DNA from: an uncultured Pelagibacteraceae bacterium | Lineage (GTDB): Bacteria > Pseudomonadota > Alphaproteobacteria > Pelagibacterales > Pelagibacteraceae | Reading direction: 5' to 3' | Assembly: GCA_902631535.1 (NCBI GenBank) | Contig: CACOYX010000007.1 | Span: 1 to 45,918, forward strand | DNA: 45,918 nt | Part shown: positions 1 through 45,918 of the stretch, one piece after another | Layout: the number at the start of each line of letters is the position of its first letter | Position numbering within the stretch: the stretch's first letter is position 1 | The notes under the pieces: generated by a model | Database searches by the model: none | What the model was told of the DNA's origin: nothing | The model's input: only the letters and a program-made list of their open reading frames with translations | Translations under genes and position numbers: made by a program

Positions 1-308
1 ATTAGTCTCCAATCTTCAAATCTTGGTTTTAAATGAGCGATATCTGGTTTTTGTACAAAAGCTTCTTTTTTTAACGGATTAAACAATCCCGTTGATCTAA
101 AATTATTTTCAATAATCTTTGATATATTTTCGCCTAATTCTTTTATTTTTATTCCATCATAATTTTCAGACTTAATATCTACATGTAAAGGAGAAATCGC
201 TATTGGTAGAGGATCTAGATTACCTCTAGTAATATCAATTTCAATTAAAGCAAATGACTTATTAATTAAAAATATATTTAATAAAAATATAATAATAAGT
301 TTTTTCAT
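1..308 (-). CDS. tolB: TolB N-terminal part, cut by the left window edge
   Basis: Translating the minus strand from the ATG at 308-306 gives 102 codons open to the window edge. The product begins MKKLIIIFLLNIFLINKSFA, a signal peptide, followed by LIEIDITRGNLDPLPIAI, typical of the mature start of TolB, and a later FRSTGLFNPL segment as in the TolA-binding N-domain. TolB is the periplasmic beta-propeller that links TolA to Pal. The ATG lies one base after the tolA stop, with an AAAGG ribosome site inside the tolA end. The rest of the protein is not to the left in this window; a TolB C-terminal part that starts about 15-20 residues further on is found at 14.53-15.51 kb on the other strand. Identity is confident; whether the gene is intact cannot be seen. 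Confidence 0.88.
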   Translation of the reverse strand, partial: MKKLIIIFLLNIFLINKSFALIEIDITRGNLDPLPIAISPLHVDIKSENYDGIKIKELGENISKIIENNFRSTGLFNPLKKEAFVQKPDIAHLKPRFEDWRL

Positions 309-309
309 A

Positions 310-1116
310 TCAACCTTTTAGCATTTCAGTTGGATTAAAATTTAATTGTAATTCTTTCCATTTGTCATAACCAGTTGGAGGCACCTTTAATGGTTGACAC
401 AATCTCACTGCTCTAAGAGCACTTTCAGCTAAAACCTTGTAAAATTTTTGACCTGGTTTATTCATTCTTTGATGATCTAAAATTTCAGATTTCATTATTG
501 TTCCATCTTTTTTTAATTTAAGTTTAATTCTAACTAATAAATCTTCATCGTATGGTAAACCTAGTGGCACACTCCAACAACCAAAAATTTGAGCTCTTAA
601 AGCATCTTCCTGAGAAAGTGTAAGACCTGTAGCAAATGAATTTTTTTTACTACTTTGAGTAACTTTATCACTTTTTTTTTGTTTTACAGCCTCTTCCTCT
701 TTTGCTTTATCAATTAGAGCAGCAATTTGATTGGTGTCTACAATTTCTGTTTTTTCAAATTCTGATGCTTGTCTTATTTGTGGTTTAATCTCTTCTGGAT
801 TTTGTTTCTTTTTAACTATTTGTTTTTCCTCTTTTTTTTCGTTTGGTAAAGGAATTCGATCAGGTTTTTCTTTTGCTTTTGCTGCTGGTGGTGCTTGCTC
901 TGATACTAATCTTTCTTCTTTTTTTTTTGTCTCTTCTATTATTTTTCTTGCTTTAGGGGCGTATGGAATACTGGTTTTATCTGTAATTTGAATCAATTCC
1001 ATTGAAACTATCGGAGGTAAATCGATTGGCTCTCTAAGCATGAATGGTAAGCTTAGAATAGTTAGTAGGACCAACACAGAGTGAAAAGTGATTGAATAAA
1101 TTAAACTTCTTATCAT
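310..1116 (-). CDS. tolA: TolA, envelope-spanning protein of the Tol-Pal system
   Basis: 268 residues with the TolA layout: one N-terminal membrane segment (about 5-27), a long Lys/Glu/Pro-rich stretch (about 50-165) likely to be extended or coiled-coil across the periplasm, and a compact C-terminal domain (about 170-262) with a GCWSVP motif and two cysteines (about 180 and 242) that could form a disulfide. TolA is energised by TolQ-TolR and contacts TolB/Pal during outer-membrane constriction. It sits between tolR (8 bases upstream) and tolB (1 base downstream) in a tight operon. Sequence conservation is low in this family, so the call rests on architecture plus position. Confidence 0.88.
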   Translation of the reverse strand: MIRSLIYSITFHSVLVLLTILSLPFMLREPIDLPPIVSMELIQITDKTSIPYAPKARKIIEETKKKEERLVSEQAPPAAKAKEKPDRIPLPNEKKEEKQIVKKKQNPEEIKPQIRQASEFEKTEIVDTNQIAALIDKAKEEEAVKQKKSDKVTQSSKKNSFATGLTLSQEDALRAQIFGCWSVPLGLPYDEDLLVRIKLKLKKDGTIMKSEILDHQRMNKPGQKFYKVLAESALRAVRLCQPLKVPPTGYDKWKELQLNFNPTEMLKG

Positions 1117-1124
1117 AAATCATC

Positions 1125-1538
1125 CTAGTTTTTGTAAGGCTCTGATATTAATGCTACTTTGGAAAATCCTGCGCCCGATAGGGTTCCCATTACCTCTAAA
1201 ACTCTTCCATAGTTAATATTTTTATCCCCCCTAACATATATTCTTGTATCAGTTCTATTTTTAGCAATTGCTAATAATTTGGGTATCATCTTCTGATAAG
1301 TTACTTGATGTTCTTGAATATAAATTTCACCTTTTGAATTAATGCTTAAAGTAAGTGGTTCCTGATCATCTGGAAGTGAGTCTGCAGCTGACTCTGGTAA
1401 GTCAACTTGAACACCTACGGTTAATAAAGGAGCCGTAACCATGAAGATGATAAGAAGAACTAACATTACATCCACGAAAGGTGTCACATTTATTTCGCTC
1501 ATAGGTTCTTTTTTTGAGCGATTGAAATTAAAAGCCAT
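1125..1538 (-). CDS. tolR: TolR, ExbD-family proton-channel subunit
   Basis: 137 residues of the ExbD/TolR family. A short cytoplasmic N-terminus is followed by one membrane helix (about 20-42) carrying the conserved acidic residue D23 in the PFVDVMLVLL motif. This is the residue that takes part in proton flow with TolQ in characterised homologues. The remainder is a periplasmic domain with the usual VDLPE segment after the helix. The gene starts two bases after the tolQ stop and is followed by tolA, so translation is probably coupled. Length is normal for the family and nothing unusual is seen. Confidence 0.95.
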   Translation of the reverse strand: MAFNFNRSKKEPMSEINVTPFVDVMLVLLIIFMVTAPLLTVGVQVDLPESAADSLPDDQEPLTLSINSKGEIYIQEHQVTYQKMIPKLLAIAKNRTDTRIYVRGDKNINYGRVLEVMGTLSGAGFSKVALISEPYKN

Positions 1539-1540
1539 TA

Positions 1541-2221
1541 TTAAATTATTGATAAAAATCTTTTTGAGAAATTATCTATTTTTGAAAAATATCTTTGAGA
1601 GTCGCTATTAAATTTATTATAAGCTACAACTGCTGGGATAGCAGCTAATAAACCTAAAGCTGTTGCAAATAAAGCCTCTGCTATACCTGGGGCTACAATT
1701 GCTAAACTAGTATTTCTTGATATTGCAATAGATTGAAATGAATTCATTATTCCCCATACTGTTCCAAATAATCCTATAAAAGGCGCTGTTGAACCGATAG
1801 TAGCTAAAAAAGTAAAATTCTTTTCAACTTTTTTCATTTCATCATCAGTAGCTATTTCGAGTATTCTACTAACTCTCGCAGTTTGCACAGCAGATGATTG
1901 TCTTTTTGTTTTTATTAATTCTGCCATAGCTGTTTTAAATATAAGGATGGCTGGATCTTTTGAGTTTGCTGGAAGGCTATTGTTAAAACTTTCGGCCGAT
2001 TTGGCTTTCCAAAATTTTTTTTCAAAATCAATAATAGATTTATTTATATTCTTAAATAACTTAAATTTATCAAAAATTAATGCCCATGAAAAAATTGAGG
2101 AAGCTATTAATAAAATAATTACAAATTTTACAACAAAGTCAGCTCTTAAAAAAAGCTTCCATAATGAAAAGTCTGTTGCTCCACCTAAACCTACTACTTG
2201 AGCTGCTATATCTTGTTCCAT
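1541..2221 (-). CDS. tolQ: TolQ, MotA/TolQ/ExbB proton-channel protein
   Basis: 226 residues with three predicted membrane helices (about 28-50, 138-162 and 173-201) and a cytoplasmic loop between the first two, as in TolQ/ExbB. The TIGSTAPFIGLFGTVWGI and IAEALFATALGLLAAIPA stretches are the family signatures of helices 2 and 3. With TolR it forms the proton-driven motor in the inner membrane that powers TolA. It is the first tol gene here and begins 57 bases after the ruvC stop. In many proteobacteria ruvA, ruvB and ybgC lie between ruvC and tolQ; none is present here. Confidence 0.95.
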   Translation of the reverse strand: MEQDIAAQVVGLGGATDFSLWKLFLRADFVVKFVIILLIASSIFSWALIFDKFKLFKNINKSIIDFEKKFWKAKSAESFNNSLPANSKDPAILIFKTAMAELIKTKRQSSAVQTARVSRILEIATDDEMKKVEKNFTFLATIGSTAPFIGLFGTVWGIMNSFQSIAISRNTSLAIVAPGIAEALFATALGLLAAIPAVVAYNKFNSDSQRYFSKIDNFSKRFLSII

Positions 2222-2278
2222 AATGGTTGATTACTTTTAGATTGTGTCATGAATTTGGCGTTATTTGTTAATTTGGGT

Positions 2279-2770
2279 TTAATTTTCTTCAGTTAATCTT
2301 GTTTCACTGAAAAATCTTGCAATCAATATGGCATCGGATTTATTAACGTCTTTTTTTTTTGCCAATTGATTTGATAATTTTGGGTACATTTCAATAACTT
2401 TTGTTCTACTGGAGTCTTTTGAGGAATTAATTAGTTCAAAATGTTTTTTCCATTTTGATGGTCGCACAAAAAAAATTGGAAAATTTAGAGCTGCACATAT
2501 CCCTTTAATCGCGCCAAAAGTCTGACCAAAATTAAACATACTAGTTACACCTTGGCCAGGCATAGCATTTACTTGTTCAACTACAACAGCTACTTCTTCA
2601 TTGTTTACAATGTTTTCTTTAAGAAAGTTTACAAGTAAAGCGCTATTTAATTGTCTTTTATTCTTTTTACCCTCTGACATTACAGGCATATCAAATATAT
2701 TTAAAACCTTATTGTTTTCTAAAACTGCGATTGCTCCGCTAAGACCTGGGTCTATTCCTATGATTTTCAT
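2279..2770 (-). CDS. ruvC: Phage-type RuvC-like Holliday junction resolvase
   Basis: 163 residues with an RNase H-like nuclease fold: DPG motif with D7 (IGIDPGLSGAIAV), E65 in VVVEQVNAMPGQG, and D146 near the C-terminus (KSDAILIARF), matching the acidic metal-binding set of RuvC nucleases. The expected activity is cutting four-way DNA junctions in recombination repair. The SGAIA start, the EQVNAMPGQGVTSMFNFG block and the RPSKWKK segment resemble the resolvase family common in phages more than E. coli-type RuvC, which has TGYGV after DPG. The gene overlaps the yebC stop by 4 bases (ATGA), so it occupies the standard yebC-ruvC position, but ruvA and ruvB are not adjacent. Function is confident at family level; the subfamily is from pattern recognition. 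Confidence 0.85.
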   Translation of the reverse strand: MKIIGIDPGLSGAIAVLENNKVLNIFDMPVMSEGKKNKRQLNSALLVNFLKENIVNNEEVAVVVEQVNAMPGQGVTSMFNFGQTFGAIKGICAALNFPIFFVRPSKWKKHFELINSSKDSSRTKVIEMYPKLSNQLAKKKDVNKSDAILIARFFSETRLTEEN

Positions 2771-3498
2771 AATTGTAAATTTTTTAAGTCAGCGTTAGTA
2801 AATATGTTTTGTACATCATCTAATTCTTCAAGAGCAGTTAAAACTTTGATCAACTCATCGCTTTTATCTTTAGCCAAATCAATGAAATTTAAAGGTCTCC
2901 ATTCTATTGAGGAGTAACTCAGTGTTTCAATTTTTTTTTCAATTTCAGTTTTGATTTTATAAAAATCCTCTTTTTCAGTAATTATCTCAAAAATATTATC
3001 TAAATTAATACAATCTTTTGCGCCAGCGTTTATTGCTATTTCAAATATTTCTTCCTCTTTAATTTTATCTTTTTCTATATGAATAACACCACAATTTGAA
3101 AACATATGAGCAGTTGACCCTGCTTCACCTAGTCTTCCCCCATTTTTTTGTAATACTGTTCTTATACTAGATGCAGATCTATTTTTATTATCAGTAAGTG
3201 TCTCTATTATCAAAGCAATGTTAGAGGGTCCAAATCCCTCATATCTTAAATTCTCATAATTTTTATCTCCGCTCATTTCTGATTTGCTTATTGCTCTTGA
3301 AATATTATCTTTTGGCATATTAGCTTGCTTTGCTGCTTGGATAGCTGTCCGCAATCTGGGATTCATATCAGGATCTTTATCACCCAACTTAGCAGCAACA
3401 GTTATTTCTCTAGATAATTTAGAAAAAATTTTAGATCTCTCTTTGTCAGCTCTACCTTTTTTATGTTTAATGCCTGCCCAATGTGAATGTCCTGCCAT
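2767..3498 (-). CDS. yebC: YebC/PmpR/TACO1-family protein
   Basis: 243 residues, full family length, starting with the invariant MAGHSHWAGIKHKKGRAD and containing the PKDNISRAI and YEGFGP motifs. Members were first described as transcription regulators; the mitochondrial relative TACO1 and recent bacterial work link the family to translation, including relief of ribosome stalling. Here it sits upstream of ruvC with a 4-base overlap and 2 bases after ymdB, so it is part of a minus-strand operon. No truncation or unusual residues are seen. The exact role in this organism cannot be told from the sequence. Confidence 0.95.
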   Translation of the reverse strand: MAGHSHWAGIKHKKGRADKERSKIFSKLSREITVAAKLGDKDPDMNPRLRTAIQAAKQANMPKDNISRAISKSEMSGDKNYENLRYEGFGPSNIALIIETLTDNKNRSASSIRTVLQKNGGRLGEAGSTAHMFSNCGVIHIEKDKIKEEEIFEIAINAGAKDCINLDNIFEIITEKEDFYKIKTEIEKKIETLSYSSIEWRPLNFIDLAKDKSDELIKVLTALEELDDVQNIFTNADLKNLQL

Positions 3499-3500
3499 AA

Positions 3501-4307
3501 CTAATCTGCTAAACTACCTCCATTAATCAATCTAGTTATTTTTTTTGCTAAGCCAGTTTCAAAATTAGTTTCCACAATCACCCCTGATAAAGTTCCCTCG
3601 CCCTCAGCTGGAAAATGACTAGTCGCATCTTTTTGCTTCAAAAATCTTTTTATTGAATTTTCTTTATTCATTCCAATGACAGAGTTGTAATCTCCACACA
3701 TTCCAATATCTGTTTGATAAGCTGTACCCCCTTCTAGAATGCGAGTGTCAGCAGTAGGAACATGTGTATGAGTTCCAACAACACAGGTAGCTTTGCCATC
3801 AAAAAAATGGCCTGCTGCCATTTTTTCACTTGTGATCTCACCGTGAAAATCTACGACTATAAAATCTACATCCTTTTTCAATTTCATTTTGTTAGAAATT
3901 TCTTCAGCTGTTTTAAAAACATCTTCTGTTTTTCTCATAAATACATTTCCCATCAAATTAATTACACCAACTTTAAATTTTTTATCTCTTGAATTATATA
4001 TTTTATAACCTCTACCTGGAGAACCGTTTACAAGATTTGCAGGTCTTAAAAGTCTATTTTCTTTTTCTATGAAATCTGTTGTTTCTTTTTTATCCCAAAT
4101 GTGATTTCCAGAGGTAATTACGTCAACACCAATTTCAAAAAATTTCTCAGTTATTTTTTGAGTGATACCTCGGCCATCATCAGATGCATTTTCACCATTA
4201 ACGATTACAAAATCAATCTTATTAATTTTAATTAAATTAGGTAATTTATTACTTAGGGCTTTTCTACCAGATGCTCCCATGATGTCTCCTAAAATTAATA
4301 TATTCAT
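3501..4307 (-). CDS. ymdB: YmdB-like metallophosphoesterase (TIGR00282 type)
   Basis: 268 residues. Metal-binding phosphoesterase motifs appear in order: GDIMG with D8, VNGENASDD (N39-E40 region), SGNHIWD with N68-H69, an HGE segment, and GTHTHVPTAD. This set defines the calcineurin-like YmdB family, whose Bacillus subtilis member hydrolyses 2',3'-cyclic nucleotides and affects global gene expression. The gene overlaps the cyclo-ligase gene upstream by 4 bases and ends 2 bases before yebC. The link with folate-metabolism and YebC genes is conserved in several lineages, but its meaning is not known to me. Confidence 0.88.
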   Translation of the reverse strand: MNILILGDIMGASGRKALSNKLPNLIKINKIDFVIVNGENASDDGRGITQKITEKFFEIGVDVITSGNHIWDKKETTDFIEKENRLLRPANLVNGSPGRGYKIYNSRDKKFKVGVINLMGNVFMRKTEDVFKTAEEISNKMKLKKDVDFIVVDFHGEITSEKMAAGHFFDGKATCVVGTHTHVPTADTRILEGGTAYQTDIGMCGDYNSVIGMNKENSIKRFLKQKDATSHFPAEGEGTLSGVIVETNFETGLAKKITRLINGGSLAD

Positions 4308-4858
4308 TTAAAAATTCCTTTTTCTGTTATAATGTAATCTAATTTAACATCATTTCGATTTACCGGAAGGTTATGGTGTCTTTGAAATGAGAAAGCAATA
4401 CCAACTGTAAAAATATTCTTAAATTGCTTTAAATATTTATTTAGATATCGATCGTAAAATCCTTTACCGTATCCTAGTCTATATTTTTTTTTATCAAAAG
4501 CTAATATTGGTACTAGCATTAAATCAGGTACTTTGGGTTTGGTCTTAATTGGCTCTAATATTCCAAATTCATTTACATATAATGCATCATTTTTTTTCCA
4601 AGAAAAAAAATTCATGAGATTATTTTTATCAATCACGGGAAGCAAGATATCTTGATTTGAAAAACTCTTAAATTCAAAAATTTTTAATACATCTAACTCA
4701 AAGTTAGATGGATAATATAAAGCTATTTTAATAATTTTTTTTTTGAATTTTAGACGTGTTAATTTTATTAATGGTAAAAAAAAGCTTTTATCAATTTCAA
4801 AATATTTTTTTTTTCTTAAATTGAAATATTTTTTTCTTAATTGGATTTTTTGTTGCAT
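4304..4858 (-). CDS. fau: 5-formyltetrahydrofolate cyclo-ligase
   Basis: 184 residues. The family signature GYGKGFYDRYL lies at about 129-139, and the N-terminal LRKKYFNLRKK region carries the basic residues typical of ATP binding in this family. The enzyme (MTHFS, YgfA/Fau) converts 5-formyl-THF to 5,10-methenyl-THF using ATP and so recycles an inhibitory folate. It directly follows zapA with no gap, an arrangement also known from gammaproteobacteria, where 6S RNA lies between the two; there is no room for 6S RNA here. Length is normal for the family. Confidence 0.93.
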   Translation of the reverse strand: MQQKIQLRKKYFNLRKKKYFEIDKSFFLPLIKLTRLKFKKKIIKIALYYPSNFELDVLKIFEFKSFSNQDILLPVIDKNNLMNFFSWKKNDALYVNEFGILEPIKTKPKVPDLMLVPILAFDKKKYRLGYGKGFYDRYLNKYLKQFKNIFTVGIAFSFQRHHNLPVNRNDVKLDYIITEKGIFK

Positions 4859-5305
4859 CTACTGTATTTTGGACAGCGACTCTGTATTTGAAATTATTTT
4901 TTCTAGTGATCGAGTTGTTTTATCAAGCATTGACTCGTAAAGGGAATTGTTTTCTTCAATTGTTTTTTTGAAACCATCTAGTTCTTTATTCAAATTTTTA
5001 ATTTCGATATCTTTTCCCTCTTTATATTTAATTGCTAGAGATCTGATCTCTTTAAATTTATTCGAAATCTCATCTAATTTTTTTTTTTGATTTGTTACTT
5101 TTTGTTTTAAATCAAAATAATCATCAATCAATTGAATAGTAGTAATTAATAAAAGCTTATTTTCTCCAATATTTCCAAGCTTATCTTTTAATTCTGAGTA
5201 CTTTTTATCCAAAAACGTTGTTAATTTTTTCAAAGACTCCTCTTGCCCATCATCACATGAAAGTAAATAGTCTTTATTGTTAAATTTTATATTTACATTT
5301 GCCAT
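4859..5305 (-). CDS. zapA: ZapA-like cell division protein
   Basis: 148 residues. The N-terminal part (about 1-75) fits ZapA: a small beta-alpha domain beginning [15 protein letters not shown], with ESLKKLTTFLDKKY and LLITTIQLIDDYFDLK helices. The rest (about 75-145) is a charged coiled coil. ZapA stabilises and bundles FtsZ filaments at the division site. The start overlaps the end of the upstream coiled-coil gene by 13 bases, so the two are probably translated together. The C-terminal coil is longer than in E. coli ZapA (109 residues). The call rests on the N-domain and the position next to the cyclo-ligase gene. Confidence 0.8.
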   Translation of the reverse strand: MANVNIKFNNKDYLLSCDDGQEESLKKLTTFLDKKYSELKDKLGNIGENKLLLITTIQLIDDYFDLKQKVTNQKKKLDEISNKFKEIRSLAIKYKEGKDIEIKNLNKELDGFKKTIEENNSLYESMLDKTTRSLEKIISNTESLSKIQ

Positions 5306-5616
5306 TTATCTATTTCGCTAACTAAATTTTCAGTTTCTTGGCTTAGTTCTTCTATGTCTTGATTGAACTTATCTTCAAGCTCTGACCTTTTGTTCACTTC
5401 TAATTGTAAATTTTTTATTTTTTCCTTTAAATATTTATGTTCTCTCATTAATTCATTATTCTTTTTTTCAATTTCTTTTTTTTGATTGGCCAATTCTTTT
5501 TTTTCAGTTCTAATTTTTTCTAACTCATTATTTGGCTGTGAATAACTTAAAGATAATGAATTTAATTTATCAATAAGCTGGTTTAAATTTTGCTCTTTCT
5601 TTTCAAAACTACTCAT
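5293..5616 (-). CDS. Small coiled-coil protein upstream of zapA (DUF4164-like)
   Basis: 107 residues made almost entirely of Lys/Glu/Asn-rich heptads (about 5-105), with no membrane segment or cysteine. Alphaproteobacteria often carry a short coiled-coil protein of the DUF4164 type directly before zapA, and position and composition fit that. Similarity of coiled coils is weak evidence, however. The 13-base overlap with zapA suggests a division-related partner of ZapA. It is divergent from tkt, with start codons 57 bases apart on either side of a shared AT-rich promoter region. Function is unknown. Confidence 0.7.
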
Positions 5617-5635
5617 AAAGATTTATACCATAATA

Positions 5636-5664
5636 TTGATATAGTTAGTTTAAGTCTATATAGG
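5636..5664 (+). promoter_or_regulatory. Candidate sigma-70-type promoter for tkt
   Basis: TTGATA at 5636-5641 and TATAGG at 5659-5664 are separated by 17 bases, in the 57-base gap between the divergent zapA-side gene and tkt. Each box matches four or five of six consensus positions. The predicted transcript start would fall only a few bases before the GTG start of tkt, implying a nearly leaderless message. In such AT-rich DNA chance matches are common, so this is tentative. Confidence 0.3.
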
Positions 5665-5673
5665 TATTTGGAA

Positions 5674-7656
5674 GTGACTGTAAAATTTAATCAATTATCC
5701 AACGCAATTAGATTTTTATCAATTGACGCTGTGCAAAAAGCAAATTCAGGTCATCCTGGCATGCCTATGGGTATGGCAGATGTTGCTACTGTTTTATTTA
5801 AATACCACCTGAGGTTTAATCCGAAAAATCCAAACTGGATTAATCGTGATAGATTTATTTTGTCTGCTGGACACGGTTCAATGTTACTTTACTCTCTTTT
5901 GTATCTTTGTGGTTACAAAAGTATTTCAATTGAGGATATAAAAAATTTTAGACAACTTAATTCTATTTGCGCTGGTCATCCGGAGTACAAAAAAGGTTCT
6001 GGAATTGAAACTACCACTGGACCTTTAGGACAAGGGTTAGGAAACGCTGTGGGTATGGCAATAGCAGAAGAAATATTCAGAAAAAAATTTAGTTCTTCTG
6101 TCATAAATAACAAAACCTATGTAATTGCGAGTGATGGAGACTTAATGGAGGGAATTAGTCATGAAGCAATGAGTCTAGCTGGCCATCTAAAATTAAAGAA
6201 TTTAATTGTTTTTTTTGACAATAATAAAATTTCAATTGACGGTTCAACATCGCTTAGTGTTTCAGATAATTACAAAAAAAGATTTGAATCTTACGGTTGG
6301 AGCTTCTTAGAGGTAAACGGTCACAATGAAAAACAAATTTCAAAAGCGATCACAAAAGCATCAAAATCAAAAAAACCTTCAGTAATATCTTGTAAAACTA
6401 TAATAGGATTTGGATCACCTAATAAATCTGGTAAAGCTTCCTCTCATGGGTCTCCTTTAGGAGATGAAGAAATAGCTTTAGTGAGAAAAAAACTAAAATG
6501 GAACAACCAGCCATTTGAAGTGCCTCAAGAAATACTAGATGAATGGAGAAATATAGGTAACAAGGGTGAGCAACTGGAAAATGAATGGCTTGAAACAGTC
6601 AATAAAAAAAATTCTAAAATTAAAAGTGAACTTAACGGGGCTAAAGAGAAATTGAATTTGAACGGTTTAGAAGATTTAATTCGTCAAGAAAAAGATAAAC
6701 ATTTTGAATCAAAGCCAAGTTTAGCTACACGACAATGCTCGATGGCTGCAATAGAAAAAATTTCTGCCTTTCTTCCTGAATTAATAGGTGGTTCTGCAGA
6801 TTTAAGTGGTTCTAATAATACAAAGACAAATAATTCTAAAATTATAAACTCTAAAAATTTTAATGGAAATTATATTCATTACGGAGTTAGAGAACATGGT
6901 ATGGCAGCAGTTATGAATGGTTTAGCGCTTTATGGAGGTATAATACCTTATGGTGGAACATTTTTAATATTTTCAGATTATTGTAAACCCTCAATAAGAC
7001 TCTCTGCTTTAATGGGTCTTAAGGTAATTTATGTTTTTTCACACGACTCGATTGGCCTTGGTGAAGATGGTCCTACTCACCAACCTATAGAACAACTTAC
7101 TGGGTTGAGAGCAATTCCAAATTTAAATGTCTTCAGGCCAGCAGATATTAATGAAACATTTGAATGTTGGGAAATAGCTTTAAAAAGTGAAAATACCCCA
7201 AGTGCTATTGCTTTATCGAGACAAAAAGTTCCTTACATCAATCCAAGCAATGCTAAAGAGAATAAATGTGAAAAAGGAGCCTATGTAGTTAAATTGACTT
7301 CGCATGAGAGTAATGTAACATTGGTTGCTTCAGGTACTGAGGTAGAGCTTGCTTTAAAAGTTCAAGAGAAACTTATAGAAAATAATATTCATTCTAAAGT
7401 CATTTCAATGCCTTGTATGGAGCTTTTTGATAAACAACCTGAGGATTACCGAAAAGATATTTTAGAAGAAAACTCATTGATCATCACATTGGAAGCTGGA
7501 AGTGTAACGTCTTGGCAAAAATATATTAAAAATAAAGGTGCCAATTTAGGTATAGATAAATTTGGTGAAAGTGCTCCTTATAAAGAAATTTACAAACATT
7601 TTAAATTATCAGAGGAAGATATAACAAATTTTATTCAAAAAAAATTGAGAGAGTAG
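5674..7656 (+). CDS. tkt: Transketolase
   Basis: About 660 residues from a GTG start at 5674, which begins [20 protein letters not shown], the usual transketolase start. The frame stays open upstream to an ATG at 5590, but that would add 28 unrelated residues and overlap the divergent gene. Motifs: SGHPGMPMG near the N-terminus, the thiamine diphosphate/Mg motif [37 protein letters not shown] with the catalytic Glu, and [14 protein letters not shown]. It moves two-carbon units in the non-oxidative pentose phosphate pathway. It is followed after 9 bases by pgk; the gap gene that often lies between is absent. Confidence 0.96.
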
Positions 7657-7665
7657 TATAAGCCG

Positions 7666-8856
7666 ATGGGTGAAATAAATTTCTTTCCTGATGATTTAGA
7701 AATCAAAGATCAAAAGATAATTCTTAGATTAGATTTAAATGTTCCAATAAAAGACAAAGTTATTAAAGATGATACAAGAATAACTTTATGTTTACCTTTT
7801 ATAAATAGACTAATTGAAAAAAAAGCAAAAATTATAATTATTAGTCATTTAGGTCGACCAAAAGGAATAAATGTCCCTGACCTGTCTTTAATACCTATCT
7901 ACAAATATCTCAAAGATGCGCTTAAAACTAATGTTTATTTTTTTAGAGGAACTTTTGATGGTGAAACTAAAGAAAAATTTTCTCACCTAAAAGGAGGTGA
8001 GGTAATATTAATTGAGAATATAAGATTTTTTAAAGAAGAAACCGAAGATGGCCAAGATTTTTCAAAAAAGCTAGCTGAACTTGGAGACATTTATATTAAT
8101 GATGCATTTTCATGCTCTCATAGGGAACAAGCTTCTGTGCATGGTATAACAAAATTTGTAAAAAAAAGTTATGCTGGTCCATTATTAAAAAAAGAAATAA
8201 CAGCAATAAATCTTGTTATAAAAAATAAAAAAGAACCAGTCACTTGCATTATCGGAGGATCAAAAATTTCTACAAAAATTAATGTTATTACTAATCTTTT
8301 AAAAAAAGTAAACAATATGGTAATAGTTGGAGCAATGGCTAATAATTTTTTTGTTTATAAAAACTTAAAGGTTGGAAAATCATTGGTTGAAAAAGATACA
8401 AAAGAAATAATTAAGACTATTTATAGCAAAGCTGAACAGAATAATTGTAAAATATTAATACCTGAAGATTGTATAGTCGGAGTTAGTTTTGAAGGTAAGG
8501 GAATTAATAAAAGTCTAGGTGATATACTTGATGATGAAATTATTTTGGACATAGGAGAAAACACAATAAAAAATATTTGTGAGGTAGTTGAACGATCTAA
8601 TACAGTCTTATGGAATGGACCGGCTGGATATTTTGAAAATGAAAACTTTGCGAAGGGAACTTTCTCTATCGCAGAAAATATATCAAAAAATACTATTGAA
8701 AAATCGTTAATTTCAGTGCTTGGAGGTGGTGATACTTTAGCAGCAATTAATAGAAATAAAAATAAACTTTCATTCTCGCACTTATCAACAGCAGGAGGTG
8801 CATTTTTAGAATACTTAGAAGGAAAAGACTTGCCTGGCATAAGTGTTTTAAAATAA
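7666..8856 (+). CDS. pgk: Phosphoglycerate kinase
   Basis: 396 residues, full length. Motifs include RLDLNVP (3-phosphoglycerate binding), SHLGRPKG, the DAFSCSHREQASVHGI hinge region, GGSKISTKINVI, WNGPAGYFE and the nucleotide loop GGGDTLAAI. The enzyme interconverts 1,3-bisphosphoglycerate and 3-phosphoglycerate with ATP formation. DAFSCSHREQAS replaces the more common DAFGTAHRAHAS, but the key Asp and His remain. It lies between tkt and the aldolase gene in one transcription unit, consistent with a glycolysis/gluconeogenesis and pentose-phosphate operon. Confidence 0.96.
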   Translation: MGEINFFPDDLEIKDQKIILRLDLNVPIKDKVIKDDTRITLCLPFINRLIEKKAKIIIISHLGRPKGINVPDLSLIPIYKYLKDALKTNVYFFRGTFDGETKEKFSHLKGGEVILIENIRFFKEETEDGQDFSKKLAELGDIYINDAFSCSHREQASVHGITKFVKKSYAGPLLKKEITAINLVIKNKKEPVTCIIGGSKISTKINVITNLLKKVNNMVIVGAMANNFFVYKNLKVGKSLVEKDTKEIIKTIYSKAEQNNCKILIPEDCIVGVSFEGKGINKSLGDILDDEIILDIGENTIKNICEVVERSNTVLWNGPAGYFENENFAKGTFSIAENISKNTIEKSLISVLGGGDTLAAINRNKNKLSFSHLSTAGGAFLEYLEGKDLPGISVLK

Positions 8857-8865
8857 ATAATCTTT

Positions 8866-9882
8866 ATGACTTTAAATGATATCGCAAAAAAAATGTGTAC
8901 AAAGGGAAAAGGTATCCTGGCAGCAGACGAGAGTACTGGCACTATAGCAAAAAGATTTAAAAGTATAAATGTAGAGAATTCAGAAAAAAATAGATTAAAT
9001 TTTAGACAAACTCTTTTTAACTCAAGTGCGATGAAGGATTTTATCGGAGGGGTAATTTTGTTTGATGAAACTATAAAACAAAAAACTACTTTAGGCCCAA
9101 CTGTTCCAGAATTGATTTCAAAACATGGATCGATACCGGGAATTAAAGTTGATAAAGGTGCTAAACCATTGGCAGGTTCTATCGATGAAACAGTTACAGA
9201 GGGTTTAGATGGTTTGCGAGAAAGATTGAAAGAATATTATAATTTAGGAGCAAGATTTACCAAATGGAGAGCTGTATACAAAATTTCAGACAAATTTCCT
9301 TCTACTCAATCAATTAAATCTAATGCTCATGCATTAGCAAGATACGCAGCTTTAGTTCAAGAAGCTAAAATGGTGCCAATAGTTGAACCTGAAGTTCTTA
9401 TGGATGGTTCGCATAATATTGATAAGTGCTATCAAGTTACAACCGATGTTCTAAACGAATGTTATAATGAGCTTGAGATACATAAAGTTGATCTAAAAGG
9501 GACTGTATTAAAACCAAATATGGTAATACCTGGATCTGAATGTAAAGATAAATCTAGCTCTGAAGAAATAGCAAAAAAAACACTGGATTGTTTAAAAAAA
9601 AATGTGCCAAGCGATGTTCCTGGAATTGCATTTTTATCGGGCGGCCAGTCAGAAATGGAGTCTAGTAAAAATTTAAATGAGATTAATAAAATTAATGATA
9701 GTAATTTTTTGATTACCTTTTCTTATGGAAGAGGGTTACAAGCTAGTGCCTTAAAGGAATTCGGTAAAGATCAAAAAAATACAGAAAATATTCAGAAAGC
9801 TTTTAATCACAGAGCCAAAATGAATGGCTTGTCCTCAAAAGGAGAATGGTCTGAAAACCTGGAAAAAGAATCAGCAGCTTAG
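8866..9882 (+). CDS. fba: Class I fructose-bisphosphate aldolase
   Basis: 338 residues of the class I (Schiff-base) aldolase family. Visible motifs: ILAADESTGTIAKRF near residue 20, the substrate region GGVILFDETI, KWRAVYKI, VEPEVLMDG, the catalytic lysine in VLKPNMVIPG, and SYGRGLQASALK near the end. It splits fructose 1,6-bisphosphate to two triose phosphates without a metal ion. It resembles the eukaryote-type class I enzymes more than the metal-dependent class II enzyme of many bacteria. The start codon is 9 bases after the pgk stop. The product ends normally before thiE. Confidence 0.95.
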   Translation: MTLNDIAKKMCTKGKGILAADESTGTIAKRFKSINVENSEKNRLNFRQTLFNSSAMKDFIGGVILFDETIKQKTTLGPTVPELISKHGSIPGIKVDKGAKPLAGSIDETVTEGLDGLRERLKEYYNLGARFTKWRAVYKISDKFPSTQSIKSNAHALARYAALVQEAKMVPIVEPEVLMDGSHNIDKCYQVTTDVLNECYNELEIHKVDLKGTVLKPNMVIPGSECKDKSSSEEIAKKTLDCLKKNVPSDVPGIAFLSGGQSEMESSKNLNEINKINDSNFLITFSYGRGLQASALKEFGKDQKNTENIQKAFNHRAKMNGLSSKGEWSENLEKESAA

Positions 9883-9885
9883 CCC

Positions 9886-10488
9886 TTGAAGAGACTTGTA
9901 TACTTAATTTCACCAAGTAAAGTTAAAGAAAACTTTTACTCAGACTTAAACGAAGTTTTAGCTTTTAAAAATGTAAAATTTTTTCAATTAAGATTAAAAA
10001 AAATTAAAAAAAAAGATCTTTTTCAAATAATAAACAAAGTAAAAAAAATAACAATTAAGCATAATGTCAAATTAATATTGAATGATAATTTTATTTTGGC
10101 TAATAAAACTAAAGTAGATGGTTGTCATATGGGACAACGTGATGGTTCATTTAAAATTGCAAGAAAAAAACTTAAAAGAAAGATTTTAGGCATTACATGT
10201 CATGGCTCTAAAACTCTTGCCGAAGAAGCATATAGAAATAATGCAGATTACATTGCTTTTGGCTCTTTTTTTAAATCAAAACTTAAACCGGGTGCAAAAA
10301 AAGCAAATATTAGCATTATAAGATGGGCTAAGAAAAAGATTAAAAAACCAATTGTAGTAATAGGTGGAATTAATAATTTGAATTATAAAAAATTAATAAA
10401 TGCAGGAGCAAAATATATTGCAATATCAAGTTTTATTTGGGATAACCCAAAATTAAAACCTGAATTAGCAATAAGAAAATTTAAATGA
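9886..10488 (+). CDS. thiE: Thiamine-phosphate synthase-like protein (TTG start)
   Basis: 200 residues from a TTG at 9886, three bases after the aldolase stop; no ATG offers a better start. ThiE motifs are visible: FFQLRLK (pyrophosphate/HMP binding), LILNDN, CHMGQRDG, GITCHGS, ADYIAFGSFFKSKLKPGAKK and the phosphate-binding VVIGGIN...INAGAKYIAISSF. ThiE joins HMP diphosphate and thiazole phosphate to make thiamine phosphate. With thiD at 22.5 kb it fits thiamine synthesis from imported precursors. The relaxed motifs (SKLKPGAKK in place of the usual T-TK) leave room for a TenI-like relative. It overlaps efp by 4 bases. Confidence 0.8.
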   Translation: MKRLVYLISPSKVKENFYSDLNEVLAFKNVKFFQLRLKKIKKKDLFQIINKVKKITIKHNVKLILNDNFILANKTKVDGCHMGQRDGSFKIARKKLKRKILGITCHGSKTLAEEAYRNNADYIAFGSFFKSKLKPGAKKANISIIRWAKKKIKKPIVVIGGINNLNYKKLINAGAKYIAISSFIWDNPKLKPELAIRKFK

Positions 10489-11048
10489 AAATAACAGCTA
10501 ACGAAATTAAACCTGGAATGATAATAGAGCACAAAAATGATTATTGGAATGTTTTAAAAACACAACATGTTAAGCCAGGAAAAGGTGGCGCTTTTAATCA
10601 AGTAGAATTAAAAAGTGTTGTTAAGGGCACAAAATTAAATGAAAGATTTAGGTCAAGTGAAACCGTGGAGAAAGCTGAAGTTGATGAAAAAAAGTTTAAT
10701 TTTTTATATCTAGATGGTGAAAGCTGTCATTTCATGGACAACGTTTCATTTGAGCAAGTTGAGATACCAAAATCTGTCACGGGAGAACAGTATAAACTTT
10801 TAAAAGAAAATTTAGAAGTTACAATTTCATTTATGGAAGATAAGCCAATTTCTGTAGAGTTACCAAATAATATTGAATGTGTAGTAGAGTCAACCGATGC
10901 TGCAATAAAAAATCAAACAGCCTCATCATCTTATAAGCCTGCTCTACTTGATTGTGGTGTAAAAATTAATGTTCCACCGTTTATTGAAAGTGGAGAAAAA
11001 ATTATCATCGATACTCGAACATTAGAATATGTGAAAAGAGTAAATTAA
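10485..11048 (+). CDS. efp: Translation elongation factor P
   Basis: 187 residues with the three beta-barrel domains of EF-P. The N-terminal KOW-like domain carries the loop HVKPGKGGAF, whose tip lysine is K33, equivalent to E. coli K34, the site of beta-lysylation by EpmA/EpmB. C-terminal EF-P motifs (VPPFIESGEKIIIDTRTLEYVKRV) are intact. EF-P rescues ribosomes stalled at proline runs. No epmA or epmB is in the window, so the modification state is unknown. ATGA overlap with thiE and a stop sharing a base with the suhB start (TAATG) show tight coupling. Confidence 0.97.
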   Translation: MKITANEIKPGMIIEHKNDYWNVLKTQHVKPGKGGAFNQVELKSVVKGTKLNERFRSSETVEKAEVDEKKFNFLYLDGESCHFMDNVSFEQVEIPKSVTGEQYKLLKENLEVTISFMEDKPISVELPNNIECVVESTDAAIKNQTASSSYKPALLDCGVKINVPPFIESGEKIIIDTRTLEYVKRVN

Positions 11049-11848
11049 TGAGATTAGAGTCTCCTCAAATTAATTTGATAACTAGAGCTTGTATGAAAGC
11101 CTCAAGATCTTTAATTAGGGATTTTGGAGAGATTGAAAATCTACAAGTTTTAGAAAAAGGTCCAGGTGACTTTGTTTCATCTGCTGATAAAAGGACTGAA
11201 AAAATATTAATTGATGAGCTTCAGAAAGCTCATCCAGATTATGGAATTATATCTGAGGAAGCAGGTATTATAAATAAATCAAATATTAATAATAGATGGA
11301 TAATTGATCCTATAGATGGAACCATGAACTTTTTAAATGGAGTTCCTCAATTTGCAATTTCTATTGGATATGAAGAGGACGGTGAAATAAAATGTGGAGC
11401 AATTTTTAATCCTATTATGAACGAAATGTTTTGTGCTGAAAAAGGTAATGGTGCCTATCTTAATAATTCAAGAATAAGAGTTTCAAACAAAAAAAAAATT
11501 AAAGATTCATTGCTTGTAACTGGTGGTCCTAAAGGAGTAAGCAAAATTAAAGATAAAATTTACTCAGAGTATATTAATATTTCAAACAATGTTTCAAATG
11601 TCAGAAAGTTTGGCAGTGCTGCTTTGGATATAGCTTATGTGGCTTGTGGAAGGTTTGATGGATACTGGCAACGAGAATTAAATTATTGGGATATAGCAGC
11701 AGGTATTATAATCTTAAAAGAGGCGGGAGGATTTGTTGATTTTTTTGAGGAAGACACTAACTTACCTTTGAAAAAGAATATATTAGCTACTAATTCCAAT
11801 ATTCATGAAGAATTAAGAGGTCTTTTAAATAAAAAAAATATTGAGTAA
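11048..11848 (+). CDS. suhB: Inositol-monophosphatase family protein (SuhB-like)
   Basis: 266 residues. Metal-binding motifs of the FIG/IMPase superfamily are complete: SEE with E70, DPIDGTMNF with D87 and D90, and WDIAAG near residue 217. The family hydrolyses small sugar phosphates such as inositol 1-phosphate; in bacteria SuhB also acts with the Nus transcription-antitermination complex. The start codon shares its A with the efp stop. Length and motifs are normal. Substrate cannot be told from sequence. Confidence 0.9.
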   Translation: MRLESPQINLITRACMKASRSLIRDFGEIENLQVLEKGPGDFVSSADKRTEKILIDELQKAHPDYGIISEEAGIINKSNINNRWIIDPIDGTMNFLNGVPQFAISIGYEEDGEIKCGAIFNPIMNEMFCAEKGNGAYLNNSRIRVSNKKKIKDSLLVTGGPKGVSKIKDKIYSEYINISNNVSNVRKFGSAALDIAYVACGRFDGYWQRELNYWDIAAGIIILKEAGGFVDFFEEDTNLPLKKNILATNSNIHEELRGLLNKKNIE

Positions 11849-11876
11849 AAACAATTAATATTATAAAACTCCGTTC

Positions 11877-12101
11877 ATGAAAAAGAACATACATCCAAAT
11901 TACCATAAAATTAAAGTTGTAATGACCGATGGTACTGAGTTTGAAACGCGATCAACTTGGGGTAAAGAAAACGATACTTTAAAATTAGACATTGATCCTA
12001 AATCTCATTACGCTTGGACAGGTGGTACTCAAAAAGTTTTAGATAAAGGCAGAGTAAGCAAATATAACAAAAAATTTAGCAACCTTAGATCAAAAAAATA
12101 G
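11877..12101 (+). CDS. rpmE: Ribosomal protein bL31
   Basis: 74 residues beginning [20 protein letters not shown], with the HYAWTGG motif typical of alphaproteobacterial bL31. It has no cysteine, so it is the zinc-free (C-minus) form and cannot hold the Zn ion of the CxxC type. bL31 bridges the two ribosomal subunits near the central protuberance. No clear Shine-Dalgarno precedes the ATG. The gene is followed 3 bases later by the DUF1013/TrcR gene, a typical alphaproteobacterial pair. Confidence 0.95.
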
Positions 12102-12104
12102 TTT

Positions 12105-12689
12105 ATGACTGAAACTCCATTTATGCCAAAAGCAACAGCTGTTTGGCTAGTTGAAAACACAACGCTAACTTTTAAACAAATTGCGGAATTTTGTAATTTG
12201 CATGAACTTGAAATTAAGGGAATTGCAGATGGAGATGTTGCGAAAGGAATTAAAGCCTATAATCCCATTCTTGCTGGCCAGTTGTCTAGGGAAGAAATTG
12301 AGACATGTTCTAAAAACCCTGAAAAAAAGTTAAGTTTATTAAAAAAAGTTGAGGAAGTTGAAATTAAAGAAAGAAAAAAACCTAAGTATACACCTTTGTC
12401 CAAAAGACAAGATAGACCCGATGCAATTTTATGGCTATGTAAAAATGCATCAGAATTAACAGATGGTCAAATTTCTAAATTAGTGGGGAGTACCAAAGGT
12501 ACAGTCTCTCTGATCAGAAAAAGAAGTTACTGGAATTTCTCTAATTTGAAACCTAGGGATCCAGTAATACTAGCTCTTTGCACACAACAGACTTTTCAAA
12601 AAGCTCTTGATAAGGCCAAGAGGCGAGTTGAAAGAGAGAAAAAAGCAAAGATAAGAGAGGAGAAAAAGGCTCAAGCTGCTTCTCTATAG
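12105..12689 (+). CDS. trcR: DUF1013 family, TrcR-type cell-cycle regulator
   Basis: 194 residues of the alphaproteobacterial DUF1013 family, annotated in some genomes as cell-cycle transcriptional regulator TrcR. Two helix-turn-helix-like segments are visible: TFKQIAEFCNLHELEIKGI (about 22-40) and LTDGQISKLVGSTKGTVSLI (about 117-136). The C-terminal tail is a Lys/Arg/Glu-rich helix. DNA binding is inferred from these helices. Position directly after rpmE is characteristic. What it regulates cannot be read from the sequence. Confidence 0.85.
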   Translation: MTETPFMPKATAVWLVENTTLTFKQIAEFCNLHELEIKGIADGDVAKGIKAYNPILAGQLSREEIETCSKNPEKKLSLLKKVEEVEIKERKKPKYTPLSKRQDRPDAILWLCKNASELTDGQISKLVGSTKGTVSLIRKRSYWNFSNLKPRDPVILALCTQQTFQKALDKAKRRVEREKKAKIREEKKAQAASL

Positions 12690-12730
12690 ACAAATAGTCT
12701 TTCTAATGGTAACTACCATCAAATTTAACT

Positions 12731-12743
12731 GGAGGTTTTTATT
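12731..12743 (+). promoter_or_regulatory. Strong Shine-Dalgarno and ATT start codon of rpsU
   Basis: GGAGG at 12731-12735 is five bases before ATT at 12741-12743. It is one of the clearest Shine-Dalgarno sequences in the window; most genes here have none or a weak one. The only other in-frame candidates before the conserved coding region are CTG (12729), which overlaps the GGAGG, and the stop TAA at 12726. A small inverted repeat (ATGGT 12706-12710, ACCAT 12715-12719) lies just upstream. ATT starts are known from infC and pcnB in E. coli, where initiation factor 3 discriminates against them. Confidence 0.7.
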
Positions 12744-12935
12744 AAAATAGACGTAAAAGATAATAATATAGAGCAAGCAATTAGAGTTCTGAAAAGAAAG
12801 CTTCAAAAAGAGGGTTTTTTCAAAGTTATGAAAATGAAAAGTACTTATGAAAAACCATCTGAAAAAAAAAAGAGAGTTCAAACAGAGAATCTTAAGAGAA
12901 TAAAAAAACTCCAAAAACTAAAAAATAGATATTAG
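12741..12935 (+). CDS. rpsU: Ribosomal protein bS21, apparent ATT start
   Basis: Reading from ATT at 12741 gives 64 residues, read as [20 protein letters not shown] and onward, through [20 protein letters not shown] to a stop at 12933-12935. This matches bS21 closely (VxDNNxEQALRxLKRKxQxEG and EKPSEKR). The ATT codon sits exactly where the initiator Met falls in homologues, and GGAGG is ideally spaced. No ATG occurs before residue 30. bS21 is a small basic 30S protein near the anti-Shine-Dalgarno end of 16S rRNA. An ATT start with a strong ribosome site suggests regulated initiation. A sequencing error (ATT for ATG) is the alternative. Confidence 0.9.
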
Positions 12936-12961
12936 ACTTATTTAAAATGAGAGGATCAACA

Positions 12962-13165
12962 ATGCCATCGGGTAAAGTAAAATGGTTTAACGCCAAAAAA
13001 GGTTATGGATTTATTACTGATGATGAAACGCAAAAGGATATTTTTCTTCATGTGTCAGCATTAGAGGAATCTAAGTTAAGAGTATTGAAGGAAGAGCAGA
13101 TAATTGTATACGATATAAAAGAAGAGAAAGATAAACTTCAGGCTATTAATATTAAAAAAAAGTAA
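12962..13165 (+). CDS. cspA: Cold-shock domain protein
   Basis: 67 residues from the ATG at 12962, starting MPSGKVKWFNAKKGYGFITD. An earlier in-frame ATG at 12947 exists, but GAGGA at 12951-12955 is correctly spaced for 12962 and homologues start there. The nucleic-acid binding motifs RNP1 (KGYGFI) and RNP2 (DIFLHVSAL) are intact. Such proteins bind single-stranded RNA/DNA and act as RNA chaperones. The gene lies between rpsU and tRNA-fMet. Which csp paralogue this is cannot be decided. Confidence 0.92.
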   Translation: MPSGKVKWFNAKKGYGFITDDETQKDIFLHVSALEESKLRVLKEEQIIVYDIKEEKDKLQAINIKKK

Positions 13166-13170
13166 TTTAT

Positions 13171-13247
<77 letters not shown>

Positions 13248-13249
13248 AA

Positions 13250-15511
13250 ATGACAGACACAATCAGAAATATCACTATTATAGCTCACGTCGATCATGGA
13301 AAAACTACTTTGATTGATAATCTTATGAGACAAAGCGGAACTTTTAGGGAAAACGAAAATGTCGAAGAAAGAGTAATGGACTCTGGAGAGCTAGAAAAAG
13401 AGAGAGGAATAACAATTCTTGCAAAACCTACTTCGATTAATTGGAAAAATTCAAGAATAAATATTATTGATACGCCAGGTCACAGAGATTTTGCAGCTGA
13501 AGTTGAGAGAGTTTTACATATGGCCGATGGAGCTTTATTACTAATTGATTCAGCCGAAGGAGTAATGCCACAAACGAAGTTTGTATTATCTAAAGCTTTA
13601 AAACAAGGTTTGAAACCAATTGTAGTAATTAATAAGCTTGATAAACAGGATCAAAGAGCAAATGAAGTATTAGATGAAACTTTTGACTTATTTGTAAGTC
13701 TTGATGCAAATGAGGAGCAATTAGACTTTCCGGTATTATATGCAAGTGGAAGATCTGGCTGGGCATCTAAAGAGATAAATGGTCCAAGAGAAAATTTGCA
13801 ACCTTTATTAAATTTAATAATTGACCATGTTAAGCCGTCGACTTTTGATAAAACGAAACCATTCGCTATGCTTTCTACACTCCTTTATGCTGACAGTTTT
13901 TTAGGAAGAAGCTTAGTAGGAAGAATTGCTCAAGGAACTGCAAAAGCAAATCAGCAAATAAAGGCTATTAATCTAAACGGAGAGAAAGTAGATGAAGGAA
14001 GGCTTACAAAAATTTTTAGATATGAGGGTACAAAAAAAATTCCTATTGATGAAGGTGAAGCTGGAGATATTGTAATTATTGCTGGATTAGAAAAAGCTAA
14101 TGTTGCTGATACAATTTGTGATTTAGAAATAAACGATCCAATTAATGCTACGCCTATTGATCCCCCTACCATGTCAATAACAATTACCGTAAATAGTTCT
14201 CCTTTGGCAGGGACGGAAGGAAAAAAATTAACAAGTACTCAAATAAGGGAACGATTAATTTTGGAAGCTGAAAACAATGTTGGGATCAACTTTGAAGAAA
14301 ATGAAAATAAAGATGCTTTCGTTATAAGTGGTAGAGGTGAGTTGATGTTAGAGATTCTTTTAACACAGATGCGAAGAGAGGGTTTCGAAATGACCGTAAG
14401 CCCGCCAAAAGTTTTAATTAGAAAAAATGATAAAGGTAGTAAAATGGAGCCAATCGAAGAAATAACAATGGATTTAGATGAAGAGTTTTCATCAAGAATT
14501 ATAGACTCCATGAATAGAAGAAAAGGTAAATTAAAAGTTGAGTTTAGACTTTGGGATTTAGCAGCTGCAAAAGAAATGACAGCATTGGCTTTTACAACTA
14601 CACCATCAAACTGGAGAAGGGTAGCACATATAATCTCTGATAAAATTTATGAAAGATTGACTGGAGAAGAGGGTTATTTTGATACAAGAATAATTTATGT
14701 AGCAGAAAGCGGTCCAAAAAACCAAAGAGTAAAAAAACTTGCGATTATGGATCAAGATGGGTCTAATACAAAATATCTAACTTTAGGTAACGAGTTAGTT
14801 TTAACTCCAAGATTTAATCCAACAAATCAAATGGTCACATACATGTCATATTTTAGAAACATGCCCAGAGTTTACTTGCTTGATATTGAGACAGGCACCC
14901 AAGAAGTAGTTGGAAATTTTCCTGGAATGACCTTTGCACCTAGATTTTCACCTGACGGTAAAAAAATTGTAATGAGTTTTGCTAAAGATGGTAATTCAGA
15001 TATTTATACAATGGATCTTGACTCAAGAGTAGTTGAAAGAATAACTGACCATTCATCAATTGATACATCACCATCATTTTCACCAGACGGAAAATTCATT
15101 GCATTCAATTCAGATAGAAGTGGTTTGCAACAAATTTATGTTATGCGTAGTGATGGAAGCGGAGTTAAAAGAGTTACATTTGGCAATGGTATTTATGGAA
15201 CACCTGTGTGGTCACCTAGAGGAGATTTGATCGCATTTACAAAAATGCGTAAAGGTAAATTTTATATTGGTGTAATGAGAGTTGATGGCACCGGTGAAAG
15301 ATTGTTGACAGAAAATTTTTATCAAGAAGCACCTTCATGGTCACCAAATGGAAGAGTTTTGGTTTTTTATAGAGAAACTAAATCTGGATCACAGGGGGAG
15401 GGTTTTTCAGCAAAATTATGGTCTATTGATATTACAGGCTATAATGAAAGAAGGCTTAAAACTGAAACGGATGCCTCAGACCCATCTTGGTCCTCTCTTT
15501 TATCAAAATAA
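13250..15511 (+). CDS. Chimeric frame: TypA (BipA) front joined to TolB back
   Basis: 753 residues. Residues 1 to about 428 are TypA/BipA, a ribosome-binding GTPase: G1 AHVDHGKTT (12-20), RGIT (52-55), DTPGH (74-78), NKLD (128-131), then domain II and the EF-G-like domain III ([15 protein letters not shown]). TypA ends abruptly at RRKGKL, before its C-terminal domains of about 180 residues. From KVEFRLWD (429 on) the frame is TolB: the last part of its N-domain, then a six-bladed propeller with repeated FSPDG/WSPRG/WSPNG motifs to the normal TolB end. There is no signal peptide in front of the TolB part, so it could not reach the periplasm. The missing TolB front is on the opposite strand at 1-308. 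The likely cause is an inversion or misassembly. Confidence 0.92.
14528..14537 (+). other. TypA/TolB junction (inversion or assembly breakpoint)
   Basis: Family membership switches between codons 427 (TypA-like RRKGK) and 430 (TolB-like VEFRLWD), around AAATTAAAAG. The exact base cannot be fixed, because an A-rich stretch coding for Lys-Leu-Lys could belong to either gene. Such a short shared word is what an assembler or a microhomology-driven event would join. Reversing bases 1-14,530 brings the tolB front (1-308) to this point in the right orientation, lacking only about 50-60 bases. Confidence 0.8.
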
Positions 15512-15588
15512 TGGAATATTTTGAGTAAAATACACTTGAATAACTTTGAATAATTTGAAATAAACCACTTACTAACCCAGGGGAAAAA

Positions 15589-16065
15589 ATGATGTTTAAT
15601 AAGAATTTAAAAAATATATTACTAGTAATATTTGCTACTTTAATTTTAAGTGCATGTTCTACTGCTAAAAAATCTGGAAACGTGGACGGGGACGTTTATA
15701 CTGGAAAAGAAACAGTCAAATTTTTAGCTTCAGGTGTTCCGGACAGAGTATTTTTTGCTACAAATAAATCTTCTTTAACTACAGCTTCAAGAGCTACTTT
15801 AAGAAAACAAGCAACTTATTTGAGAAAAAATAAAAATCTTACTGTGACAATCGAAGGTCATGCAGATGAAAGAGGAACTAGAGAATATAACTTAGCTTTA
15901 GGTGAAAGAAGAGCTAATGCTGCTAAAGATTATTTGATGACTTATGGAATTTCTGGAAAAAGAATTTCTGTAATAAGCTATGGTAAAGAGAAGCCAGTGA
16001 ATTCAGCTTCAACTCCTTTAGCTTGGTCTCAAAATAGAAGATCTGTAACAGTTAAAGTAAATTAA
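15589..16065 (+). CDS. pal: Pal, peptidoglycan-associated lipoprotein
   Basis: 158 residues. A lipoprotein signal with lipobox LSAC places the lipidated Cys at about residue 22. The OmpA-like peptidoglycan-binding domain follows (about 50-155), with the GHADERGTREYNLALGERRA motif that contacts diaminopimelate. Pal anchors the outer membrane to the cell wall and is the partner of TolB. AGGGG before the double ATG (15589 and 15592) is a strong ribosome site. A rho-independent terminator follows directly. The gene keeps its normal position after the tolB C-terminal part. Confidence 0.96.
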   Translation: MMFNKNLKNILLVIFATLILSACSTAKKSGNVDGDVYTGKETVKFLASGVPDRVFFATNKSSLTTASRATLRKQATYLRKNKNLTVTIEGHADERGTREYNLALGERRANAAKDYLMTYGISGKRISVISYGKEKPVNSASTPLAWSQNRRSVTVKVN

Positions 16066-16085
16066 TTAATATTTTAACAAATACT

Positions 16086-16124
16086 AAGACCCCTTAATAT
16101 AAAATATTAAGGGGTCTTTTTTTT
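16086..16124 (+). terminator. Rho-independent terminator after pal
   Basis: A perfect 15-base-pair inverted repeat (16086-16100 with 16104-16118, stem AAGACCCCTTAATAT) with a 3-base loop is followed by a T run through 16124. It is the only strong intrinsic terminator found in the window. It separates tolB-pal from cpoB/tilS, so cpoB either has its own promoter or depends on read-through. Confidence 0.93.
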
Positions 16125-16150
16125 GCCATTTTATCTATTTAAAAAGAATC

Positions 16151-17113
16151 ATGTTTGCATTTTCAAAATTAAAAAAAATTTTAATTTTTTTATTTTTTTC
16201 ACTTTTTAGTACTTCGCTTATAGCTGAGGAAGAAGAAATATATTTAAAAGCTATATCTGATCAAATTCAGGTTATCACAAAGGATCTAAAAACATTGGAG
16301 AAAGCAGTGTACCAAAAATCTGATGTTGTTTCTGTAAAATCATCAAGTTCGATAAGCACTGATGGTTTAAATGAAGATATAATGACAAAACATCTTTTAA
16401 AATTAAATGAAATTGAAGATCAATTTAGAGAACTTACGAATAAATTTGAGGAAGTAAATTTTAAACTTGATAAATTATCAAGCAGAGTTTCAAAAATTCA
16501 ATCAGACACACAACTAAGATTTTCTGATTTAGAGAATGGAACAAATGTAGCTTCAACAACAAAGCAAACAGAACTTCCTGGATCTGCTAAGCCTCAAGAT
16601 TTTGGTGCTGCTCCAGGTTATCAAACTTCGAACCTACCAAAGGAACAATCAATAAATTCAGTAGAGACAGCTAAAACAGTAATTACCGAAGAACCGGAGG
16701 AAAGAGAGTCCTTGCTTCCTGACAAACCTGCAAAGGAGCAATATGAGTTTGCAGTTAGTTTTATGAAAATAGGAGATTACGAAACTGCTGAATTTGCTTT
16801 AAAAGAATTCATCGAAAAAAACAAAGATCACGACTTAGCTGGAAATGCACAATATTGGTATGGTGAAACTTTTAGAATTCGACAATTATATTCTGATGCC
16901 GCTACAGCTTATCTTGATGGATATCAAAATTACCCAAAAAGTAAAAAAGCACCAGACAATCTTTTAAAATTAGGAATTACTATGGTTCAACTTGGAGAAA
17001 AAGATCAGGGATGCAAAATGATTTCAGGACTGAAAAAAGAATACCCAAAAGCTAGCAAGTCTGTGTTACAAAAAGCTCAGTATGAGCAAAAAAAATTCAA
17101 GTGTAAATCTTAA
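16151..17113 (+). CDS. cpoB: CpoB/YbgF, Tol-Pal-associated periplasmic protein
   Basis: 320 residues. N-terminal signal peptide (about 1-25, LFSTSLIAEEE), then a coiled-coil region (about 30-125) used for trimerisation in homologues, a flexible Ser/Pro-rich linker, and a C-terminal tetratricopeptide domain (about 195-315; YEFAVSFMKIGDYETAEFALKEF and following repeats). CpoB couples Tol-Pal outer-membrane constriction with septal peptidoglycan synthesis. It follows pal after the terminator and overlaps tilS by 32 bases. Confidence 0.9.
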   Translation: MFAFSKLKKILIFLFFSLFSTSLIAEEEEIYLKAISDQIQVITKDLKTLEKAVYQKSDVVSVKSSSSISTDGLNEDIMTKHLLKLNEIEDQFRELTNKFEEVNFKLDKLSSRVSKIQSDTQLRFSDLENGTNVASTTKQTELPGSAKPQDFGAAPGYQTSNLPKEQSINSVETAKTVITEEPEERESLLPDKPAKEQYEFAVSFMKIGDYETAEFALKEFIEKNKDHDLAGNAQYWYGETFRIRQLYSDAATAYLDGYQNYPKSKKAPDNLLKLGITMVQLGEKDQGCKMISGLKKEYPKASKSVLQKAQYEQKKFKCKS

Positions 17114-18101
17114 AAACGGTTTTAAAGAATCAAAAGTTCTTTCAGAAATATTCTTAAATTTTAAAAGAAAATTAGACTCTCTTAATAAAAAAAAATATTT
17201 AGTAGCAGTTTCAGGCGGTCCTGATAGTCTAGCTTTAGTTGCATTAGCTAAAGCTTACTCGTTTTATAAAAATTCTAAAATTTATTATGTCTTAGTTGAT
17301 CACAATATTAGAAAAAATTCTGGAAAAGAGTCAATAAAAGTAAAAAAATTACTAAAAAAAAATAAGATTAATTTAAAAATTTTATTAAATAAAAAAAAAA
17401 TAGTAAAAAACGTTCAAGCAGAGGCTCGTAAGTCTAGATACGGAATTTTATCGAATTATTGTAAAAAGCATAAAATTAAGGTTTTAATTACTGCCCACAA
17501 TTTAGAAGATCAAGTGGAGACTTTTTTTATAAGACTTTCTAGAGGCAGCGGATTAAAAGGTTTATCCTCGATGAAGACCATTACTAAACTTAATAGTCAG
17601 GTAAAATTATATAGACCACTATTAGATATAAAAAAAACTTTTCTAATTAAAATATCAAAGAGCGTTTTTGGCACATATATAAAAGATCCTTCAAATAAAA
17701 ATCAAAAGTTTTTGAGGACTAAAATTAGAAAGTTGAAAAAACATTTAGAAAGCAGTGGAATTAAATATGATAAAATTTTTAAATCGATAAGCTATTTATC
17801 GATCAGTAAAAATACATTAGATGGATATTTTAACAAAATTTTTAAGGAATTAATAAAAAAGAAAAATAAAGAAATTTTGATTAATTTTAAAAAGTATTCA
17901 GAATTAGGTAATGATACAAAAATAGCATTAATAAATGAGTGCATAAAACAAATTAAAAAAAACTATTACGATTTAAGATCAAAAAAAGTCGAAAACTTGA
18001 TTAAGAATTTAAGTAAAAAAAAATCAAAAAAATGGACACTCGGAGGCTGTATTTTTATTAAAAAGGACGGAAATATATGTTTAAAGCCTGAAAAATCTTA
18101 A
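17082..18101 (+). CDS. tilS: tRNA(Ile)-lysidine synthase
   Basis: 339 residues. The N-type ATP pyrophosphatase PP-loop SGGPDSLAL lies at about 44-52, followed by the ADH-type DHNIR and AHNLEDQVETFFIRLSRGSGLKGLSSM motifs of TilS. The enzyme adds lysine to the wobble C of tRNA-Ile(CAT) so that it reads AUA, a frequent codon in such an AT-rich genome. The start overlaps the cpoB end by 32 bases; codons before the PP-loop are not conserved, so a later start is possible. The gene is very Lys-rich and includes an A10 run at 17391-17400. Confidence 0.93.
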   Translation: MSKKNSSVNLKNGFKESKVLSEIFLNFKRKLDSLNKKKYLVAVSGGPDSLALVALAKAYSFYKNSKIYYVLVDHNIRKNSGKESIKVKKLLKKNKINLKILLNKKKIVKNVQAEARKSRYGILSNYCKKHKIKVLITAHNLEDQVETFFIRLSRGSGLKGLSSMKTITKLNSQVKLYRPLLDIKKTFLIKISKSVFGTYIKDPSNKNQKFLRTKIRKLKKHLESSGIKYDKIFKSISYLSISKNTLDGYFNKIFKELIKKKNKEILINFKKYSELGNDTKIALINECIKQIKKNYYDLRSKKVENLIKNLSKKKSKKWTLGGCIFIKKDGNICLKPEKS

Positions 18102-18134
18102 AATATTAGCCCAAATTTGATCTTTTTGTCTTAT

Positions 18135-18163
18135 TTACAACTTATTAAACATTACAATATACT
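18135..18163 (+). promoter_or_regulatory. Candidate sigma-70-type promoter for ftsH
   Basis: TTACAA at 18135-18140 and TATACT at 18158-18163 with an exact 17-base spacer, inside the 95-base gap between tilS and ftsH. The -10 box matches five of six consensus bases. A start near 18170 would give a leader of about 27 bases. No terminator for tilS is seen in the gap. Confidence 0.5.
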
Positions 18164-18196
18164 TGTTAAAAATTAATTAATGACTATTTAAAGATT

Positions 18197-20092
18197 ATGA
18201 ATATTAAAAATTTAATTATGTGGGTAATAATAGTCCTTCTTTCAGTAGGATTATTCAATATGTTCCAAGACCCTAACAAAATAAGTGCAGAAAGAAATTC
18301 TTTACCATTCTCTAATTTCTTAAATGAAGTTGATGCAGGTAGAGTTGTAGAAGTTCAAATTCAGGGTAACAATATTTCAGGAGTTCTAGCCAACGGAAAA
18401 AAGTTTAAAACTTATTCTCCAAACTACCCAGAGTTAGTTGATAAACTTTCATCGAAAGGTGTAAGTATATTAGCCTCACCTCAAGAGGATAAAATGCCAT
18501 CATTACTGGGTATTTTACTATCATGGTTCCCAATGCTTTTACTTATTGGTGTATGGATATTTTTTATGCGTCAAATGCAAGGAGGTAAGGGTGGAGCAAT
18601 GGGTTTTGGCAGATCAAAAGCAAAATTATTAAATGAAGCTCAAGGTAAAGTTACCTTTAACGATGTTGCCGGAGTCGAAGAGGCTAAAGAGGAAGTTGAA
18701 GAAATAGTTGAATTTTTGAAAGACCCAAAGAAATTTAGTCGACTCGGAGGAAAAATTCCTAAAGGCGCTCTTTTGATTGGTCCACCGGGCACTGGTAAAA
18801 CATTATTAGCTAAAGCTATTGCTGGTGAAGCTAACGTTCCTTTTTTTTCTATTTCAGGTTCTGATTTTGTTGAGATGTTTGTTGGTGTAGGCGCATCCAG
18901 AGTTAGAGATATGTTTGAACAAGGAAAAAAACATTCTCCATGTATTATTTTTATAGACGAGATTGATGCAGTCGGCAGAAGTAGAGGAGCAGGTTTAGGC
19001 GGCGGAAATGATGAGAGAGAACAAACACTCAACCAATTACTTGTTGAGATGGATGGTTTCGACACTAATGAGGGAATTATTTTAATTGCTGCAACAAACA
19101 GACCAGATGTATTAGATCCAGCTTTATTGAGACCGGGAAGATTTGATAGACAAGTAGTAGTTGGAAATCCAGATATAATTGGAAGAGAGGCAATTTTAAA
19201 GGTTCATGTAAAAAAAATCAGCACTGGTCCTGATGTTAAACTTAGAACTATTGCGAGAGGTACGCCAGGATTTTCTGGAGCTGATTTAGCAAACTTAATT
19301 AATGAGTCTGCGCTATTAGCAGCCAGGAAAAATAAAAGAGTAGTTACAATGTCTGATATTGAAGAGGCGAAGGATAAAGTAATGATGGGCGCTGAGAGAA
19401 GATCAATGGTTATGTCAGAAGATGAAAAAAAACTTACAGCTTATCATGAAGGAGGTCACGCAATAGTTGCTTTAAATGAAAAAGCATCAGACCCAATACA
19501 TAAAGCTACAATAATTCCTAGGGGGCGAGCATTAGGTATGGTTATGAGACTTCCAGAGAGAGACCAACTTTCAGTAACAAGAGAAAAAATGTACTCAGAT
19601 ATAGCTGTAGCAATGGGTGGAAGAATAGCTGAAGAAATAATTTTTGGTCACGATAAAGTAACTTCAGGAGCTTCATCCGATATTGATATGGCTACCAAAA
19701 TGGCTAAAAACATGGTTACAAAATATGGTATGAGCAAAGAACTTGGTCCCTTAGCTTATGGTGAAAATGAAGAAGAGGTATTTTTAGGAAGATCTGTAAC
19801 GAAACAACAAAATATGTCTGAAGAAACAGCCAAAAAAGTTGATGCTGAGGTTAAAAAAATAGTGGACGCTGGATATGAAAGAGCAAGAAAAGTTTTAACA
19901 GATAAAATTGAAGATTTACATAAATTAGCTAAAGCACTTCTAATTTATGAGACTTTATCAGGCGATGAAATAAGGGACTTGATAATTAAAAATATAAAGC
20001 CAACTAGGTCTTTCAAAGAAGAAGACGAAGATGATGGCAAAACATCATCAGCTCTAGGTTCGTTAGGATTAAAACCAAAGCCAGCAATTTAA
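18197..20092 (+). CDS. ftsH: FtsH, membrane AAA+ zinc protease
   Basis: 631 residues. Two N-terminal membrane helices (about 5-22 and 100-124) flank a periplasmic domain. The AAA module has Walker A GPPGTGKT at 195-202, Walker [13 protein letters not shown] and the second region of homology [18 protein letters not shown]. The protease domain carries the zinc site H417EGGH421 (HEAGH in most homologues; the HExxH core is intact) and a distant Asp in [11 protein letters not shown]. FtsH degrades membrane proteins and regulators such as sigma-32, whose gene rpoH is also in the window. It stands after tilS, the standard neighbour. Confidence 0.97.
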
Positions 20093-20096
20093 ATAA

Positions 20097-21155
20097 ATGA
20101 TAAAATATTACACTCGTGCGTGTAATTTTTTTTACGGCTCTATTTCAAAAAATTTAGTAAAAAACAAAATTACTTTGCCTTTATGTGGTGATAGCTCGAT
20201 ATCATTCAATCAAATAGAAATTTTTATTAAAAATAAAAAAAAAATAAGTTCTAAAATTTTATATATAAAAAATATAAAAAAACTCCCTAATACAATAAAA
20301 AAAAAAGTATCTAGAGATATAAAAAAAATAACTGAAAAAAGATTATTTATTGGAAAAAAAAAACATATGCTTATGGGGATACTAAACTTAACACCAGATA
20401 GCTTTTCTGATGGAGGAAAATTTAATTCATTTAAAAAAGCTAACAAAAGAATCAAAGATATGATTGACTCCGGAGTAAATATTATTGACGTTGGAGGAGA
20501 GTCAACAAGACCTGGCTCAAAAATAGTATCTCAAAAAAATGAACTTCAAAGAGTAAAGCAAGTAATAAAAAAATTTAAAAAAAAATACCCCAAAATTTTG
20601 TTGTCAATTGATACCAGAAAGTCACAAGTTATGAATTTTTCTATAAAACATAATACAGATATCATAAATGATGTTTCATGCTTCAAATTTGATTCAAAGT
20701 CTTTTTCAATTATTAAAAAAAAAAAATTATGGAAAATTATTCATCATATGCAAGGAACCCCACAAACAATGCAAATCAATCCGAAATATAAACATGTTTT
20801 ATTAGATATATATGATTTTTTTGAGAGAGAGATTGAAAAATTTAAAAAGACAAAATATCCCAAAAAAATAATTCTTGATCCTGGAATAGGATTTGGAAAA
20901 AACCTGAAACATAATTTGATGATTTTAAATAAAATTTCTTTATTTCATTCACTTGGTTTTCCTATATTAATAGGCACTTCTAGAAAAAAATTTATTAATC
21001 AAATTTCGGGAAAATATGATACGAAAGAGAGAATTGGAGGAACTTTATCATCAATAATTTTTTCTTTCTCACAAGGAATAAAAATTTTTAGAGTGCACAA
21101 TGTTGAAGAAGTTAAGCAAGGTCTTTTAACATTCGAAACTTTACTAAATAAATGA
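20097..21155 (+). CDS. folP: Dihydropteroate synthase with N-terminal extension
   Basis: 352 residues, longer than the roughly 280 of E. coli FolP. The catalytic barrel starts near residue 90 with MGILNLTPDSFSDGG, followed by IDVGGESTRPGS, NDVSCF, HHMQGTPQTMQ, DPGIGFGK and GTSRKKFI. It joins p-aminobenzoate to the pterin in folate synthesis. The first 85 or so residues (YYTRACNFFYG...LPLCGDSSISF) resemble the extension of some alphaproteobacterial FolP proteins; their role is not known to me. An A12 run at 20715-20726 and two A10 runs lie in the gene. It starts 4 bases after ftsH and overlaps glmM by 4. Confidence 0.93.
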   Translation: MIKYYTRACNFFYGSISKNLVKNKITLPLCGDSSISFNQIEIFIKNKKKISSKILYIKNIKKLPNTIKKKVSRDIKKITEKRLFIGKKKHMLMGILNLTPDSFSDGGKFNSFKKANKRIKDMIDSGVNIIDVGGESTRPGSKIVSQKNELQRVKQVIKKFKKKYPKILLSIDTRKSQVMNFSIKHNTDIINDVSCFKFDSKSFSIIKKKKLWKIIHHMQGTPQTMQINPKYKHVLLDIYDFFEREIEKFKKTKYPKKIILDPGIGFGKNLKHNLMILNKISLFHSLGFPILIGTSRKKFINQISGKYDTKERIGGTLSSIIFSFSQGIKIFRVHNVEEVKQGLLTFETLLNK

Positions 21156-22483
21156 AAAAAAAATACTTTGGAACAGATGGGATAAGAGGAACCGTTAATA
21201 TCGGAAATATTAATGGAGAAAAATTTTTTAAATTTGGTTTAGCAGCAGGCACTTATTTTAAAAATTTGAGGAAAAAAAAACAAGTGACAATTATTGCAAA
21301 AGACACTCGATTATCTGGATACACTCTTGAACCCGCTTTGGTCTCAGGCTTAGCATCCGCTGGAATGCATATTTTTACATTGGGCCCATTACCTACTAAT
21401 GGGCTAGCCATGCTTACTAAAAAGATGAAAGCAAATCTTGGAATAATGATTACTGCATCTCATAATCCTTTCCAAGATAATGGTCTTAAATTATTTGGGC
21501 CAGACGGGATGAAATTATCCGATAAGATTGAAAAAAAAATTGAAAACCTGATTGATACTAAAACCACTAATCATTTATCTGAACCAAAATTATTAGGTAG
21601 AGTAAAAAGATTAGAAGACGGAAATGATAAATATATCAAAATTTTGAAAAATAATTTTCCAAGTGATTTCAGCCTGAAGGGTATGCGTATAGTCTTAGAT
21701 TGCGCTAATGGAGCTGGATACAAATCTGCCCCAAAAATACTTTCTGAATTAGGCGCAAAGGTTTTTTCAATTGGAGTTAAACCTAATGGTTTAAATATTA
21801 ATTATAATTGTGGATCAACTTTTCCAGAAATTTTAAGGAAATATGTAAAAAAATTTAAGGCAGATCTTGGCATTTCTCTCGATGGGGATGCAGACAGAGT
21901 AATTATGTGTGATGAGAAAGCAAAAATAATTGATGGCGATCAAATCATTGCAATGATTGCTAAAAGATGGAAAAGAAAAAAAATTTTAAAAGGCGGGGTA
22001 ATTGGAACGCTCATGTCTAATTATGGCTTAGAAAATTTTTTTGCTGCTGAAAAAATTAATTTTAAAAGATCAAAAGTAGGTGACAGATATGTCAAAGAAA
22101 TGATGAGGAAGCATAATTATAATCTTGGTGGGGAGCAGTCAGGTCATATTATTTTAGGTAAATTTGCTACTACAGGAGACGGTTTATTAGTTGCTCTTGA
22201 AGTGTTGTTCGCGCTGAGAAAAGGTAAATTAGCCAGTGAAACATTTAAGGTTTATAAATCAGTTCCTCAAAAATTATTAAATATAAAAGTAAAAGACAAA
22301 AATATCATAAATTCTTCTAAGTGTAAAAAAGCTATTAAAACTGCAAATAATCTTATAAACAACAAAGGAAGATTGTTAGTACGACCTTCAGGAACAGAAC
22401 CTAAAGTGAGAATAATGTGCGAGTCGTTTGATGTTAAATTAATAAATAAGTGTCTAACCATTGTTAAAAAAACAATTTGCTAA
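21152..22483 (+). CDS. glmM: Phosphoglucosamine mutase
   Basis: 443 residues. Begins KKKYFGTDGIRG. The phosphoserine loop TASHNPFQDNG places the catalytic Ser at 103; the metal loop DGDADR is near 242-247; the sugar-binding GGEQSGH and the phosphate-binding RPSGTEPKVRIM are intact. GlmM converts glucosamine 6-phosphate to glucosamine 1-phosphate for UDP-GlcNAc, the precursor of peptidoglycan and lipopolysaccharide. GGEQSGH together with TASHNP separates it from phosphomannomutases. The ftsH-folP-glmM order is conserved in proteobacteria. Confidence 0.96.
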   Translation: MKKKYFGTDGIRGTVNIGNINGEKFFKFGLAAGTYFKNLRKKKQVTIIAKDTRLSGYTLEPALVSGLASAGMHIFTLGPLPTNGLAMLTKKMKANLGIMITASHNPFQDNGLKLFGPDGMKLSDKIEKKIENLIDTKTTNHLSEPKLLGRVKRLEDGNDKYIKILKNNFPSDFSLKGMRIVLDCANGAGYKSAPKILSELGAKVFSIGVKPNGLNINYNCGSTFPEILRKYVKKFKADLGISLDGDADRVIMCDEKAKIIDGDQIIAMIAKRWKRKKILKGGVIGTLMSNYGLENFFAAEKINFKRSKVGDRYVKEMMRKHNYNLGGEQSGHIILGKFATTGDGLLVALEVLFALRKGKLASETFKVYKSVPQKLLNIKVKDKNIINSSKCKKAIKTANNLINNKGRLLVRPSGTEPKVRIMCESFDVKLINKCLTIVKKTIC

Positions 22484-22486
22484 AAT

Positions 22487-23299
22487 ATGAGGCCTAGATC
22501 AAAAGTTTTAATAATTGCTGGTTCTGACTCATCAGGTGGCGCAGGTATTCAAGCAGATATAAAAACAGTTACTTCCTTAGGCTCTTATGCAATGACCGCT
22601 GTTACCGCTATTACTTCTCAAAACACTACTGGTGTAAAGTCTATAACACCAATAAAACCAAAAGAAATATCTAGTCAAATAGTTTTTTCGGCTAAAGACA
22701 TAAAACCTAATGCTATAAAAATAGGAATGCTACATTCAAAAAGTGTTATTCAAACGGTAATAAAATCTTTAAACAAAATTAAGGTTAAAAAAATAGTTCT
22801 TGATCCTGTAATGGTTGCCAAAGGAGGTGCAAAACTTGTGAGCAATGCTGCAATAATTTTTATTAAAGATAGATTAATGAAAAATACATTGTTAATAACA
22901 CCAAATATTCCCGAAGCAGAAATTTTAAGTAAAACAAAAATAAATTCTAAAAAAGACATGATAAAAGCTGGTAAGATTCTAATTAGACTAGGGGCTAAAA
23001 ATGTTTTAATTAAAGGGGGGCATTTAAAATCAAAAAAAATTAATGATATTTTATTGAATAAAAAGTTTATTAAGGAATTTAAAAGTAAAAAATATAGTAC
23101 AAAAAACACACATGGAACTGGATGCACATTATCTTCCGCAATAGCAACAAATCTTTCATGTGGAAAAGATCTGATTAAATCTTGTGAGCTTGGAATTAAA
23201 TATGTTAATGAAGCTATAAAATCAAATTTAAACCTAGGAAAAGGAAACGGTCCAATTAACCACTTAAATTCATTTACTATAAATAAAAAATTCAAATAA
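22487..23299 (+). CDS. thiD: HMP/HMP-phosphate kinase
   Basis: 270 residues of the ribokinase-like ThiD family. Motifs: [18 protein letters not shown] at the N-terminus (substrate binding), [20 protein letters not shown] and the anion-hole/catalytic [13 protein letters not shown] near residue 210. The enzyme phosphorylates the thiamine pyrimidine precursor HMP to HMP-P and HMP-PP, which ThiE uses. Published work on SAR11 shows a growth need for HMP because thiC is missing; a thiD beside thiE agrees with that but does not prove it for this strain. The stop shares a base with the purA start. Confidence 0.93.
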
Positions 23300-24591
23300 T
23301 GAAAAATGTTGTTGTAGTAGGTTCGCAATGGGGAGACGAAGGCAAAGGCAAAATAGTAGACTGGCTTTCAAGTGAGGCAGATGTAGTAGTAAGATTTCAA
23401 GGTGGTCATAATGCTGGACATACTTTAGTTATAGATAAAAAAGTATTTAAATTAAGATTATTGCCATCAGGTATAGTAAGAAAAGGAAAAATTTCTATTC
23501 TTGGAAATGGAGTTGTGATTGATCCTTGGGCTCTTCTAAGTGAAATTAATGAGATTAAAAAACAAGGAGTAGACGTCACTCCAGAGAACTTTATGATATC
23601 TGAATCAGCATCACTTATTTTACCATTTCATCAGGAAATGGACGAGATTAGAGAAGATGCAGCAGGTAAAGGAAAAATTGGAACTACAAGACGAGGTATT
23701 GGCCCATGTTATGAAGATAAAGTTGGTAGAAGATCAATCAGAGTTATGGACCTGAGATCAGAGAGTAACCTAGATAGCAGGTTGGAAAATGTTCTATTGC
23801 ACCATAATGCAATCAGAAAAGGATTAAATAAAAAAATTTATAAAAAAGATGAACTTAAAAAAGAGTTGTTAAAATTAGCTCCCAATATCCTAAAATTTGC
23901 ACAACCTGTTTGGCTAAAACTTGATCAGTTTAATAATGATAGAAAAAAAATATTATTTGAAGGAGCACAAGGCATACTTCTTGACGTAGATCACGGCACC
24001 TATCCATATGTAACATCTTCAAATACTGTGCCAGCAATGGCAGCAACTGGCTCTGGCTCCGGTCCAGGCAAAATAAATTATGTTCTAGGAATAACTAAAG
24101 CCTATACGACAAGAGTTGGTAGCGGTCCATTCCCAACCGAGTTAGATGATGAGATTGGGAAAAACTTAGGAAAAAGAGGTAAAGAATTTGGTACTGTTAC
24201 CGCACGAAAAAGAAGATGCGGTTGGTTTGATGGAGTACTGGTTAGACAAACTATTAAAATTTCAGGAATAAATGGTATAGCCTTAACAAAACTAGACGTT
24301 CTGGATGAATTAGAAGAAATTAAAATGTGTATTGGATACGAGCTAAAAGAAAAAAAAATAGATTATTTACCAGCAGCCTCTGAAGATCAATTTAACATTA
24401 AGCCAATTTATAAAACTTTTCCAGGATGGAAATCAAAAACACAAGGTATAAGAAATCTTAAAGATCTTCCTGATAACGCAAAAAGATATATCCATGCATT
24501 AGAAGATTTTGTTGGAGCAAGAATATCAAGCATATCTACAAGCCCTGAAAGAGACGACACTATATTAGTGGAAGATCCTTTTAATAATTAA
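23299..24591 (+). CDS. purA: Adenylosuccinate synthetase
   Basis: 430 residues. The GTP/IMP loop [16 protein letters not shown] is at the N-terminus with catalytic Asp, followed by GGHNAGHT (catalytic His), [30 protein letters not shown] and the C-terminal GTP-binding TKLDVLD. It makes adenylosuccinate from IMP, aspartate and GTP in AMP synthesis. The ATG overlaps the thiD stop (TAATG). The end faces rpoH, and the two genes share TTAA at 24588-24591 as both stop codons. Confidence 0.97.
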
Positions 24592-25484
24592 TTTACAGGT
24601 AATAAATTTTTTGACTTACTTGCACTTATCATAGATTTTTGTAATTTTTCAAAAGCCTTTGTTTCAATTTGTCGAATTCTTTCTCTACTAATTTTATATT
24701 TTTTACTTAATTCTTCCAAGGTTTTAGGCTCTTCGGTAAGCCTTCTTGCAGTAATTATTTCTTTTTCTCTTTCATTTAGAATTTTCATAGCACTATTTAA
24801 AAGTTCTTTTTTATCGTCATATTCTTGTTTTTGAGAAATAACTAATTCTTGATCTAAAGTGTCATCGACTAACCAATCTTGCCATTCATCAGTTTCACCA
24901 CTTTTAATAGGATCATTTAATGACTTTTCTTGACCCATCATTCTTCTATTCATATTTACAACCTCATGAGAATCTACATCTAATCTTCTTGAAATTTCTT
25001 TAACCTGTTCATCTTTTAAATCGCCATCTTGTTCTGGAGCAATCTGGTTTTTTAGCTTTTTTAGATTAAAGAAGAGTTTTTTTTGGGCGGTTGTAGTACC
25101 CATTTTTACTAAACTCCAAGATCTTAAGACGTATTCCTGAATTGAAGCTTTAATCCACCACATTGCATAAGTAGCAAGTCTAAATCCTTTATCAGGATCA
25201 AATTTTTTGACTGCTTGCATTAAACCTATATTTCCTTCTGATATTAATTCATTTACAGGAAGACCATAACCACGATATCCCATTGCAATTTTTGCTACTA
25301 ATCTCAAGTGACTGGTCACTAATTTATGAGCAGCTTTTAAATTACCATTTTCCTTCCAGTTTTTTGCCAACATGTATTCTTCCTCTGCATCGAGCATGGG
25401 AAACTTTTTGATCTGCGCCAAGTAAACAGACAACCCCCCAACTGATGGAACAGGAAGATTACTAATTTGATTTCTCTCATTCAT
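24588..25484 (-). CDS. rpoH: RNA polymerase heat-shock sigma factor (sigma-32)
   Basis: 298 residues, sigma-70 family. Region 2 ([35 protein letters not shown]) recognises and melts the -10; region 4 at the end ([27 protein letters not shown]) recognises the -35. The RpoH box Q134KKLFFNLK142, specific to sigma-32, is present. Sigma-32 directs heat-shock and proteostasis genes and in E. coli is itself degraded by FtsH. The gene follows rluD after 30 bases, so it is probably cotranscribed with it. No stem-loop thermosensor was evident by eye near the start. Confidence 0.95.
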
Positions 25485-25514
25485 ATAATGTAATTATATA
25501 TAAAATTTAATTTT

Positions 25515-26495
25515 TCAACTGCTTAAATTTTCAAGTAAATTCAACATCTTTTTAAATCCCCTCGGTAAATTTGAATTAAAATTAATCCATTTATTAGTAG
25601 TAGGGTGAATAAATGCTAAAGTTTTAGCATGCAATGCTTGTCCAGATAAATTATTTAGTTTTTCGAAAAATTCACTATTAATCTTTTTAAATCTTACGTT
25701 TTTTTTTCCGTACTGTTTATCACCTAGCAATGAGCTACCCTTATATTTTAAGTGGACTCTAATTTGATGAGTTCTTCCAGTTTCTAACTCACACTCAATT
25801 AAACTTATTTTTGGGATATCTTTTATGTTAAAAACTTTTATTGTCTTATAGTTGGTAATTGCTTTTTTCCCATTTATATTACTTACAGTCATTAGTTGAC
25901 GATTTTTTTTATCTCTAGAAATTAATGTACTAATTTTACCATTCAAGGGTCTAATAACCCCCCACGATAAACAAAGATATTTTCTCTTGATTGAATGCTT
26001 ACTGAATTGGTTTCCTAAATGAGAATGAGCAAAATTATTTTTAGCTATTACAAGCAATCCACTTGTTTCCTTATCGATTCTATGAACAATACCTGGTCTA
26101 AATGTTCCATTAATATCAGATAAGTTTTTTTTATATTTAAATAATAATGCATTAACTAAAGTGTTTTCTTTATTCCCTGCTCCAGGATGAACAACCATAC
26201 CTTTAGGTTTATTAATTACTAGTATATCTTTATCTTCAAACAGAATATCTAATTCTACCTTCTTGGGAAGGATTTTTTGCTCATTTTTTTGAAAAATTTT
26301 AACTTCAATTTTGTCTTTATTTTTTATTTTAGTTGATGGAGAGGAAAGTATATTATTATTCAATTTTACCTGATTATTCTTAATTAATTTCTTAATAAAA
26401 GATCTAGTATAGTTATCTATGTTTTCTGTTAAAAAAATATCTAATCTTTTTCCGTTATTTTGAGGATCCACAGACAATTTAATTGTATTATTCAT
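25515..26495 (-). CDS. rluD: 23S rRNA pseudouridine synthase, RluD type
   Basis: 326 residues. An N-terminal S4 RNA-binding domain (about 15-70) precedes the catalytic domain with KPKGMVVHPGAGN and the active-site motif GIVHRIDKETSGLLV, where D141 is the catalytic Asp, and a C-terminal GRTHQIRVHLKYKG motif. RluD-type enzymes modify helix 69 of 23S rRNA. RluC/RluA relatives cannot be fully excluded, but the S4 domain, length and the link to rpoH favour RluD. It lies 24 bases from the divergent tRNA-Arg. Confidence 0.9.
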   Translation of the reverse strand: MNNTIKLSVDPQNNGKRLDIFLTENIDNYTRSFIKKLIKNNQVKLNNNILSSPSTKIKNKDKIEVKIFQKNEQKILPKKVELDILFEDKDILVINKPKGMVVHPGAGNKENTLVNALLFKYKKNLSDINGTFRPGIVHRIDKETSGLLVIAKNNFAHSHLGNQFSKHSIKRKYLCLSWGVIRPLNGKISTLISRDKKNRQLMTVSNINGKKAITNYKTIKVFNIKDIPKISLIECELETGRTHQIRVHLKYKGSSLLGDKQYGKKNVRFKKINSEFFEKLNNLSGQALHAKTLAFIHPTTNKWINFNSNLPRGFKKMLNLLENLSS

Positions 26496-26519
26496 AAATT
26501 AATTTAGATTATTCATATT

Positions 26520-26597
26520 GCGCCGGTAGCTTCAACTGGATAGAGCGCCGGATTTCGGCTCCGGAGGTTATGGGTTCGACTCCTATCCGGCGCACCA
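26520..26597 (+). tRNA. tRNA-Arg (TCG)
   Basis: A 78-base cloverleaf including CCA (26595-26597): acceptor GCGCCGG/CCGGCGC, anticodon stem CCGGA/TCCGG with loop TTTCGGC, giving anticodon TCG, and T-loop TTCGACT. It is the only plus-strand gene between 24.6 and 31.5 kb and borders the accessory glycan block. tRNA-Arg genes are common island insertion sites, but no second copy of its 3' end was found in the following 5 kb. Confidence 0.95.
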
Positions 26598-26600
26598 TAA

Positions 26601-27401
26601 TTAAATTATCCAATCAGAAAGCTTATCTTTATTTTTAGTAATATATTTTGGATAGCTATTATCTATATAAACCTTTGCCAATTTATTTTCTCGCCCAAAT
26701 ATATCCTCATTTTGTAATATTCTTTGTTCAATTACTTTTGTATTCAGATTCTCCTGGTTAAATTCACCATGAGAAAAAGATTTGATTTTATTTAAAATCT
26801 GATCTGGGGTTTGTAGAAAAGAAAAATGCCAACCTCCATTTATAATTTGTTGATTAAATTTGTCTATTCTCCAGAACGGATAATTTTTAAACTTCATATT
26901 TCTGAACTCTTGCATAGATTTTAAATATTTTACTTTTGTTATTTTAGATCCTATCCAATTACTTTCATTCAAATTTTGAAGATTTAATTTGTACATGAAC
27001 ATTTTTTGACAAAAAGCTATGTATTTTTTTTTATTATTTATCTCAGATAATTTTGTTAAATCTGGTATTTCATCTGAGTCAGATAAAATTACAAGATCTT
27101 CATTTGAAGCATTCTTAAGCCCCTTAATTAACGAATTTCTCTGATGTTGCTCTATAGGTGACTCTCCTCCGACATGTTTATTAAAATTTACTTCTTTTTT
27201 ATAGTCAGCAACAATAAACTTTATTTTTTGCTTAAATCTAGAAAATTTATTTATGTCAAAGTTAATCTTTTTATCTTTACCCTGATGAGTTTTTGTGGAC
27301 TCTGAGATTACAAAATAATCAACATATTCATCTAAAATATTTAAACGAAGATCCACCATATGATCTTCATTGAAGTATTGAAAACAGTCGTAGATAGCCA
27401 T
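26601..27401 (-). CDS. GT17-like glycosyltransferase
   Basis: 266 residues resembling glycosyltransferase family 17: MAIYDCFQYFNEDHMVDLRL...VDYFVISESTKTHQGKDK at the start and LVILSDSDEIPD (D108 and D110), a likely metal and nucleotide-sugar site. In animals the family adds bisecting GlcNAc; bacterial members sit in surface-polysaccharide loci and their acceptors are mostly unknown. No signal peptide or membrane helix is seen, so the enzyme is probably cytoplasmic. It overlaps the FkbM-type methyltransferase by one base and is the last gene of the block, 4 bases from tRNA-Arg. Confidence 0.78.
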   Translation of the reverse strand: MAIYDCFQYFNEDHMVDLRLNILDEYVDYFVISESTKTHQGKDKKINFDINKFSRFKQKIKFIVADYKKEVNFNKHVGGESPIEQHQRNSLIKGLKNASNEDLVILSDSDEIPDLTKLSEINNKKKYIAFCQKMFMYKLNLQNLNESNWIGSKITKVKYLKSMQEFRNMKFKNYPFWRIDKFNQQIINGGWHFSFLQTPDQILNKIKSFSHGEFNQENLNTKVIEQRILQNEDIFGRENKLAKVYIDNSYPKYITKNKDKLSDWII

Positions 27402-28336
27402 TAGTTAAAATAATTATCTTCTAATTTTTCTAATTCATTTAATTCTATTTGAAGTCTTTTCAAAATAACTTGCAAGATTTTCAATTGACCAAATATCAAC
27501 ATCAAACTTATAAACTTATCTCTATTATCCAAAATTAATTTTTTGCCAATTTTATCATTAAAATTAGGAATAAATATCATATCTGCCTCCGCAGGAATTC
27601 TAGTGCTGTGATTTCCAATACCTTTTAAATCTATTAATACATAATTCAAATCATAAAGAAAACTTACAAGTTTATTCCAACTAGGCACATTTTTATACAT
27701 TGAGAAAAAATGAGCCTCTATTTTTATTAACATAGGTCGATATTCACCTATTCCTTTTAAAATCTCTAATTCGGCTCCTTGAGTGTCTATTTTCAGATAG
27801 TCTAATTTATTGATTTCTAATTCTTTTAGTTGATTTGTTAAAGTATCACATTCTATTTCTATAGAACGTGTTACTTTGTAATTATCATAATCTTTTTTTT
27901 TTAAATTATGAAGATCGAAAAATTCTTCATCTGGCTCATACATGGATGAACTACCAAGTCTGTTGTCTAAAATATTTAATTTTTTTTTCTCTTTTTTGCT
28001 CCATAAACCTTTATTAATCAAAGGTTTTTTATTTTCAAGTTCTTCAGCTTCTGAATTAATTGGTTCAATAAGTATTTCTTCAAAAAAACAATTATACTTA
28101 GATGGAAAAAATTCATCAGAATTAAAACCCCCTTGAGCACCAACATCTAAAGATATTATTTTTTCATTTTTCAATAAACTAGATATTAAGCTAGTAAAAT
28201 TATGCTGGTCATTACTTCTATAACTTTTATCACTTAAAAAGTTTATTACTCTTCTGTTCAACTTAAATTTGATTAATATTTTATAAACAAAAGGTAGAAT
28301 TAACTTTACTAAGCTTCTTGATATTTTATTAGACAT
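27401..28336 (-). CDS. FkbM-family methyltransferase
   Basis: 311 residues. The SAM-binding motif LDVGAQGGFN lies at 63-72, and the FkbM core NKGLWSKKEKKKLNI...CDTLTNQLKELEINKLDYLKIDTQGAELEILKG is clear. FkbM enzymes O-methylate small molecules or sugars and are frequent in glycan clusters. The first 30 or so residues are hydrophobic and basic and could touch the membrane. The stop and start overlap the GT17 gene, and 15 bases separate it from the upstream putative oxygenase gene. The substrate is not known. Confidence 0.85.
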   Translation of the reverse strand: MSNKISRSLVKLILPFVYKILIKFKLNRRVINFLSDKSYRSNDQHNFTSLISSLLKNEKIISLDVGAQGGFNSDEFFPSKYNCFFEEILIEPINSEAEELENKKPLINKGLWSKKEKKKLNILDNRLGSSSMYEPDEEFFDLHNLKKKDYDNYKVTRSIEIECDTLTNQLKELEINKLDYLKIDTQGAELEILKGIGEYRPMLIKIEAHFFSMYKNVPSWNKLVSFLYDLNYVLIDLKGIGNHSTRIPAEADMIFIPNFNDKIGKKLILDNRDKFISLMLIFGQLKILQVILKRLQIELNELEKLEDNYFN

Positions 28337-28351
28337 AACTCAAAAAATTTT

Positions 28352-29059
28352 TTATTTTTTAGTAAATGTAGTAAGGCCGATTTTCTTTCCATCAATCACA
28401 CATGATGAGCAATGAAGTCTAGTCCTATCAAAAATAAGCATTGAACCTAGTTCCCATTCATAAACTAAGTCAATTTCTAGACCAGCTAAATTTTCAATTT
28501 TCTCATGATTTAAATATTTTTTATGTGCAACTGTATCAAAAGGTTTTTTATCGTACATTTTAAGATGTTCAGATGATCTAAAATTTTGACCATATTTAAG
28601 ATCTTTAATTTTAAGCTCATTTTCATCTGAGGTAAAATTTGTTGAATTCCCATAAAATTTATTCTTAAAAATAACTGTACTACCTTTCGAAGTTAGTGGT
28701 ATTAAAGTCTGTTTGAATATAATTTCATCAAGATTAAATCCGGCATCAACATGTAAACCAATTGGGTTATAACTTTCTTGAAATAGTCCTAAAATATCAT
28801 CACTCTTTTCATCTTTTAAGTTATCCATCCTAAAATCACCAATTTCGTTTTTAACCTTAGTGTAAAAAAGATTTTCTAATTCATCGCTATAATTTTTAAG
28901 CCATCTTTTTTTTATTACATTTTGCTTTTTATTATGAACAGTAGTAGGTAATTTTTTGTAAAGGTTGAAAAATTTCTCAATCTCATTTTCATTAAATAAA
29001 TTCTTAATTACTTGAGGGGGGCTTTCTAATTTTTTTATTTCATTGATATTTTTATGCAT
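28352..29059 (-). CDS. Putative Fe(II)/2-oxoglutarate oxygenase-like protein
   Basis: 235 residues that I do not firmly recognise. H103 and D105 (GLHVDAGF) and H216 (DRTRLHCSS) in a later beta-strand-rich region have the spacing of the HxD...H iron site of 2-oxoglutarate oxygenases, and K225 or K226 could bind the cosubstrate. Phytanoyl-CoA-hydroxylase-like proteins with this layout are frequent in glycan and small-molecule loci. No signal peptide is seen. It is in line with the methyltransferase downstream and the ABC exporter upstream, 3 bases from the permease. A cupin-like protein without iron is the main alternative. Confidence 0.5.
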   Translation of the reverse strand: MHKNINEIKKLESPPQVIKNLFNENEIEKFFNLYKKLPTTVHNKKQNVIKKRWLKNYSDELENLFYTKVKNEIGDFRMDNLKDEKSDDILGLFQESYNPIGLHVDAGFNLDEIIFKQTLIPLTSKGSTVIFKNKFYGNSTNFTSDENELKIKDLKYGQNFRSSEHLKMYDKKPFDTVAHKKYLNHEKIENLAGLEIDLVYEWELGSMLIFDRTRLHCSSCVIDGKKIGLTTFTKK

Positions 29060-29062
29060 ATT

Positions 29063-29854
29063 CTATTCACCCATGTTTATCAAAGTTCCTCTATTTTTAG
29101 CCCCTTCGTATGAAAGATAAAATACAATTATCCCAAAAACAAAATATATGAAAGATATAATTATTGCCTTAAGTATTTGATAATAATTTATAATATCATG
29201 AATTAAGACATTTCGCATCTCTTCAAAAATGTGCACTAGTGGAAGTAATTTTGCAATAATTTGCAGCCAATCTGGAAGAATTTCTATTGGATAATAAATG
29301 CATCCTAGCGGAGCTAAAAAAAAGAGACTCGCCCATGCAATATTCTCAAATGAAGGGCCAAATCTTACAAGGCCTGATGTAACTAAAAGTCCTAAAGTAA
29401 CGCCAAAAATATAAAGTGTGATTAGTAAAAAAATTAGAGGAATACCTATTTTAAATATTGATACACCAAATAAAGGTATTGCCAATAAAGCTGCAGGAAC
29501 CAAGCCAATTAATGTTCTAAATATTGCAGTAAAGGTAAGTGCAGCAATTATTTCACTTATTTTTATTGGAGCTATAAATAAGTTGGTGAAGTTTCTGCTC
29601 CAAATTTCTTCCAGAAACATCATGTTGTAGCTAATGCTTGATCTAAAAAGAAAATCATAAAGAATAGCTGCGCTCAAAATTATACCAACCGTGTTTTCAA
29701 AATATGAGGAATTTAAAGTAAAAAATTTTGAAATAAAACCCCAAAGAAATATTTGAATAGTAGGCCAATAAATTAAATCTAAAATTCTTGGAAAAGAACC
29801 TTTAATTAAATATAAGTGTCTTAAGCTAAGTGCAAATATCTTATTTATATTCAT
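29063..29854 (-). CDS. ABC-2 type transporter permease
   Basis: 263 residues with about six hydrophobic helices, beginning with a short cytoplasmic segment and a first helix at about 25-45. The layout is that of ABC-2 permeases used for drug, lipid or polysaccharide export. The start overlaps the ATPase gene by 14 bases, so the two form one exporter. Its place beside a glycosyltransferase and a methyltransferase suggests export of a modified glycan or lipid, but this is context only. It lacks features that would fix it as KpsM/Wzm. Confidence 0.85.
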   Translation of the reverse strand: MNINKIFALSLRHLYLIKGSFPRILDLIYWPTIQIFLWGFISKFFTLNSSYFENTVGIILSAAILYDFLFRSSISYNMMFLEEIWSRNFTNLFIAPIKISEIIAALTFTAIFRTLIGLVPAALLAIPLFGVSIFKIGIPLIFLLITLYIFGVTLGLLVTSGLVRFGPSFENIAWASLFFLAPLGCIYYPIEILPDWLQIIAKLLPLVHIFEEMRNVLIHDIINYYQILKAIIISFIYFVFGIIVFYLSYEGAKNRGTLINMGE

Positions 29855-30575
29855 AGTTACTCCTAGCTATTTTTAAAAATGTGTCTTCTAAATTTTGCCT
29901 GCCATGTTTTTTAATTAATTGATCACAAGTTCCACTATCTACAATTTTACCATTTTTCATCATAACTATTTTATTGCAGAGCCTTTCTACTTCTTTCATA
30001 TTATGAGAAGCTAGTAATATCGTGAGCTCATTATTTTTTTTATATTCTTCTATATATTCTCTTACAAAATCTCCCACATCTGGGTCAAGACTAGCTGTTG
30101 GTTCATCTAAAAAAAGCAGCTTAGGTTTATTAATAAGTGATTTTGCTAGTGATACACGATTTTTCTGACCAGAGGAAAGTTCTCCAGTTTTTTTATGTAA
30201 AAAACTTTTTATATTTAAATCCTCCACCATTTCATCCACTCTTTTATTAATTTCAACAACACCATAAAGTCTGGCGTAAACCTCAAGATTTTGTTTAACA
30301 GTAAGTTTTTTTGGTAATTCAATATAAGGTGATGCAAAGTTCATTAAGCTTAACAACTCAATTCTATTTTTAGACTCAAAACAGGTATTATCTATATATA
30401 TTTTACCACTTGTCGGTGTTATTAATCCCAGCATCATACCAATCGATGTAGTTTTTCCACAGCCGTTCGGACCAAGTAATCCTAAAGTAGAATTTTTTTC
30501 AATTTCAAAGCTAATATCATTAACTGCAATTATTGAATTAAATTTCTTAACGAGATTTTGTACTTTTAGCTTCAT
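29841..30575 (-). CDS. ABC transporter ATP-binding protein (ABC-2 exporter)
   Basis: 244 residues with a full nucleotide-binding domain: Walker A GPNGCGKTT (35-43), signature LSSGQ (133-137), Walker B LLFLDEPT (153-160) and the switch His in LLASHNMKEVE. The sequence is of the CcmA/NodI/DrrA export type, not the KpsT/Wzt type with a carbohydrate-binding tail. It is coupled with the permease (14-base overlap) and starts directly after the tsaC stop with no gap, so the accessory genes may be transcribed from the tsaC promoter. Confidence 0.9.
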   Translation of the reverse strand: MKLKVQNLVKKFNSIIAVNDISFEIEKNSTLGLLGPNGCGKTTSIGMMLGLITPTSGKIYIDNTCFESKNRIELLSLMNFASPYIELPKKLTVKQNLEVYARLYGVVEINKRVDEMVEDLNIKSFLHKKTGELSSGQKNRVSLAKSLINKPKLLFLDEPTASLDPDVGDFVREYIEEYKKNNELTILLASHNMKEVERLCNKIVMMKNGKIVDSGTCDQLIKKHGRQNLEDTFLKIARSNYEYK

Positions 30576-31532
30576 TTAAAATTTTGATGCTCTATTTATC
30601 CTATCATTGATAGCAATACCAGCACCGAAATTAGGAATTTTGTTTATTTGTATTTTTTTATACCCCTTTTTTTTTATAATTCTAAATATTTTGTACAAAT
30701 TTGAAGCTGCTAAAAATAAATTATTTTTTTTGCTTAAACTGAAAAAATCTTTCCTTTTTTTATGTTTATTTCCGATATATATATATGCACTTTTTCCATC
30801 ATGTTTTTTTTGATTTATTACAACGGGGATTCCTGGAGAATAATGTTTTCTCATCATTCCAGGAGATAGAATTTTATTTTTGTTTTTATGAGTTTTAATT
30901 CTAATTTTTAAGTAATTTTCAATAACTTTTTTGTCTATTACCCCAGGCCTCAAAATTTTAGGATTTGATGTTAAATCTATAACTGTTGACTCAATTCCAA
31001 CTTTACATTTACCACCATCAATTATAATTTTTAATTTTGTATTAAACTCCTCATGTACATCTTTAGAATTAACCGGACTTACATTAGATGATTTATTTGC
31101 ACTCGGCATAGCCAAGGGAAAACCAGTTTTTTTTAAAATGGCTTTTGCAATTTTGTTTTTTGGAAATCTAATAGCAACAGTTTTTAAATTTGCACAGGCG
31201 TAACGATTTATTTTAGATGTGTTTTTTCTTTTTAAAACAAATGTTATAGGCCCTGGACAGAATAATTTATATAATTTCTCAAAATATTTGTTAGATACTA
31301 CATCGTTTTGTGCATCTTTAATATTATGGTAATGAATAATTAACGGATTAAACTGAGGTCTTCCTTTTAGTTGAAATATTTTTCTTACTGCTTTTTTTGA
31401 GTATGCGTTACCCCCTAGTCCATAAACTGTTTCAGTAGGTAATCCTACTACACCTCCATTTTTTAAACTTTTAATTGTTTTACTTAGAATTTTTTTGTTG
31501 AAAGTAAATATATTTGAATAGCTATTTTTCAT
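30576..31532 (-). CDS. tsaC: L-threonylcarbamoyladenylate synthase, long Sua5 form
   Basis: 318 residues. The YrdC domain (about 10-205) has KNGGVVGLPTETVYGLGGNA, KGRPQFNPLIIH, PSANKSSNVSP and STVIDLTSNPKILRPG. The linker SPGMMRKHYSPG leads to the C-terminal Sua5 domain (about 225-318). The enzyme forms threonylcarbamoyl-AMP, the first step of the t6A37 modification of tRNAs reading ANN codons. The Sua5 domain makes it the long form (also called Sua5/YwlC). The gene is divergent from xseB, with 21 bases between the two coding regions. Confidence 0.93.
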   Translation of the reverse strand: MKNSYSNIFTFNKKILSKTIKSLKNGGVVGLPTETVYGLGGNAYSKKAVRKIFQLKGRPQFNPLIIHYHNIKDAQNDVVSNKYFEKLYKLFCPGPITFVLKRKNTSKINRYACANLKTVAIRFPKNKIAKAILKKTGFPLAMPSANKSSNVSPVNSKDVHEEFNTKLKIIIDGGKCKVGIESTVIDLTSNPKILRPGVIDKKVIENYLKIRIKTHKNKNKILSPGMMRKHYSPGIPVVINQKKHDGKSAYIYIGNKHKKRKDFFSLSKKNNLFLAASNLYKIFRIIKKKGYKKIQINKIPNFGAGIAINDRINRASKF

Positions 31533-31553
31533 AATGTAATTATTATTTATCAG

Positions 31554-31766
31554 ATGAAAAATGAAAATATTCCAGCTGATGTTAAAAGTAAATCATTAAA
31601 AGAAGCTCGAGATGAAATTGACGCTATTTTAAGTAAATTAGAAAATCATCAGACCAAATTAAGCGAGTCAATTAATGATTATCAAAGATTAATACAACTT
31701 AATAAACATATGGATGATTTATTTAAAAAGAAATTTAAAGAAATTTCTGAAAAAAAGAATGATTAA
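31554..31766 (+). CDS. xseB: Exodeoxyribonuclease VII small subunit
   Basis: 70 residues, all helical, with the XseB pattern SLKEARDEIDAILSKLENHQTKLSESINDYQRLIQL. Several XseB copies wrap one XseA to form the single-strand nuclease ExoVII; xseA is not in the window. The xseB-ispA-dxs order is widespread. The end overlaps the ispA start by 8 bases. Confidence 0.9.
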   Translation: MKNENIPADVKSKSLKEARDEIDAILSKLENHQTKLSESINDYQRLIQLNKHMDDLFKKKFKEISEKKND

Positions 31767-32634
31767 AAAAAGATTACTTAATAATGCAAAAAAAATTGAT
31801 CGTCTTTTAATAAATTTTTTAAAAAGGCAAAATCAGTCTTTGCTTATAACTCCAATGAAGTACGGAGTTATTGCAGGGGGAAAAAAAATTCGATCAACAA
31901 TAATTTTGGATACTGGAAAAATATTTAATGTACAAGAAAAAAAATTGATCAACATTTGTGCTGCTGTTGAATGTGTCCATTCATATTCTTTGATACATGA
32001 TGATCTTCCTTGTATGGATAATGACACGATAAGAAGAGGTAAACCAGCAACACATATTAAATTTGGAGAAGCGTCTGCTGTGTTAGCGGGCAGTTCGTTA
32101 TTAACACTAGCATTTGAAATTATTGCAGATAAAAGTTTTTCACTTAATTCAAAAATAAAAAATGAAATTATAAGATCACTAGCAAGCTGCTCAGGACACA
32201 CAGGTATTGCCGGAGGTCAAGAATTAGACCTTAAATTTGAAAATAAAAAAAAAAAAATTAATCAAGTCATTGACATGCAAAAGAAAAAAACCGGCAAACT
32301 TTTTAACTTTTGTCTATATGCTGTTGGGGTGGTTGCCAATAAAGATAAAAAAGAAAAAAATTTTTTAGGAAATTTAGGTGAAGAGATAGGTCTACTGTTT
32401 CAATTAGCCGATGATTTCCTAGACAACAAGGGATCAAAAAAATTAGTTGGAAAGTCAGTTAAAAAAGATAATAAAAAAGGTAAGTCAACTTTATTAAATT
32501 TGATGGGTGAAAAAAAAGCTTATTTGTATGCAAATAATTTAAAGAAAAAAATATTGCGAAAATTAGAAAAACATGGAAAAAAAGCAAAAGAATTAACAAG
32601 AACAATTAAATTTATATTAGAGAGAAAATTTTAA
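31759..32634 (+). CDS. ispA: Farnesyl diphosphate synthase
   Basis: 291 residues from the ATG at 31759, which overlaps the end of xseB. An ATG at 31714 is in frame but would add 15 Lys-rich residues and overlap xseB by 53 bases. First aspartate-rich motif D81DLPCMD87 with the bacterial spacing, RRGKPATH after it, GGQELDL, and second motif DDFLD. It condenses IPP with DMAPP/GPP to farnesyl diphosphate for quinone and undecaprenyl chains. A run of 13 A at 32245-32257 inside the gene codes for Lys residues and is a likely slippage or sequencing-error spot. TAATG overlap with dxs. Confidence 0.92.
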
Positions 32635-34553
32635 TGGGTAGACTGATTAAACAAATAAACTTTCCGGCTGACTTAAGAAAATATGGTAAAGATGATCTCA
32701 AACAAATTTCCGATGAATTAAGAGATGAATTAATAGATGTAGTTTCAGAAACAGGAGGACATTTAGGTGCTGGATTAGGGGTAGTTGAACTTACAGTAGC
32801 TTTACACTATGTATTTGATACTCCTAAAGATAAATTAGTATGGGATGTGAGTCATCAGTGTTATCCTCACAAAATTTTAACTGGAAGAAGAGACAGAATA
32901 AAAACACTTCGTAAAGGAGGTGGGTTATCAGGTTTTACTAAACGAACAGAGAGCGAGTACGATCCTTTTGGAGCAGCTCATAGTTCTACCTCTATTTCTT
33001 CAACCCTTGGAATGGCCGTAGCTAAAAAATTATCTAATAATAATAATAATGTAATAGCTGTTATAGGTGATGGTGCAATGAGCGCTGGTATGGCTTACGA
33101 AGCTATGAATAATGCTGGTGCACTTAAATCAAACTTAATTGTCATCTTAAACGATAACGACATGTCAATTGCTAGACCTGTTGGAGCAATGAGCAAATAT
33201 TTAGCTAAATTATTATCAGGAAAATTATATTTTAATTTTAGAGAAACTTTAAAAATGATTATTTCATCTTTTTCAAAAAGATTTAGTCAGAAAGCTGGTA
33301 AAGCAGAGGATTTGCTAAGGAATATTGTTACTGGAGGAACTTTGTTCAGTGAATTAGGTTTTTACTATGTAGGACCAATAGATGGACATGATGTTGAAAA
33401 TATGGTTCAAATTTTTGAAAATGTTAAAAACTCAAATCACCAGGGACCAGTATTAATACATGTAAGAACGCAAAAGGGAAAAGGATATAAACCAGCTGAA
33501 GACTCCGGCGACAAATACCATGGAGTATCGAAGTTTAATATATCTACGGGAGAACAAACAAAATCAAAGTCAAATATTCCTTCATATACAAAAGTTTTTG
33601 CAGAAACCTTAATAAAACATGCAGAGCAAGATACCAAAATAATAGGCATTACAGGCGCAATGCCTTCTGGTACAGGTTTAAATTTATTTGAAAAAAAATT
33701 CCCAGACCGATCTTTTGACGTTGGCATAGCTGAGCAACACGCTGTTACTTTTGCTGCTGGCTTGGCAACTGAGGGATATAAGCCGTATGCTGCGATTTAT
33801 TCTACTTTTTTACAAAGAGCATATGACCAGGTTGTTCATGATGTAGCGTTACAGTCTTTACCTGTAAGATTTGCTATAGATAGAGCAGGACTTGTTGGGG
33901 CTGACGGACCAACACATGCTGGATCTTTTGACATTACATACCTTTCAACATTGCCAAATTTCGTTGTTATGGCAGCAAGTGATGAAGCTGAACTTGTTAG
34001 AATGATAAATACTTCAGTAAATATAAATGATCGTCCTTCAGCGTTTAGATATCCGAGGGGAAACGGTATTGGAATAGAACTTCCTTCAATAAATGAAACT
34101 TTAAAAATTGGTAAAGGTAAAATTATTAAAGAAGGAAAAAAAATAGCATTATTAAATTTTGGAACAAGATTAGAAGAATGCAAAAAAGCCTCTGATCAGT
34201 TATCAAAAAAAGGAATAGATTGCACAATTATTGATGCAAGATTTGCGAAACCTCTTGACGAAAAATTGATTATGGAAACAGCATCTAATCATGAAGTATT
34301 AATTACAATTGAAGAAGGATCAATAGGGGGTTTTGGATCTCACGTAATGCAATTTCTTTCAGATAGAGGTATTTTTGATAGAGGTTTAAAATTTAGATCA
34401 ATGATTTTACCAGATCTTTTTATTGATCAAGACACACCAGAAAAAATGTATGAAATTGCTGGCTTGGATCACAAATCCATAGCAAATAAAGTAGAAGAAA
34501 CTCTTAATTCAAATATAATTTTAGCTAAAAACAAAAATAAGATTTCTAATTAA
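32634..34553 (+). CDS. dxs: 1-Deoxy-D-xylulose-5-phosphate synthase
   Basis: 639 residues, full length. [17 protein letters not shown] and the thiamine diphosphate motif [18 protein letters not shown] lie in the first domain; [17 protein letters not shown] carries the catalytic Glu; [15 protein letters not shown] and the C-terminal [14 protein letters not shown] are typical of DXS. It makes DXP from pyruvate and glyceraldehyde 3-phosphate, the entry to the MEP isoprenoid pathway. It follows ispA (which uses the pathway products) with a shared base. The end meets aroC, and both genes use TTAA at 34550-34553 as stop. Confidence 0.97.
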
Positions 34554-35632
34554 CCACATTGAGCTCTATTCATCAATAAGTGGTCTAATAATACACAATT
34601 GATCATAGCTTCTCCAATTGGCACTGCTCTAATTCCAACGCATGGATCATGTCTTCCTCTTACAGAAATTTTTGTATTTTTACCTTTTTTGTCTATCGTT
34701 TCTCGACTTGTTAAAATAGAAGAAGTTGGTTTTACAGCAAATGACGCTACAATTTCTTGGCCTGATGAAATTCCTCCAAGTATTCCACCTGCATGATTTG
34801 TTTTAAATTTTATCTTCCCTGATTTTTTTCTGATTTCGTCTGAATTTTCTTCACCACTTAAGAAAGCTGCATTCATACCTGATCCAATATTTACGCCTTT
34901 AACTGCATTGATGCTCATTAGTGCAGCTGAAATATCAGTGTCTAATTTTGAATAAATTGGTGCCCCTAGACCTACTGGAACTCCAGTGGCTCTTAATTCA
35001 ATTATTGCTCCGCAAGACGAACCTGCTTTTCTAACTGCTAAAAGATATTTTTCCCAAATCTTAACTGATTTTTTGTCAGGACAGAAAAAAGGATTTTTTC
35101 TTATTTCAGAGTCTTTCCAATTTGATTTATCACACGACATTAAACCTAATTGAGTCACTGCACCAATTACATTAAATTTTTTTCCAATAATATTCTTAAG
35201 AACAACTCTAGCTACTGCTCCAGCAGCAACTCTGCTTGCTGTTTCTCTTGCAGATTGACGACCGCCTCCTCTAAAATCTCTAATTCCATATTTTTTAAAA
35301 TAAGTATAATCAGCATGGCCAGGTCTAAACTTATTTTTAATTGTCTCATAATCTCTAGATTTTTTATCCTCATTGTAAATAATAATAGAAATAGGAGTAC
35401 CTGTTGTCTTACCCTCAAATACACCTGATAAAATAATTGCTTTATCTGGCTCTTTTCTCTGAGTAGTAAACTTGGATTGACCAGGTCTTCTTCTATCCAT
35501 ATCAGCTTGAATATCTTTTTCAGATAATGGAATATTAGGAGGGCAGCCATCAATTACACAGCCTATCGCTGGGCCATGAGACTCTCCCCAAGTAGTAAAA
35601 CGGAATATTTTTCCAAAAGTATTAAAAGACAT
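34550..35632 (-). CDS. aroC: Chorismate synthase
   Basis: 360 residues. [21 protein letters not shown] at the start, [25 protein letters not shown] and SGRHDP-like [16 protein letters not shown] near the end are the family motifs. The enzyme uses reduced FMN to make chorismate from EPSP, the last step of the shikimate pathway. It is divergent from pdxH across 34 bases, so promoters must be very compact. PdxH is itself an FMN enzyme, which may be coincidence. Confidence 0.96.
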
Positions 35633-35666
35633 AAGTAAATAATGTATAGTTTATTTTAATAAATAT

Positions 35667-36299
35667 ATGAATCAAAAAAATGGCAAAAATTCTCTTGGTA
35701 TAGACAGTTGTTTTGACGATTTAGATAATCCGATAGAATTGTTCAAAAAATGGTTTACCGAGGCTGAGAAGTCTGAAATTAACGACCCAAATGCAGTAGC
35801 AGTAGCTACTTCAAATAAAGACAATCAACCAAATGTAAGAATGGTTTTGTTAAAAGGATTAAGCAATAAAGGTTTTGTTTTTTATACTAATTTTAATAGC
35901 AAAAAAGGAAGTGAGTTGAAGGAAAATCTTAAAGCATCAATGTGTTTTCATTGGAAAAGTTTGAGACGTCAGGTCAGAATAATCGGGAGCGTTGAAGAAG
36001 TTACCAAAAAAGAAGCAGATGATTATTATAATTCTAGACCATATAAAAATCGAATAGGTGCATGGGCTTCATCACAGTCACAAACTTTAGACAAAAGAAA
36101 TACTTTCTTAGAGAAGATTAAAGAATTCGAAAAAAAGTATCCAGATGAAAATAATGTACCAAGGCCTCCACATTGGTCTGGTTGGAGAGTTATGCCAGAT
36201 GAAATTGAATTTTGGGTTGATGGAGAAGGAAGAATTCATGAGAGATTGAACTATAGAAGTAAAAATGGAAAATGGGAAAAGGAACTTCTCTATCCTTAA
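35667..36299 (+). CDS. pdxH: Pyridoxamine/pyridoxine 5'-phosphate oxidase
   Basis: 210 residues of the FMN-binding split-barrel family. VRMVLLKGLSNKGFVFYTNFNSKKGSEL (FMN and substrate binding), FHWKSLRRQVRIIGSVE, SRPYKNRIGAWASSQSQTL and a C-terminal dimerisation segment EFWVDGEGRIHERLNY are clear. It oxidises PNP/PMP to pyridoxal phosphate. The gene is alone between divergent aroC and convergent ispB-like gene and shares TTAA (36296-36299) with the latter as stop. Start at the ATG 35667 gives normal length. Confidence 0.95.
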   Translation: MNQKNGKNSLGIDSCFDDLDNPIELFKKWFTEAEKSEINDPNAVAVATSNKDNQPNVRMVLLKGLSNKGFVFYTNFNSKKGSELKENLKASMCFHWKSLRRQVRIIGSVEEVTKKEADDYYNSRPYKNRIGAWASSQSQTLDKRNTFLEKIKEFEKKYPDENNVPRPPHWSGWRVMPDEIEFWVDGEGRIHERLNYRSKNGKWEKELLYP

Positions 36300-37309
36300 A
36301 ATGATCTATTTAGACTGAAGCTAGTTAAATTTTGCAGTATTCTTTTATCTTCACTGTCTGGAAATATTGCTAAAGCATCATAAGAAACGTTAACAAAATA
36401 CTCTGCTTTTTTTAAACTTGTCTCAACTGCTTTATATTTAAAAATTAAAGCTAAGGTCTCACTAAAATCTTCTTCGGTTCTTTTATCCTTTTTCATTATT
36501 TCTGTTAAAAATTCTTTTTCTTCCTTGTTACCTTTTTGAAAAATAGTAATAAGAGGTAAGGTCACTTTACCCTCATAAAAATCTTTTCCAATTTCTTTAC
36601 CAAAAAATTTTTCTTTTGCGTAATAGTCGAGGGCATCATCAGCTATTTGAAATGCAAGACCCAAATTTCTTCCATATGATTCTAATGCTTTTTTTTCTTT
36701 TTCATTACTTCCTGAAATGCAAGCTCCTGTTTTTGTTGCCGCAGAAAAAAGAGCTGCAGTTTTTAAATTAATAATATCTATGTATGTTTCCTCTAAAAGA
36801 TCTGCTTCACCTTTATGCTGCAGTTGAAGTACTTCTCCTTGTGCAATTTTTGCAGAAGTTGATGATAAAAGTTGCAAAACTTCAAGATCTCCATCTTGAA
36901 CCATAATTTCGAAACATCTGCTTAAAAGATAATCTCCAACTAAAATTGAAGATTGATTACCCCAAATAGAATTTGTTGTTTTAACTCCTCGTCTTAAAGA
37001 ACTTTCATCAATTACATCATCATGTAGTAAGGTTGCTGAATGAATTAATTCTACACATGCTGCTAGATTGATATCTCTTATCTCTTCTTTGTATCCAGTT
37101 AGTTTTGCAGACTCCAAAGTTAATAGTGCTCTTAACCTTTTACCACCTGATTTAAGATGATGTTCACTCATCTTCTTAATCAGATCTACTTCACTTTTAA
37201 GTTTTTGCTCTATTAAGCTCTCAACTTTTTGCAATTTAATTCCAAGCATATTTTTAAGCTCGAGGTATGCGGAGTTTGCAGATTTTTTAAGAGGTATTAC
37301 TGATCCCAT
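36296..37309 (-). CDS. ispB: Polyprenyl diphosphate synthase (octaprenyl type)
   Basis: 337 residues. First Asp-rich motif LLHDDVIDESSLRRG and second DDALDYY, plus KSGGKRLRALLTLESAKL at the N-terminus, mark a trans-prenyl synthase of the long-chain class. It makes the side chain of ubiquinone. The exact chain length (8-10 isoprene units) depends on residues before the first motif that I cannot judge by eye. It differs from ispA in its DDxxD spacing. It is divergent from the S49 peptidase gene across 145 bases. Confidence 0.92.
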   Translation of the reverse strand: MGSVIPLKKSANSAYLELKNMLGIKLQKVESLIEQKLKSEVDLIKKMSEHHLKSGGKRLRALLTLESAKLTGYKEEIRDINLAACVELIHSATLLHDDVIDESSLRRGVKTTNSIWGNQSSILVGDYLLSRCFEIMVQDGDLEVLQLLSSTSAKIAQGEVLQLQHKGEADLLEETYIDIINLKTAALFSAATKTGACISGSNEKEKKALESYGRNLGLAFQIADDALDYYAKEKFFGKEIGKDFYEGKVTLPLITIFQKGNKEEKEFLTEIMKKDKRTEEDFSETLALIFKYKAVETSLKKAEYFVNVSYDALAIFPDSEDKRILQNLTSFSLNRSF

Positions 37310-37454
37310 AGACTTTATTTACAATCGATTTAATTAATAATAAAATTTTAAATAGTAACGTGGTGACGCACCTATAATTCAACTATAAGTAGCGTAATTT
37401 AATATTAAAATTTAATTTTTTACTGTTATAAGAATAATAACATTCATCTAAATT
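37310..37454. promoter_or_regulatory. Longest intergenic gap, divergent promoter region
   Basis: 145 very AT-rich bases between the starts of the divergent ispB-like and S49 peptidase genes. It contains a GGTG-ACG-CACC mini-hairpin (37362-37372) in a locally GC-richer patch, and a 12-base palindrome TTTAATATTAAA (37398-37409). Promoters for both genes are expected here, but I see no box pair good enough to name. Confidence 0.4.
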
Positions 37455-38267
37455 ATGTTTTCAATATTTAAAAAGAAAAAAATAGTTCCACATGTAAGGC
37501 TTACTGGGGTTATTGGTTCAGCCGGAAGATTTAACAAAGGGATAGATTTAGCTGGCCAGAGAGAAATAATTAAAAAAGCATTTTCATTAAAAAAGATTAC
37601 ACATGTTGCTATATCGATTAATTCTCCAGGAGGATCCCCGGTGCAATCGCATTTAATTTATAGTTACATCAGACAATTAGCAGAAAAAAATAAAGTCAAA
37701 GTAATTATATTTGCAGAAGATGTTGCTGCATCAGGTGGTTATCTAATTTCCTGTGCTGGAGACGAAATTTATGCAAATTCAAGTTCGATTATTGGATCAA
37801 TTGGAGTTATTTCAGCATCATTTGGATTTAAAGATTTAATAAAAAAAATTGGAGTTGAGAGAAGAGTCTATACTGCTGGGAAAAATAAAAGCACTCTGGA
37901 CCCTTTTGTAGATGAGAAAGAGGAAGATGTTAAAAGACTTAAGAATATTCAATTAGAATTACACGCTGATTTCATTAAAGTTGTTGAAACAAGCAGAGGT
38001 TCTAAACTTAAAGATCCTGAAAAAAATAATATTTTTACGGGTGAATTTTGGACTGGTAAAACTTCATTAAATCTCGGATTAATTGATGGAATTGGAAATG
38101 CTGATCAAATTTTGAAAGAAAAATTCGGTGAAAAAGTAGTAATTAAAAACTTTGAAAAACCCAAAGGATTTATTGCAAGAAAACTATCTTCCTCAATCCA
38201 AGACCCAGTTGACATGCTAGCTAATATTATTGAAGAAAAATCGATGTGGCAAAAATTTGGTTTATAA
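37455..38267 (+). CDS. S49 family serine peptidase (SppA/SohB-like)
   Basis: 270 residues of the S49 protease family. The nucleophile is S93 in DVAASGGYLISC and the general base most likely K145 in AGKNKSTLDPF, the Ser-Lys dyad of SppA-like enzymes; SINSPGGSP is the oxyanion-hole region. SppA relatives degrade cleaved signal peptides. There is no N-terminal membrane anchor or signal peptide, only a basic KKKK stretch, so the enzyme may sit at the cytoplasmic face. It directly precedes glyQ with no gap. Confidence 0.88.
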   Translation: MFSIFKKKKIVPHVRLTGVIGSAGRFNKGIDLAGQREIIKKAFSLKKITHVAISINSPGGSPVQSHLIYSYIRQLAEKNKVKVIIFAEDVAASGGYLISCAGDEIYANSSSIIGSIGVISASFGFKDLIKKIGVERRVYTAGKNKSTLDPFVDEKEEDVKRLKNIQLELHADFIKVVETSRGSKLKDPEKNNIFTGEFWTGKTSLNLGLIDGIGNADQILKEKFGEKVVIKNFEKPKGFIARKLSSSIQDPVDMLANIIEEKSMWQKFGL

Positions 38268-39164
38268 ATGCCAGTTAAAAAAAAAGTAACAAAAAAAATT
38301 TCTAAAAAACTAAATTCTTTGTCTTTTCAAGATATTATCATGAATTTGCAAAAATTCTGGGGTAAAAACGGATGTATAATTTTACAACCTTATGACATTG
38401 AAGTTGGAGCTGGAACTTTTCATCCTGCAACTACTTTAAGATCACTTGGACCGAAGGCCTGGAAAGCAGCTTATGTTCAACCATCAAGAAGGCCAACAGA
38501 TGGAAGATACGGGGAGAATCCAAATCGGTTACAACACTATTATCAGTACCAGGTAATTATAAAACCATCTCCAAAAAATATTAAACAACTTTATCTAAAA
38601 AGTTTAGCAGCTATTGGTATAGACGTTAAAAATCATGACATCCGTTTCGTAGAAGACGATTGGGAAAGTCCAACCTTAGGAGCAGCGGGTTTAGGTTGGG
38701 AAGTTTGGTGTGATGGAATGGAAATAACTCAATTCACATACTTTCAACAAATGACTGGTTTAGAATGTAAACCCGTGCCTGTAGAGATTACTTATGGCCT
38801 TGAAAGATTATGTATGTTTGTTCAAGGAAAAAATAATGTTTTTGATCTCGACTGGAACAATGAAGGGGTTAAATATAAAGAAGTATTCTTTCAAGCCGAA
38901 AAAGAATTTTCTGCTTATAACTTTGAGTTTGCAAATACTGATACTTTACTTAAGAATTTTGTGAATACTGAAAATGAATGCAAATCTTTACTCGAAAAAA
39001 AGCTCTCATTACCAGCTTACGATCAATGTTTAAAAGCAAGCCATATTTTTAATTTATTAGACGCTCGCGGAGTGATTGGTGTCGCAGAAAGGACTGGTTA
39101 TATAAATAGAATTAGAGAGCTTGCAAAAGGTTGTGGCGCATTGTGGTTAAGCTCACAAAATTAA
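38268..39164 (+). CDS. glyQ: Glycyl-tRNA synthetase alpha subunit
   Basis: 298 residues. [40 protein letters not shown], the class II motif region [26 protein letters not shown] and the glycine pocket [13 protein letters not shown] are intact. The alpha subunit holds the active site of the bacterial heterotetrameric enzyme. The first 15 residues are a Lys-rich extension not present in E. coli GlyQ; the first Met at 38268 is directly after the peptidase stop, but a start at the Met of DIIMNLQ cannot be excluded. It is followed by glyS after 3 bases. Confidence 0.96.
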
Positions 39165-39167
39165 ATT

Positions 39168-41222
39168 ATGGCAGAATTTTTATTGGAATTATATAGCGAG
39201 GAGATTCCACCACAATTACAAATTGCAGCTAGATCTCAATTAAAACAATTTATTGAAAACACTTTTAAAGTAGAAAATATAAAGTATAACCAGATATCTG
39301 TTTACTCCTCTCCAACCAGACTAACGGTATTTATAAAAGATCTTGTTGAAAAAATTAATATAAATGCCAAAGAAATTAAAGGACCTAAGGTAGGATCCCC
39401 TGATCAAGTGATCCAAGGTTTTCTTAGAGCAAAAAACGTGTCTAATAGAGACCTAATCGAAAAAGATACTGATAAGGGAAAATTTTATTTTATTAAAACA
39501 CAAACCCAAACAATCTTAGTAGAAGATTTATTAATTAAAATTATTCCAAAGGCAATTGGATCAATTAATTGGAAAAAATCAATGAAATGGTCAAATCATA
39601 ATTTAATGTGGGGAAGACCTCTCAGATCAATCTTTGCAAGTTATAAAAATAAAAAATTACCATTTAATTATGAGCATCTAGATGCAACAGATGAAATAAT
39701 TATAGAACAAGATTTATTAACAAAAACCAAAAAGATAAAAGATTACAAAGATTACCTAAATTTTTTAAAAAATAATAATATTATTGTCGATCATAAGGAA
39801 AGAGAAGAGATCATTCTTAACAAGATAAGTTTAATTTCCCAATCTAAACTTTATAAACAGAATTTAAACACAAAGCTTTTAGAAGAAGTTGTCAACATTG
39901 TAGAGGATCCTAATTTACTTCATGTTAGTTTTAACAAGGATTATCTAGAAATACCCAAAGAAATCATAATATCTACTTTAGAGAAACATCAAAGATATTT
40001 CCCAATTTTTGATAGTAGAGACAGGCTTACTAATTATTTTTTTGTTGTAGCTAATAAAAAAGATGAAAAAAAATTAATTACCCAAGGAAATAAAAAGGTT
40101 GTTGAAGCAAGATTAGCAGATGCCAAATTTTTTTGGGATAAGGATAGATCTAAAAATTTGATTAAACAAATAGTAAATCTTAAATCTGTAACTTTCTATG
40201 AAAAACTTGGAACTATATATGATAAAACTCAGAGGTTAAGACAACTGGCTGGTTTACTGTCAGATGATTTAAATATTAATAAAGAAAAAGTTCAAGTTGC
40301 AGCTTCAATTTGTAAATCTGATTTATGTTCAGACTTAGTTAGAGAATATCCAGAGCTTCAGGGGGTTATGGGAAAATATTTTGCGTTGGCACAAGGTTTT
40401 GAAGAAGATGTAGCAAATTCGGTAAGTGATCATTATTTACCAATAGGTCTAAGATCAACTTTACCAAAGAAACCTTTTAGCTACTCCATTTCAATTGTAG
40501 ATAAGATAGATACTTTAGTTGGTTTTTTCGTTATTGATGAAAAGCCTACAAGTTCAAAAGATCCTTTTGCTTTAAGAAGAGCAGCAATTGGATTGCTTAG
40601 AATAATTATTGAAAATAAATTATCATTTAAATTAAGAGATTTAATCAATAATGCCATAAGACTTTATCAAGAACAAGGTGTTGAAATTAGAAATGAAAAA
40701 ACTGAACAACAAGTTTTAAAATTTATAAAGGAAAGAATGCGAAACGTATTAAAATTGAAAAATATTAAAACTGATATTATTGAGGCATCAATTAGTTCCC
40801 ACGCTGGAGATAATTTCTTAGCTCTTTATACAAAAACACTTTTAATGAATAAATATAAAAATAAAGGCATTGGACTAAATGCAATTAGTTCGTATAAAAG
40901 AGCCTTAAATATTTTGGAAAAAGCTGGAAAGGGAGTAACTGGTAGACCCGATGCTGTATTATTTAGAAAAGATGAAGAAAAAATACTTCATGAAAAAATA
41001 AATGAGATTCGGAAAGCTTTTACAGTTAAAGATGACAATAAAGACTATGAAAGCTTGTTGATAAAGCTTTCTAACACCAAAGAATCCACTGATAATTTTT
41101 TTGACAATGTTGTAGTAAATGATGAAAATCATGATATTAAAAATAATCGATTAGAGTTGTTAAAAATGTTTTGTAATACTTTTGATAACTTTATTGATTT
41201 TTCAAAATTAGAAGGTCTTTAA
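39168..41222 (+). CDS. glyS: Glycyl-tRNA synthetase beta subunit
   Basis: 684 residues, starting AEFLLELYSEEIPP as in GlyS. VSVYSSPTRLTVFIKDL-like N-terminal domain, KSMKWSNHNLMWGRPLRSIFA, the HD-like segment, DKIDTLVGFFVIDEKPTSSKDPFALRRAAIG and the C-terminal anticodon-binding DALR-like region are recognisable. The beta subunit binds tRNA-Gly. It is encoded right after glyQ and shares a base with ppdK (TAATG). The glyQ-glyS-ppdK order is also found in other alphaproteobacteria. Confidence 0.96.
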   Translation: MAEFLLELYSEEIPPQLQIAARSQLKQFIENTFKVENIKYNQISVYSSPTRLTVFIKDLVEKININAKEIKGPKVGSPDQVIQGFLRAKNVSNRDLIEKDTDKGKFYFIKTQTQTILVEDLLIKIIPKAIGSINWKKSMKWSNHNLMWGRPLRSIFASYKNKKLPFNYEHLDATDEIIIEQDLLTKTKKIKDYKDYLNFLKNNNIIVDHKEREEIILNKISLISQSKLYKQNLNTKLLEEVVNIVEDPNLLHVSFNKDYLEIPKEIIISTLEKHQRYFPIFDSRDRLTNYFFVVANKKDEKKLITQGNKKVVEARLADAKFFWDKDRSKNLIKQIVNLKSVTFYEKLGTIYDKTQRLRQLAGLLSDDLNINKEKVQVAASICKSDLCSDLVREYPELQGVMGKYFALAQGFEEDVANSVSDHYLPIGLRSTLPKKPFSYSISIVDKIDTLVGFFVIDEKPTSSKDPFALRRAAIGLLRIIIENKLSFKLRDLINNAIRLYQEQGVEIRNEKTEQQVLKFIKERMRNVLKLKNIKTDIIEASISSHAGDNFLALYTKTLLMNKYKNKGIGLNAISSYKRALNILEKAGKGVTGRPDAVLFRKDEEKILHEKINEIRKAFTVKDDNKDYESLLIKLSNTKESTDNFFDNVVVNDENHDIKNNRLELLKMFCNTFDNFIDFSKLEGL

Positions 41223-43882
41223 TGGCACAAGTAGTATTTAGCTTTGACGATAAATCCGCAAAAAAATTAAAGAACAAAAAAAATATTTTGGGCGGGAAAG
41301 GAGCAAACCTTGGCGAGATGGGTAGATTAGGTTTACCCGTTCCTCCTGGATTTACTATTACGACAGATGTTTGTGATCTTTTTTATAAAAATAAAAAAAA
41401 ATTACCCAAAAAGGTAATACAAAATATTGAGTCAGAACTTAAAAATATTGAAAAGAAAACTCAAAAAAAATTCGGCGATCTTAAAAATCCATTATTAGTA
41501 TCAGTTAGATCAGGAGCTAGAATTTCAATGCCTGGTATGATGGATACAATTTTAAACCTTGGTCTTAATGACAAAACAGTTGAGTCACTGAAAAAGAAAA
41601 CTTTTAACGGTCGATTTGCTAAAGATAGCTATCGAAGATTTATACAAATGTATAGCAACGTAGTTTTAGGTGTAGAGGGACATTTGTTTGAAGAGCTAAT
41701 TGATAATTACAAGTTAACTAAAGGAGTTTTGCTCGATACAGATTTAGATGAGAGCGATTGGGACGGTTTAATTATCAATTTTAAAGAATTAATAAAAAAA
41801 GAAAAAAAAATTAATTTTCCTCAAGATGTTAAAGAACAATTATTAGGAGCAATTAATGCAGTATTTTTATCCTGGGATAGTCAAAGAGCAAAAACTTATA
41901 GAAAATTAAATCAAATCCCGGATCATTGGGGAACAGCTGTAAACGTTCAAGCTATGGTTTTTGGAAATATGGGCGATGACTGCTCAACAGGTGTTGCTTT
42001 TACGAGGAATCCCTCAACTGGAGAAAATTCTTTTTTTGGTGAGTTTTTAATTAATGCACAAGGTGAAGATGTTGTAGCAGGAACAAGAACCCCTCAATAC
42101 ATTACCAAAAAAGCAAAACAAGACTCAGGTTCAAAAGATCCTTCCTTGGAAGAAGCTATGCCTAAAGTTTATAAAGAACTTGCAAAAGTATTTCTTAAGT
42201 TAGAAAAGCATTATAAAGACATGCAAGACATAGAGTTTACAGTAGAGAACAATAAACTTTGGATGCTTCAAACAAGATCAGGAAAAAGAACAGCCAAAGC
42301 TGCAATTAAAATTGCAGTGGATATGGTAAAAGAAAAATTAATTTCAAAAAAAGAGGCAATAAAAAGAATTGATCCAAACACTTTGGATACTTTATTACAT
42401 CCTACTCTTGATGATAAAGTTGAGAAGGAAGTAATTGCTTCGGGTTTACCTGCATCTCCAGGAGCTGCAAGTGGTAAAGTTGTTTTTACTGCTGATGAAG
42501 CAGAAAAATTAAATGGAATGATGCAAGATACAATATTAGTAAGGCTAGAAACTTCACCAGAAGATATACATGGTATGCATGCAGCCAAAGGTATTCTTAC
42601 CGCTAGAGGAGGAATGACAAGCCATGCTGCAGTAGTAGCAAGAGGAATGGGAAGACCATGTGTTTCTGGCTCAAGTGAAATAACAATCGATTACGAATTA
42701 AAACAATTCAAAGCTGGGGATGTCATTATTAAAGAAGGGGATATTATTACTATAGATGGTGGAAGCGGAAAAGTAATGAAAGGGTTAGTCCCAACTGTTC
42801 AACCAGAAATTTCTGGATACTTCTCTACAATAATGAAATGGGCTGACGAGTTTAGGAAATTGAAAGTAAGAACAAACGCTGAAACTGAAGCAGATAGCAA
42901 AACAGCTAGAGAGTTTGGCGCTGAAGGAATAGGTTTATGTAGAACGGAGCATATGTTTTTCGATGAGCAAAGAATTCTATCTGTTAGACAAATGATTTTG
43001 TCTAAATCAAAACAGGATAGAAATAGTGCGCTAGATAAACTTCTACCGCATCAGAAAGAAGACTTTAAAAAAATATTTAAGATTATGTCGGGCTTACCTG
43101 TTACAGTCAGGTTATTAGATCCACCACTTCATGAGTTTTTACCAAAAGCTGACAAAGACATAGAAGAGGTAGCAAGATCTTTAAATTTATCAGCAAAAGA
43201 GGTTAAAGATAGAATAGCAGAACTTCATGAGGAAAATCCTATGCTTGGACATAGAGGATGTAGACTTGGTATTTCTTTTCCAGAAATTTACGAGATGCAG
43301 TGTAGAGCAATATTTGAAGCTATAGTCGAACTTAAAAAACAGAAAGTAAAGGCAGCTTTTGTAGAAATAATGATACCTTTAGTATCCACTGACTCCGAAT
43401 TAAAAATTTTAAGAGCTTTAGTTAATAAAATAGCTAAAGAAATAGAAAAAGAAAATAAATTAAAACTTGAATATATGGTAGGTACAATGATTGAATTACC
43501 ACGCGCTGCTTTACAAGCGAAGTCTATTTCAAAACATGCTGATTTCTTCAGTTTTGGTACTAATGATTTAACTCAAACAACATTAGGGATAAGCCGAGAC
43601 GACTCAGGAAAATTTTTAAACGATTATATCGATAATAAAATTTTTGATGTAGATCCCTTCGTTAGTATTGATCAAAATGGAGTAGGTGAGCTAGTAGAAA
43701 TTGCGTCTTCTAGAGGCAGAAAAACAAATAAAAATATTAAATTAGGTATTTGCGGTGAACATGGTGGCGACCCTAAGAGTATTGAATTTTGTTCTAGAAC
43801 AGGTCTTAACTATGTTTCTTGCTCCCCTTTCAGAGTGCCTGTAGCAAGATTAGCTGCTGCACAGGCTGAAATTTCAAAATAA
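41222..43882 (+). CDS. ppdK: Pyruvate phosphate dikinase
   Basis: 886 residues with all three domains: ATP-grasp nucleotide domain (about 1-340; GGKGANLGEMGRLGLPVPPGF, SVRSGARISMPGMMDT), the swivelling phosphohistidine domain with H468 in GGMTSHAAVVARGMGRPCVSG, and the C-terminal PEP barrel with RTEHMFF and C844 in GICGEHGGDP. It interconverts pyruvate, ATP and phosphate with PEP, AMP and diphosphate and can serve gluconeogenesis or replace pyruvate kinase. No pyruvate kinase gene is in the window. It ends 6 bases before the convergent nadC. Confidence 0.97.
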   Translation: MAQVVFSFDDKSAKKLKNKKNILGGKGANLGEMGRLGLPVPPGFTITTDVCDLFYKNKKKLPKKVIQNIESELKNIEKKTQKKFGDLKNPLLVSVRSGARISMPGMMDTILNLGLNDKTVESLKKKTFNGRFAKDSYRRFIQMYSNVVLGVEGHLFEELIDNYKLTKGVLLDTDLDESDWDGLIINFKELIKKEKKINFPQDVKEQLLGAINAVFLSWDSQRAKTYRKLNQIPDHWGTAVNVQAMVFGNMGDDCSTGVAFTRNPSTGENSFFGEFLINAQGEDVVAGTRTPQYITKKAKQDSGSKDPSLEEAMPKVYKELAKVFLKLEKHYKDMQDIEFTVENNKLWMLQTRSGKRTAKAAIKIAVDMVKEKLISKKEAIKRIDPNTLDTLLHPTLDDKVEKEVIASGLPASPGAASGKVVFTADEAEKLNGMMQDTILVRLETSPEDIHGMHAAKGILTARGGMTSHAAVVARGMGRPCVSGSSEITIDYELKQFKAGDVIIKEGDIITIDGGSGKVMKGLVPTVQPEISGYFSTIMKWADEFRKLKVRTNAETEADSKTAREFGAEGIGLCRTEHMFFDEQRILSVRQMILSKSKQDRNSALDKLLPHQKEDFKKIFKIMSGLPVTVRLLDPPLHEFLPKADKDIEEVARSLNLSAKEVKDRIAELHEENPMLGHRGCRLGISFPEIYEMQCRAIFEAIVELKKQKVKAAFVEIMIPLVSTDSELKILRALVNKIAKEIEKENKLKLEYMVGTMIELPRAALQAKSISKHADFFSFGTNDLTQTTLGISRDDSGKFLNDYIDNKIFDVDPFVSIDQNGVGELVEIASSRGRKTNKNIKLGICGEHGGDPKSIEFCSRTGLNYVSCSPFRVPVARLAAAQAEISK

Positions 43883-43888
43883 AAAATC

Positions 43889-44719
43889 TTAAAGTATTAA
43901 TAAGCTACTATCAAAAGATTTAGCGCTGTGGGTAATTGCGCCTACCGAAATTCTATCTACCCCTGTTTTTGATAGTTGTTTGATATTTTTTAAAGTAGCA
44001 TTACCAGAGTACTCTGTTTGATACTTGTTTTTACAAAGCTTAATGCATTTTTTTAATTGTGAAGAGCTCATATTATCAAAAAGTATTCTTTTAAATTTTA
44101 AACCTAAAACCTGTTTGAGTTGATTGATGTTTTCTATTTCAACAGTAATAATTTTTTTTGTTTTTATAGCTTTTTTAATCAAACCGCTAAGACTTTTAGA
44201 TGCACTAATATGATTATCTTTAATAAGAATTTCATCGCTTAAATTGTATCTATGATTATACCCTCCACCTTTTTTAACTGCATATTTTTCAAGTGTTCTT
44301 AAATTCGGTGTTGTTTTTCTGGTGCAACAGATCTTTGTTTTTTTACTCATCTTTTTTACGAATTGATTGGTAATTGTTGCAATACCTGAGGCATGATTCA
44401 GAAAATTTAAAGCGGTTCTTTCAGCTGTTAAGATTGTTTTTGTCATAGCTTTTATTTCAGCAATCTCCTTATTCTTTTTAATTTTTTTCCCATCAGAGAC
44501 TTTTTTGATAAAGACTGTTTCTCTTCCAATTAATTTAAAGGCCGCTTTGCAAAACTCTAATCCAGCAACTATTCCATCTTGTTTAGCTATTATTTTAGCC
44601 TTAATAATTTTATTTTTTGAAATAATCAGGCTAGTGGTAATATCACCTCGAGGTCTCAAGTCTTCCTCTAAAGCCTTTTTCACTACTGATTTAATATAAA
44701 CTTGGTTTAATTTTTGCAC
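43889..44719 (-). CDS. nadC: Nicotinate-nucleotide pyrophosphorylase (GTG start)
   Basis: 276 residues from a GTG at 44719, four bases after the nadA stop. The open frame extends to an ATG at 44809, but that would overlap nadA by 86 bases and add 30 unrelated residues, whereas the GTG gives the usual start QKLNQVYIKSVVKKALEEDL. Motifs: RGDITT, AKQDGIVAG, AERTALNFLNHASGIAT, CTRKTTPNLR, KGGGYNHRYNL and DNM. It makes nicotinate mononucleotide from quinolinate and PRPP in NAD synthesis, directly using the NadA product. Confidence 0.94.
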   Translation of the reverse strand: MQKLNQVYIKSVVKKALEEDLRPRGDITTSLIISKNKIIKAKIIAKQDGIVAGLEFCKAAFKLIGRETVFIKKVSDGKKIKKNKEIAEIKAMTKTILTAERTALNFLNHASGIATITNQFVKKMSKKTKICCTRKTTPNLRTLEKYAVKKGGGYNHRYNLSDEILIKDNHISASKSLSGLIKKAIKTKKIITVEIENINQLKQVLGLKFKRILFDNMSSSQLKKCIKLCKNKYQTEYSGNATLKNIKQLSKTGVDRISVGAITHSAKSFDSSLLIL

Positions 44720-44723
44720 TGAT

Positions 44724-45713
44724 CTAACGACCAATTTCAGCCATTCTTTGTACAGATTGTCTTGCAGCTTTTGCCATTTTTTCCTCGATGAAAATTTCGT
44801 TTTTTTCATTTTCTAAACAATCAAGAATTTTTTGTAGAGTAATTTTTTTCATATAAGGACAAAGATTGCAGGGCTTAATAAATTCAACATTAGGGTTATC
44901 TGCTTGTACATTGTCGCTCATTGAACACTCAGTCACCAACATTACTTTTTTTGGTTGATTTTTTTTTACATAATCGATCATACCGCCAGTTGACCCAGCA
45001 AAATCACATGCATCTAAAACATCGCTTGGACATTCGGGGTGGCCGATAACTTTAATTCCAGGATTTGCTTCTCTAATGTCTTGAATTTCTTTTGGTGAAA
45101 ATTGTTCATGAACGATACAAGAACCTTTCCAAGAAATTATTTTCACTTTAGTTTGTTTAGCTACATAATTTGCTAAATGTTGGTCAGGTAAGAATATTAC
45201 TTTATCAGATTTCAATGACTCTACTACTTTAACTGCATTAGCAGATGTACAGCATACATCAGTTTCAGCTTTCACATCAGCTGAAGTGTTAACATACGAT
45301 ACAACTGGAACACCTGGATATTGTTTTTTTAACAGTCTCACATCTTCACCAGTTAATGAAGCAGCAAGTGAACAACCAGCATTCAAATCAGGAATTAAAA
45401 CTTTTTTTTCTGGGCTCATTAATTTTGCTGTCTCAGCCATAAAATGAACTCCGCAAAGAACTATAATATCAGCAGAAGTTTTTGCAGCTTCTACAGCGAG
45501 AGCTAATGAGTCAGCTGCAATGTCAGAGACTCCATGGTATATTTCTGGTGTTTGATAGTTATGAGCAAGAATTACAGCATTCTTTTCTTTTTTTAATTTA
45601 TTAATTTTCTCTATTAGAGGAGCATGCACTTTCCACTCTATTTCAGGAACGTGTTTTGAGATCTTTTTATAAATCTCAGAAGAGCTTCTATTAAACTGTT
45701 CTTGTGCAGACAT
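44724..45713 (-). CDS. nadA: Quinolinate synthase A
   Basis: 329 residues. Candidate 4Fe-4S ligands are C87 (CGVHFMAETAK), C199 (GSCIVHEQF) and one of C282/C285 in PCNLCPYMK. NYQTPEI and HPECPSDV are further family motifs. NadA condenses iminoaspartate with dihydroxyacetone phosphate to quinolinate. nadB, which supplies iminoaspartate, is not seen; it may lie elsewhere or be replaced by aspartate dehydrogenase. nadA and nadC form a two-gene operon with 4 bases between. Confidence 0.96.
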   Translation of the reverse strand: MSAQEQFNRSSSEIYKKISKHVPEIEWKVHAPLIEKINKLKKEKNAVILAHNYQTPEIYHGVSDIAADSLALAVEAAKTSADIIVLCGVHFMAETAKLMSPEKKVLIPDLNAGCSLAASLTGEDVRLLKKQYPGVPVVSYVNTSADVKAETDVCCTSANAVKVVESLKSDKVIFLPDQHLANYVAKQTKVKIISWKGSCIVHEQFSPKEIQDIREANPGIKVIGHPECPSDVLDACDFAGSTGGMIDYVKKNQPKKVMLVTECSMSDNVQADNPNVEFIKPCNLCPYMKKITLQKILDCLENEKNEIFIEEKMAKAARQSVQRMAEIGR

Positions 45714-45722
45714 ACTTATTCT

Positions 45723-45751
45723 AATCTATCAACTTGAACTAATATTGTCAT
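45723..45751 (-). promoter_or_regulatory. Candidate promoter of nadA-nadC
   Basis: On the minus strand ATGACA (45751-45746) and TAGATT (45728-45723) are separated by 17 bases. The -35 box matches five of six consensus bases and the -10 box four of six. The predicted transcript would start only a few bases before the nadA ATG. Tentative in such AT-rich DNA. Confidence 0.3.
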
Positions 45752-45777
45752 TCATTTATTGTCGCATTATTATTAGA

Positions 45778-45861
45778 GCGGTCGTGCTGAAATTGGTAGA
45801 CAGGCACGCTTGAGGGGCGTGTGGGTTTCCCGTGAGAGTTCGAGTCTCTCCGACCGCACCA
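45778..45861 (+). tRNA. tRNA-Leu (GAG)
   Basis: An 84-base class II tRNA: acceptor GCGGTCG/CGACCGC, anticodon stem CACGC/GCGTG with loop TTGAGGG (anticodon GAG), a long variable arm (TGGGTTTCCCG region), T-loop TTCGAGT and encoded CCA. It reads CUC/CUU leucine codons. Confidence 0.95.
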
Positions 45862-45873
45862 AAAAGCTTATTT

Positions 45874-45918
45874 ATGATTGAATATTTAAAAAAAAATAAA
45901 CGAATAGTGCTTATAATT
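45874..45918 (+). CDS. Start of an unidentified gene, cut by the right edge
   Basis: An ATG at 45874 opens 15 codons (MIEYLKKNKRIVLII) to the window end. A basic then hydrophobic start suits a membrane or exported protein, but 15 residues are too few to identify it. It begins 12 bases after tRNA-Leu. Confidence 0.35.
   Translation, partial: MIEYLKKNKRIVLII

What the first reader, a model, noticed from the sequence alone, without database searches (positions are those of the whole stretch)
13250..15511. In-frame TypA-TolB chimera at a probable inversion breakpoint
Residues 1-428 are TypA without its C-terminal domains; residues 429-753 are TolB without its signal peptide and first part. The missing TolB front (102 codons) is at bases 1-308 on the opposite strand, and by comparison with E. 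coli TolB only about 15-20 residues lie between the two pieces. Turning bases 1 to about 14,530 around restores the classical co-oriented order yebC-ruvC-tolQRAB-pal-cpoB-tilS-ftsH. If real, the strain would have lost intact TypA and TolB at once, unless the reciprocal pieces are functional; misassembly is more likely. Anyone annotating this frame as a fusion protein would be misled.
Basis: partly seen in the sequence, partly recalled or inferred. Interest (0 to 1): 0.85.

Follow-up and report, generated by a model that had tools for sequence, protein, structure and literature searches.

The report
TypA-TolB fusion is an assembly artefact
The apparent fusion of a translation GTPase and an envelope protein in this marine SAR11-type bacterium most likely comes from a DNA copying error during whole-genome amplification that the assembler kept, so it is ordinary and should not be annotated as a new protein.

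Summary
Frame 13250-15511 is TypA residues 1-428 joined in frame to the back of TolB; the TolB front lies at bases 1-308 on the other strand. Eight related genomes place both break points to within a few bases: window 1-14534 is inverted relative to them, 43 bp of tolB are missing in 8 of 8, and the join lies on GGTAAATTAA (14525-14534), shared in full or part by both genes. Only the own genome, 1 of 169 searched in the genus, has a frame across the join. The 11 family genomes listed with one contig have separate full-length typA and tolB.

The contig's own first base is the strongest clue. The smallest gap between neighbouring contigs of this assembly is 145 bp on two references, as expected for 100 bp trimmed per end and k-mer 55. 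By that rule the untrimmed contig ran 57 bp (55 + 2) into the tolB side of its own junction, where a graph edge ends if reads of normal tolB were also present. The join is most likely an inverted amplification chimera kept by the assembler, not a genomic inversion or functional fusion. Raw reads were not available.

The parts
13250..14534 (+). typA front (residues 1-428); the C-terminal part is missing
   Evidence: TIGR01394 positions 1-423 of 594; blastn to 8 relatives ends at 14529-14534
14525..14534 (+). junction: 10-base stretch GGTAAATTAA shared in full or in part by typA and tolB, in the same codon phase
   Evidence: typA of 4 of 8 relatives has all ten bases; of 38 named tolB loci 1 has all ten and 21 have the last seven, AAATTAA; the strain's own two parent sequences are unknown
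14525..15511 (+). tolB back part, from about TolB profile position 99 to the end
   Evidence: TIGR02800; collinear with relatives onward
1..308 (-). tolB front (102 codons), cut by the contig end; 43 bases of tolB lie between it and position 14525 in relatives
1..14534 (.). segment typA-front to tolB-front, inverted relative to the five relatives that span it (G017, G018, G002, G010, and G014, which has about 5.5 kb extra before typA)
14535..45918 (.). rest of the contig, collinear with G002 and G010 apart from a variable gene block at about 26.6-29.06 kb

Best explanation
The frame is an artefact. During whole-genome amplification of one SAR11-type cell, a displaced 3' end in tolB (or typA) annealed through about 7-10 complementary bases to the opposite strand 14.5 kb away and was extended, giving an inverted chimeric molecule. 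The assembler met a graph in which both ends of the 14.5-kb edge (typA-front to tolB-front) led to the same tolB-back vertex, and it output the chimeric path. The true tolB path was left as a contig end, which was then trimmed by 100 bp. Shown here: the inversion, the 43-bp gap, the shared bases in relatives, the absence of the join from the other genomes searched, and the contig-gap arithmetic. Inferred: that the source was a single amplified genome, and that reads of both joins existed.
For: One strand switch, at 14525-14534, in the relatives whose fetched stretches cover both sides. 43 bp missing in 8 of 8 relatives. Junction-spanning frame in 1 of 169 genus genomes, the own one, and in 0 of 29 others of the family searched at 97% completeness or more, 11 of them listed with one contig. 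typA and tolB are separate in the relatives. 77 of 80 named loci are AG-/AH- _NODE records; that this series is GORG-Tropics SAGs is recalled. The workflow named for GORG-Tropics is phi29-type amplification, SPAdes 3.0.0 --sc, 100 bp trimmed from each contig end, contigs over 2000 bp kept (PMC5519541, passages); the smallest contig here is 2292 bp. Smallest facing gap between G000 contigs is 145 bp on both references = 200 - 55. The C7 start lies 43 bp from the internal junction, and 100 - 43 = 57 = 55 + 2. MDA chimeras: 85% inverted, 2-21 complementary bases in 76.8% (PMC1855051). Benchmark rate 1.5 misassemblies per 100 kb (PMC11247762).
Against: The joined sites are 14.5 kb apart, while MDA inversions were mostly under 10 kb apart (337 of 406); among inverted chimeras over 10 kb apart only 34.8% showed complementary bases. 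The source of G000 is named by no tool, and 23 of the 80 titles say 'MAG', so 'SAG' is inferred. Only one contig gap equals 145 bp; k = 55 as the SPAdes default is recalled. The strain's own tolB codon at 14525-27 is unknown: exactly '55 + 2' needs an xAT codon (4 of 38 tolB loci), whereas GGA, the commonest (13 of 38), would miss by one base and GGT by two. The benchmark SAGs with the smallest genome had the fewest misassemblies, and no other strand switch was seen in the parts of G000 compared.
Confidence: 0.94

Rival explanations
1. A true inversion of about 14.5 kb in this cell, with break points inside typA and tolB and a small deletion, leaving a fused TypA-TolB frame in vivo.
For: Geometry is that of an inversion; the frame is open; the reciprocal join would lie left of base 1, where the contig ends.
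Against: The contig end falls 43 bp from the partner break point. With 58 ends in about 1.1 Mb, an end at the four positions predicted by the trim rule has a chance of about 2 in 10,000 (arithmetic). No other genome searched shows the join. No tolB-front/typA-back join and no typA-back was found in the assembly, though it is only 82% complete. It would break two conserved genes at once.
Confidence: 0.02
2. The genome is a metagenome bin in which some cells carry a true inversion and others the normal order, so the assembler met both joins.
For: It would give the same graph and the same contig end; 23 of 80 record titles among relatives say 'MAG'.
Against: No other genome of 169 in the genus shows the join; the AG-/AH- names are, by recall, single cells; the 145-bp contig gap fits the SCGC single-cell workflow.
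Confidence: 0.01
3. Pure software misjoin of two repeats, with no chimeric molecule.
For: The join is at shared bases.
Against: The shared stretch is at most 10 bases, far below k = 55 (inference); none of the 25 longest inverted repeat pairs shown, of 155 found, lies at the break points.
Confidence: 0.02
4. A functional fusion gene with a second intact tolB or typA elsewhere in the genome.
For: The frame is open for 753 codons.
Against: No second tolB or typA in the 893-kb assembly, which is 82% complete; the other five matches lie in the GTPase half at 30-45% identity, as other GTPases would. tolQRA-like genes and the tolB front stand at the contig end.
Confidence: 0.01

Closest known systems
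Inverted chimeras of multiple displacement amplification (Lasken and Stockwell 2007, PMC1855051)
   Same: Second segment inverted; join at a short complementary stretch (2-21 nt there, up to 10 here); partner from the same genome neighbourhood
   Different: Partners 14.5 kb apart, beyond the usual under 10 kb; seen as an assembled contig, not as a read
TypA/BipA translational GTPase (TIGR01394)
   Same: Residues 1-428 are an ordinary TypA front, up to 97% identical to relatives
   Different: C-terminal part absent; whole-protein score 595.5 is below the cut-off 757.3
TolB of the Tol-Pal system (TIGR02800)
   Same: The back part is an ordinary TolB, up to 96% identical to relatives
   Different: Signal peptide and front are missing from the frame, yet the score 391.2 still passes the cut-off 343.15

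Membership tests
MDA inverted chimera | Two segments of one genome joined in inverted orientation | tested here: met
MDA inverted chimera | Join at short complementary bases (2-21 nt in most) | tested here: met
   GGTAAATTAA in typA of 4 of 8 relatives; AAATTAA in 21 of 38 tolB loci; the strain's own parent sequences are unknown
MDA inverted chimera | Segments usually under 10 kb apart (a tendency, not a requirement) | tested here: not met
   about 14.5 kb
MDA inverted chimera | Absent from other genomes and from the same cell's unamplified DNA | tested here: inconclusive
   no junction-spanning match in 168 other genus genomes, many incomplete; unamplified DNA not available
MDA inverted chimera | Source DNA was phi29-amplified | tested here: inconclusive
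   inferred from named relatives and the 145-bp contig gap; own record not named
TypA (TIGR01394) | Full-length match above the curated cut-off | tested here: not met
   595.5 against 757.3 bits
TolB (TIGR02800) | Whole-protein score above the curated cut-off | tested here: met
   391.2 against 343.15 bits, although profile positions 1-98 are missing
True genomic inversion | Reciprocal join (tolB-front to typA-back) present | tested here: inconclusive
   no such join and no typA-back found in the 82%-complete assembly (the same typA-back query hits 4 of 4 relatives)

The most novel reading that the evidence does not exclude
The sampled cell (or part of its population) really carried a 14.5-kb inversion between typA and tolB and made a TypA-TolB fusion protein lacking the TolB signal peptide.
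Probability: 0.03. Interest if true: 0.45.

Novelty: not a real feature. Interest (0 to 1): 0.1.

Why it matters
It matters only as a caution. The fused frame passes the curated TolB cut-off, so a pipeline can name it TolB, and gene-fusion surveys could take it as a link between translation and the Tol-Pal envelope system. The case also suggests a cheap check, untested beyond this one contig: in assemblies made by this workflow, a contig end about 42-45 bp (100 minus 55 minus 0-3) from the mate of one of its own internal break points would mark an inverted chimera.

Tried and rejected
A second intact typA or tolB in the own genome: not found. The typA back end in the own genome: not found with protein (the same query hits 4 of 4 control relatives) or DNA (contig C23 ends inside a neighbouring gene that I read from its translation as pntB-like). 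The 43-bp tolB middle elsewhere in the own genome: only the two halves of C7 match well; six further matches are 15-23 bases at E 0.13-0.86. Other strand switches: none in 80 named loci (40 gave one match; 35 of the other 40 merely span two pieces of my reference; 5 show a gap or an insertion between pieces) and none in the parts of G000 C1, C4, C23 and the rest of C7 that align to G002:C1 (of the C2 stretch only one 0.6-kb piece, and of the C3, C5 and C6 stretches nothing, aligned at the length cut of 400). Long inverted repeats as the cause: none among the 25 pairs shown of 155. A paper giving the SPAdes default k-mers: the search listed two papers, not read. A paper tying the AG- names to GORG-Tropics: none found, so that link is recalled. 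A short tolB frame in G083 stands at its contig end: the contig is 13375 bases long. Of 58 contig ends, 34 mapped to neither reference and were left out of the gap count; 'C23e-C23s' is one contig and not a gap. An earlier count said that all 58 ends mapped; that is wrong, 24 did.

Full report
What is there. The frame 13250-15511 is open for 753 codons. Its first 428 residues are TypA (TIGR01394 positions 1-423 of 594, 595.5 bits, below the 757.3 cut-off); residues 423-748 are TolB (TIGR02800 positions 99-418, 391.2 bits, above the 343.15 cut-off). The minus-strand frame 3-308, cut by the contig start, is the TolB front. The window is the whole of contig C7 (45918 bases) of a genome of 893363 bases in 29 contigs, 82% complete.

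Comparison with relatives. In one search (31 genomes, own included), 29 have a match at E 1e-40 or better, of which 10 besides the own genome's fused frame show... in detail: 11 genomes show both genes and 17 show tolB only. Outside the own genome they are separate frames in every match listed (typA 609-637, tolB 442-456 aa of open frame). In G017, G018, G002, G010 and G014 both lie on one contig, on opposite strands. Window 1-14534 aligns in one piece to G017, G002 and G010 (to 14533 in G010) and from base 6 in G018; in G014 it aligns in two pieces, with about 5.5 kb extra between them just before typA. In each of these the segment is turned relative to 14525 onward. The rest of the window stays collinear with G002 and G010 to its end, and with G017 and G018 as far as their contigs reach, apart from a variable block near 26.6-29.06 kb. 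One search kept 80 of 137 loci; by my reading of that list 14 contigs carry both genes, all 14 on opposite strands, and no locus covers the join.

The break points. In 8 of 8 relatives 43 bases separate the end of the window's tolB front (base 1, reversed) from the base matching 14525. The typA alignments run to 14529-14534 and the tolB alignments start at 14525-14528. GGTAAATTAA is complete in typA of 4 of 8 relatives; in 38 named tolB loci, 1 has all ten bases and 21 have the last seven. Both genes read it in the same phase, which is why the frame stays open.

How rare. A 73-residue query across the join covers the join in 1 of 169 genus genomes, the own one; the 34 other matches at E 1e-22 or better cover only the TolB part, starting at query residue 28 or later (many of these genomes are incomplete, and weaker matches were not listed). 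In the family at 97% completeness or more (30 genomes, own included), the 29 others have the two genes apart (22) or only one of them (7); all 11 listed with one contig have both at full length (contig numbers there are rounded).

The missing back of TypA. It is not found in the own assembly, while the same protein query finds it in 4 of 4 relatives. Contig C23 ends inside the neighbouring gene, which I read as pntB-like. The unassembled stretch is about 1.6 kb by G017 and G010 and about 3.3 kb by G002. An incomplete assembly explains its absence.

Why the contig ends where it does. I searched all 58 contig ends of the own genome against two reference contigs, G002:C1 and G010:C1; 24 mapped to at least one. 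The smallest gap between facing contigs is 145 bp (C16 and C17), the same on both references; others are 191, 313, 459-462 and more. The workflow paper cited for GORG-Tropics uses phi29-type amplification, SPAdes 3.0.0 in single-cell mode, trims 100 bp from every contig end and keeps contigs over 2000 bp (PMC5519541, passages seen). Two trims minus a k-mer overlap of 55 give 145. The value 55 as the largest default k is recalled; the 145-bp gap agrees with it. By the same rule the untrimmed C7 ran 100 bases further: 43 bases of tolB plus 57 bases already present in C7 from 14525 on. That is k = 55 plus 2, where a graph edge ends if the normal tolB path and the chimeric path both lead into tolB-back. 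The 2 depends on the strain's own tolB codon, which is unknown; 0 to 3 is possible, so the match is to within two bases. By chance an end would fall on those four positions about 2 times in 10,000.

Mechanism. In a single-cell amplification of E. coli, 406 of 475 chimeras were inverted, and 3' ends had primed at complementary stretches of 2-21 bases in 76.8% of cases (PMC1855051, passages and the Results section). Here the join is inverted with up to 10 shared bases. The distance of 14.5 kb is long for that class (337 of 406 inverted ones were under 10 kb apart, and beyond 10 kb only 34.8% had complementary bases), but not excluded; most amplicons of the workflow exceed 7 kb. Benchmarks of the workflow gave on average 1.5 misassemblies per 100 kb (PMC11247762, section 5), fewest in the benchmark with the smallest genome. 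One in this genome is thus unremarkable; the parts of G000 that I could compare showed no other.

What is not shown. No tool names the own genome or its method. The single-cell origin rests on its named relatives (77 of 80 loci are AG-/AH- _NODE records, 23 of the 80 with 'MAG' in their titles), on a recalled link of these names to GORG-Tropics, and on the contig-gap arithmetic. If it were instead a bin of a mixed population, a real inversion in some cells could give the same graph; I rate that low. Raw reads were not available, so the presence of normal tolB in the reads is an inference.

Verdict. The frame should not be annotated as a fusion protein.

Noticed in passing
26601-29059: Three minus-strand genes between a pseudouridine-synthase-like gene and an ABC transporter differ among relatives: the middle one lies in an alignment gap in G002, G010 and G017, and the last also in G017. 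Gene names are my reading of the translations.
   Followed up: no
relatives (G019, G022, G023, G025-G030): 9 of 12 genomes of a sister family, G019 listed as 100% complete, show tolB but no typA match at E 1e-40 or better, while three others have typA at 1e-187 to 1e-191; typA may be patchy in this order.
   Followed up: no
13250-15511: The chimeric frame passes the NCBIfam TolB equivalog cut-off despite lacking the TolB front, so automatic annotation could name it TolB.
   Followed up: yes
G000:C16 and C17 ends: Facing contig ends are 145 bp apart on two references, a fingerprint of k = 55 plus 100-bp end trimming.
   Followed up: yes
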